Both the position numbers and the translations under genes were made by a program. Source: Membranipora membranacea (taxonomy: Eukaryota; Bryozoa; Gymnolaemata; Cheilostomatida; Membraniporidae). Taken from it: a DNA stretch of 64,000 bases. The notes beneath the pieces were generated by a model. It was not told the origin of the DNA, searched no databases, and saw only the letters and a program-made list of their open reading frames with translations. Positions 1 to 64,000 of this stretch are shown piece after piece; position 1 is the stretch's first letter; every line of letters starts with the position of its first letter. Where the stretch lies: assembly GCA_914767715.1 (NCBI GenBank), contig OU612071.1, positions 4,836,001 through 4,900,000 of the forward strand, given 5' to 3'.

Positions 1-783
1 ATCAGGCCATATTATGGTTTGACCTTGACTGAGCTTTTGTTTGTATGTTTCAGTGTCAAGTTATGACATTTTATTTCCTCAAACAGTTCTTTGTGGTTGA
101 ATATCACATGTGTTCCTGCATCCTGGTGCTTTCATCACACAATACTTTGAAATGAAGCTTTGATTATCATTTATTATCAAAGTATTGATAATTTTAACAA
201 TTATTAACCTCTGACCCCATAATCATTTCTACATCTACATCCTGGTCCTTACATTATTATTATTACTGTCATCACTTGATCACGTCATTGTGTGATGACC
301 TTGTGGAAACTTTTGTTTACCTATGTATGCTGTTACTAGTTTTCTAGCTTTCATAACACTGAAAATGATATGGCAGAGAATAGATTGACTATGTTTGGCA
401 AACCTATATAGAATAACCCAGTTAAGTGGTAGCCAGATTGGTTAAGTAAATATTTTTTCCCTCTGGTTTAAACCTTCAAACATTAACCGATTGTAGATTG
501 TTAAATTCACTGAACATGTTATGAAGCAACTTAATCATGGCACATGCCAGTTATATTTGTCTGTGGAGGATCTAGGATTGAAGTTGTGTAATGATCACCC
601 CACTAAAATCCCCAATCATGTGTGAGTTAGTATCATGTAATCATGTGTAATGCTAACTTCTGCCTTGTATGTTGTCATATGGCACAAATAACCTTTGATT
701 TGCAAAGCAATAATAAGCGTGTTTTTTGGATAACCTGTTAAACATCACCATACTTCGGTAAAGTACTCAAGCAAGAATATTCC
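1..783. repeat. Spacer duplicate of 34032-34815 (collagen 5' flank)
   Basis: This stretch is nearly identical, base for base, to 34032-34815, the sequence just upstream of intact collagen copy C. By analogy it should be the 5' flank of another minus-strand collagen gene lying left of the window. Similarity stops abruptly near 783, where the sequence enters the C-terminal-domain exon of copy A, so this is a recombination or deletion junction. No coding potential of its own is visible. Confidence 0.85.
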
Positions 784-3700
784 ATCATTACTGCTGAGGA
801 GACTGAGTAACATTTTGCACAGGGGACATTCTGAAGTTCAGCGAAATAAGGAAAGGGCCCAAAATCTCCAACAAAATACTCTGATCCTGAAATGATTGAT
901 CCTATATTGGGTGGTCTGAAGGAGTCTTCATCAGGGTTAAGAGGCAGACACTGGTAGTTAGTACCCCCTTCAGTAGCTTCCTGGTTTCCACCTGCTGCAA
1001 ACCCTGTAAGACGAGAGAAATTCCTAATGACATATCTGTGCGCTATACTGGCACTGCATCTTGATATCAATCAATATCAAACAGAGCAAATACACAAATA
1101 AGTATATAAAACAGCATCTCCTAACCTAAGTTACTAAATATCAGGCAAATTAGCATGTCAAATTAGTCAAGGTGGCTTAAGAACAGGCTCTCAAAGGGCC
1201 GTTGAATCCAGAAGAGATCATGAAGCTATTTTTCATTATAACTTACTTCAGCACACAAGACAAGAACAGTTTGTCATCATTCAAATTATGGACTGTTGTA
1301 AATGGAAAGGAGTTATAAACAAAAAGTGGAACTTAAATTACCCTGTCAGTTGTGTAACCTAATTGATAAAAATTATTATCATACCTTCATATATCCGAGT
1401 TGAGTTGCCAGCACAAGACTTTCGGCCCCACCGTGTATACACTGACCCACTGGGTCCTTTAGGTCCTCTCTCTCCAGGTTCACCACTTGTTCCAGGCAAA
1501 CCAACTGCTCCATTTAGTCCTGGGTTTCCTTTCTGACCAGGTGAACCATCGCTACCAGGGACCCCATTTTCTCCCGGTGCACCTGTCAAATTGATCACAT
1601 GCAGGCCTTTTTTAGAAATATCAGGTGAGGGTGATACAAACTAATACAAATGCTGTCATTCATGCATATTATACAACCCATGATGTATCCTCCACATGAA
1701 TTGTTTGTCTAAGGGTAACAAAACATTATGTACATTAATTACCATCTCTTCCCTTCATCAGCTCTTTCAGGTCTGCAAAAAGAAAGGATTATAAATCTAT
1801 AATGTGTCCTAGGTGTTACATGTGAATCAGGCTGGAGAATGCTATGATTTCTTGAATCCTACTATGAAAAAAGTATAGGCTGACAGAGAACCTTCACAAG
1901 ATTCACAGAAGATATTATACTGCTTGGTATATTGTAGATCATTATTGCATTGTTGCAAGTTTCTGAGACCAAGATATACTCTCTGCAGGGGAACCTGGAT
2001 GTATAAGATGTCACTACACTACTGTGGTAATGTAGTTTGATAACAATTTTTGTTGCCAACCAATAATTGAATCAAACACCTCACTTAATGCCCTGTATAT
2101 TGATTGCAGATTGTTTGCATTACCTGATCTTATTAGTTAATTATGTTGATTTTGCGTGTTTGCTAATTGTGTGGATTTACATGTAGCAGACATTATTATG
2201 TAATGATTTTGAATTAACCTAGATTGTGCAGGCACTTAGTCTGCCATGTTTTATGAATTGAGAGCAGTGTGCGACTTGAGCGAGAGTGGACCTGCACCAG
2301 CGTAAATAAACACCTTTTAACCTTAAAGTACGAGCTAGACAATATGTAGACAGCAATATATAAATGTTTTTTAAGACTTTCACCACGAACCTCCCTGCAT
2401 AATACGGTGCACCCTGCTCGACAGCACAGAGGTTGGGGAACATTAAAACAGATCACCATTTTCCTGCATCCCCATAACTACTTTTAATATGGGACAAACC
2501 AATACCATGCTGTAACATTAATTACACTCAATATTTTGTCAGCATCACTAGTAAAGTAAGACCACTATAGCTGTAAGAGTATATAACTAGATATGAGACA
2601 CAATGGCATGAATTTATAGCAGCAGCTTATAATTTTTCAAACATATCAGGTTATCAACTGGATATACTGCTTCAGTCTTCACCAAGTGTTTTTTCTCATT
2701 CTCCGAATTATTCTCATCATCTATCATGTTGGTCAACTACAATGATAAGTAGCATTTGACATGAAAATTTGGATCACAAACATATCGAGAGCAACTAAAT
2801 GTACGAAACCTTCACATCACTGATTATAGTATCTTGGGGTTACTGAGTAGCCATTAGGTAAAACCTTTTTCGCAACAGAGTCCGCACAACAAGCTTCCAT
2901 GACAAGATAGTCAAAACCGGTGATACAGAAAAATACTCATTACCGCTAACTGAAATCTGCGCCCTTAGAGGAACAGATAAAGGATTGCAGTGACATGTAT
3001 TTACATAATGGGTCTAGATCTGGATCACTCACTGATTAAATAGTGATTATACTTATAGATAGGTGATTGCATATTGATGAGACCTTATCATTAATTATCG
3101 GTGGACATAAAAGCTGATGCTAAACTCAGTAAGTTGGTCTCTTTTCAATAGCCTAGGAAAGATCGTGAATTAGACCTGCAGCAAAGCTTCCAATTGAAGA
3201 GGGGCGTGTTGTAACCGAATGACTACAGTAAACAAATGAATTTCAAAGGTTTTTGTGTTCTTGATTAGCAGATGAAGTTCTTATCGATCAGTGATACACA
3301 AAATTATGGGAACAAGAAAGTAAACAAAGTGGACTAATTTAATTTGCTCACCAATAAGCGGGTTCAACTTAGAGCTTACAAAGGCAATTCTACCAGACAG
3401 TAAGCAAGGCAAAGAAAAACAATTTTTTATGAAGCAAAAAAAACGCAATTAATTTGCAGTTGGTACACATATTGCAGCAAACTTGGTCACAAGAAAAAAA
3501 GGGCCCGAAACTAATAGGAAGATTGTTTAATACATTTACCGCAACGATTGCAATACTTTTTGATTTCAAAGTCCTTTGAACTGGAAAATATCCATGATAT
3601 CAGCTACATCTCAAGACAAGGAACTGGGTTTGGGATGTCAATATATATTCGACCACAATAACAACACCAACTTGCACTGTGTTTGAGTGTAAATTTTAAG

Positions 3701-4335
3701 CTCGATTCTCGACTGCGTAGAAAACTGCATCTGAGCCCATAGGTTGAGATAGAGCTGGAACTTCAAAGGCATCCGCCCACGTTGGGAATAGGGTACCCAT
3801 GTCTCTTGACTTGCAGCCTTTACTGCTAACTGCAATCTTTAAGCTGAGTGAAAACTGGGTGACATTCTAATGGTTTGCTCAGCTCTGAAGTTTGCTCAGC
3901 GTGACCCCATAGAAACACAATGTGATGAGAAAACTTACTGCAGCAAATATCTTCATCAGCGCTCGATTAGTTATCTCCAGTTTCTGTTCCAGTTTGATGT
4001 AATCCGATTATACCTCAGGGTTACTGAGAACCACGTAGACATGGGACATGGATAAGAGCAACAACCTGCAAACAAATAAATACAACAGTTTAAGAAAGAT
4101 GTGGCTGCTTTGGATAAACAACAATTTCAATTCGAAAATCTGTTGCATTAGTTTGTATTAATTCATATGAAGCAGACATAATTTAAACAAAATCATTTCA
4201 TAGAACCAAATAGTTATTAATGTACTAGCTTATGTCTTTTAAACTTTACAGTTTTCATCCCAGTAGAAATCAAACTGAAATGATCGCCTCATTAACTGAA
4301 TTACCCGACAGTGTTCACTTACCAAAAATAGGTAG
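784..4335 (-). pseudogene. Short-chain collagen copy A, decayed
   Basis: Recognisable pieces, in transcript order, match intact copy C: exon 2 at 4065-3939, exon 3 at 2736 to about 2652, a 30-nt exon at 1772-1743 (DLKELMKGRD), a collagen exon at 1582-1385 with 16 Gly-X-Y triplets followed by SVYTRWGRKSC, and the cysteine-rich exon from 1003. Lesions: the ATG micro-exon (near 4325) has lost its start codon; exon 2 has a 27-nt deletion and an in-frame TAA (complement of 4008-4010); exon 3 has lost its last codons and its GT donor; the C-terminal exon breaks off near 784 after SSAVMM and runs into foreign sequence; the last exon is absent. Splice sites around the collagen exon and the 30-nt exon are still good, so decay may be recent. 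Function, when alive, would be a secreted extracellular-matrix protein. Confidence 0.85.
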
Positions 4336-5221
4336 ATTATTATTATAATAATAATTGCATCTGACCATACATTGTCCTTTGTCTAGCCTTTGTTGGGCTG
4401 TTTCAGGGTCAAGTCATGACACTTTGTTTCCTCCAGCAGTTCTTTGTTATTGAATATAATCCATGATCATACATCCTTGTGCTTACATTACACAATGTTT
4501 TGAAATCAACCATCAAATAACAATATTTTGCAAACTGCATAAGGCCATCCTGTAAAGACATTGTACTAACATTGCTGTATAGATGTATTTTGTAACATGA
4601 TTTTTTAGCTTTCTTCTTCAGTTTATTCATATCATTGAAACTGATGTTACCAAACATCATTTGAGTTTGTGTAGCAAACAGATTGAATCATTCAGTTAAG
4701 TGTTAGCTGATTCACCGCATATCTTGAAACATGCCCAGTTGATACGAGAATGCTCTTTTCTATCTGATTTTTCTGTCCCAGTCAGTCCTGGGCTCCAACT
4801 CTAGATTATAAGGCAAACCGAAAATGTGATGACTCAACCTATACACCATACAGGTTTTGGTTGTATAGCGTAAGGTTCATGTACAGGAACGGTTATCTTG
4901 AATGGAGATGATTGCGTTGAATATGTGTTCTTGTTAGAACTGGAAGAAAGCTGTATTGCTCGTAAGGGTGTAGCGGCATCGGCTTGAATGACCACATCAA
5001 TAGATTAATCACTAATCATTGTTTCAGGATACAACATATCAGTAATAAGGATTATAATTCTTGACTGAGCTCCAGAAAATGTGTACCTGACTTACAAGTC
5101 TAGGTTTTTGGCTGGCGTTCACATTGATAGATGCATTTATGATAGAGTCAAAGTTGCGCTGATTGACCTTTTTGATCAATCAATCAATCAGAAATCAATC
5201 CTGAGTATGTACAACATCAAC

Positions 5222-5290
5222 AAGTGAAGCCAGTCTGTGCAGGAGAAGGGACAATCGGTCATTGTCTCCCCTAAAGAGGAGAGCTGTCAC
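5222..5290 (+). pseudogene. Relic of collagen last exon
   Basis: Plus-strand reading gives VKPVCAGEGTIGHC followed by a stop. This aligns with the final exon of copies B, C and D (VKPDCTGEGTIGHCPPYR). Only about 20 codons remain. It lies at the end of the inverted spacer copy, as expected if the neighbouring collagen gene was dragged along. Confidence 0.7.
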
Positions 5291-5299
5291 TGCAACTTC

Positions 5300-5640
5300 C
5301 CAAAAGATATCTCCATCACCCTCATGTCGACAAACATGGCCAAATCATTCTAACCCTATGACATATCTGGTAGGCATAATCTCCTCTGCTGGTATCTCTT
5401 CATTGCTTCGTTGTTCCACTGAGCTTATTTCCATGTAGTACCTTAGTGTAAGCATCTCATAAGAACCCTTTCTATGCAGGATCCTGATATGAGCCATGTC
5501 TGATTCTCACATGTCAGGGTCGTATAGCAGTCTTTTAGATGAAGTATTTCAGGTGTGAAGGAACCTTCTTGTCGCAATGCACTCCCCAGAAGTATGGCGA
5601 TGTTCAAAAAATTATCCAAAAACATGGTCAATATTACTTT
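5300..5640 (-). mobile_element. Non-LTR reverse transcriptase C-terminal relic
   Basis: Minus-strand frames give fragments such as TTLTCENQTWLISGSCIERV and, in another frame, EEIMPTRYVIGLEWFGHVC. These match the post-RT region of RTE/L1-like retrotransposon proteins (the 'Y-x-x-E-T-W ... WxGHVxR' pattern). It is an inverted, diverged copy of the relic at 34816-35295. Confidence 0.65.
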
Positions 5641-6512
5641 GCAAATCTAAGGTTATTATGCCACAACTGCATACCAGGTAAACGTTGGTATTAAACATGA
5701 TAACATGTTACTAACTCACACATGACTGAGGACTTCAGTGTGGGGGGGGGGGATATTAACACTAATGTTGACTAGTCAGCATCACATGAGGGTAATTAGA
5801 TGATGTTAGATATATAAGCGGCTGGATGAGACATATGCTACAAATGCTACAATAACATATTGCTACAAATACTAGAATCTGGTTCATGCACTAAGTATTT
5901 TTCAATACATCCCATTGAACACAGACCAATATAACTGGCATGCGCCACAATTGAGTTACTTCATCACATGTCCAGTGAATTTAACAATCTAAAATAGGAT
6001 AATGATTAAAGATTGCCTGGTTTGACTTGGGCAGAACGATTCGGTGGAAATCACAGTGAAGCAAACCAATCTGGCTACCACTTAACTGCAGTATTCTTTG
6101 GTTTACTAAAGATAATCAATTTATTATCAGCCATATCATTTTCTGTTCTATGAAAGCTAAAAATCAAGTTACAGTGTAGAGGATTTTGAGGGGGTTACCC
6201 AAAGGCAGCGATACCCGCCACTGCAACCACGCACACTGCCTATTTATGCTGAGTTCGCCTATGCTGAGTCTCTCTAAAATGAGTACGGCTAATAATGCTA
6301 ACAATAACGCTAATAAAAGGCAATTCAAATGGTTGGGCTTGGTCAATTAGGTTCTTAATATTTGGGAAGGGATGCCTGAATAGGGATAGTGGGGTTTGGC
6401 TGGATAGGAATAGTGGGGTTCGGCTGACTAGGGCAGCTTCTGTTGTGGGGATGCTTTTGAGTGTTCTATGATTTACTCTCAGCTTCTATCTGGGTTAATT
6501 AATTAGTGCCTT

Positions 6513-6820
6513 GTGAGATACTAACCTTACAGCTTGGATCGAGAGGAGCCGGAGGACTGAATAGGAAGGAAGAGCAGAAGCTGTGAGATATTAACCTCAC
6601 AGCTCGGATCGAGAGAAGCCGGAGGACTCAATGAGAAGGAGGAGCAGAAGCTGTGAGATATAAACCTCCCAGCTCGGATCGAGAGGAGCCGGAGGACTCA
6701 ATATGAAGAAGGAGCAGAAGCTATGAGATACTAACATCACAGTCTACTTTGGATGACTCAGGCGAGTCAATAGGAAGGAGGGGCAGAAGTTGTGAGATAA
6801 CATCGTCACAGCTCACTCAT
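6513..6820. repeat. 70-bp minisatellite, four units plus a partial
   Basis: Units start with GTGAGATA or ATGAGATA at 6513, 6583, 6653, 6723 and 6792, so the period is 70, 70, 70 and 69 bp. Each unit has a core of CACAGCTCGGATCGAGAG, then a purine-rich GGAGGAGCAGAAGCT end. The fourth unit is more diverged. No coding role is seen. Confidence 0.9.
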
Positions 6821-7044
6821 ATTGTGTAAGCTCTGACCATAAGAAGAATGCTGCAATAAGACAAATAAGGCTAATATTGCTTTTAATGCTAATAATGCTT
6901 ATAAAGGGCAATTCAAATTCCCAAATGAATTACTATTTGATTTTTGAACGATGCATTTTTAAACAGCCCCGATGGTATAAAAGGGCGGGGGGAAACAAAA
7001 GAGGGGAGTTCTGTTTGGAGAGCCCTCAGAAGCGTATCACAATG

Positions 7045-7142
7045 CAATATTATGAAGCGTATTACTATTTTGGAGCATATAACTATTTTTGAGCGTATTA
7101 CTATTTTGGAGCATATCACTATTTTGGAGTGTATTACTTCTT
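7045..7142. repeat. 22-bp tandem repeat
   Basis: About four to five copies of an ATTACTATTTTGGAGCATAT-type unit with alternating GCAT, GCGT and GTGT ends. Open frames on both strands here are a by-product of the repeat. Confidence 0.75.
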
Positions 7143-8744
7143 ACTGTTTTGAAGTTGACATATTCTGACCTTTTGCACAGGAAACTTTGACGGTATGATA
7201 GAGCTTGGTTTATTTTTTACGCTGACTGTTTAAATTTAATTCCACTATTAATCAAAATAAAGTCTTATTTTGAAGTCGAAAAGGCATCTCAACGATGAGT
7301 TATTGGTAAATTGAAGTAATATAATAACTGATCAAAGTTAGAGTATGAATTTACTTATCTAGCAAATATAGTGACGTAGCTACTGTCTTACTAGTTGACA
7401 ATATTGGCGTCATCAATCAGTGTGTTAGTTTCCTACCCTGATTTGAAAGACCAGTTTGTGCATACTTTCTGCCAATAAGGTGGCATTTTCGAGATTTAGG
7501 CCTCAATTTTTATCTTTGAGCTATACATATCTTTGTACCATTATAGTGCGACATTAATTGATAAGACTATCCGCATGAAACCTTTGCATATTTTGAACAT
7601 TGAAATTTTAGGTTTATATTAGAAAGCATGATGAATTTGGATGGGATGCTACACATGGGGTCATTTTGACTTCACGATTGCAAGGAGTGCGAAATACAAG
7701 TGATGTACAGTTGACGCTCTTTAGAGTTACCAACTCAGATGACAAGTTCATTATCAAAAGAATGATGCTCATGAGCAGTATAGTTCCTCAATATTTGCTA
7801 AAGAATATTTAACAGTTACGTTTAAGTCCATCTTCATCATGACATGTTACTCAGCCATAATTGTGTAGTGCTTTTTAGCTTGTCCAGTTTGGATTTCCGG
7901 AGGTGTGGTACTATTGAGCATAAAGATGCGGAATGTTTTCAATTATGAGTCAAATGGTATCATCTGGCTTAAACGCCTCATAACCTTTTATTTGTATCAA
8001 ACTAGAATTGACAGCGCAAAGTAGTCCCAACAAAATTGTTTTGATACAAAAAATCAGAGACTTATATTACTACGCCAAATCTCGCGCAGAAACAGTGCAG
8101 GCAATAAAATTATAATCATGAACTTTGGGATTTCCTCTGGATTCATGAGGCATTTATTTCAACTTGAGTAGTGATGTTGATTCAAAACTAAGGAACAAAC
8201 AAAAAGGATATGTTGGTATGTAATGCCAATAATACATGTACAAATATTCGAATTGGAATTATCTGGTTGAAATGCATGAAATTGCAAATGAGTTAATAGC
8301 ATACCTCTGGAAGACTGCAGTATAGGCCTTCTTTTTATACCCCTTCTCCATCACAAAAGCTTCATTTGTTTCACAACCAATGCTTATTGCTCTCACCAAG
8401 ACCTTGGAGGTTGCCCCTATTGCAAAGATAATTTTTACTTCTCGTTTTGTTAGGCTGTAGCGCATTTTGTCAAAATTTTGATTAGTTTAGGAGTAAGATA
8501 GTACAAAATTTCCAACTGATTCATCCTTTCTTAATTTTTCATCAAGACTGGTCAGCACTAGCTTACTGATGGCAATAAGGTTATTGTATTTGTCCACCTT
8601 TGCCAACAATTGGCACAGCTCACTTTCTTTATAGCACTGCCAACACTGATTTTTTAGCAATCAGTATGTGAATTCAAATGACAATTGTTTTCCAGCCAAA
8701 TTATACATTTACCTATATTTGTTATTATGGCTGCATGATAACAT
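7143..8744. other. No gene recognised
   Basis: AT-rich, non-repetitive sequence. The longest open frame is a 68-codon minus-strand stretch at 8259-8465 with no recognisable motif. No RNA gene or transposon end is visible. Confidence 0.5.
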
Positions 8745-8850
8745 GATATTGGTTGTTATCATGGATAACATGATAACAATATGGTTGTTATCATGATGAT
8801 TGTTATCATGATAACAATATCATGGATAACATGATATTGGTTGTGCGTGA
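8745..8850. repeat. Palindromic GTTATCATGATAAC repeat cluster
   Basis: Several overlapping copies of the self-complementary words GTTATCATGATAAC and CATGGATAACATGATA. Both tandem and inverted pairings are possible. It lies directly upstream of the non-LTR element's ORF1 and may be part of its 5' end or the insertion site. Confidence 0.6.
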
Positions 8851-8925
8851 CATCGTGCTGACAAGCTGCTTGTGAAAATTTCTCTCTCTCTTGATTAAAA
8901 ATTGTAAATAATCACTGGATATCAT

Positions 8926-10464
8926 ATGGAAGACAGTGCTTTAAGTTCTAAAAAGCGGAAGCAAGATGACCAAGATGACGATCAGCAAGAAAACAAAAAA
9001 GAAATGCTGTATTATTTAAACAAACTCAGAGCACTTCAAAAAAAGCTGGACTCAACAACTCAAGACAACAGCATCGAAATCAAAGGTACTCTTGACAACA
9101 TTCAAATCGTACTGGTGTGCAATTCTGCAACATACGAGGTTGTCAAAGCTAACTTCCAGTCCTCGTTAAAAGACCAAGGACTTTACACCTCTTTACAGAC
9201 CAACAGGGATCAAACAAAAACAACTGTAGTCGCTGTAGTGGTCACAGTTAAAACCAAGAAGAAAGGAAAAAAATCTTTATACACTACGAACTTTTATAAT
9301 ACAACATCTACCATACTTGTCAATGGTATTAAGGACAAAGATATTTTCCTTGACCACTACACTAAACTTATCAACGACATTCCTCAACATACTATAAATG
9401 CATTGAATGCCACCATTCAACAGAAATGTAAAGAATTCATTACATCCGAGCAAGGCATGAATGCGGCAGAAGTTCAACTACCAAGAAAACGGCTACACGT
9501 CCAATCAAAGCTCCAGCACATCAGTTGCCATGGAAAGCACCAGCTCTCACAATCATCAAAGAACATCAGGCAACACATGTGAATCATGCAGCAATATCCA
9601 AAGCCTCATCAGCGTCATGATGAGCAAAATCTCGGAGCTAGAAAAAAAAAGTTAAACAACAAAGCACTTTAATACAGAAACTTGTTGACCAACAACCAAT
9701 AACCGATCAAATACAACATCAATTCGACCAACTTGAAACCAGCATCAACAAACATCTAACAAGTAAATTGGAATGCAATTCAAATTCCTCACCACGTGAA
9801 AAAGTTTCTCCCAACAATCAAACAGCGTCAGCACAACACTGGGCTAACTATAATCATCAGCAACTTAATCTGCCATCAACTTCCTCAACGAACAACAACA
9901 ATCGAACCAGCATGAGAACACAACCCCCAAAAGAACAAAAAATAGACAACAGTTTCCGCCCTATAGACAATCTTGTCATAGATATTAAGAAGGACTCCAT
10001 GACCTACAGCAACTTTAACCAAGATACCATCAGACGCACCCTCAACAAAACCTTTGGGCCAATCATAATAGAAAAGGTTACCAGATATAACTTCAATACA
10101 AACAAACCCAAAATTATGATACAGTTCAACCACCAAGAAACAAGAAACAACATCCTACGCAAATGGAACACTGATCTATTTGGTGGATCAAGTATACGCC
10201 AAACAATCGACCCGAGGTCCCTGACAGAAAATATGGGTATGTTGAAAGGTGTCCCTCTAGATGCTGAGGACAGCACTGTAATAAATGATATAAAAGTGCT
10301 CTACCTACCCTCATGCTACGTCAGAAAGAATTTTTAAGGAGGGCAAACCAATGAGAATGTTCAAAATTAAGCTCCATTCTCATGATGATTTTCTTTTTTC
10401 TATTAAAAATGGCATTTGTCTCCAATCACAAAGTGTTAAATGTCAATTTGAGCAAATGAGATAA
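8926..10464 (+). pseudogene. Retrotransposon ORF1, three frame breaks
   Basis: The start at 8926 opens a lysine/aspartate-rich, probably coiled-coil N-terminus (residues 1-50). Next comes a segment with FYNTTSTILVNGIKDKDIF, a pattern common in ORF1 proteins of invertebrate CR1-like elements. The frame then shifts near 9460-9480 (a CESC motif continues in the next frame), shifts again in the A-run near 9640-9650, and shifts near 10330. The last part (9930-10462) looks RRM-like, ending KEGKPMRMFKIKLHSHDDF. The final reading frame stops with TAA at 10462-10464, overlapping the ORF2 ATG by one base. Role: binds element RNA. Confidence 0.75.
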
Positions 10465-12886
10465 TGAATTCTGAATTTGCATTTTTGAATGTCCGTGGAA
10501 TCACCAGCAAAATAGAGGAGATAAAATCAATTTTGCATCAACGTAAATTCGCGATTCTAGGATTAGCAGAAACATTTTTGAATGAGCATGATGGTGTTGG
10601 TATTTATGCGGTGCCAGGTTATCAGGTGATTAGGAGAGATCGGGGATATGGTTACGGTGGTGGTCTCATTGTCTACATACATGAATCCGTGCGATTCGAA
10701 CATCTTGCAGATTTTGACAATAGCATGCCTGAGTCTATAACTATCAAAGTAAAGCCCAGTACAAATAAAAGTTGTTTAGTCTCATTTATATACAGACCTC
10801 CCAACTCCAAGTCCGCATGGTATGATCTTGCTTACGAATACTTTGAAAAAGCTTTTTCACTGTATAATGAAATGATTATACTTGGAGATTTTAACATCAA
10901 CATCCTTGAACAAAGAAGCAACAGAAAGTGGTTGAATATTGTTAAATCTTTTTCCTTCCGTCAATTGATCTGGGAGCCAACAAGAGTTACAGAAACATCC
11001 AGCACCCTGATCGATCACATATACACAAATCTGACCTCAGATATGTCAGAGAGTGGAATTATAAAATATGGAATGAGTGATCATTACTTAGTTTTCATTA
11101 AAATTTTATTTTCCGCATTAAAGGTAAAAGCAAAAAGAACATCATTTGAATTCAATGACTATTCCAAATTTACAAACCAGAATATACGTGACCTTTTTTC
11201 AGGTCGTCACTTTAATGATGTATTGTGTGAGAATACTGTAGACCGTATGTATGCAAGATTTAATGACACCTATAGTTCATTAATCAAAACACTTGTCATC
11301 ACCAAGAAAAGATTTGTAAAAACTGCTCAACTGCCCAAATGGTTAGATGATGAGGTAAAATCACACATGCATTTGCGTGATAGATTGAAGAGAGAGGGCA
11401 AATGGGAAGAATACAAAATTCAACGCAATTATGTTACAAATTTGATTAAGAAGAAGAAAAAATCGGTTATTTCAGATATAATTAAAAATAACAAAAATAA
11501 CACCAAACCTGTTTGGGAAGCTTTAGGAATCAATCAAACTAAAATTTCACCGATGGTCAATATCGGTGGTTTATCCCCTGATGAATTGAACAGACACTTT
11601 ACATCGATTGCAAAATCCATAACCAAAGACATCCCTGATTCCCATGAATATAACATAATTAGACCAGTGACAACCCAAACGTTTTTTCAATTGACTCGCT
11701 TTACTCCAGAAATTTGTTTCAAATACTTAAAAAACATTTCTGACAATAAAGCAACTGGTCATGATGGTATATCTGTTAAGGTTTTGAAGAAAACATGGCC
11801 TTACATATGCGACATTGTAACTGACATGTTCAATAGAGCATTAATAGAGGGTGTATTTCCTTCACAGTGGAAAACCGCAAGAGTAATTCCTATTCATAAG
11901 GGTGGAGATATCAAAGATCCATCTAATTATCGCCCTATATCAATACTTCCTGTGCTATCTAAGATTTTTGAGAAACATGTGAATTACCAAATTCAAAAAT
12001 ATCTCACCACAAATTACAATGCGGATTTAGAGAAGGTTATTCCTGTGTTGATTCCCTACACAAACTCATTTCTGACTGTTTGTCAGCCAGATCAGATGGT
12101 CACTTTGTTGCTATGATGTTTTTGGATTTCAAAAAAGCTTTTTACTGCGTCAACCATAAAATTCTTCTGAAAAAATTGACAATGTATGGTATAACGGGCA
12201 AACTGCACTCTCTCATAAAATCTTTCCTAACAGATAGGACACAGTTTGTAGCTATACAACAAGGTGCAAAAAGTTCAAAAATTCTTCCAATAGACATTGG
12301 TGTCCCCCAAGGCTCAATTCTGGCACCAAGTTTATTCCTCATATACGTCAATGATCTTTTATCCTACACATTACATTCCAAGGCATTTGCCTACGCTGAT
12401 GATACAGTTTTCGTATCAAAATCTGACAACTTTGATACACTTAATGATTTATGTGATACTGATCTACACTTGATAGAAAGTTGGTGTAGGAATAATAGGA
12501 TGTTGATAAACATAAAAAAATCTCACTATATGCTTGTACAACCCTCTCATAGAGCCACATCTCTAGATTTAGATCTAAAAATTAACCATAAAAAACTAAA
12601 CCGAAATGCCAATACCAAACTCCTTGGTTTTACTTTGAATGACTCTTTGACTTGGGACGATCATGTAGACCAGATTTGCAACAAAATATACAAAAGTTTG
12701 GCATTATTCCAGAAATGCAGGGCATTCCTAGATAGTAAATCATCTCGTAACTTTTATTTCCAGTATGTCTTTTGTCATATGATATATGGCATCCGCATAT
12801 ATGGCAACCCATCACCACAATATATTCTTGAAAGAATATACTTGCTCCAAAAGAGGGCTTTGACGTTATATCATGGCCTAACGTAG
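10464..12886 (+). pseudogene. Retrotransposon ORF2: AP endonuclease and reverse transcriptase
   Basis: ATG at 10464 (TAATG overlap with ORF1). Residues 1-215 form an endonuclease with FLNVRGI, LAETFL, the IYRPPN block, LGDFN and a C-terminal SDHYLVF, which are the catalytic motifs of the exonuclease/endonuclease/phosphatase fold. The reverse transcriptase follows: NYRPISILPVLSKIFE, then a frame change near 12080-12115, then FLDFKKAF (catalytic Asp kept; the usual AFD is AFY), GVPQGSILAP and FAYADDT (catalytic pair kept). The protein ends at LLQKRALTLYHGLT, about 60-80 residues short of typical family members. The frameshift and truncation make it inactive. Confidence 0.9.
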
Positions 12887-12893
12887 TTAACTT

Positions 12894-13261
12894 TTGAGTG
12901 TAGACTATTTTAGTGAGGCATGACCTTAAGGCTTTTAACAAATGATGGGTCATTGATTTCAGTTCTGGCTAAAGCCTCAGGAGTTTAGAACTCACATAAA
13001 GGGATGCAGATGATTGGCCTGCAACTGTACAACACAACCTACAGGATGCATGAGATACATTGTCTTGCAATGTGTATACGATCAACTTCCTGCTATTCAA
13101 TCAATTACTGTGACATAGATGGTAGGTGTGAGATGGGCAGCCTTTATCAGTCAAGGCACAGTTTAGGTATGCAGGCTATGATCGGTGTCACTCACCATTC
13201 ATTCATATAACAATAAAGCTCAGAGCTTCAATAACCCAATGAGCTTCAAAATGAGCCCAAA
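12894..13261. other. Likely 3' remainder of the non-LTR element, no gene
   Basis: No open frame with a recognisable motif. It is plausibly 3' sequence of the element, but no end can be defined. Confidence 0.4.
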
Positions 13262-14516
13262 GTCAGGTCAGAGACTATAGATATAGAGACCTTCCACTTG
13301 CCATGATAACGTATATAACCGATGCGAACACATTGAAAATTAGGCTCCGCCCCTTTCTGGTGGTAATCACTTGGAGGTAAGCGTACCCAGTGCTATGAAT
13401 TTACTATCAAAAGTTGACAAGGTGAATGATTTAGTTGTGTATTTTATAAGTACATTCATACAAAACTCTCAATAATATCAACTGGGACAAATGAAACCTA
13501 AGATGTGACTTTTATATAAAATATGGGCGGCCATAGGCATCAAGGAAACAAAATACTTGGTGGATGATAAAACCTTTTGGTAATGTAGCCCCCATATGTA
13601 TAGACAATTGAATATTCAATGTGAAAATAGTTAAATGTGAACAAGCACTGATGTTATATTCTCCAGTTCCGGTGACTGAATTGAATTCATCAGTTAGGCC
13701 AGCACAGAAACTTTCTATAGCAAAGGTCTGAGAAAAGTATCATCCTCAAAAAGTCTAAGTTTTCCCGTTTAAAGTCAGCATATTGCTGGTTGTTGCCTGA
13801 AGATATGTGCTTTGAAATGCTCTGAATCTGTCTATGAAGCCCAAAAAAGTTTTCAAGGCGATTTGTAAAAGAAGCTTTTCAAAGCCCCAACCATCCCCCA
13901 ATAACTTTGAGGCAGAGAGGGAGGTCTTCTAACTGTCAGCATTGAATTGTCAGTATGAATCTGCTGACGATGCACTTTACTCTGATGCCATTCTTACTAC
14001 AGTTTTGAATGTGTGTATGGTTGGTACTAGTCACCATGATTAAATTTGTTTATCTTAATCTTAGAGCATATATTAACAAACAAAAAGAAGCCCTCTTCCT
14101 CTTGTCCTCACACATGAAAACTTTGTCCATGAAACTCATCACAACAGCTAACCTACGTCAGGCCATCATTACATCGCAGTGGGCAACAATGACGGATTAT
14201 ACTGCACAGCCCCCTTACTTTCTTACAAAAATACAGGCCTGTATAATATAAATATCTGGCTAAGAATGCAATCAATAACAAGTTGATAGTGACTTTTTTG
14301 CTGTCTGATCATGGTTTTGTCATCAAGATTGTGGTTATTTTGCCTCGAATAACTCAGGTGAAAAACCTGAAATTTTATTGAGAAACCCATTGCTGTCCAA
14401 GGCAGCAGCACTTACTTTACAACCAGAAGTGGGCGTGACCGTTAAATAAAGCTGATTGGCTATTCGCACTTTATGCGCAAGTGGAAGGTCTCTATATCTA
14501 TAGTCTCTGGTCAGGT
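13262..14516. mobile_element. Non-autonomous TIR transposon with 7-bp target duplication
   Basis: Inverted termini at 13269 and 14509 begin CAGAGACTATAGATATAGAG and match perfectly for about 32 bp, with weaker similarity further in. Both ends are flanked by GTCAGGT (13262-13268 and 14510-14516), a direct target-site duplication. The 1241-bp interior has no transposase-like frame; the longest open stretch, 80 codons at 14009-14251, has no motif. It is therefore a non-autonomous derivative. Superfamily is uncertain: a 7-8 bp duplication and a CAG start would fit hAT- or P-like elements. Confidence 0.85.
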
Positions 14517-15295
14517 CAAATTTAGGACTGATGTTATGATTTATCAAAGTGATACATTGCTGACGAGGGCTTTGCAGAGAGGGCTACGATTTTATAGCCA
14601 TGCATTTTATGTATCTGTCTCCTGATCGAAACTTCGGACTCTGTTATTTCATCATTTTCATTTGCTGTCCAATAATTATCTCTCTAATATGAATATAATG
14701 CTGATGCAAAAATAACTAGACAACCTATGTTTGCACTTTCCCACCTCTTGTTTTAGTTTTTTGTACATGATCGAACTCCTTCACCCATTTCCTTGTTAAA
14801 ACTTAAATAGATATTTGAAATAGACAAAAGCCTATGTAGACTTGCATAATCCAGTACTCAGTTTTTAATTTATTTTGGCACCGAATTAATATTCACATTT
14901 TTTTGACTAAATATGTCATGAAAATAAAGACTTTCTGATCTTTATCTTTGGGTTGACCAAACTCAATTTTGATGTGAGCCAATAACTAGTTTCATGGTAT
15001 TTTGCTTGCAAGGAGTAAGATGGGGACGCTGTATATCGGTAGCAACACAAATGATGAAGTCATCAGCACCATCACAGGGATTGAAGAAATTTCCCGAAAT
15101 TGTCTCAAAAGATTTGGTTATACAATAAGTTCATATTCAGTAAATGATGCATGGCTGTTTCCGCTGGTGCCTGATCCAAGAAGCAAGTTATGTGCAACAG
15201 TGTTTAAGGTTTGTGTTGGTTAAAAAAAATAAGTTGGCTAACATTGCAAAAATCAGTCATGCCCCTTTTTCCAATGAATGGAACACGATATAGGG
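14517..15295. other. No gene recognised
   Basis: AT-rich. A 73-codon plus-strand frame at 15002-15223 has no start context or motif that I recognise. No repeat or RNA gene is visible. Confidence 0.45.
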
Positions 15296-15465
15296 TGTGC
15301 CTTAAGGGCGCGGCCGCAATGTTTGCGCCAATCGGCTATCAGTTTATAGGCAGGTCGGAACACACTTGGGGATCCAACAAATCCCAGTAGTCAGTGGACC
15401 CACAACCATTAACATTTGCGTGCTGAAGTCTGACGCTCTTACCAACAGAGCCACTTTACCCTCCA
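15296..15465 (-). mobile_element. tRNA-derived SINE, copy 1
   Basis: On the minus strand, an A-box-like GTGGCTCTGTTGGTAAGAGC is followed by a body containing CACTGACTACTGGG, TCCGACCTGCCT and GCGGCCGCGCCCTTAAGGCA. The same order of words occurs on the plus strand at 19432-19640. The tRNA half does not fold into a clean cloverleaf. Confidence 0.8.
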
Positions 15466-16024
15466 ATGAAGTGGCATCAACCAGCCATAGTGTCATTATG
15501 GAGATGAATCTGTGATATTTACACTCAAACCAAATCTTATTTGAGAGATTGGAAGCTTGCATTTCACTGGAAAGAACATTAGACAATCACTGACAGATAC
15601 AATGTGTTGAAAGTAATGACAAATGATCCCTATTGAAAATATATCCCTAACCGTCCTTGCCTTCAATAAATTTGGACATTATACATCACTGTGCCATCAT
15701 ATTTTCCTTACACAGGCGGTTCATCGCTGAATTCCTAACCATGTGCTAATTCGCCTCAACAATAACAGCTCCATTTACATATGCTGCATTGGCTAAAGTG
15801 TACCCATCTGGAGAGAAAATAGGCTCAAATTCAATCTAAGAACAATGCGTATTGCATGCCCCTGGTTCTCTATTCTGAACATTTGTTTTTTAGTCGTATC
15901 AAGTGAGGGCAACATTGATTCAAAATCATTTCAAAATCAAAAAACAATTCTTCAAAGTCCATTTTGTGAGCATGTTGGGAACCTACTTTTTGAGCTCTTT
16001 CCTCTTTGCGTATTAAATTGCTGT
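15466..16024. other. No gene recognised
   Basis: An ATG at 15845 opens a 75-codon frame that begins with a hydrophobic, signal-like stretch (WFSILNICFLVVSS) but runs into the MITE. It could be a displaced 5' exon of the collagen relic downstream; nothing supports that further. Confidence 0.35.
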
Positions 16025-16409
16025 TTAAAGGGCAACCAAGGTTTCAAACAACTTCTCTTTGATGGCCATTGATTAATAGCAGATTGCACCTTCTACATAG
16101 GGAAAAAGACAAAATATAATTCTGATGATTATTCAGCCAGAATTCTTGTGAAACATTTCTTCCATCAGGTACTCAAACTCAGCTAAAAGAGAATACCACT
16201 TAGCAGCTTCCTGTTCCTGTTATTATTTAGCCTATGCTCTATAATTATTACAGCAAAGTCTTGGAACCTCCCCTAAACTGAAGTGTTACCCAGCTTTGAG
16301 TCAGCAACTACTTTGAGTTTTGCATCGCGTAGTGCACAAAGCTGATGCTGCCCAGCATATTATTTGCTACCCATTAATGCATTGCTGCGAAACCTTGGTT
16401 GCCCTTTAA
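16025..16409. mobile_element. MITE with TTAA target site, copy 1
   Basis: Perfect terminal inverted repeats AGGGCAACCAAGGTTTC / GAAACCTTGGTTGCCCT bound a 377-bp non-coding core (16029-16405), flanked on both sides by TTAA. A second copy in opposite orientation lies at 31329-31703, with the same internal sequence and again TTAA at both ends. TTAA duplication is typical of piggyBac-like and some other families; the terminal bases do not decide which. Confidence 0.9.
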
Positions 16410-16410
16410 A

Positions 16411-16905
16411 GACTGTCCGGGGGCTCCAGGGGTACAATTTCAATCTGTGGTAACAGGTGAGCCAGGAGGTCGGGACTATCTGGTAGCAATGGTTTACCAG
16501 GAACGTCTATAAAATCTAGAGAACAAGGAGTTGTGGTAATAGTTTGCATGCCAGGATATCGGGGACTTGGGTAGAAAATGAAGTCTGGAAATTCTACTGA
16601 AATCTAAGGTAAAGAACATGAGGGTCGAGTATATTGTCACATTTCCAGATAATAATCTGTACTGGTACCATCATGCATAATCGCTTTTGCTTTTCTTAAT
16701 GGATATTTTGAACAAAAAGACTACAAATCTGACCATCAGATTGATTATAGATTTTTCTATAAAGGGAATCGCGGCCGGTAGAAATTATGCAAGTACAGTA
16801 AGAAGAACTAACTTCCTATGTCTGCCTCCCAGCCAAGAAAAAGAGCATAATCTATGTATGGGTAGGGGTCTATATTTCTGCACCAGAGTATATATCCCTT
16901 AACTT
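16411..16905 (+). pseudogene. Short-chain collagen relic F
   Basis: Degenerate Gly-X-Y pieces (GAPG, then GSNGLPGT in another frame) occur at 16423-16515. A later stretch reads GIAAGRNYASTVRRTNFLCL (16766-16825), clearly aligning with GFAAGGHYASTGGGTNYQCL of copy D's cysteine-rich exon. The rest is scrambled by frameshifts. Orientation is plus, like copies B and D. The MITE lies immediately upstream. Confidence 0.75.
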
Positions 16906-18530
16906 CAGTTGGTATAAAAGTACACCCTGTGTGCAATGCTACATGATGCTTTTAGCCAAAAACCCTTCTCTTCTCGATGAATGTTGGAGGATTGATGGTC
17001 AGTATGAGTTAAAAATTGAAAATAATTCTTAAATTTTCAATTAAAGTAATAAGAACACATTGACTTTTGTTCCTTTTCACTGGCTTCAATTTAAACATAC
17101 TATACCACTATTTTGGACCAATCATGAAAACATTATTAGATATTTTGCCCAGCAAGGAATATAATATGAATGTGTTGACATTAATCAGGAGTATGTTGTG
17201 CCGTTCCACTTTATAAAGTCAGATTGTTCCAGTGACGGTCATTATCCACCCTAAATAGGAGATATAAAGTTTCTCTGTGCTGTTTCATCTATGTAGACCC
17301 CATTGTTTTTTGTGTGAATCATATCAACAATGTATATCTATAAAACTTTCATTATTGTAGATTTGAAAAGTAAAAGATAACTAATACAGTTGTCTCTATC
17401 TACCTCACTTTGAAACCATTAACTTACATAGGTAGACATTGATGGATTCATATAGCCACCAAAGCAAGCAAATTCATAATCTAAAGTTGTATTCTTATTA
17501 TATAAGATCATAATGGACCAACTATATACCAGCAATCTTTGAAGATCAGTTATTGATTATTTTATTTTGCTTAATAAGTAAATAAAGCTGGTTATATTAA
17601 TTCCGAATCTTCAATTATACCATTGAGTATTAACACACAGCTAACAGTGTCTGTTTTTGTTACAAATGTGTCACAATTTCCAGTAGTGGCTATACATGAT
17701 TGAGGGGCAATTCTCCAAAAGTGTAGGGGCGAGTGATTGTTTGGTTTATTGCGGCGATGGACAGGGAAGCTTGGTCATTGAATTAAGTATTTTAATAACC
17801 ACAAATGAGTTAAGAGCTAACAGCAGTTTTCAAAGAAAAATCTTAAACCTTTCACAATGCTGTGATATACATGGGGCCAAGTTTGACTCGGAACATTTAT
17901 GCCTTGATGCATACAAAATATTAAATCCTAGTGCAAAAGTTTATCACTCAGAGTAACTCGTCTTTTCTTTGTGCTGTAGCTTCGACCGAATTTTACGACT
18001 CTTATGAAAACATTTAAGAATACTCCAATCATCAAAAACAATTTCATGTGTTAAACAGATTTTATAGAAATGAAGTTCTCCCTTTGTAAGGATAATCACT
18101 TCCTGATAATGATTTTTATTTAAAGGATCAATCACAAAAGAAGTTACTGTGAATCTGACACTGCTAACCTTCATTGCGCAACGTTATAGTGTCAGGATCG
18201 ATCTCTACAATTCATTATTAGTTGTGTAACACCTAAAGAGGACAGGGGTTGGGTTTGTTATCTTTCAGAATAAATAAGTTGCGGATAAGATACAAAGCTA
18301 AACAGCTCTCTAGAATCTAACAACCCACTGAGTTCAGCAGTATGGGATCCTGGAAATTATCCCTTGGAACGTAAGCAACTTGTATCACCATCGTAATATC
18401 TAACCTGTCAAAGTCTTGAAGGCTGTATCACATATCATGTGCATGGTTAAGAAAAGTGGAGCCTAATACGCGAAGCGCTTTATAACGCATATGCGATCTA
18501 ATAGAAGGTACCATATTAAGTCTGTCTGAT
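16906..18530. other. No gene recognised
   Basis: AT-rich sequence upstream of collagen copy B. A plus-strand frame at 17696-17956 (86 codons, four Cys) and a minus-strand frame at 17944-18174 have no motif that I recognise. The start codon or first exon of copy B, if it survives, would have to lie here. Confidence 0.4.
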
Positions 18531-18679
18531 AATTATATAGGGTGCTGCTTTGTTTCCTGCTGGCACAGCTTGTGACCTCTGACCCCTCAGATGCTTCAGG
18601 AGAAAAAGACCTGCAAGCTCAGGTTAAGAAACTGACAGATGTTCTCAACAAACTTCTCAGTGCAGTAAGTAAAAATAAT

Positions 18680-18819
18680 GTGGGAGCGGAGTATAGATAA
18701 AACTCAGGATTGACACACCACGTCTGTTGGCTTTTTGTGCACACAAAAGTGTAATAGATTGCAAAATTCATTCATTCTCCCCTTTTTCTGAAACCTAAAC
18801 AAATATCATAAAAAAAAAC
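18680..18819 (+). mobile_element. 5'-truncated SINE (second family) in copy B intron 1
   Basis: Matches 47680-47812: GGAGCGGAGTATAGAT, then TGTGCACACAAAAGTGTAA, TTCATTCATTC and an A-rich end. Only the 3' half is present. Confidence 0.7.
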
Positions 18820-19431
18820 ATGTTCACATAGGGTGAGCCATACAACCCCATCCCCCAAAATATAAATAATTGTACAATCACAATAACAATCATATTTTAT
18901 TTCAATAAATTAAATAAACATAACCTCACCAAAATTATAATGCTAAAAAATATTCTGACCACAAATTGTTTGACCATCCTCATCCTTCTGTTTTACATCA
19001 GTAATAGTAGTGTCTCTGGAATGTATGGTCTAACGTCTCTAAATACCCTCCCACATTTCTGGCAAGACAATGACCATCATATTCTCTCATAAAAGAGAGC
19101 CGCACATTTCTCTTTTGAAAAGCCCAGACTCCAGGGTGACCCTCCCAGGTTTGCGATCCCAGTTTTTTCTCTCAATCTCCTCTTCTGGGGTCAGTTCTAG
19201 TTGATCTAGGGCTCAAAACTCTCAGTTCTATAACTCTAAATGATCAATATAAAGCAGGCAGCTATCTTATGTTTTGAGTAGTCTTGGAGTGCAATTGTCC
19301 ATTCTATTCCCATTCTTGTTTCTCGCTTCTTTCAAAATCAGTTATGATTTGAAAGAAATACCAAACACTCGACTGGCTTGAGAAACCTGACAGGGTTCAT
19401 TGTCTTTATGCGGCTGTAAATCAGTAGGAGT

Positions 19432-19640
19432 AGGAATAGGAGGTAGCTCAGTTGGTTAGAGCGCCTGCCCTTTAACGTGCAAGCTTTGGAGGTCCTGGGT
19501 TCGAATCCCGCTGCGGTCTACTGACTACTGGGCTCATATGACGCCCCAGGTGTGCTCCGACCTGCCTGCAAACTGAGAGCAACTTGGCACCGAATACGGC
19601 GGCCGCGCCCTTAAGGCACTGATAATTCTCAGTCCTCGGA
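19432..19640 (+). mobile_element. tRNA-derived SINE, copy 2, in copy B intron 1
   Basis: A-box GGTAGCTCAGTTGGTTAGAG at 19442-19461 and B-box GGTTCGAATCC at about 19498-19508 are spaced as in a tRNA. The acceptor and T stems do not pair properly, and a common body (CTACTGACTACTGGG ... GCGGCCGCGCCCTTAAGGCA) follows that is shared with copy 1. These are internal RNA polymerase III promoter elements of a SINE, not a working tRNA gene. Confidence 0.8.
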
Positions 19641-22251
19641 TGGAGACAACCCTTGCGACTTTTATTCCACTAACCCACAATACAGTCATTATGTTATGCA
19701 ATGCTTTAGATTGACGCTACACATTAGGCACCACAAAATCCAAGCTATTCACTGTAATATCAGTAGTAACAGGCTACATTGAGGTGACACTAATTCAAAC
19801 CCTGAGTCTTCCTTTCTTTCCTTGACCTATTTTGTTTTATATAGCTTGTCCTTGATGAAAAGGAAGGGCTGAAGGTTGGAGGTCGTATTACAGAAAAGGA
19901 ACAAGGTTCCAATCGTGATGTCACAGATTATGTTATCTCAGGTTTAACTTTACAAGGTGAGAACTCACAATATTGATGAACATTTCCGGTGACAAAGCAG
20001 AGTCTTCACGTTGTAGATGACTCTTTGAGAGAACATGATTTTTAAATGGCGCTTTGAGACTCTGAAACATTCCATAGAAGCTGAATGCATGTCACATACA
20101 TTCGGCCTTAAGCTCCAACAACCCAACTATCATTTTTATGAACGAGCTCTATTTGCATCGTCATTTATGTACCTGCATATTTTTCTCCACTTTTAGACCT
20201 GAAAGCATTGCTGAAAGGGAATGATGGCAGAGATGGTATGTTATCTTCTATAACAAATTGTTTCTAACATAATTATTTCGCCTTTTTCACTCGTCTTGTC
20301 TTTTCGGTCATGTTGTTGGTTCAAATATGTGAAATATCACAATGTTTAATCTCTCAACACGATCCACACATAAAAATGTTCACTGTCTCACGGGCTTGCC
20401 AGGTGCAGAAGGAGTACAAGGTCCACCAGGTGAAAAAGGTGCACCTGGAGTATCTGGCCTGCCTGGAGAACCAGGATCATCTGCTTGTCATGGTGGTGGC
20501 TCCGTGTATACTCGGTGGGGCAGAAAGTCATCCCCAGGGAATTCTACCCTGATCTATGAAGGTAATCGGTTTTACGATTATTGAATATGCTTACTTTTTG
20601 AAAACATTTGCTCTGACAGTTACAGGATCAAGCAAGATAAACAATTGTCAGTTGCTAATGAGTTGTTGTTTTCTATCATGTTTAGCTCATATTCGTTCCA
20701 ATTCTGCTTCATTAGTGTCACTTCTTCTAAATGCATTCTGAGTTTGAGATTCCACTATTACACAGTGAATCCTGCCTGTAAACCAACCTTAAATCCTAGA
20801 AATTAACAGATTAAGCCACCAATGGTACATAAATTGATTCATTATATATCCATTGTGACTTGCCAGTTAAACCAAGTGCTAATGCAAGATGCCCATCTTG
20901 GACTAAGTGATTGCAAAACTCTATGGTATAAGTTACAATATTTCTATATGATATATGTCGCAGTGCCACTGTGTGATAGAACAAGGTTGGTAAAAGTTGC
21001 ACTGCCAATCAAAAACCTTACAAATAAAAAATGTGCCATGTCCATTCATGAACCATGAGTTACATAATACAGTGTTTCTTAGATGCATACAAGATGAGAT
21101 AATTGACCCAACTAAAACGGCCATTTGATACTCTGAATTACATTAGTTCATTCTTTTACCAGGATTTGCAGCTGGAGGACATTATGATAGTACAGGGGGA
21201 GGAACTAACTACCAATGTCTGCCTCTCAACCCAGACACAGATCGTTATCAACCTCCGAACGGCGGGTCTATCATAACAGGAGCTGAATATGTATCCAATC
21301 ACTTCGGTCCGTACCCGGAGGCTGCAACGTATCAGAATATACCCTGCGCGCGATGTTACTCAGCCCATTCTGCAATAATGATGTTACCAGCCAAGAAGAA
21401 CTGCCCTACCGGATGGAATATGGAGTATTTTGGTGAGCATTTTTGTTATCTTCATAATGCTTTCTGATCACTGAATCACACATATAGATATGTATAATAA
21501 TGAGTATCAGTAAATTCCTTTATGCAGTAATGAAACAGTGACACTAAGTTTCTGTTTAAACGAAAGTAAATCCTCTTTAACTTGGTCGAGATTTGTCCTT
21601 CCAGGATATTTGATGAGCGAGTTATCTACATATAAACATCAGGGCACTTATGAATGTGTTGACTCCAATCCGGAGTATGTACAAGGTCAGCAAATGGACA
21701 GGAGGAGCAAACCTCTTCTTTGTGAAGCCTGACTGTACAGGAGAGGGTACAATCGGTCATTGTCCCCCCTACAGAGCAGACAAGAAACTGCTCTGCGCTG
21801 TCTGCTCCAAGTAGACCAGTCTATAACAAGGCATTGGTATATCTTGTTGGAAAGACTCAGTCTCCTATCAACAGAGCATGTGTGTAAAGAATGCTGACGT
21901 AATATCGAAGTCATAATATAATATATAGTAATTGGCTTGGTTTTACAACAGTCTTCAGCTGATTACTTATTACAGAACATTGCGATTTAATTTGTATTTG
22001 AGAATCATCTAAATATATCATGACATATTATCTTAATATATCTCCATATATCATCTTAATATATAATGAGAATCATCTTAATATAAATAAAGAAGTAATT
22101 ATAAGTTCATAGTTGGCGCATCAGCAGCGGCTACAACTGAGTCTAAGCAATTCTTATGGCATGTGAAATTGCAAAAAGATCAATACCTCACTTAACAATG
22201 TGCAGAAAAAGGGACACAGAATATGTAAGTTCCAAAAACCAGTTTGACTAG

Positions 22252-22716
22252 TGACACAGTGATACAGTGACATATACCGGTGATACAGTGTCATATACCA
22301 GTGACGCAGTGAGATATACCAGTGATACAGTGACATATACCAGTGACACAGTGACATATACCAGTGACGCAGTGACATATACCAGTGACACAATTACATA
22401 TACCAGTGACGCAGTGACATATACCAGTGACGCAGTGACATATACCAGTGACACAGTGACATATACCAGTGACACAGTGACATATACCAGTCACACAGTG
22501 ACATATACCAGTGACGCAGTGACATATACCAGTGACACAGTGACATATACCAGTGACACAGTGACATACCAGTGATACAGTGACATATACCAGTGATGCA
22601 GTGACTTATACCAGTGACGCAGTGACATATACCAATGATACAGTGACATTTATACCATTGGCACAGTGAGATATACCAGTGATACAGTGACATATACCAG
22701 TGACGCAGTGACATAG
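22252..22716. repeat. 21-bp minisatellite, about 22 units
   Basis: Unit ACAGTGACATATACCAGTG plus two bases, with GAC, GAT and GCA variants. A period of 21 keeps several frames open on both strands (TYTSDTV on plus). The paralogous places at 52826-52890 and 54610-54675 have only about three units, so this array has expanded locally. Confidence 0.92.
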
Positions 22717-23098
22717 TATAGTGTCCCAGTGCAAAAGACTCTAATGTCACAATGACAAAGACCAGAAAAATGATATCAGTATTGAGGAAAAGAAAGCTAC
22801 ACAAATTGCAACATCAATGATGTAGCATCTGGTTTCAACAAGCTAGCCTCTGTTAGAATCAATTCCATTTCAATAATTCGGACCATTGACAAAGGAAAAT
22901 TGTACAGATTATGTAAGAACAAAGGTGAGTGTGATTGCAAAATACTGGTGATGGAAAAATGAAAAAAATATAAAGTGCGAAAAAACTTATTGCTTAGTTT
23001 GATTAGGTTCAGCAGTTCTCATTCAGACTTTTCAAAGTATTTATAGAGGTCATTCAGCTTCAGTGAATTGGCTACAGAATATTCCAGTAGCACAACTA

Positions 23099-23192
23099 CT
23101 AGCCTGTCTTGATAAGCTCTTTGGTGGAGGGGGGGTGCAACACAGCCATGCTGCGTTCCGCCGTACAGCAGAGCGTATCAAGACAGTCTAGA
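23099..23192. repeat. Foldback element (duplicate of 55109-55195)
   Basis: Arms CTAGCCTGTCTTGATAAGC and its near-complement TATCAAGACAGTCTAG enclose a G-rich loop. The paralogue at 55109-55195 has longer, better-matched arms and a run of C. Confidence 0.6.
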
Positions 23193-23238
23193 CAAACACA
23201 TATATAAGGATGAGCAAAAGAATAACGACTTTTAGACT

Positions 23239-24655
23239 TCAGTCATTTTCAGATTTAAGAAAAAAGCTATCATCTTTGCCCCGAATGGGAGCTGTGAGGG
23301 GTGACCTGATGGGCTCCCCTGTGGAGCGCAGGGATGGGAGAGTATATATTGATCTGTGGTGTGGATTCAAAAAGGCACCAGCCGGTAACTGTCTTGGATT
23401 CTGTTGATGAAGATGAACTGATGATGTAATCAAATCTTGTGAAAGCATATCAGGAAATGACATCAATCCCCGAGATGCTGCTGATGACATCATCATATTT
23501 TGTGTAGTCATCATCAAATTCTGTGTGGTCGGTAGATTGTGTTGTGAATTGGCACCCATCATCATAGAATTACTCTGCTGTGCTTGCATCATCACATTAT
23601 GTGATGATGTCATATCCAGAGGTGATGTCAGACCTAAAGGTAGTGGAGAATGTTGGTAGATGGGATTTATACCTGGTCCTATTGTCGGTGATTGGAGGTC
23701 ATAAATGGTGATGACCCAGAAATATCATCAAGGAAATTAAACTGCCAGTCGCTGGCTAACACCAAACTCTTAGACAGAGGCTCGGCTGTAAATAAGAATA
23801 TGAGATTGTGAGTGTAAGCTACTTACTAAATATCCCGTTCATTCAGACATTTAGACAGTGTGACCTCTGGGGGCACATTTATTACAATCTCCTAATTCCA
23901 ATATTTGGCCATAATTTTACCGTTTCACGGAATGCCATTGTTGCTTATTAATGTTGGTTATCAAAAGTAATTGAATTCCTTGATGCCATACTGTCTAGAC
24001 GGCAAAGGTAACAACAATGCAATGTTTACTGAGACCGCCAATCATAGCCAAGAGTGTTTTACTCACTATTATCAACAATGGGGTGTTAATGTGTTAAGTT
24101 AAGTGAAATGTTAAGTTTGGAACTGAGGCTACCTTGGTTGGCATCAGCAGAATGTACGCCCATGTTCTGATCCTTACCATGACTCTATAATAAAACAATA
24201 TGGAACTCAAATTTCATTCACGCAACATTAAAGCAATTTCCTTTTAACTTTTTGGAGATAGCCTATTTCATTTTAATAGCGGAGTGTTTTCTGAATAGTG
24301 ATGAGAAAAAAAACAGGAAAAGGAAAGAAGAAAGGTTAAGAATAAAGATAAGTTAAATTGGATATCCTTAAAAAGGTCATTTACATTTGAATTACCAAAC
24401 TTGATGACCATAACTTTAATCAATGTCTCCGTCATATTTCATTCAAATAAAAGTTATTGCAACTCTTGCTCAGCAAAAACCTGTTGATAGATAGATAACT
24501 CTCCAACATAGCATGCAGTGACAGACAGACCGACCGACTGACTGAGAGACAGAGAGACTTCACCTTACCTGGTGATGCTGTTGTGGATTGTTTAGAGAAG
24601 GGGCGTGGCCTCCGGGATCCATCTCAGAGGAGGCGTGGTCTCCTTGTCTCATCTC
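23239..24655 (-). pseudogene. Nuclear receptor 3' exons, dead duplicate
   Basis: The last exon (about 23780-23239) is readable as NLMMTTQNMMMSSAASRGLM and so on, very close to the live gene at 55244-55815. It has lost an 18-bp stretch and part of the SNTQH region and has a frame-breaking insertion near 23700. The short upstream exon (complement of about 24133-24184, SHGK-type) and part of the QGDHASSEMDPGG exon (to about 24650) follow at the expected spacing. Everything upstream, including the ligand-binding domain, is missing. Confidence 0.85.
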
Positions 24656-24660
24656 ACTAA

Positions 24661-25986
24661 GTGCTGGCTGAGAAATATCCCATATTATTGTGTGGAAAGC
24701 CGTCAAAGTTTTAGTGGTCTTTCATATACCTTTACAAGTTGTTATCCTTATCTAACCAAAGTCGCGGGGGAATTCAATTTCTTTGTTTTGTCATATATTT
24801 GATTTTTTAATTTCAATTGCTAGTCGTGATGATTGAACATAGAAAATGACCACATACAGGCTACACTCATCCCATCTAATAGCGGGAAGGCTATTATAAA
24901 TTTTGCAATGCTGTATCGGAAGATGACATTCTCCCAACAATACAATATAAAGAGCTTTGAGGGGGTTCGGAGAAAACTAAACCACTACGTAAATTTATTA
25001 TGATTATTTCAGCAAGAATATTGTGACCCTGTGTTCAGCAGTTGTCTTAGAAAATGAAGAATTTGTACCAAATAGTTTGTTTGAAGCATTATCTCTAACG
25101 ATGGATATTCCTAAAACTACATTGCTCAGTTTGATACCAAGTGCAAATAGCTATATATGTTATCATGGCCTTCGAGATGAGACAGTGTAGCGTGCAGATA
25201 CATCCATCTACATATTGAAAATGTTCAGTACTATGATTTAGGCTCCAATGGGTACTCAGTATCAGCATTATATTATTTAAAATCACTGTTTAACTAATAT
25301 TTCTATGTCATTTTTGCTCAATCAAAATAAGTGATGAGTTAGACTGAATATAGACAAATATGTCAAATATGCGTTTTTAGCCCTTCCTAGTGGCTAGAAA
25401 TGCTCTCAGAGCATCAGCGGTCGGGTTCTATCTCAGACCCTGTTGGGTAATCACACTGCCCCCGAACCCCCAGGTGGATAGCATGGGTACTTCACACCCT
25501 CGGAGCATTGCGATGACGTGCAGTATTGCTGTAAATTGAAATCTCCAACTTTTGAATTTAGAATACTTGGCATGCTATGCTGTTTAACTAATATTCCTGT
25601 GTCATTTTCACTCAATCAAAATAAGTGATAGAGTATAGAGAAAGCTGTTACCTGTCCTGCATAAGATTGCTGCTGCTATTCTGTATCAAATTCTATAAAA
25701 TCTATAAAACTATCTGCATCAAAGAGAGATTACTCCGAAAAAACACATGCATCATTGCTTTTTCTACCACAGTGAGATGTCGTTGCGTCACAGAATGTGC
25801 AGTAATTATTGGAGACGTAATGCTTCAGTGATTTTTCTGTGTATTGTCAAGTCTAGTGTTGTTATTTTGTCTATGGTCAAAAGACACATGTTATTGACAT
25901 GTGCATTGAGGAGACAACTCCTTATAAAGTGAGAGGCTGCCTACGCTTAATACTACCCTTGATGAAAACAAATTCACCCGCAAATT
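24661..25986. other. No gene; one pair of direct repeats
   Basis: A roughly 55-bp sequence, GTTTAACTAATATTTCTATG through ATCAAAATAAGTGAT, occurs at about 25288-25335 and again at 25582-25630. It brackets about 245 bp that contain a small ATGCTCTCAGAGCAT palindrome. This could be a solo insertion between repeats. Otherwise nothing is recognised. Confidence 0.5.
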
Positions 25987-27543
25987 ATGATTTTTACGAA
26001 GTTGTTTAGGTACTTTAATGGAGAGAACTTTGCAGAGGAACTGCTGGCTCTCACTTGGCTTGAAGGTGATACAACAGGAGCTACTTTACATGCAGCGATT
26101 ATGGGAAAACTGGCAGAAGCAGGATTGTCCATTGATAAATGTGTATCAGTTCCCGCTGATGGTGCGCCAGCAATGACTGGAAAGGAGAAACGACTGATAG
26201 GGGGTATAAAGACCACTCACCCACGGCACGCGAAAGCTGAACGGGGACTTACATCTTCTGATGACAGAGGCAAAGAAAGTGATCAACTCTCTTTATTGTA
26301 AATCTGCACTGCGTCACAGAAAGCTTAGGGGTTTTCTAAGGGACATCAATGCAGAGTATGATGAGCTACTGACTCACAATAATATTCGTTGGCTCAGCAA
26401 GGGGAATGCCCTTAGCAGGATATGGCAGCTGCGGAAAGATCTGCTTGTGAATCTAAAGACATGTGGTACAACTGCTGAACCATTTGTGAACGTGCTGAAA
26501 TCAGATGAGTGAATGGCAAATATGGCATTCCTAGTGGATATTTGTGGGCATCTCAATGCGCTTAATTTGAAACTGCAAGGGAAAGACAAATCTGTTGTCG
26601 ATCTTCATTCAGCAGTCAAATCCTCCACTCTTCAGCTATCATTATTTGAAAGTCACATTCAATCTGAGATGCTGCATTTCCCTTGTCTCAAGTCATTGTT
26701 AGATAAAATAGAGCACATTGATGTCATCAAAGGTTGAAGTGATTTTATCAACAAAGTAAGCGATGAGTTCTCAAGACGTCGGTTTGATATGTTGCAGAAA
26801 CTGATCTAACTTGTCAAATCACCATTGAACACTAAAGTAGATGGTGACTGGGCGATAGAGGTAAATTTAATTCCTGCAGATTATAAGTGGCTGCCATTCA
26901 GATAGAATTTTGTGACCTACAGGCTGCAGAAAACTCTCTAACACCAGATTTATGGACCAAAGCCACCACCAAAGCACTGTATCCAAATATGACACAACTA
27001 ACAATTTGGCTGCACACAATATTTGCATCAACTATCTATGCGAATCTTCATTCTCTAAGATGAACCACATCAAGTCCAAACTGCAGTCTGTCCTCACTCA
27101 GGACCACGTTCATCAGACAATGAGATTGACATGCACTCAGATAGAATCTGACTACAAACATATTTCGAGGAGTAAGACTCAAATCCATCAGTCCCATCGA
27201 TGTATAGAAGCTGCTTAGAAATAGTTTACAAGACATGATGTTGCTACTTTGCATAAAATATAAATCTGCCATGGCTTGGTCACATACTTAATTAAGCACA
27301 CAGCATTTGCATTTTTGTTGCACATTTTGTTGTTTGATTGATGGTTATGTAAATACATTTTGTAAAATATATATGCTATGTCAACAAGGCTCTTAGATAT
27401 ATATCTTAGTTATATGCAAACAAAACATAATTTAGAGAGGCTTTCCACGGATAACCTGCTTGCCTGGCGCAAAAAAGGTATGGCCCACTTCAGTATGTAA
27501 GCTTTTAAAAGTGGCCACTGGCAAAAAAGTTTGAGCACCCCTG
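25987..27543 (+). mobile_element. hAT transposase pseudogene (ZBED/FAM200-like) with 3' TIR
   Basis: Broken frames at 25987-26301, 26261-26512, 26513-26737 and 26952-27218 read in order like the catalytic and C-terminal parts of hAT proteins: LEGDTTGATLHAAI, CVSVPADGAPAMTG (active-site Asp region), NNIRWLSKGNALSRIWQLRK, AFLVDICGHLNALNLKLQGK and a final SSFSKMNHIKSKL dimerisation segment. In-frame stops and shifts separate them. The 3' end carries GTTTGAGCACCCCTG (complement CAGGGGTGCTCAAAC), a typical hAT terminus, ending at 27543. The N-terminal BED finger and the matching 5' terminus were not found, so the element is 5' truncated. Confidence 0.85.
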
Positions 27544-29899
27544 ATATAGAAGAATAAATATAAATTTGTCTAAGGATATTAATTTTACATTACAGTGAAT
27601 AGAGCAGAGCTTTATCAAGATCATGGTATCAATTCTCTGTTTTGTGTTATGAAAGTTTGGTTCCGTTTAAGCCCTTGTTACATGAGACAGTCAACTTTTA
27701 GAATATTTAATTGATCAAGATCGCTGCCAAGGCCTGTGTGATGTTTGTGATAGGTTGGATAGGCAGAGATTGGCTGTGTACATGCCGAGAAATTAGTGCT
27801 GAAAAACTGTATTCGAATGTTCTGGTTCTGGTAAATTGTTGGTTCATGATCCAGATGATCCTTAACACCCGGTTCAGGGATGTGTTGTATTTTTGAGGTG
27901 ATGAGCCAGCAATAGTCTTCTGGCATGCAATAACCCATTTATGTACAAAACCCACAACTTTCAGCAATGGTTTTCATAAGTGGTACTAGTTACTTGAACT
28001 GATCTTGTGATATGCGATAGTCCATTTTGGTACAACACGTATGACTTTCGGTAATGGTTCACACCGAAACCAGAATATAGCCATTTATCTAAGAGAAGAT
28101 ACTCGATCATTATAGGAGGTGTAAAATGAATCAATAGTCAAGTCTTAATGGCTGAAGGCCATTTTTTATTATGATCGTAACATAACATCTATATTGCGCG
28201 ACAAGTTATTTGTAATATAGTTGCTATGTATGCTGATTAGTTACCGTCCCTTTCACGAATATATCTGAAGTATTTAAACTGACATGGGCAGTCAACAAGC
28301 TTCATCTGATTTGCATAATACCCAGTAACACAGCCACTTGCTCGCTCATCTATAACTTCAGGTTGACCCGAATCCCAAATAGATCAGTAGTAGATACTGA
28401 AGAAGTTATCTTTCCCTGCCATCGCCAGCCATCATCAGATCCTCTCAGTTCAAACCAGTAATCTTCTCTCCAGCCTAGGAAGGAAGTGATCATCACCTTC
28501 TCGTGAGGAAAGAGATGATGTGTGTTCTTATGGATCTGAATAAGTAATAAAAGTTCTTCAGTTTTGGAAGGAAAAGCCATGACTTTGCTATGACTAATTT
28601 TTAAGCATGGCATTTTTTATGTGTTTGTATTTCTGGAGATTTTAAAGTTTCAAATTTTAGTTGAGGAATGATAGTATTAAAGAGAATTATTCAAAAATTG
28701 CTTCACTTGCCATGTATGCCAGGCAGCGTTCAATTTTGAGCATAATTTGACTCTGAAATTAAAAAAAACACTGGATTTACAGTGTTTTACTCGGCCACTG
28801 TATGTGGTGCGGTCATTGACAGATGGTGTTGAAATGCGTAGTGTTGGTTGTGCTAGGGTTTTGTGGTGTTACAAATTTATTGAGATAATTTTGAATAAAG
28901 GAGGGTTGGAAATATAGAATTAGGAAAAATGTTTGCATACTAAGGTAACATGGACGTCATCATCAAGCAAGCATCACTGGAGTTTCTTACATAACAATGC
29001 AGGTTTTACCTGCTAATCTTAGAGGTGAGCTCATGTTGTGCAATGCCATCTTGGATATATCCAATGCAATGACTATTGAAGATTCAGACTTTCACTATGC
29101 ATTGTAATTATGGTCATGGCATATCTTCGGAGTATATGTATCATGTATGGAATATGGGTGACATTAGTGACAATTGCTTAGTGCATAAGTGTTATTAGAA
29201 GTAAGTGTCTGTGTTGGGTGGTTGAGGTTTCGTAAAGAGCACCAACTCAGCAAGTACAAATGTTGTATCATACATCAATGGGGGGGGGGGGGTGGGTAAC
29301 TGATGGCGTAGAGGAAATTTGGTGAATGACACAATTGGAGGTGATTTAAAATTCATTTTTACCCTGTTTTATGGTACGACATTATAGTTACCGAGAGCTC
29401 AGTTTTACATGAGTAGGCTGTCATATATTAGAGTATGCAAGTTGGGGTAGAGGAGTGTAATTTGACTTATCTGGGTTGTTAGATGAATTATTTAGATAAC
29501 CTTTTTTATTGAAAACAGCATGCACTTCAACATTCAAACGCTCAAGAGAATTGGCTGAGTATGGCATCATGATTATTCCTATATCGATGTTTCAACAGAC
29601 ACGGTTTGTTCATAATAATAATCTGTCCAAAATTTTGTGACTTTACCACCTTACTGTGGTTGTCCTGCATCCTTACTCAATGCGCCTTGGCCTAAAAAGA
29701 CCATGCAAGCCAGAGGGTATCCATATTAGAAAGCTAGTCACTTTCTAGTGTGCCACATATTTTTAACTTTAACTAAATATCAAAAGCTAATGTAAAACTA
29801 GAAATTTGTAAGGTAGAAGATTATCATTTAGTAGTAGCTGTGGAGGGAATTTTAATTAAAATTTTAGGAGAGCTTACACTGTAATATTCCTTAACTTAC
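27544..29899. other. Gene-poor stretch; one possible lectin-like exon
   Basis: Mostly AT-rich unique sequence with a run of about 12 G at 29281. A minus-strand frame at 28613-28350 contains WREDYWFELRGSDDGWRWQG, which has the spacing of the C-type-lectin 'WIGL...W.W.DG' core. There are no cysteines nearby and no neighbouring exons, so this is a weak hint only. Confidence 0.25.
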
Positions 29900-30392
29900 T
29901 GCAGAAAAGATCATCATCAACCCCTCGTCAGCTTTCTCTAGTTTCTCAAGTTTCTGCTCCAGTCTGATATAGTCCACAGAGAAGATGTACTCAGCCGATC
30001 CATCAGGTTGACTGAGCACCAGGGACTAATGTGTCATTGATAAGAGCAAAGACCTGCAAAAAACACGGATACAGCATATAATTGTAGAGGCTGTCATTGA
30101 CAGTACTTACATTGGAGAGTCATGAAGTTTTATCTTCGCTCATATGAAAAAGACACTTAAACAAAATCATCATTGGATCCAAACATCTTTCAAAGTACAT
30201 CCTCATAATTTCAAATGGTACCAATTGAAATCCTGATGCAAACATACCAAATGATTAAAATCAACAATAAATTGATTGTCACATTAATGATGATTGAAGT
30301 TTTAGGTAAAGTTAATTGCAGACAATCTATGATTGGACTGAATGATATACCTCAGGGTGATTTACAGTGTTCACTCACCAAAGTAGCAGCAT
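29900..30392 (-). pseudogene. Short-chain collagen copy E, first two exons only
   Basis: Micro-exon ATGCTGCTACTTTG at 30392-30379 with a GTGAGT donor, and exon 2 at 30053-29900 (154 nt, same length as in copy C) with good AG and GTAAGT sites. A TAG stop follows SMTH early in exon 2, so the signal peptide would end there. No downstream collagen or cysteine-rich exon is found in the next 2 kb. It lies 650 bp downstream of copy C in the same orientation, so it is the next member of a head-to-tail array, truncated. Confidence 0.85.
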
Positions 30393-31041
30393 TGCAATGT
30401 GTCTTGAGATGAACAGGTGCCGAATTCAAGTTTTGCAGCTGATGTTTTATTTTCAACAAATCAAGTAAAGTATGATATCCTGATACTGAATCACGCCATC
30501 ATGTGTTTGACCTTGGCTTAGCCTTTGGTTTTCCGTTTCCATATCAAGTTATGATCATTTATCTCTCTAAAAAGTTCTTTGAGCTTCAATATCATACGTG
30601 TTCATACATACTGATGCTTTCATCACAAAAAACTCACTCACAAATAAGAACGCTCATAATAACATGTTTCCTCGTATTAGATTTCGGATGATATCAAGCA
30701 ATCAACGAAGCGTTATTCATTACTTCTCTTTGTTAGGGAGCCTTGAAATATGTTCACGTTTTTTTCCTAAATTTGAATAACAACACTTGACCTTGTCCCT
30801 GTCGTGGCTAGAACGAAACTTGCCATCCAGACTTAATTCATCATTTAATGACTTAAGTCATTAGCAACCAAAACCAAAAACAAGAACTATTTTTGTGGTT
30901 GATTCCAAAGCAAAGAAACAGGTTATTTTCTCGGTCATATGATAATAGGGTTTTTTCATTATACACTGCACAGATCAGGCTGCCTTTAATCATTATAATA
31001 GAAGATTATCATGAATAAATGCTACATCGTCTGAGACAGGT

Positions 31042-33938
31042 CTACTTGGAGCAGACAGCACAGAGCAGTTTTTTGTCTGCTCTGTAGGGGGGACAATGAC
31101 CGATTGTACCCTCTCCTGTACAGTCAGGCTTAACAAAGTAGAAGCTGGCTCCGTCTGTCCATCCTTGTTGTCCTTGTACATACTCGGGATTGATATCCAT
31201 ACATTCGTAGGTACTCTGATGTTGATATTCCATTCTTGCACTCATCAAATAACCTGTCAAAGGTGAAGTTGTCATACTGCAATAACATTGATAAAAAGCT
31301 GCCACAAAATATGGCTCAACAAGGTTATTTAAAGGGCAACCAAGGTTTCGTAGCAATGCATTAGTGGGTAGCAAATAATGTGATAGGCAGCATCAGCCTT
31401 GTGCATGACGCAATGCAAAACTCTAAATAGTTGCTGACTCTAAGCTGGGTAACACTTCAGTTTAGGGGAGGATCCAATACATTATTGTAATAATGATAGA
31501 GCACAGGCTAAATAATAACAGGAACAAGAAACTGCTCTGTGGTGTTCTATTTTAGCTGAGTTTGAGTACCTGATCGATGAATTGTTTCACAAGAATTCTG
31601 GCTGAATAATCATCCGAATTAGATTTTTTCTTTTTCCCTACGCAGAAGGTGCAATCTGCGATCAATCGATTAGAATTTGTTTGAAACCTTGGTTGCTCTT
31701 TAACTACTGACTGCACTCCTTGTACTAGAACAAGTGCTTTTTGGTTCAAAATCGCAGTTGTTACAAACTGGTTTAAACTTCATAACAAACCACAATACAC
31801 AATATCATTGGGAATATTGCCAATCCAAGTAAAATAATACATTTGATGATGTTATTTAGGGATTAATCATCTGGCAGGGACTACTGCCACTCAGGCCCTG
31901 TAGAAGATTATTGAATATGGATATTTTCACAAAAACACTCTTCAACTGACAAGGCACATCATGTCCTTGTAAAAAATCCTTTAAATTACTTACCATGATA
32001 CTCTCTCTTCCAGCCAGTAGGGCAGTCACTCTTTGCTGGAACCATCATTATTGCTGAGGAGACTGTGAAGCATCTGGCACATGGGACATTCTGACCAACA
32101 GTAACAGAAGGGTAGGGTCCAAAATCACCAACCCTGTACTCAGCCCCTGATATCACAGATCCGAGAGTGGGTGGTCTGAAGGAGTCTTCATCTGGGTTAA
32201 GAGGCAGGCACTGGTAGTTTGTACCCCCTCCAGTAGCTTTCTGGTTTCCACCTGCTGCAAACCCTGTTAGTGGAGAAAGATCCTTTGTGGTAAATTCACT
32301 TGCATTATTTGCAAACCAAACTAGTTCTTTGTCTATCATCCAAGATCACTAAATATAAAGATAAGTATTTTGAATCAGGGGTCGATAAAACTTCTATACC
32401 ACTCTTGGTTACTCATCTAATTCTATTACTTTTCTCATTCTAGGTTACTAATCTAACTTAACAGTTCATTCTCCAGATTAAAAGTTAATACTGTAAGTAA
32501 GTACTTCAAGGGAGTAATGATTCCAAATCAAGCTCAATCATACCCTCATATATTATTGTAGAGTTACCAGCGCAAGACTTTCTCCCCCACCGTGTATACA
32601 CTGACCCACTTGGTCCCTTAGGTCCCCTCTCTCCTGGCGATCCTTTCTGACCGGTTGACCCATCTCTACCAGGCATCCCAACTTCTCCCGGTGCACCTGT
32701 CAATTTGAGAAAATCAAATATCAGGTGAGGGAACAGAGAACTTATACAATGCTGTCATTCATGCAGATCATCCAACCATCAATGTATCTCACAAAAAAAT
32801 TTGTCAAACAGTAAAATAAATTTATAGAAAATTACCATCTCTTCCCTTGATCAGTTCCTTCAGGTCTGCAAAAAGAATAATATTCAAACCTATAGTGTTA
32901 CTCATATAGTACACAGTGAATCATGCAAAAATGATGTCTCATATTGTTTTCTTAATGAGTATTCGAGACTAATTGTTCAAACATACCTTCTATTGACAGG
33001 CGATTGATAGCCTGCGCTAAGTCATCCCCTGGATATACTGCTTCAGTCTTCACCATTTGCTTTTTCTCGTTCTCCAAAATATTCTCACCGCTTATCATGT
33101 TGGTCAACTGAAATAAGGTGTTGCATTTTACATAACTATCTTGCTTACACACCATATGACATAATGAATGAAGATTTATGACAACTTGATTGCAGCACCA
33201 TTGTGTCACTACAACCCGACTTGATACCAATTATGCAATCTGAGATCCTGAAAAAATTGGTGAAAGACACTTGTAACATGGGCTTACTAGCTTATTCTTG
33301 ATCACCCATAAAACATTAGTTTGTATTAGACAATTTATTTTCAACTTTTAATAAATATCAAAAGCTAACGTAAAACTGGAAGCTAGTACGGTAGAAAAAG
33401 AGGTTGGACTTTTAATTACGATGATGGTGAGAAATTAAACTTCACTTACTGCAGCAAAGATCTTCATCATTGCCTCATTAGTTTTCTCTAGTTTCTCCAG
33501 TTTTTGTTCCAGACTGATATTGTCAGCAGGAGAGACAAAAGCAGCCGATCTATCAGGGTGACTGAGCACCATGTTAACATGTGACATGGATAAGAGCAAG
33601 AACCTGCAAACAAAAGGATACAGCATAAATGTAGAAAGCTGTGGTTGACCGTACTAACATTGGATAGTCACACGCTCACAAGGAAAAGAAACTTAAACAA
33701 AATCATCACTGGATCAAAACATCTTTCAAGGTACAACCTCATTATTTCAAATGTTACCACTTCGAATCATGATGCAAATGTACAATGAACATGATTCTCT
33801 CATTAACATGCTGACATCCCTCAGTGTTTTTTTTCATAGGTAAATTTAGTTTAAGTTCATTGTACACCGTCAAACAAGGGAATTTGAATGATATACCTCC
33901 ATGTGATATACAATTTTCACTCACCAAAGTAGCAGCAT
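31042..33938 (-). CDS. Short-chain (spongin-type) collagen, copy C, intact
   Basis: Seven coding exons with GT/AG sites and matching phases: 33938-33925, 33603-33450, 33107-32987, 32865-32836, 32696-32544, 32263-31994 and 31253-31042 (stop TAG at 31044-31042). The total is 954 nt, 317 residues. Order: signal peptide (MLLLWFLLLSMSHVNMVLS), an amphipathic helix (SLEQKLEKLEKTNEAMMKIF), a linker, DLKELIKGRD, eleven Gly-X-Y triplets, then a C-terminal domain opening SVYTRWGRKSC with ten cysteines in all and ending LLCAVCSK. This domain is the one of sponge spongin short-chain collagens, considered related to the collagen IV NC1 domain. It should be a secreted extracellular-matrix protein that trimerises. 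The first exon codes for only four residues and two bases. It is the only copy in the window without lesions. Confidence 0.88.
31329..31703. mobile_element. MITE copy 2, in last intron of copy C
   Basis: Core 31333-31699 (367 bp), flanked by TTAA on both sides, reverse orientation relative to 16025-16409. One terminal mismatch (GCTCT for GCCCT). Internal matches include CAGCATCAGC and TGGCTGAATAATCATC. Confidence 0.9.
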
Positions 33939-34031
33939 TGCAACGTGTCTTGAGATGAGCGAGTGTCCAATACAGGCTTTGCTCTTGACGCTTGATTTCC
34001 AAATAATCATGTTAATATTATGATCATTGAA

Positions 34032-34815
34032 TCAGGCCATATTATGGTTTGACCTTGGCTGAGTTTTTGTTTGTCTGTTTCTATGTCAAGTTATGACATT
34101 TTATTTCCTCAAACAGTGCTTTGTGGTTGAATATCACATGTGTTCCTACATCCTGGTGCTTTCATCACACAATACTTTGAAAGGAACCTTTGTTAATCAT
34201 TTATTATCAAAGTATTGATAATTTTAACAATTATCAACCTCTGACCCCACAATCATTTCTATTTCTACATCCTGGTCCTTACATTATTATCACTACGGTC
34301 ATCACTTCACGTCATTGCGTGATGACCTTGTGGGGACGTTTGTTTACCTATGTATGCTGTTACTAGACTTCTAGCTTTCATAACACTGGAAATGATATGG
34401 CAGAGAGTAAATTGACTATGTTTGGCAAACCTATATAGATTAACTCAGTTAAGTGGTAGCCAGATTGGTTCAGTAAATATTTTTTCCGTCTGGTTCAAAC
34501 CAGGCCAACTTCAAACATTACCCGATTGTAGATTGTTAAATTCACTGAACGTGTTATGAAGCAACTTAATCATGGCACATGCCAGTTGTATTTGTATGTG
34601 GAGGATCTAGGATTGAAGTTGTGTAATGATCACCCCTCCAAAATCCCCAATCATGTGTGAGTTAGTATCATGTTATCATGTGTAATGCTAACTTCTACCT
34701 TGTATGTTGTCATATGGCACAAATAACCTCTGATTTACAAAGCAATAAGGAGTGTGTTTTTTGGATAACCTGTTAAACATCACCATACTTCTGTAAAGTA
34801 CTCACAAGAATATTC
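34032..34815. repeat. Collagen 5'-flank spacer, duplicate of 1-783
   Basis: It begins about 95 bp upstream of copy C's start codon and matches 1-783 almost throughout (ATCAGGCCATATTATGGTTT at both starts). The promoter of copy C should lie at its left edge; no clear TATA box was picked out. Confidence 0.85.
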
Positions 34816-35295
34816 CTGCACACCTGAAAAACCTCATCTACAAGACTACTCTACAACCAGCCCTGACATACGATAATGAGACCTGGCCCTTATCAGGATC
34901 CCTCATAGAAAAGGTAAGTTCTTGTGAGATGCTTACACTAAAGTACTTCAATGGAAGAGGCTTAATGGAACAACGAGGCAATGAAGGGATAACAGCAGAG
35001 GAAGATATTATGCCTGCCACAGATGTCATGAGATTAGAATGGTATTGCCGTGTTTGTCGGCCTGAGCGTCATTGAGAGAGTACAAGATGAGGGTGGAGGG
35101 AAGCAGAGGGAGTGGACAGCCAAAACGGAATTAGAGTGACACAATCAATGCCAACCTCCATTGACCTCCAACGATCTAGAGCAAAGTGTTACAAGTGATT
35201 GAGTAAGGTGGAAAAGTTTGGTGGTACTGAGAGGGAATAATGCAAAAACCTGCCACCAAATCAGATCATGGCGGTGAAGTGTGAGCAACATACTA
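34816..35295 (+). mobile_element. Non-LTR reverse transcriptase C-terminal relic
   Basis: The plus frame reads LIYKTTLQPALTYDNETWPL, then IEKVSSCEMLTLKYF and MRLEWYCRVCRPERH before a stop. This is the region after the RT fingers and palm in RTE/L1-like elements. Further fragments (RVEGSRGSGQPK) continue in other frames to about 35295. An inverted copy is at 5300-5640. Confidence 0.75.
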
Positions 35296-35554
35296 CAGTT
35301 CTGACATAGTTACGTCACTTTCTTGTTGACACAATTGGTCACATATGTCATATGTATAAAACATGTTTAATATTTATCCAGTTCACTGAAGTTGTTACAA
35401 TGAAGTTTATTTTGCACATTAACCTGCGTCATTCACCGGATATATGCTACCACTCCAATTCACTGAACACTAAGGTCTAGTTTCAAATATGCTTTCTCAA
35501 ACTTGCTTTGTAGTAAGATATTATTCAATGCAAGAGCTTTTTCACATGTTGATG

Positions 35555-35685
35555 TTAGTGAGCCTTGAAATATGATAATGTTGTTATTCCAAACCTAAAA
35601 CAACAACACTTGACCTTGTCCCAGTCATTGCCAGAACCAAACATGCCGTCCAGACTAACTGTCAAAATATGACTTAAGTCATTAG
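35555..35685. repeat. Left flank of the LTR insertion, duplicate of 30720-30872
   Basis: GAGCCTTGAAATATG through CTTAAGTCATTAG matches 30728-30872 with scattered changes. The matching right flank resumes after the LTR element at 41107 (GAAACCGAAACCAAAAACAA versus CAACCAAAACCAAAAACAA at 30873). Position 30868-30872 is thus the unoccupied version of the insertion site. Confidence 0.85.
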
Positions 35686-35906
35686 TGTGGTGGAACCGGA
35701 TATTAGCATAAGGGATCTAGACAGCAGGTGAAAGAGATTAGCAAAGGACGCAGACTCGGACTATATCCGGAGGCGCGAAGAGAGGGTATTACAATAAATG
35801 AATACTTTGAGAGGAGAAGCCCAAGGGAGAGACTGACTAAGATACATACAGAACTAGGGAGCTAGGAGTACCCTTACAACAACACACGTAAGTTGAATAC
35901 ACGACA
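35686..35906 (+). repeat. 5' LTR
   Basis: Begins TGTGGTGGAACC and ends ACACGACA (TG...CA). It matches the 3' LTR with about a dozen differences, mostly near AATAAATGAATACTTTGAG versus AATAAACGTGGACTG. Confidence 0.95.
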
Positions 35907-36057
35907 TGGTGTCAGATGTAAACTAGAATTAGAGAGGATTGGTATGAGAGTTGAAATTAGAGAAGGAAAAGAGAGTTGAAAGGATTTGAATTTGGCAGAG
36001 TGTGACGTCATCGGTAAAATTTGGCAGGGTTGCCGGTAACTCCTTAGTATTAAAGCA

Positions 36058-36999
36058 ATGGAAGGAAAATTTGGAAAGGGTATTGAGACACCAATGTTTA
36101 TCATTGAGCAAGGAGCTGAGTTAGAGTGCTGGAGAAAGTTCATAAAGAGGTTTGAGATAGCAGTAATTGGAGTGGGAATCAGGTACAAAGAGTGTGATGG
36201 AGTCAAAACAAAGAGATGCGCCAGTACCGAACGTCAACTAATTTTAGAGATTGAGCAGAGAAATGCGACTCTGCTAGTTGATAGTATGGGGGAATACGGC
36301 ATGAACATTTTTGAGACATGGCGCATAGAAGTGGAAGCCATGCAATACGAAAGGCTGAAAACCGCGTTCGATGAGCATTTTGCAACCCGAGAGAATATAG
36401 TGGCAACGCGACATAGGTTCTTAGGGATGGAACAAAAAAGCGAGGAGAGGTTAGATAAATTTATCGAGAGAGTAGAAAGGAGAGGAAGTACTTGTCGATG
36501 GGGAGGATTAGAAGAAGGGATGAACGTTCAGGTAGTGATAAAAGGCATGCATGTGGATAAGATAAGAAATGAGTTGCTATTGATGAAAGACCTGACATTA
36601 CAAAAAGTAAAGGAGACTTGCAACAGGTACGAGTCAGCAAGAGCAGCTTCTAAGATCCTACAAAGAACCGAGCCAAAACCCATATCAGAAGTGCACGAAG
36701 TAGCGGAGAAACATTCAGGCGACTATAGTCAGGAGGAAGAACAGGAAAACATAGATAGAGTTGGAGCAAGCAATTATGGCAGTAGTTCCAACTCGGGATT
36801 TAGAGGTCGAGGATATGGGAGAGGGCGAGGCAGAGGAAGAGGAAGAGGCTGCTACACGGTGGAGGATTTGCACATGACTATAAGGAATGTAGAGATAAGA
36901 AAGAGAGAGAAATGGGAGCGAAAAGTAGAAACACAAACTTTAAGTGCTACGTTTGTGGAGACACCAGCCATCTAGCGAAATTCTGCCCAAGCCGATTCG
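36058..36999 (+). pseudogene. LTR element gag, frameshifted in the zinc knuckles
   Basis: The ATG at 36058 opens 305 codons: an N-terminal capsid-like helical region (ELECWRKFIKRFEI ... QKSEERLDKFIERVERRG), then a glycine/arginine-rich tail (GRGYGRGRGRGRGRG). The two CCHC knuckles expected next lie out of frame. The first has lost its second Cys through a small deletion near 36860. The second, CYVCGDTSHLAKFC at about 36942-36983, is complete but sits in another frame. Role in the family: packaging of element RNA. Confidence 0.85.
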
Positions 37000-37112
37000 G
37001 ACAAAAAGACCCGAGCAAAGGCAAAGTTAATGCAGTGACAGGGTATTCGAGCGAATCAGAGGAATCATTATGACTACAAGGGAGGTGGAAAAGCGAGGAT
37101 TTCACAATAAGA

Positions 37113-37457
37113 TTGAGAGTCAACAAGAAAATGGTTAAGTTTATAGTCGACACAGGAGCTGACGTCACTGTGATTACACCAGAGACAGCAAATAGGCTGG
37201 GGTTACAGAGGAAATCAACGAAGAGAGAGTTCAGAGGAGCCGACGGTAATAAGCTTGATATAAAATTCAGGACACATATTCCCCTATTGTCAGAACGGGG
37301 ACAAGCAGTTAGAGGAAGGGCTCACATCTTGGAAGGAGCCCAAAACAACCTTTTAGGCAAACCAGAAATAAGTAAATTAGAGTTTGTAAAGACAGTACGG
37401 AGCATTAGCAGCGGGGACATTGAAACAAGACATCCGAAACTCTTCGGTAAACTTTGA
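37113..37457 (+). pseudogene. LTR element protease domain
   Basis: An aspartic-protease core, FIVDTGADVTVITPETANRL, with the catalytic DTG intact, followed by a flap-like region and a stop at 37455-37457 just before the RT region. In active elements this would be one domain of a longer pol polyprotein. Confidence 0.85.
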
Positions 37458-39123
37458 TTTTTGCCGGATGTTTTCAAAATCAATGTGAAAGAGGGAGCGA
37501 AGCCGTTATGTCTTAATGTCCCTAGGAAACTACCGATTGGCTTGAGACTGGCCACACAAGACGAATTAGAGAGGATGGAAAGCTTAGGAGTAATTGAAAA
37601 AGTAGAAAAACCAACTACTTGATGTTTAGGGATAGTGGTAGCACCGAAGTCGAGCGGAAAAGTTAGGATCTGCGTAGATCTCTCAGAACTCAATAAGAGT
37701 GTCAAGCGAGAGACATTTTCTTTTGCCCAATATAGAAGATACTTTATCGTCGTTGGCAGGGAGCCAGTACTTTAGCAAAATGGACGCCAACTCAGGGTTT
37801 TGGCAGGTTAGATTAGAGGAGGAATCAAGGGAATACACAATCTTTATCACCCCTTTTGGCAGATACCAATATAGGAAAATGCCTTTTGGTATATCAGCAG
37901 CCCCAGAATTCTTTCAGCGACAGATGAATAAGATTCTGGGAGGGATGGAAGGAGTAGTCTGTATGATTGACGATATATTAGTAGTAGGGAAGAACAGAGA
38001 AGAGCAGGATAAAAGGCTTTGGGAGGTACTTTTAAAGATAGAAAGGGCAGGTATGACCTTAAATAAGTCCAAGTGTGAATTTGGCGTTAAGGAAGTGAAG
38101 TTCTTGGGGCACATACTCAGCACGAAGGGGATAAGTGTGGACCCCGAGAAAGAGAGAGCAATTAAAGAGATGCCACCCCCAACAGACAGAAAAAGTCTCC
38201 AAAGACTTTTGGCAATGGTCGATTATTTGAGTAGGTACAGTCCCCAGTTGTCTGAAGCAGAAGTGGCCCTCAGAGATCTGGACAGACAGAAAAATGAATG
38301 GATTTGGCTGGAAACTCATCAGAGAAGTTTTGAATTAGTTAAGGACTTGATAACGCCTTCTCTGCTATTGGCCCTGTTCGACTATAATAAGGAGCATAGG
38401 GTGACAGCGGACGCTAGCTGCCATACACTAGGTGCAGCATTACTACAAAACCAAGGTAATGGAGAATGGAGACCAGTGGCATATGCGTCACGAAAACTGA
38501 CAGATGCAGAGAGGATATACGGGCAAATTGAGAAAGAGGCATTAGCAATCACATGGGCATGTGGAAAGTTTGATTTCTATTTGGTGGGAAAGCGGTTTAA
38601 GATAGAAATGGACCATACACCATTGATACTAGGATCCAAGGACCTCTCAGAGCTTCCCTTGAGAATCCAGAGGTTTAAAATGAGGTTGATGAGATACTGC
38701 TACGACATTTTCCATACGCCCTGGATTAAGATGTTTATAGCAGATCTCTGGTCAAGGCCACCAACCAAAGATGAAGCAGTTAAAATATCACAGGTGGAGA
38801 TGTATATACAGAGCCTACGATCAACCGAGGAAGATAATCTTATTGAGGAGATACAGGTCGAAAGCGTATTAGATAAGGAGTATCAGGATACTGTCAAATT
38901 TATAAGAGAAGGGTGGCCCGGTGAATTGAAAGGGGAAATGAGGCAAGTTAAGGGTAGTGCAGACCTATTAAGCGAGAAAAACGGCATGGTGATGATGAAT
39001 AATCGGTTATACATTCCAAAGAAGACGAGAACTCAAATGTTGGGAAGGTTGCATTTTGGGGCACAAAGGCATAGTAAAAACATACCACAGAAGCCAGGAT
39101 TCAATCTGGTGGCCCACCATTAG
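37458..39123 (+). pseudogene. LTR element reverse transcriptase and RNase H
   Basis: The RT N-terminal part (37458-37700) carries a TGA where a Trp is usual (about 37620) and a frameshift near 37710. From 37699 a 474-codon frame follows: FSKMDANSGFWQV (first catalytic Asp), TPFGRYQYRKMPFG, and MIDDILVVG (catalytic Asp pair; the usual Tyr is Met). The RNase H domain has TADASCHTLGAAL, EKEALAITWACGKFDFYL and MDHTPL. The end (YIPKKTRTQMLGRLHFGAQRH) is the start of an integrase zinc-finger region, which then breaks off. Confidence 0.9.
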
Positions 39124-39507
39124 AGACTAGCAGAGAGAGGAGTGGAGATTGTAAAGGCGCCAATACAACATGAACAACAAGCAGACAGGGGCTCATTTAA
39201 GGAGAGAGACTCACATTTGAAAAGAAGAACAAAGTCGAACTTTGACCGGGGAAGAAGAGCTAAAGAAGTTGAGGAGCTGAAGGAAGGCCAATTAGTGTGG
39301 ATAAAGATTAGCCATGAAGATAAAGGAAAGAAGGGAATGATTAAATACCAGGCGGAAGAACCTAACAGTTACTGGGTTGAAACAGAGAAGAAACTAGTGC
39401 GGCGGACTAGAAAACATTTACGCCCATTACCAGAGGAAGGCCCAACAACTGCAATAGCAGAAGACAGGGGAAAAAAGAGAGTTATTTGGGTAGCGAGGAA
39501 CCACTAG
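39124..39507 (+). pseudogene. LTR element integrase C-terminal remnant
   Basis: The 121-codon frame from 39142 contains LVWIKISHEDKGKKG and YWVETEKKLVRRTRKHLRPL, matching the chromatin-facing C-terminal domain of Ty3-type integrases. The whole catalytic DDE core between it and the zinc-finger remnant is missing, so there is a deletion of roughly 0.5 kb or more at about 39100-39140. Confidence 0.8.
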
Positions 39508-39721
39508 TACAACCTAAGAGGTCCGGTAGAAATGCAAAGAAAAAACAAGACCCGTCGTTAGTGTATTATTAGGATTGAGGGTAATTAAAACTTATTATGT
39601 TGTAGAATTGAGTCGAAGGAACAGAGGTGGATAGAGGACAAAGTAGTAGAAAGGAAAGGATAGTGGAATTAGCAAGGAATATATAGTTTAGGAAAGACTT
39701 GAGAGATTTAGGAAAGAAGAG

Positions 39722-40772
39722 ATGGCAACTAACAACACCTACATTGTCATCGGTAACAGCTTCGTGAGATACCTGGACCTCCCTGAGATCGATAATTTTA
39801 GCTACCCGGGGTCTACACTCTATCACATGAGACAATACCTAGACCGACCGGGAATCAAGCGGTTGGTATCAGGGATACCAGACATTGTACAAAGGGGGGA
39901 AACCCACGCAGCGGGCCCTACGATATTAGCTTACGAGAGGACACTTAGAGAATTTGCAGCAAGGACCGATGTGATACTGTGCCCATTTTATCCCCCCCCC
40001 CCGATCACTCACACCCGATCACTGGGGGATAGTGAACTGATTAAATCACATGATCTTTGAACTTAACTCGCGAAAAGATGAAGGGACTCCCTGCCTCACA
40101 GCGGGAGTATTCGGAAGACAGAGCGGCAGCCAGGACTTATATTTTAGACCAGAAAAACTAAGGAACAAGGCCCACCCAGGCCAATTTTTAGCAAGGCAAA
40201 TTTCCGACACGATCAAGCAGTTTATCAGGACTAGAGAAAGAAGGTTAGGAGCGGGGGGAGAAGCGAGAGTACCAGCAATTAGAGAAGGAGAAGATGCAAG
40301 AGATAGAATTGAGGCCGACCGACAGCAAGAGAGGCAAGTTAGGCAGGAACCGGTAGCAAGAAGAGACAGAGAGGAGCCAAGGAGAGGAATAGATAGGGAG
40401 GAAGAAAACAGGCAAATTAGGCAGGAACCGGTAGCAAGAAGAGACAGAGAGGAGCTAAGGAGAGAAAGAGATAGAGAGGAAGAAAACATCAGGAGAAGTA
40501 ATCGAGAAGAGATGGAAAGGGCGTTAGAGGAAGTTAGAGCTGAGTACCACGAGCAGCGCCATAGGCTGCTTGAACAAAACAACAGGACGTACCAACAAAG
40601 GCTAGATGAGTTAGAGAGAGAGGAAGAGGACCGAGAAAGGGAGGAGAGACAGCGAAGAGAGCGAGACAGAGACATAAATAGGAGAGAAGCACAAGCGGAG
40701 AGAGAAGAGCCCAAATTCAGAAATCGGGACATAAGAGAGAACGTCCCCAGTAGACGGTACAATCAGGATTAG
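39722..40772 (+). pseudogene. Extra 3' ORF of the LTR element: SGNH-hydrolase-like plus Arg/Glu-rich coil
   Basis: Two frames, 39722-40060 and 40050-40772, are separated by a shift just after a C-run near 39990-40001. The first starts MATNNTYIVIGNSFVRYLDL and has PGSTLYHMRQYL and VILCPFYPPPP. The second has ELNSRKDEGTPCL and NKAHPGQFLARQI. Together these resemble block I (G-D-S, here GNS) and the C-terminal D-x-x-H block (here NKAH) of SGNH/GDSL hydrolase-like domains. About 150 residues of Arg/Glu-rich predicted coiled coil with two near-repeats (QEPVARRDREE) follow. The position corresponds to env or ORF3 in other LTR elements. There is no signal peptide and no membrane segment. Fold and function are inference. 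Confidence 0.6.
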
Positions 40773-40806
40773 AAAAGAAAGAAAAAGATAACGAAGAAAA
40801 TTAGGA

Positions 40807-40880
40807 AAGGAAAGGAGATGTGGTGGAACCAAATATTAGCTGAGGAATCAAGACAATAGATTTGAGGAAAGGAAGGGAGA
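40807..40880 (+). promoter_or_regulatory. Polypurine tract, with a decayed second copy
   Basis: GAGGAAAGGAAGGGAGA (40864-40880) abuts the 3' LTR and would prime plus-strand DNA synthesis. Seventy bases upstream, AGGAAAGGAGATGTGGTGGAACC (within 40808-40832) repeats the tract and the first bases of the LTR. This is a partial internal duplication, perhaps from mispriming. Confidence 0.8.
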
Positions 40881-41101
40881 TGTGGTGGAACCGGATATTA
40901 GCATAAGGGATATGGACAGCAGGTGAAAGAGATTAGCAAATGACGCAGACTCGGACTATATCCGGAGGCGCGAAGAGAGGGTATTAGAATAAACGTGGAC
41001 TGAGAGAGGAGAAGCCCAAGGGAGAGACTGACTAAGATACATACAGAACTAGGGAGCTAGGAGTACCCTTACAACAATACATGTAAGTTGAATACACGAC
41101 A
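40881..41101 (+). repeat. 3' LTR
   Basis: Same length and termini as the 5' LTR. Followed directly by the target duplication ATTAG. Confidence 0.95.
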
Positions 41102-41197
41102 ATTAGAAACCGAAACCAAAAACAAGAACTATTTTTATGGTTGACTCCAAAGCAATGAAACATGTTATTTTCTCTGCTGTATGATAATAGGGTTTAT

Positions 41198-41333
41198 TCA
41201 TTATTGCTGAGGAGACTGTGAAACATCTGGCACAGGGGACATTCTGATGGTGAGTAACAGAAGGATAGGGCCCAAACTCATCAACCGAGCACCTGATAAA
41301 ACAGATCCCACATTGGGTGGTCTGAGGGAGTTA
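41198..41333 (-). pseudogene. Relic of collagen cysteine-rich exon
   Basis: Its reverse complement matches 32190-32040 of copy C (minus-strand text for DSFRPP through VSSAIMM) with several indels. It lies upstream of copy C in the same orientation, so it is the tail of the next array member. Nothing else of that gene remains in the window. Confidence 0.8.
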
Positions 41334-41353
41334 AAAATCCAGTCAATGACTAA

Positions 41354-41947
41354 TTGGAAGGTGAGATATATGTACAAACATATATAAAATTGTTACATAA
41401 AAATACAATAAGTGAATACCAACAACAATATGACCTGTGTAAACAAGAAGGAAAGCAAAAAAAAAGAGTATTTCCTGCTGTGAAAACCAGTATTGATAAA
41501 CATTCAAGGTACAAATCCTCTTCATTGACTAATTGGAAAGTGGATATTGGTACAAGCCTGTATCAAATGAATATATACAGCAGTAAAACACATACCTGCA
41601 ATGTGACCTATGTCAACGTGTGGGCATGCAACAAAGGACATCAAGAATATAAAATTCATGTGAAAACATGCTTTGACACAAATGCATGCAGAGTATTTTT
41701 GTACTTGGTCAACTTGTTAAATTTGGTGCTTCTTAGTCTTGGACTTTGGCAATGATCTATGATCGGAATAGTTATTTTAAGCATTTTTGCGTGGTTCTTC
41801 CTCCTTCGCTGTATCACTGAAAGAATGATGAAACTCAAGATCAAGGAGCGGAAATATAATCGCATAACTGGATCTCAACTCAAGTTAACAGCAGGAGGTA
41901 GAACAACCTTTGAACAAAAAAATGATTTTATCTCACATCACATCTAG
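41354..41947 (+). other. Unidentified membrane-type reading frame with one internal TGA
   Basis: A single frame runs 198 codons from the ATG at 41354 to the TAG at 41945-41947, broken only by TGA at 41753-41755. The first 115 codons are polar and include four cysteines in a short stretch (HTCNVTYVNVWACNKG, KTCFDTNAC). Then come two adjacent hydrophobic segments (VFLYLVNLLNLVLLSLGLW and MIGIVILSIFAWFFLLRC), the stop lying between them, and a basic tail (KLKIKERKYNR). I do not recognise the family. It could be a pseudogene exon, a transposon ORF or chance. No neighbouring exons were found. Confidence 0.35.
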
Positions 41948-42649
41948 CAGTTAAGTTAAAAATCTTGCAAAACAAATCTGTTGGAGGAATATGTTATTCG
42001 TATTACAAGCAAGTAGATATATAAACACATATTTTACAAGCAGACTCTTCTTTAAATAAAACATAGATGCTGAAATAGATATAACACTACAGAAATAACC
42101 TATAGTTACCCTAGAGGAGTAATAATCGGCTTAGTTTAGCTAGTTTTATGGGTGACTTAATGTTAGCTAGCACTAACTTTTGGCAAGCTGAGGTGAGAGT
42201 CTAAATGAAGTAAGGCTTGGATGTCACCTGTCTTAGGAGTGTGTGAAATGGTGAACATCTCCTCCAGCAAACTATTTACTCCTCTAGAGTTTTCAAGGTT
42301 TTGAACTATCCTTCACCTTTCATAAGTCTTCCTGGAATAGTATTTGATGGTAGTGTGCTTCTCTTGCCACATCATCAGAGTTTTCAAATATATAATAGTA
42401 AGCTCTCTATTTCATTAGCTTGAGCCGCTTGGTACAAGCCAGCTGAAAACAAAACGAATCGAGCATCTGAAATTCATAAACACTGAACAGTAAAGAGTAA
42501 CCAAGCTGTCGCCTTGTTTCCGTTGTCATCATCACTACTAGATGTATCTTCATTCTAAATACATAAATGATAGTTTGATAACACTGCGATCACAACACAT
42601 TAACACTACTAATAATGCTAACAGCAGTGTTACGCCTTGCTAGTAGTAA

Positions 42650-42925
42650 CAGCAATCCAGTCCCACTAGCATTAAAAGGCTGATGAGTAACTGGCATGCT
42701 TTAAATGTAGTGATTTGGACCACAGTCCTTCTGTAGTTGGTGCAAGTCCAGTGGTCAAGTGCCCCAGCCCCAGTGGTCGAGGCCTTTTCTCTCTTAGGCC
42801 TTGACCACTGGGGCACTCGACCACTGGACTTGCACCAACTACAGAAGGACTGTGGTCCAAATCACTACATTTAAAGCATGCCAGTTACTCATCAGCCTTT
42901 TAATGCTAGTGGGACTGGATTGCTG
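42650..42925. repeat. 276-bp near-perfect palindrome (foldback)
   Basis: The left arm, from CAGCAATCCAGTCCCACTAG, is mirrored by the right arm, which ends CTAGTGGGACTGGATTGCTG. Arms are about 130 bp with a 5-bp indel and one or two mismatches near the centre; the loop is about 12 bp (TTTTCTCTCTTA at about 42785-42796). A transcript across it would fold into one long hairpin. No other copy is in the window and no target duplication is obvious. Confidence 0.95.
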
Positions 42926-43938
42926 TAGTAGCGAAGTTACTCCTTGCTGAAAGTAAGGTCAACAATTACATAGACCTATTTTTTTTACGTAAACCCAATC
43001 CTTTTAAATTATTGATTTTCTAATAATATTGATAACCTACCATCACATTTAAACACCTGGGATGAGGATAGGCTACTAGTACTAGAAGAGACACTAGTAT
43101 GTTCATGAAATAAACAAATAAATGTACTTGTAGTAAACAAAAACATTGAAACCTGAAAGTGAACTAAACTATCACAATCATTCATCTTAACACTCACATT
43201 TTTCCTGGTGTGGGCTTTCTGTGCAGCTACTAGTTTTGTTATGCAAATCTCAGATAGCAGATTTTGTGAGCATAGAAAGAATGTTCATTTCTATTGTCAT
43301 CATTCTCCATTCTATCACAACATATATCCCATGATCATATCAATGAACTAAGGTTTAGTTCATTGATCATATGCATTATGATGGTAGCTTATCTCTCTGA
43401 TCCAGAGTAATTCAGTAGCTTCCTGCTGCTCAGGCTGTTTGTCTAGCAAAACCCAATCCTCAGCTTTGCTCAGAGCATTGTCCAGTTGCTGCTGTGACAA
43501 TTTAATCAGTGGATTTTATCATATGCTCTGTGTTGTGGAAATTGATGCAGCAAGACTCATGGTTGGCGGCCATCTTTTATAAACTAAAATGCTCTGCACT
43601 GTCATTGGCTAATCATCAAAATTATCCATTTTGATTGGCTAAATGTTGCCAAGTAACTTTTGCAAGTTAGTTCTGCAGAAATATTGTAGAATATGCATCA
43701 GAAATAATTTTAGCAAAACATTATTTATTGCCCCACTTATGGAATAGTACCACTTCAAAAATCCAAACAATAATTAATATCATTTGATTATTTGCTATTA
43801 ATTTTCTCTGTTCATCATCCTTACACACAATGAAACAATAGTGAGGTGCTGCTGCTGGCCTAAATATGTTATCTACTTGAAGGCAGTATTGTGTTTCATG
43901 CACATAATGATCAATAAACTTTTGCCTTTTACTTAAAG
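42926..43938. other. No gene; one small hairpin
   Basis: AT-rich. At about 43332-43375 there is ATGATCATATCAATGAACTA, a 4-bp loop, and TTAGTTCATTGATCATATGCAT, a clean 20-bp stem. Otherwise nothing is recognised. Confidence 0.5.
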
Positions 43939-46315
43939 GGTAGGTACGAAAAACCGAACCACGAACTCACGAACTACGAACCCTCTAAAAACCGAACTCA
44001 GGATTATCCTCTCCTGCTTAAATCAATTTGCTCAAAGTTTAAATTGTCAGTAGCCAATGAAATGTCATGTTTTTGATAAGTGACCAATAATATAACAGAC
44101 ATCAAACTTTGACTTTTAATAGAGCTCATTGCATCCTAACTAGGTGCACTAGCTCAAGGTCACTTGATGAAAAATTATGGAGAGCAAGATCACTTTGGGC
44201 ATGTGCACCAATCAATCAATCGTATCACAGAGTCGATCTGCAAGCAGTATGGAGCAAGATGGCACAGTTTGGTACACACCAATTAGATGTCATTGTCAAA
44301 TTAGTCATCATGAATCCAAATGAACTTTTGCATTGGAGAGAGGAATGGTTTGACTATATATATATATTCCTGCAAGTTTGAAAATGATGGAAGTATGTGG
44401 AGCTACTACAGAAGGCTGTAATGGAGGACACACCACACTTATTTATAAGAAATGGTCACAGTTTAGTAAATTGGAGCCCCTTTGACTCGTCACAGGAGGA
44501 GCAGAAGGCTGCCTCCTGAATCATCACCTCTCAATAGAGTTAACAAGTATGTACTATGGGTGTTGGCCTATCTTGAAATATTGTTTTGAAAGTTCATGGC
44601 TGTTCTTTGGTTTCAAACAAAGCATGAGGGGGAAAGTAGGACCTCTAATATACATTAAAATTCTTCTATAAAAAATTGAGCTTATTTACTATATATATAA
44701 CTATAACTGTTAACTGTTAGGTCTTACATACAGCATTTTGTGCTACTCTAAGAGATATCAGATCAGTGCTGCCTCTCTGAAATTTACATTAGCTTGATCA
44801 GGCTTCATCATCTATGAAATGATCCTACTAGTATGAAAGTGGTTAGGCAAATACAATATATTAACTGCATATTCTGTAATAACTAACATAAGAAATCTTG
44901 TGTTTGTAGATATCCATGCGGGCCCTTACTCATTACAACCTCAGCTATTGATTTCTCTGACTCGTACCACAGAATACAAAATTATTTTGGTCCGATGGTC
45001 AGACTAACATGCTGTACTATAGCTGTGTAACGAAGTCAGGTTCAAGCTGTGGTGGCCCGGAATAAACTGATAATGATAATATCCTAGTCTTCTGAAACGG
45101 CCTCGTGTAAAACAACTACATAGTAATTAAGCTGCAAGTTGGGTCAGGTATGTACCAAAATTAATTGGTGTATTATTCATTTTATCCCAGTCGAGCATGA
45201 TTGACAATGTAATGTGGTGTGAGCTTCACCAGTCACCATCTAGCCATAAAAAAAGCAAATAATACTAACCGGCAATGAAGAAACCGGGAGCTTGCCTCAT
45301 GCTGCCCTAAAGCTATGAGTAGAGCGCAGTGAGCAAAAAGTGAGTTTTAGATTTTAACTGATAATATCATGACATATGATATCAAACACTTCTCTTTGAA
45401 TTTGAATGTGATATTTTCTGTTTTTTTAGTTACGCAGTACCAGAAGTCACAGCACAATCCTAGTGATAGCTGTTATGCAACAGTGATGGCTTGATAGTTA
45501 GCTTACTGTCATTAACAACGTACATTGCCACTACGTTTGGATAGGAACTGCTTTATGTCCCCGATGGTCTACCATCACACGTGTATTCACAGCCATGAAT
45601 GCTCACACTTCAGTATTAATCCACCTGAGCCATTACTATTCTCTCAAGCCTTTTTTTCTGCCTCTCATTTTGCCGCTTTTTCAGGCACCATAATATACAA
45701 ATAAGTTCATTGAATACACGTGTAAACACCATCAACAGTCTCTTCTCTGAACCATTACCTTTATTTGAATGCGCATATGATATGTTATCTGATTGGATCA
45801 CCTTATCACTCAAACAGTGCAATGATCACATAAACAGAGTATTTGCAAGCATCATTTAGTAAGTAAAAGCATCACTGCGTGCATTTGTGCATAATCAATC
45901 AATTATCCCGGATCAGTCGCACCACCATGGTAATAATCACTAAGTTTGAACTTGGTGGCTCTCCGGAACCTCTGTCTCAATCTGGAAATCGTTCTGGCCA
46001 TGATCTAGCCTGGTGTCTCTTCTAGAACAAAATCCCCTTCTTTGTTCAGTCGGGGACAAACTCCCTGCTCCCCTCCCTGTTCCCTTCCCACTCTCCCTGC
46101 TCATATGTCCCAAACTCTCTGCTGGGATTGGAGTTGTCCTCTACCATTTGCCAAAGTGCAAGAGAGGATAACTGTTCATCAAAGTTTTGACTTTTTATTA
46201 CAAAGAACATCATTGGCCGAAATTATGTTATCAGACACATTGAAGGTTCGGTTTTTTAAAGGTTCGTAGCTTGTGAGTTCGTGGATCGGTTTTTCGTACC
46301 TACCGATACTTAAAG
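43931..46315. mobile_element. TIR transposon with 8-bp target duplication, no transposase seen
   Basis: Inverted ends GGTAGGTACGAAAAACCGA at 43939 and at 46304 (reverse strand) extend for about 45 bp with few mismatches (motif CACGAACTCAC shared). ACTTAAAG stands on both outer sides (43931-43938 and 46308-46315), with three extra bases at the right end. The 8-bp duplication suggests hAT-like. The 2.37-kb interior has only short frames without motifs. The right end lies 88 bp before the start codon of collagen copy D. Confidence 0.75.
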
Positions 46316-47545
46316 CGTATAGTTGATAAACAATGTATCTCAATTTATTCTAGAAAACATTGTAATTGAAGGAACTAAGTTGAAGTTTTCTTATATTTCT
46401 CTATGCTGGTGCTTTTGTTCCTGCTGGCACAGCTTGTGACCTCTTACACCCCAGATGCTGCAGGAGAAAATGACATAAAAGCTCAGGTCATGAAACTGAC
46501 TGAGAAATTAGATAAGAACATGAAACACACTGAGCTACTGACTGCTGTACTCAATAAACTTCTCAACGCAGTAAGTAAATATAATGTGGAAACAATGAAC
46601 TAAACCTCCAGGAAGAACAACTCATAGTTAAGCTGGCTGCTGATTGGCTAATTCCGAAAAATTGAAAAATGATGTGCATGCATAAATAATGGTCACTTGA
46701 AATTAGAGAGTGATCAGTAAAAAATGAAATTGCTATCACTAGGAGTAATTGTTTATGATGAAACATGGTTATGAGGGATAACAGGACTCATACCTTCAAC
46801 TGCCTGTCCAACATTCCATGATTTAGAGTCAGATGACACATTCCTCAGCATATCTTGCTTGTATATGCTGATTTTAATAAGTTTTTCATCATTTTACAAT
46901 CAAAATGTGAATGTTCAATGTATTTACCTGCAAGGTATATGTTCTTTGCAATATAGCCCATAGCCACATGTTTTTAGATTGATCAATTATGGGTTCTGCA
47001 TAGAGATTCCAGGATTTATAGAGTGAAAAATTAACATTTTAATGACTTTTCTCTGCATTATTTTTGAGGTTTAAGCATTGTATATCTGCAAAGGATGGCA
47101 CCTCAACTGTCAATGAGCATCTTCTCTATAGTTCCATGTCTCAGTTTAGTGAAATAAACCATCAGTTATGAGAATATTTGGTGTCAACACCATGGCCATC
47201 AAGCCTCATCACTAAGCATATTCACAGAATTGCGGTTATTTTCTAGTGAGTCAGTGTATTCAGTGTAACCCACCCCTAATTGCTACAAAAGAACTTGGGC
47301 TATCATGGAATTATGTTTCCAATTTAGTGTGTTTTTGAGAGGACAACTCTGAACCAACTGCACACACCTCAATTGGTCATATGACTGCAGTTGTTCTTCC
47401 TGGAGGTTTAGTTCATTGGTGGAAACATGTAAAGACATGCTGACAGGCTGGAAAGACAGCTAAAAACTCACCAGCAATGGGCCATGTAAGGCCAACATCC
47501 CTAACACATACGCTGTGTTGCATAGGGTGGCAATGGTGAAGTGGA

Positions 47546-47815
47546 ATGAGCTATCGGCAATCCGTTAGCACACTCGCTCTTCCCTGCCAGGCAATAGGTG
47601 CCGCAAGAGTTGTTGGTTCGAATCCCATAGGGGGAGCTTTCATGGTTGATAATTCCAGCCCCCAGCACCTTATGTGGGAACGGAGTATAGATATAACTGA
47701 GAATTGAAACAACACATCTAAGGGCTTGTTGTGTACACATAATTGTAAAAGATTCCAACATTCGTTCATTCCTCCTTTTTTTCTAATACCTAAATGACTG
47801 ACATAAAAAGAACCA
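47546..47815 (+). mobile_element. tRNA-derived SINE, second family, in copy D intron 1
   Basis: The A-box-like CGGCAATCCGTTAGCACAC and the B-box GGTTCGAATCCCA are at tRNA-like spacing. The body is GGAACGGAGTATAGAT, TGTGTACACATAATTGTAA and TTCGTTCATTCC with an A-rich end. The 3' half recurs at 18680-18819. Confidence 0.75.
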
Positions 47816-48420
47816 AATAATGAAGTCCTGAGTTCGATCAATTGAGGGGTTTAACTTGGCCTCTCGGTACCTATTTTGACAAACATAAACAGACTCGAAA
47901 ACCCTCTAAAAAATCACAAAGCTAGAACTATCCTGAAATTCAAATACTTTTGGGCATTCTTATCCATCTTCTATGAGTTATAGTGGACAATAAACATCAA
48001 CGGCCTGTCTCTGGGATAAAAGTCTAATACCACTCTACCCTCCCGCATTTAAAACAGGACAAAGACCATCATGATCCTTCCTAAAATGGTCAATCAATCT
48101 AAATTGTGGCACTGTTACTAGGGTACAGAGGGAATTTCATTTCAGAGTTAAGCTACAAGCAATGTTATGCTGTGATTGTATACTGACCTTGAGCCGAGTG
48201 AGGAAATGATATTTTATCTACTGGTTATCCTTGTTGTGTTAAGAAGGTCACATAATGTGTTAATTGTGTTCTCTTTGCCAAAGACTATTTAAAGACCAAA
48301 GCATATTATAGTCAGGCAGTTACTTATGATAAAGTTTTGTCAGATTTGCATGGTAAAAAGAATTCAATTCTCTTCTTGGCATGAATTATCAATGATGGAA
48401 AGAGTGACTCTCACACTCTG

Positions 48421-48515
48421 CATTATGATGTCACGGTCACCAAGAAGAGCTGGTTTCTTATTTCTTATGCTTGTTTTTCGTATTTGCACATCTTGGTCAC
48501 TGTGACATCATAATG
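48421..48515. repeat. 95-bp foldback hairpin
   Basis: CATTATGATGTCACGGTCAC is mirrored by GTCACTGTGACATCATAATG with one mismatch and a 45-bp loop. It lies in copy D intron 1. Small foldback MITE. Confidence 0.8.
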
Positions 48516-49889
48516 GGTAGCCTTTAATAATGTCAACGTGACCAAGTTTTTCTGTTTGATGTTAATATCAGATAAGATAATATTTTCGAAATTAGTGCTG
48601 ATCATACGAAGGCATCAATGTAGAGAAAAGTGGTAGGACAACTACAATGCTGTAGTTCACAGCTATATGCTGAGGCGCAATCAAATGACTCACTGCTCTA
48701 TCTGCCTTTCATAGTACCAGGCTGCAGTGTGGCTGACAATGAGGTTACGCTCATTCAAACCCAAAGTGAAGCCTTAGTCTACCCCTCTCCCCTTGACCTG
48801 TTTTACTGATTTACTTTGTTTTTTTCAAGCTTGTCCTTGATGAAAAGGAAGGGCTGAAGGTTGGAGGTCGTATTGCAGAAAAGGAACAAGGTTCCAACCG
48901 AGATGTCACAGATTATGTCATCTCAGGTTTAACTTTACAAGGTGAGAATTGATGCCCGTTTCTGGCATCATGAGTTTTTCCTGTTTAGACCATATGATGT
49001 TTAAATGGCACCTCTCAGCTCTGAAGTATTTCCTCGAAGCCGAATGTATGCCACATACAATCAAACTCAAACAAACCAAATATCATTTTCATGAACGAGC
49101 TTCATTTGCATCATGACTCCTATAAAGGCGTATTTTTCTCCTCTTTTAGATCTGAAAGCGCTACTGAGAGGGCATGATGGGAGAGATGGTAGGTTAACTT
49201 CTATAACAGAATGTTTCTAACAGAATTGATTTCACTTTTTCATTTTTTTTGTTGTCTTTTCAGTCATTCTGTTGGTCCAAATATGTGAGCAAACACAGTG
49301 TTGAATCTTCAGCTATCAACAAGATCCATGCATAATAATGTTCCACTGTCTTGTAGGCCTGCCAGGTGCTGCAGGAGTAGAAGGTCCACCCGGTGAAAAA
49401 GGTGCACCTGGAGTATCCGGACTGCATGGAGAACCAGGATCATCTGGTGGTCATGGAAGTGGCTCTGTGTATACACGGTGGGGCAGAAAATCATGCCAAG
49501 GGAATTCTACCCTGATCTATGAAGGTAATTATTTTTATATTCATTGGGCATGCCTACTTTCTATAAACATATTAGCTCTGACCGATACAGGGTTTAAGTA
49601 AAATGAAACAAATGTTAGTAGCTTATGAGTAGTTGTTTTATAACATTTATGTCACTGCTTCCCAAAGAAATAGTAAAACAATGAGGAAAATCTTTGATCT
49701 GATTACAAAACCTGACGATATTAGTAATGGTAGTATTAGTAATTTGTAATGATATTTCTGTATGTCATATGTCCCAGTGACCTGCAATTTGTTTGAGATG
49801 GTTGTTTAAGATAATGTTTTAAGTAGCGACAAATTTTTTAATCATAGGTACTTTTGTTTCCGACTACAACATAGTATTCATGAGATGCA

Positions 49890-49982
49890 ATAGACTCTTC
49901 TACCTTAAAACCTCAAAGCATTAAAATATTAATCAATTTTTTTAATTTTAATGCTTTGAAGTTTTAAAGTAGAAGAGTCTAT
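49890..49982. repeat. 93-bp foldback hairpin
   Basis: ATAGACTCTTCTACCTTAAA is mirrored by TTTAAAGTAGAAGAGTCTAT; arms are about 38 bp with two or three mismatches and an AT-rich loop. It lies in the intron before copy D's cysteine-rich exon. Confidence 0.85.
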
Positions 49983-50918
49983 CACTTGACAACATTTGAC
50001 ATCACTAAGGCCGTTTTCTTCCCAGATTCTTCTGTAGATTATGTAGATAATGAGATGATTATGACTTGAGTGTTCCATCTTGGTTGAAAGTAGTTGTGAA
50101 TGTGATGCCAATAAAAACCTCACAATATCATGATCCATTATTTGGAGAAATTGAATGTGTTCAAATGTTACTTTAACCTTTCATGAATCATGAGCTACAT
50201 TATACTTCATTTCTTGTTGCATATGAGATAAGATAATTAACCCAGAAGGTCATTTGAGACTCTGAATAATAGTAGTTTATTCTTTTAACAGGATTTGCAG
50301 CTGGGGGACATTATGCCAGTACAGGGGGAGGAACTAACTACCAATGTCTGCCTCTTGACCCAGACACAGATTGTTATAGACCTCCACACGGTGGGTCTAT
50401 CATAACGGGAGCTGAATGTGTATCCCGAGACTTCGGTCCGTACCCACAGGCAGCAGCATTCCAAAATATACCCTGCGCGCGATGCTTCTCAGCCCATTCT
50501 GCACTGATGATGCTACCAGCCAAGAAGAGCTGCCCTTCTGGATGGAATATAGAGTATTACGGTCAGTATAAGTTTATGGTCAACAAATATTCATTAGTAT
50601 TTTCGAAGCAATAAGAGCCGAGCAACTCAACTTAATCATGTTTTATTGGTCTCAATTTAAAGGGGTCTAAACATTCTTTATTCTTATAGGATATCTTATG
50701 AGTGAAGCTATATCAGAACTATAATCACCAAGGAACCTATGAATGTGTGGATATTAATCCAGAGTATGTACAAGGTCAAGGTACAAGGTCAACAACAAAC
50801 ATCTTTGGGAGCACTATTTCACTTTGTGAAGCCTGACTGTTCAGGAGATGGTACAATCGGTCATTGTCCCCCCTACAGAGGAGATAAAAAACTGCTCTGT
50901 GCTGTCTGCTCAAAGTAA

Positions 50919-51511
50919 ACCTGTTTATAACAATTAATTGGTATAAGTTGTTGGGAACACTCAGTCTTCTGTCATGGAGCATGTGTGTAAAGAATGCTGA
51001 CGTAATATCATAATATAATAATTGGCCTGGTTTTACAACAACCAATTATCTCAATATATTTCAAATATCAGATTAATCCCCATTTCTTTGTGTGAATTGT
51101 GAACAGCTATCAAACCTTACACTACTGCTGCCACTTAGGCAAATGTTTTCTTATTAAATCCTGTAAAGCTCAAAACTAACGAAATGAGGGTGCAATATTA
51201 TGCGCAATTAATTTGCACAGACTGATCGTCATAATCAGGGTATGACAGAAACCATCTAGCGTACATAGTGACATAGTTACCGTCTTACTAGTAGAAAATA
51301 ATGACGTCATCGCCGAGTGAGTTAGTTTTATAAACTGATTTTGACAATCAGTTAATTAGTAAGTTTTGCGCTATACAGAATTCAAAGAGCACATATTACT
51401 CTGAGTGGCAGCAGTAGTTCAATAATGATCTATCAATGATTTAAAACTTAAAACTGAAATTTACTACCAATAAAGAATTACAAAAAATTGTATGTTATCT
51501 CTCTGTGTGAT
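50919..51511. other. 3' flank of copy D, no gene
   Basis: The first roughly 130 bp match the 3' flank of copy B (GCATGTGTGTAAAGAATGCTGACGTAATATC within it), probably 3' UTR. The rest is unique AT-rich sequence. Confidence 0.5.
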
Positions 51512-53433
51512 AAAAATTGATGTGGAGGTATGTCGAGTGTTTATCCAAAACAATAACTAGTTGACTGTATTATCTAATTTAGACATAATTATCCCCGTCT
51601 GATTACAATACAGCAAAATCAATCATCACGAATAAAAATAACAGCAATAGACATCAATTTCCAATATATATATATATATACACATATATTGTCCCTTTTT
51701 ACGTCATCCATTAAATCGAAATAGCATTAGGTTTTGTCATATGATTACATTATTAGTCAGTTGAATTTTATCTTGGCATTTGTTAGTTGTACCTAGGTTA
51801 GCAAGCGAGCGATAACGGCAAAATACAAAATGAACAGGAAGCAGATAAAAGCATAAAAGAGCTAGCCAGCATAGTGCTCACCAACATAACAACTGCACCC
51901 TGGTGCAGATGTTTGGTGCAGAAGGATTGGGGGCAGTTCTGTGGGGGGGGGGGGGGGGCATATGAATAATCACAGCAGGGGGATGATTTACCTGGACAGC
52001 ACAAGATACGGAAATAAGGCTGTAAAGCGACGCTGCCCATTTTCTTAACCACAAGACACTAAAACAATATTACCTTTTAAATGGAGCTTTCCAAGCTTCC
52101 ATATCAAAAACTTCAATTTGGTGCTAGAATAGCTAAATCTAGACAACTCAGATTATATTTTACCGATTCAAAAAAGGCAAACACATTTAAATCCTTGATC
52201 CACCATGAGCGATAAGATATCACGAAGTGAGGGAATGGAAGCTTATCTGCCTTTGAAGACAACGATATGATTCAAGGCCATTTCCTTCATGTAACCCGTA
52301 TGATCAAAATACAAAGATAGCAATTTGACTCCCCAGAAAAAGCAAGGATATTCTTTCAATGAAAAGCATTTATCGTCAATATCATTTTCAATAGGAGGTA
52401 TATCTAATATAATTGTATTCACGTGAATTGATTGCTTCCACAAAAGGAGTTAAAGACTGCTTGCTTGCTTGCTTCCACCTCACACAAATAATTTGAAGAA
52501 TTGAGAGTTGATATCAATATGTTCTCCATATGGATTTTATGGTTTTTTGGTGCCACTTTCACATGTGATATTTTATTAACACACCGTTTTCAGCTGATTA
52601 CTTATTGCAAAACATTGCTATTTCATTTGTATAAAACTATATTTTATTTGAGAATCAACTTAATTATAGAATTAATAATTAGTTAATAGTTGGCGCATCA
52701 GTAGCGGCTACAACTGAGTCTAATCAATTTTTATGGCATGTGAAATTGCATAAAGATAAACACCTCACTATTAACAATGTGCAGAAAAGGGACACATAAT
52801 ATGTAAGTGCCAAAAACCAGTTTGACTAGTGACACAGTGACATATACCAGTGACGCAGTGACATATACCAGTGACGCAGTGACATTGACAATCGTCACTG
52901 TGACATAGTATAGTGTCCCAGTGAAAAAGACACTAACGTCACAATGACAAAGACCAGAAAAATGATATCAGTATTGAGGGAAAGACAGTTACACAAATTA
53001 TGTAGCTTCGGGTTACAACCGGCGAGCTTCGGTTAGAATCAACGTCATTTCTATCATTCGGACCATCGACAAAAGAAAATTGTACAGATTATGTAAGAAT
53101 GTGCATGTGATTGCAAAATACTGGTGAGGGAAAAAGGAAAAAAAAATGAATTACGAAAGAACTTATTGCTTAGTTTGATTAGGTTCAGCAGTTTTCATTC
53201 AGACTTTTCAAAGTAATAATAATAGAGGTCATTCGGCTTCAGTAAATTTGCTACAGAACGTCTCTTTGGTTACACAAATACAAATAAAAATTGATGTGGA
53301 GGTTTGTCGAGTGTTTATCCAAAACAATAACTAGTTTACTGTATTATCTAATTTAGACCTGATTATTCCTGTCTGATTGCAATACAGCAAAATCAATCAG
53401 CACGAATAAAAATAACAGCAATAGACATCAATT

Positions 53434-53478
<45 letters not shown>

Positions 53479-55109
53479 TTGTCCCTTTTTACGTCATCCA
53501 TTAAATCGAAATAGCATTAGGTTTTGTTATATGATTACATTATTAGTCAGTTGAATTTTATCTTGGCAGTTGTTAGTTGTACTTTGGTTAGCAAGCGAGC
53601 GATAACGGCAAAATACAAAATGAACAGGAAGCAGATAAAGGCATAATAGAGCAAGCCAGCTTAGTGCTCAACAAAACAACTGTACTCTGGTGCAGATGTT
53701 TGGTGCAGAAGGATTGGGGACAGTTCTGTGGGGGGGGGCATATGAATAATCACAGCAGGGGGACGACGTACCTGGACAGCACAAGATACGGAAATAAGGC
53801 TGTAAAGCGAGGCTGCCTGTTTTCTTAACCACAAGACACTAAAACAATATTACCTTTTAAATGGAGCTTTCCAAGCTTCCATATCAAAAACTTCAATTTG
53901 GTGCTAGAATAGCTAAATCTAGACAACTCAGATTATATTTTACTGATTCAAAAAAGGCAAACACATTTAAATCCTTGATCCACCATGAGCGATAAGATAT
54001 CACGAAGTGAGGGAATGGAAGCTTATCTGCCTTTGAAGACAGCTATATGATTCATGGCCATTTCCTTTATGTAACCCGTATGATCAAAATACAAAGATAG
54101 CAATTTGACTCCCCAGAAAAAGCAAGGATATTCTTTCAATGAAAAGCATTTATCGTCAATATCATTTTCAATAGGAGGTATATCTAATATAATTGTATTC
54201 ACGTGAATTGATTGCTTCCACAAAAGGAGTTAAAGACTGCTTGCTTGCTTGCTTGCTTCCACCTCACACAAATAATTTGAAGAATTGAGAGTTGATATCA
54301 ATATGTTCTCCATATGGATTTTATGGTTTTTTGGTGCCACTTTCACATGTGATATTTTATTAACACACCGTTTTCAGCTGATTACTTATTGCAAAACATT
54401 GCTATTTCATTTGTATAAAACTATATTTTATTTGAGAATCAACTTAATTATAGAATTAATAATTAGTTAATAGTTGGCGCATCAGTAGCGGCTACAACTG
54501 AGTCTAATCAATTTTTATGGCATGTGAAATTGCATAAAGATAAACACCTCACTATTAACAATGTGCAGAAAAGGGACACATAATATGTAAGTGCCAAAAA
54601 CCAGTTTGACTAGTGACACAGTGACATATACCAGTGACGCAGTGACATATACCAGTGACGCAGTGACATTGACAATCGTCACCGTGACATAGTATAGTGT
54701 CCCAGTGAAAAAGACACTAACGTCACAATGACAAAGACCAGAAAAATGATATCAGTATTGAGGGAAAGACAGTTACAGAAATTATGTAGCTTCGGGTTAC
54801 AACCGGCGAGCTTCGGGTTACAACCGGCGAGCTTCGGGTTACAACCGGCGAGCTTCGGTTAGAATCAATGTCATTTCTCTCATTCGGACCATTGACAAAA
54901 GAAAATTGTACAGATTATGTAAGAATGTGCATGTGATTGCAAAATACTGGTGAGGGAAAAAGGAAAAAAAATATGAATTACGAAAAAACTTATTGCTTAG
55001 TTTGATTAGGTTCAGCAGTTTTCATTCAGACTTTTCAAAGTAATAATAATAGAGGTCATTCGGCTTCAGTAAATTTGCTACAGAACGTCTCTTTGGTTAC
55101 ACAAATACT
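51512..55109. repeat. Tandem direct duplication, two units of about 1.8 kb
   Basis: Unit 1 (about 51512-53281) and unit 2 (about 53285-55109) are nearly identical, sharing AAAAATTGATGTGGAGG at the start and ACAGAACGTCTCTTTGGTTACACAAATAC at the end. Differences include TA-repeat length (51666-51681 versus 53439-53472), the G-run (about 14 at 51944, about 8 at 53731) and a GGGTTACAACCGGCGAGCTTC unit present once in unit 1 and three times in unit 2 (54795-54855). Matching small frames occur in both (52443-52243 and 54223-54023, minus; 52501-52686 and 54285-54470, plus), but the motifs are not recognised. The second half of each unit also matches 21945-23090. Confidence 0.92.
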
Positions 55110-55195
55110 AGCCTATCTTGACAAGCTTTGTTGTGGGGTGTTGTGTCTCCCCCCCCCCCCCCCTACAGCACAACAAAGCTTATCAAGACAGGCTA
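55109..55195. repeat. Foldback element with C-run loop
   Basis: Arms AGCCTATCTTGACAAGCTTT and AAAGCTTATCAAGACAGGCT, with about 14 C in the loop. It lies just downstream of the nuclear receptor's last exon. Duplicate at 23099-23192. Confidence 0.8.
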
Positions 55196-55243
55196 CACAA
55201 ATACATTCATGAGGATGAGCAAAAAAATAGTGTCTTTTAAACT

Positions 55244-58200
55244 TCAGTCATTTTCAGACTTAAGAAAAAAGCTATCATCTTTGCCCCTGGTAGGGGCTGT
55301 GAGGGGTGACCTGATAGGCTCCCCTGTGGAGGGCAGGGTTGGGGGAGTGAATATCGGTCTGTGGTATGGATTCAAAAAGGCACCAGCCGGTAACAGTCGT
55401 GGATTTTGTTGATGAAGGTGAACTGACGATGTAATCAAATCTTGTGAAAGCATATCAGGAAATGACATCAATCCCTGAGATGCTGCTGATGACATCATCA
55501 TATTTTGTGTAGTCATCATCAAATTTTGTGTGGTCGGTAGATTGTGTTGTGAATTGGCACCCATCATCATAGTATTACTCTGTTGTGTTTGCATCATCAG
55601 ATTATGTGATGATGTCATATCCAGAGGTGATGTCAGACCTGAAGGTAGTGATGTCATCAGTTCTTGTGGAGAATGTTGGGTGTTAGAGTAGATGGGATTT
55701 ATACCTGGTTCTATTGTCGGTGATTGGAGGTCAGATGGCGATGACCCAGAAATATCATCAAGAAAATTAAACTGCCAGTCGCTGGCTAACACCAAACTCT
55801 TAGACAGTGGCTCGGCTGTAAATAAGAATAACCATGAGATTGTGAGTGTAAGCTTCTTACTAAATATCCCTTTCATTCAGACATTTAGACAGTGTGACCT
55901 CTGGGCGCACATTGATTACACTCTCCTAATTCCAATATTTGGCCATAATTTTACCGTTTTACAGAATGTCATTGCTGCTCATTAATGTTGGTAATCAAAA
56001 GCCGAATAATTGAATTCCTTGATGCCGTACTCTCTATGCGGTAAAGGTAACAACAATGCAATGTTTACTGAGACCGCCAATCATAGCCAAGAGCGTTGTA
56101 CTCACTATTATCAACAACGGGGGAAAGACGGTCTCCGAATGACACCCCGTAACATGTGTTAAGTTTGGAACTGAGGCTACCTTGGTTTGTATCAGCAGAA
56201 TGTACGCCCATGTTCTGAACCTTGCCATGACTCTATAATAAAACAAAATGGAACTCAAATTTTATTCATTCAACATTCAAGCAATTTCTTTTTAACTTTA
56301 TTTCAATAGCGGAATATTTTCTGAATGGTGATGAGAAAAAAACAGGAAAAGGAAAGAAGAAAGATAAGTTAAATTTGATATCCTTAAAAAGGTCATTTAC
56401 ATTTGAATTACCAAACTTGATAACTATAACTCTACTCAATGAATTATTTTCAGTCTCCGTCATGTTTCATTCAAATAAAAGTTAGTGCAACTCTTGCTCA
56501 GCACAAAAACCTGTTGATAGATAGATAACTCTCCACCATAGCATGCAGTGACAGACAGACCGACCGACTGACTGAGAGACAGAGAGTCTTCACTTTACCT
56601 GGTGATGCTGTTGTGGATTGTTTTGAGGAGGGGCGTGGCCTCCGGGATCCATCTCAGAGGAGGCGTGGTCTCCTTGTCTCATCTCACTAGGGGGCAGAAC
56701 GTTATGATCTCTGGATCGAGCCACTGCTGCTGACATCAGTTTCTGATAAATAATAAAAATATCATCATATAAGACATAGAGATTATGACGTGTCATGAGG
56801 CCCTCCAAGAAGAATTTTAAATTTTGCAGTTTATCCATCATTATACATTGGAACTATTCATAATAATAATATTTGAAGGAAATCCAAGTGTCACAATATG
56901 GGCTAGTACTGCTTACAAGAGAATTACTACATTTCCATCAGAAATCATGAATATGATGATGTAGACATCAGTTGTTTATAAGGTGATAACACACTGCTGA
57001 GATGAGTTTCTGACAAATCTCCTGTAAGGAGCGCGCACCCTTACACCTCAATTAAGGTAGAAAACATTGCTTAGCCTTGGACATACAACGAGAGGGAGGA
57101 CAATTCCAAATGAGAAGATGATTCTAAATGATGAGGGCATTTTTAATGAGAGGTAATTTCTAAATGAGAGCACAACATTAACACTGTTTATACTTCTAAT
57201 CACTCGGGAGTACACAGTGGTATAAACAACACTTACATTGATACACTCTGAGCTTTCCAATATTTGAGCAATCTTAGATTTCTTCCAGTGTCTAACAGAA
57301 TGGCGTGAGGTTGAAGGTGTGACAGTGTCACCCGTCTCCTGAGTTGTTGATGCTGCAGGGATCTTAGGCTGGAAAAAAGCAAAACAACGTTTTAAAATTT
57401 CAATATTGCTTCTGAGAAAAGACACCAAAGCTTAGATTTGCATCTGAATATTCAAGTGAGAGACTCGTTTAGGTCGTTCAACTGTTAAACAAACAGTAGA
57501 TCCCAATGAAACATTCTGGTAATTTACCAAAGTACACAATCCAAGAGATAAAGTGTTCAAACAAAGTTATTTCGAGAGTGAAATGTTTTAATTGTATTTT
57601 AAAGAACTATTTGTGGCCAATGCTTAGGCTCTGATTCGCCCACCAATCTGCCAATCAGAGCCAATACATTGACTAGACTATAAATAAACGTGAACAGTTT
57701 GGTCCATTAGAGACTGAAAAGCATTCTACACATATTTTTAAAAACCAATATAGTAAGCGTTTAGAAGGATAGAGAGGGTTAAATCACACAAACGTATATT
57801 TGCTACAACAGAAACCTTTAACTTCTGCTGCCACTCAGGGAAATTAACTGTCCATTGACTTATTGGACAAATTTTCTGCAGAAACTGATCACAAAAATCA
57901 GTGATGATGTCATTGTTCCAACTATTAAAACTTAGGTAAAAGTCATATTTCACCTAGTTCATTGAATTTATTCCCTGATTTTGATAACTGAATTGTGTAA
58001 TATATATGCCCAATAGGTGAAAATTCTGAGATCAAAGCCTCAACTGGATATCTTTGACCTATACAATTTCAATTTACAGTGCGCATTTCCCTTTGTGGCA
58101 GCAGTTGTTTAAACAGAGAGTATTATCCCCGATGCACTTTTGGTCAGCAAGCACCCAAGGGTGGTGGTTTAACAGGGAGTGGCTTGAACGTATTACTTTC

Positions 58201-61200
58201 ATCAAGGGCTCATCAAAGGGTTATCATAGAGGTTTATCAGAGGTTTCTTAGAGGTGTTTCAGAGGGATTTGGGCAGCTATTATTTCCGTACCGTGATGCG
58301 AGGTATAATTCTGACTTTAAAGTCAACTCTCATAATTTCGCTGAACAGTATTGGAAAGTTGTAATAGTCAGCCCAGATTTCCTGAATCTCAGCTGATATA
58401 TGCTTGTGGGTGTGGTCTAGCTCCCGCATCTCTGGAGGTTGGAAATTCATGCAAAATGACAAGGTTAGAAGTTAAATGTGCACAAAACAACTATACAAGA
58501 AGCTAGAACAGTAACATAAACATTGTGCCACTTGTCTGTGTTAATAAGCTTGAGAGATAGAAATAATAGAAAGAGTGATTAAAAAAGAGGACCAGTCCAG
58601 TAAACCTTTAATTAAGTACAGCCATCCCATTGTTTCTGAGCAGACCAAACAATACCCATGGTATATAGCAAAACATATCCTTAAAGACAACCCAGGCTCG
58701 TAGAGTAGTGACGCCAAGATGATAGAACCAGTTTGAATTCAGCCAATTAGGTCACTCATAAATATTCATTTAGGAAACACTGACATGTGATAGAAGACAG
58801 CTCAGGAGTAAGTGATCATACTATTTATTCACATCTGAGTCATCTCTAGTTTGAGTAAGGGTAAGAGGAAATGGTTTAGGACGGCCACAAACTGAGTGTT
58901 GATGTAAATCAGGTTCTATCCAATCAGCCTGCATTTCAGATCACTTCCATTCTACTGGTACACAGCTGGTGGGAACTTGGAGTGCATGCAAATTAGATCA
59001 AACTTGATTCAGTGTTGATGGCGGTGTGAGTTGAAGCATAGTGACGCCTACGGAGTAAATAACTTAAAGTGAAAGTGTTCATGATTAACAGCAGGTGTGA
59101 GGTAAGCAGGTTATCACTACAAACAGATAGAAGCAAAGCGTCACACGGAAACTCAAACGGATAGGTAGAGAGAGAGGAGAGAAGACAACAACGTCGTCAG
59201 TCAGCTGACAAAATGGTGGATCGTACCGACATGCGAGGAAAGATTCGCCTCTTGCCGTCAAAGTTAGCGAGGATGATTTCCTCGAAGAGAGGAGGAAAGC
59301 AGTAGTACTTCTCCCATATCTTACACAGCTGGCTCACCAGTCGGGCGTGGTACATATCCGCTACCCGCATCTCTTATAAATTATAACAATATACGAGGGA
59401 GATAAGTCAAAGTAAAATGGTTTTGTAACAGATGTGGGGGAGATAACTGAGATCAGAGTTAGCCATGACACGCGGCTCACTGATGTTTTTTGTTGGCCTT
59501 GGACTATTAATTTTGGTATCAAAAGTTAGCTTTTACTTTTTATCAGCCACAAATTTGAACGTTGATTATTCTTTATTTCAATTTCAAAGAAATCAACTTT
59601 TCTGTTGGTCCATAATAAGACTTCCAATTGGCTGCGTGACAACGCTAATTCAGACTATTTATGTATATTTCAATATTGGTCTCTTCACAGAACTCAGACA
59701 AATGGCACAAAGGACACATTTTTATATTGAAGGTCATTTAAAGGTTGGCTGAAAAGAGATAGCAGCTCTGCTCAGGCCATAAATATGACATTATATTATA
59801 CAAGAAACACCAGGGCAGCCAATGAATGATGTATTTTGTATTGCAAATTAATAATGGCAGTTGAAAAATAGGTATAAAAATGTCAGAGTCAACTTCCTCT
59901 GCCCCTTTTTAGCAAGACTTTAAGTATGTTTCAATGATGATAAAATAATATCAAAGCGAGCTTGTCATGCACAACTAGGCGAGGCATGACCTTAAATCAG
60001 CTGAGAAAACGAATATCTGCCATCCTGATTTATCCCAGAATGCTCTGTAGTAACGTATCAAGGTATCACCAAGATTTGATGTAGAATCTGTCATGGTTAC
60101 TCCCAGAATGCATCGTAGTGCAATATCAATGTTACTCCCATATGTAGTCCCATAACAATGTACCACCCAGAATGCATTGTTGAACCATAACAATTTTATT
60201 TCCAGAATACATTGGAGTACAATAACAATGTTACTCCCAGAATTAGGATTAGGAGATGAGTTAGACATACCTTCACATGTTTGATGTATCCTGATTGCGA
60301 GCTCCGGATCGTCAGGATGATTCAACTTCAGATAGAACTCTAAAATCCTCAGCTGCTGATTGTGCATAATCTTCAGCTGTTTACGAGCCGAGGGAGACAA
60401 CTGCGAATAAATCTCCTCCGCTGTAATCATATTTTATATATTATATACACAAATAAATCTTAATATCAACCCATTTAATATCTCCATAGATACCATTACC
60501 ATAATATGTCATCATGCATTATTTAAACAATGATGAGTTTATTTATATAGCGCTTAACGTTTTCCACATGCATAACTCCTGAGCGGTTGACGCAACATAT
60601 CAACATCATATATCATAAGGACCAACTTTATTGATATTGACCAATCAAATATATCCATAGATACCATTGAGATCATTTGTACCAAAGGGACTTTTTTTTT
60701 TAAATGAGGGTTTGGCGACAGTCAGGAAAAAATAACAGCTACTTATCTACTATCTTGTAATGTGAAGGCAATACTTGTCAGTGCACATAACAGAATAAAG
60801 GTAAACTGTGTGCGGCTTATTCTTATAGAAGACAAAAGTGATTGTGTCTGTTGCTGTAAAAAATCAATCGTAAGAGCGGTTAAATTAATAAATTGGGAGT
60901 TGTCTTCTACAAAGGCAAGGTGAGATAATTACAAACACAATTTGATTTTCATTGTTATGACCATTATTTTTATCATAAATGACTCACATGGATGAGTCAT
61001 GATAAGGGTGAGGACGAGTAACCACTCAATATCAGTCAGTCTGATCTTCATAAATTTCCCAGCCAGATCAATCATCATATCCACAAACAGCTTGTTGTTG
61101 TAAATCTACAATATATACAAATTGACAACAATATTTTTGATGAAATCTGGAAGCTCTGCCATTTTCAAGAGTATGCCAAATAATTCTACCATGCTGGTAA

Positions 61201-64000
61201 CCACGATAGAGTTATATAAATTAAATATAAACACACACCACACACCTTGTAATAATAATACAAATAACCTACACATTATCTCAGTCGTTCTTATTTTAAG
61301 AACTAATGACAACATTTTTCGTGAATTTTCTGTTGTATTCTATTGCTAACTATAAGTCAAAGGACATAGGAATTGTGACACATGATTTGTGTTAGGTGAA
61401 AGGACTCGCAATTAAATATATATCGTTCTCACCTTGACAATATCTTGATAGCTCTCCACTCTGTTAAACCTTCCGATGAAGCAGCGATGCTTTGTGTCAA
61501 ACCTCTTATGTGAGGCTGTGAACAACAGCTGCGATCTGGTGGCTAAAAGAGATCAAACCATAATAATATAAAAAAACTAGTCTGATAATCGTCTGGCATG
61601 CAAACTAGACTAGTATTGTTTTTTGAGTAGAACAGAAATAGTATGAATTTAAATAAATCTAAACATTATTGCTCCTTACAATAAGAATGCAAGATGACGG
61701 AAATATTGTGCTCACAGACCAAAAAGGCTATCAAAGGTTGAAATGGCAGTGTATTCTGGGAATGTGGTATGCTTTTAAAATTAGGATTTGCCTCCCTTTG
61801 GAAGTAGTTTACGCATAGCCGTTGCCCGATTGACCATGTAATGGCATTAAATGCTTATATTTGGTACTGAATACCCATTTCTTAATTAAAAAGAACAAAG
61901 AATAGACATTTACTGGGGTAAACGCTCACAGCCACGACATCACATCTTTTATGGATGTATAGCTCAGTATGTAGACCTAATACAAGGCCTCTAGTTTATT
62001 CAGCTGTCTCTGGAAAACCACATAGCCCAGTAGACTTACTCCTTGGTTCATTATGACTAAATACTAGTGAAACTACAACTACTAACTAGTGATTTTTGTA
62101 ACCAGCACTGCTGGTTGATGCGAATTATAATTAAAGCCTTCTTACCACAGAACTATCAGTGTCCCTGAGTGCGCCCTACAGGTGACTGAATATGGGACTA
62201 TTTAGACAACACCCCTTACAATTCTTGGTTGCATTCTAAACCACAGATTCTCACTAAATTCAAGCATTAGCATTGTCTCGCCTCTACATGCTTTCTTTTA
62301 CTAGTACAAATAACATGGTGTCAATGTTGTCTAACCAAGGTGATGGGGGTGTGGGGTTTTGTCTGGGCCAGTCATCAAATGCGTACAGCTTTTTAATCAG
62401 AAATTTATGTGTCACCTCAATAAGGGTGGAGTAACAAGCAAGGGATAGAAATAAGAGCCATTCCCGTCAAACTCGTAATTAGCTACCACCGTCAAGAGGG
62501 GGAGCAACTCTAAATGCAGACATATGATTTGAAGTTCTGATCAATCCTACCTTAGAGCTACAGCCTTATAAAAAGAAACAATGGTAATTCAAGTCATTTG
62601 CTCCTCAGCACTTTGATTGGTTGAATTTTAACCAGTGCAAACTGGTTTCAAAAATAACTTACTATCTATCTATTTAGTAGACTGTCAATGTAAGCTTGTT
62701 ACTACTACTCCTTGCATGTCTGGGCCAATTTAAGAATCCAGACAATGAGCTAACATGGTAATCGTCCCTCGTTTAACTCATCAACAGAGCTTGTAACTTG
62801 TACTTAGTGTGATATACTTTAGGGACACTTATCACCTTATGAAGGCTCGACAAAAGTTACTATTCCAGCATACGCAATAATTTAATATCCAATATCATAC
62901 TTTCTAGTGCAATACTCAGATGTCCATGTCCTCTATGTTGGGTTGACAGCTTTCAAAGGGAGACAACTCTTAATATCATATGATTTTTACACTCCCAGAA
63001 TGCAATGTCGTTTAGAATTACAACCTGCTTGTAATTTTACATATTTGCATGTAAATTTAAATATTTATAATTTTAGATGTATGAAATTTTACATGATACC
63101 TGAAGATTTAAATTTGTAAATTGTAGATTGAAGCTGAGCTTTTACCATCACCTACCTTTGATTAGTGTGATCTGATCATCCAGTGAGAGGCTTTTAAAGC
63201 CTGGAGTGCATTTAGCAAACTGAGCTACAACTATGAATGTTTCTTCTATTCCTTCTGCCCTGCAATCAGTTATAAGTGAATAACACATAAGTGGGTGACT
63301 CTGTAACTATCTAGCGTTCAGTATTGCAGAGCAACATGATCATATTTTTTCAAGAGAGAGAATTGCCCGGTTTGATGTGAAGGTTTCAGGAAACTTCATT
63401 TACTTGAAACTAGATTTTAATGTGGTCATGATTATCTACACATTAAATAGATCAATGAGGATCGATTTGGAGAAAACCAGTGACGCTTAAGGCAAATTAA
63501 GCTATAATTAAGAGTTGTCTCCTCCCAGTCAAACTTTACAGAGAGGACAAGATCTCATAATAACATTTACATACTTATTCAATAGGTTGTATTTGACCGA
63601 AAGAAAAAATCTTATTGTCACACAGGTTAACTCCCCTCTTTTTTTGTAGGGGAGGTAACCTCCGCTACAATAAGATATTGAAGATTTCATCCTCATCGTC
63701 CTCACTTTCATAGCAGCATATTTTGCTCTAATCGCCAAGACAGGAGTAGTGGAACTTCGGATTTACGAATTTAATCTGGGCATAGTTCAGCAATCAATCA
63801 TGTGAAAGCCAGTATAGCGACATTCACTTGATTGGGTCAACAGCTGTTGTCAATCTCAACGCAAATTCTGAATCAAATTTTGGCGTTGTAGAACTTATTG
63901 TTTTCATAGTAGTCTCTGGTTTCAGACCATGATTTTATACAAACCAATGTTGGATAAGTTCCCGCCTCTGATCCAAGTCTAGACCTGTCTCTGCCATGAC
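55244..64000 (-). CDS. Nuclear receptor: ligand-binding domain and long C-terminal extension (5' part off window)
   Basis: Exons, in transcript order: beyond 64000 to 63945, 63259-63156, 61542-61433, 61105-60988, 60420-60271, then one of 59372-59227 or 58431-58292, then 57368-57237, 56742-56599, 56232-56181 and 55815-55244 (stop 55246-55244). All boundaries are GT/AG and phases agree. The ligand-domain signature is FIVVAQFAKCTPGFKSLSLD followed by DQITLIK (helices 3-5), matching the family pattern 'F...ipgF..L..dDQi.LLK'. Helices 7-10 follow (DIEWLLVLTLIM; ARKQLKIMHNQQLRILEFYL) and the AF-2 helix. The DNA-binding domain must lie to the right. After AF-2 there are about 299 more residues rich in Ser, Gln, Asn and Met (MMMGANSQHNLPTT, TTQNMMMSSAAS), far longer than a usual F domain. 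It is a ligand-responsive transcription factor by family; ligand and subfamily are not determinable here. Confidence 0.88.
58292..58431 (-). other. Receptor alternative exon 6b (helix 11 / AF-2 version b)
   Basis: 140 nt, same entry (CAG|AG-ATGCGG) and exit (before GTACGG) as exon 6a, and clearly homologous: EMRELDHTHKHISAEIQEIW, then ADYYNFPILFSEIMRVDF. LFSEIM is its AF-2 motif. It is two codons shorter than 6a. Without splicing it stops after VRK. Confidence 0.85.
59227..59372 (-). other. Receptor alternative exon 6a (helix 11 / AF-2 version a)
   Basis: 146 nt, entering at phase 1 with AG-ATGCGG and leaving at phase 0 before GTACGA. It encodes EMRVADMYHARLVSQLCKIW, then EKYYCFPPLFEEIILANF and a basic tail. 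LFEEII fits the AF-2 pattern (two hydrophobics, any, Glu, two hydrophobics). If the donor is not used, the frame runs ten codons further to TGA (59203-59201), giving a short isoform without the C-terminal extension. Confidence 0.85.
60090..60245. repeat. Diverged short tandem repeat in receptor intron
   Basis: The phrase TACTCCCAGAATGCAT, followed some 20 bases later by CAATAACAATGT-like text, recurs about three times at roughly 50-65-bp spacing. It lies just after exon 60420-60271. No function is suggested. Confidence 0.5.
61543..63155. other. Receptor intron, nothing else recognised
   Basis: AT-rich intron sequence. The short frame at 62907-63119 has no motif. No transposon ends were identified. 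Confidence 0.5.

Follow-up and report, generated by a model that had tools for sequence, protein, structure and literature searches.

A probable tandem-duplicated, mutually exclusive exon pair encoding helix 12 in an NR1-like nuclear receptor gene of the bryozoan Membranipora membranacea

Isoforms of the ligand-binding domain (LBD) have been described for the crustacean receptors EcR and RXR. Mutually exclusive exons that arose by tandem duplication are well known, SNAP25, Dscam and Mhc being examples. In the passages of PMC5740500 that describe them, such exons are adjacent and homologous, have the same phase and a length that is not a multiple of three, and enter the transcript one at a time; the pair described here shares these properties, the last of them by prediction. 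Among nuclear receptors, the closest systems are TR-alpha-1/TR-alpha-2 (THRA) and GR-alpha/GR-beta (NR3C1). According to the passages of PMC9266318 on THRA, its isoforms diverge from the ninth heptad on and splicing alters the terminal part of the LBD with helix 12, and hence the activity, as would be the case here; unlike the forms predicted here, TR-alpha-2 lacks both helix 12 and the AF-2 motif and fails to bind hormone, and its alternative end consists of 120 residues of exon 10 that replace 40, not of a duplicated homologous exon. GR-alpha and GR-beta, as outlined in part of PMC8036319, also share all of their sequence as far as the LBD's end and then continue with alternative sequence for helices 11-12, but GR-beta carries 15 non-homologous residues without helix 12 and results from alternative splice sites, not from tandem homologous exons.

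Compared with the known mutually exclusive exon pairs, the swap here hits the activation helix of a receptor. The terms "nuclear receptor", "hormone receptor" and "ligand-binding domain" are absent from the main text of PMC5740500 and PMC9741552, and among the matches listed from the open-access literature no report of two intact tandem-duplicated helix-12 exons in a nuclear receptor was found. An earlier note on this DNA, too, named no described nuclear receptor that swaps this helix by tandem-duplicated exons; the swapping of helix 12 by splicing as such is known. What appears new, as far as the open-access literature goes, is the combination of helix-12 splicing with this kind of exon pair, the AF-2 motif being kept in both forms. 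Among the listed open-access matches on bryozoan nuclear receptors (titles and abstract openings), none concerned this gene.

The gene lies on the minus strand of the window, which is the whole stretch of 64,000 nucleotides of M. membranacea DNA that was analysed. Watersipora subatra protein P0001 is the main reference for the following exons, given in the order of transcription.

63945..64000, minus strand: edge exon (VMAETGLDLDQRRELIQHW), cut by the window edge; resembles P0001 directly before AEGIEE and joins the next exon in frame
63156..63259, minus strand: exon of LBD helices 3-4 (AEGIEETFIVVAQFAKCTPGFKSLSLDDQITLIK); 31/34 identity with P0001, aligned with the YAK...LLK segment of PPARg
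61433..61542, minus strand: mid-LBD exon; 32/37 identity with P0001
60988..61105, minus strand: mid-LBD exon; 29/39 identity with P0001
60271..60420, minus strand: exon 5, constitutive, before the pair, LBD to the first part of helix 10; 29/45 against P0001 in the aligned part
59227..59372, minus strand: exon 6a, end of helix 10/11, helix 12 (LFEEII) and post-helix-12 extension; from homology and frame
58292..58431, minus strand: exon 6b, same segment as 6a, with LFSEIM, of the Watersipora type; 27/47 against P0001 424-470
57237..57368, minus strand: exon 7 (PKIPAAS...), common, downstream of the pair; 18/42 against P0001, and frame
56599..56742, minus strand: exon 8, tail; 15/20 identity with P0001 in the first 20 residues
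56106..56232, minus strand: exon 9, tail; 18/24 identity with P0001 in the last 24 residues
55244..55815, minus strand: last coding exon, ending in ...RGKDDSFFLKSEND*; from the joined frame and the relative P0002

From position 64000 to the end of the gene, the joined frame contains 553 codons with 6a and 551 with 6b, the stop being counted, and no internal stop. The tail, previously given as 299 residues, amounts to 324 in the present splice model. The exons of the DNA-binding domain would lie past the window edge at 64000.

The profile Hormone_recep (PF00104) matches the protein with 46.2 bits when 6a is included and 47.2 bits when 6b is included (cut-off 23.5; the query had one wrong residue), and an LBD fold with helix 10/11 and helix 12 is recognised in the sequence. 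Among solved structures, PPAR-gamma and LXR-alpha are the closest in sequence. The best relative among proteins is P0001, annotated as "vitamin D3 receptor B-like", which aligns with 66% of the query at 58% identity and contains the two-zinc DNA-binding domain (PF00105). A search with P0001 as query returned 161 relatives, of which the best 120 were inspected; most of the named ones come from molluscs and some from brachiopods, annelids and nemerteans, and VDR, RAR, PPAR, ROR and Rev-erb (NR1D) are among their names. In view of these names, the gene is called NR1-like and no more. The NCBIfam library gave no match to P0001 and P0007, a result that is uninformative since this library was built for bacteria and archaea.

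A second look at the sequence bears out the coordinates, phases, first bases and donors attributed earlier to the two alternative exons. Exon 6a has 146 nt and 6b 140 nt; both lengths are 3n+2, the entry and exit phases are equal, the first bases are alike (AGATGCGGG) and the donors are GTACGA and GTACGG, respectively. The homology of the two exons, also claimed before, is confirmed: 21 of 47 residues are identical, and tblastn with 6a as query in the window matched 6b at E = 1.6e-9, far past chance, so that chance similarity is ruled out. A profile made of 6a, 6b and the Watersipora segment revealed no convincing third copy in the window (next best E 0.15; 6a and 6b match by construction, both being in the profile). 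The pair is real, and from its sequence it is probably functional.

The final base of exon 5 provides one base of the codon completed at the splice join. As the earlier note had deduced, skipping both exons leads to ...EA*, including both leads to ...MSRCGS*, and either exon alone leaves the frame open. Such enforcement by the frame arises automatically when a non-3n exon is duplicated in tandem and therefore provides no independent evidence of regulation; the use of one exon per transcript fits this logic and is not proven by it. We consider it likely that the locus is a tandem-duplicated mutually exclusive exon pair of an NR1-type nuclear receptor gene. Exons 6a and 6b would compete for the same neighbouring exons, with one of them entering each transcript, and the products with both or neither, in which the stop comes early with several exons still to follow, would be lost by nonsense-mediated decay. 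In the part of the human survey that treats this question, a frame shift leading to decay is among the ways by which such exons are kept apart (PMC5740500).

Splice sites were scored with a human weight table. The donors of 6a (3.8) and 6b (5.7) rank second and third from the bottom among ten; of the remaining eight, seven score 7.0-10.7. The acceptor of 6a carries a non-consensus AAG and is the second weakest of ten, that of exon 5 being weaker. Below-average donors could let tissue factors tip the choice between the two exons. Weak donors fit a regulated choice and do not by themselves single out 6a and 6b: the edge exon, presumably constitutive, has the weakest donor of all (2.1), which makes the argument for regulation, a minor one, soft and weakens equally the argument that can be drawn from the donor against 6a. 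The same donors, together with the early stops of the both-in and both-out products upstream of several later junctions, would also suit a gene in which both exons are used and 6a is mainly a dosage switch, weak or double inclusion giving a degraded stop-bearing mRNA that tunes the amount of receptor and not its kind. This reading leaves the AF-2 motif and the key helix-11 residues kept by 6a unexplained, and we regard it as very improbable.

The pairing between introns was calculated as a look at docking-selector control (competing RNA structures), and nothing clear emerged. Intron 5 with the 6a-6b intron gave -264.1, against 20 shuffles that averaged -250.5 (sd 6.6) and reached -264.5 at the lowest. 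Intron 5 with the intron following 6b (-267.1, shuffle mean -265.5) and the 6a-6b intron with the intron following 6b (-245.9, shuffle mean -257.0) paired no better than shuffles. An imperfect 35-bp tandem repeat is located at 60152-60243, in the intron before 6a.

Each exon encodes the end of helix 10/11 (helix 11 in the earlier note) and, as stated there, its own AF-2 motif. The motif, as worded in a passage of PMC9266318, reads hydrophobic-hydrophobic-x-Glu-hydrophobic-hydrophobic. LFEEII of 6a and LFSEIM of 6b both conform to this pattern and retain the charge-clamp glutamate. The lysines of FAK and LIK in the receptor align with lysines of PPARg, and we take them to be the predicted coactivator charge clamp. 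An inactive C-terminal variant of the TR-alpha-2 or GR-beta type does not fit, as both forms have an AF-2 motif and the common tail. Identity between 6a and 6b drops to its lowest value, 7/20, at the final turns of helix 10/11, so the coactivator groove is no likelier a target of the swap than the pocket or the dimer interface. The proposal of an AF-2 switch is supported only in part: the predicted clamp is kept in both of the intact versions of helix 12, and helix 10/11 differs most.

With one of the two exons in each transcript, the gene would encode two receptors with the same preceding parts of the domain and the same long C-terminal tail, differing in the end of helix 10/11, the helix 11-12 loop, the edges of helix 12 and the segment after helix 12. 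The receptor with 6b would be the standard form and that with 6a a more diverged, selected variant, which would still dock coactivators and might differ in ligand fit or pocket wall, helix 11-12 loop, dimerisation or co-regulator preference. More tentatively, the activation helix may be a swappable cassette by which one gene serves different ligands, partners or co-regulators according to zooid or stage, a possibility to which we give somewhat less than even weight. If both forms are made, the response to hormone would have been changed by exon duplication in the activation helix and not by gene duplication or helix loss; the two receptors would be a natural pair differing in about 47-49 residues around helices 11-12, with which the roles of these helices can be tested, and they would add to the knowledge of hormone signalling in bryozoans.

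Going through the LBD exons, identity to Watersipora decreases from 31/34 in that of helices 3-4 to 29/45 in exon 5, and it amounts to 27/47 in 6b and 22/47 in 6a. P0001 resembles the present gene in its 6b-type segment and its post-helix-12 RI-PR motif, and differs in that a single isoform is listed; this one 6b-type record neither shows nor excludes a 6a exon in Watersipora. No 6a-type protein was matched in the protein collection by a search requiring three shared 5-residue words. The alignment had 122 rows, namely 120 proteins (the best of the 161 relatives, P0002 being left out) and the two isoforms of the window, and no further 6a-type end was present in it; P0104, P0118 and P0119 are empty or nearly so at this segment, and the Lingula entries P0006 and P0008 do not differ from each other in their end. 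As the Watersipora cluster has a single member, of the 6b type, and 6a-type proteins were not found, 6a may be lineage-specific or seldom used. In the same alignment, the motif F...RI-I/F-PR after helix 12 occurs in three of the 122 rows, 6a, 6b and Watersipora (P0001 461-468), and 80 of the 119 other relatives (from the best 120 of 161) have at most 5 residues beyond helix 12. This stretch may be a bryozoan-specific extension.

These observations bear on whether 6a is a relic, that is, an old duplicate once used, now poorly spliced and disappearing, so that essentially the 6b receptor is made. The weak donor and AAG acceptor of 6a, the failure of the word-based search to find a relative of it, the 6b-type protein alone listed for Watersipora and a long 6a branch (protein branch lengths: 6a 0.91, 6b 0.20, Watersipora 0.24) all point in that direction, the long branch fitting relaxed constraint as well as a new function. 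Against it, 6a keeps an open frame, the 3n+2 length, the AG and GT splice dinucleotides and the key positions R, helix-11 His, W, YY, F-P, LF-E-I (including the AF-2 Glu) and RI-PR. The differences between 6a and 6b number 21, 16 and 28 of 46 at the three codon positions; the NG86 method gives dN 0.57, dS 2.12 and a dN/dS of about 0.27, a rough value because dS is near saturation and 47 codons were compared. In neutral simulations conditioned on the observed third-position divergence, only 10 of 17,867 accepted runs were as intact as 6a. A simpler neutral test gave 1,553 runs as good among 5,000 at 0.25 substitutions per site, then 578 at 0.4, 160 at 0.5, 5 at 0.75 and 0 at 1.0; both simulations start from the 6b protein as the ancestor, hold the rates equal and leave out indels. 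Given the passes at 0.25, the conclusion of selection depends on the duplication being old, as a young duplicate could be neutral. Concerning the order of the duplication and the split from Watersipora, all three trees are allowed (AU p 0.22, 0.22 and 0.78, with 20 of the 122 rows); 10 residues are common to 6b and Watersipora alone, 5 to 6a and Watersipora alone and 4 to 6a and 6b alone. On balance 6a does not look like decaying junk, both exons bear signs of past selection, and we judge the relic explanation unlikely.

The region downstream of the gene contains several duplications. A segmental direct duplication relates 22824-24659 to 54830-56689 (1.9-kb block, 86% identical DNA) and also pairs 19828-22312 with 48812-52882. 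Within it, the last three exons recur in part at 23242-24658, where exon 9 is interrupted by a stop; this partial second copy of the gene is probably a truncated one. On the opposite strand, at 15048-15140 (plus), 31 residues match the last exon at 52%; this short match is broken and contains a stop. Just beyond the stop codon of the gene, 51510-53281 and 53284-55108 form an adjacent 1.8-kb direct duplication with 94% identity. Beside the partial gene copy lies a tandem array (22257-22731) whose offsets are about 21 bp; related units occur near 52.8 and 54.6 kb.

The partial gene copy and the 1.8-kb tandem duplication beside the gene are what could lead one to see the exon pair as an artefact of assembly or annotation, one exon having come from another gene copy and been wrongly joined here. 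The partial copy comprises parts of exons 8-10 and neither exon 6 nor exon 7, the profile search located no other exon 6 in the window, 6a and 6b follow one another between one set of flanking exons within a single window, and their 26 differences in 47 residues far exceed a haplotype difference, which makes such an artefact scarcely credible. A collapsed second gene copy, mentioned in the earlier note as what would speak against the pair, is likewise not supported within the window, since the second copy is confined to portions of the three final exons and lacks exon 6.

Two putative mobile elements were recognised by eye on the plus strand: a LINE-like element at 8908-12886, with endonuclease-like and reverse-transcriptase-like open frames that overlap near 12000, and a Gypsy-like retroelement at 36040-39123 with gag-like and pol-like open frames.
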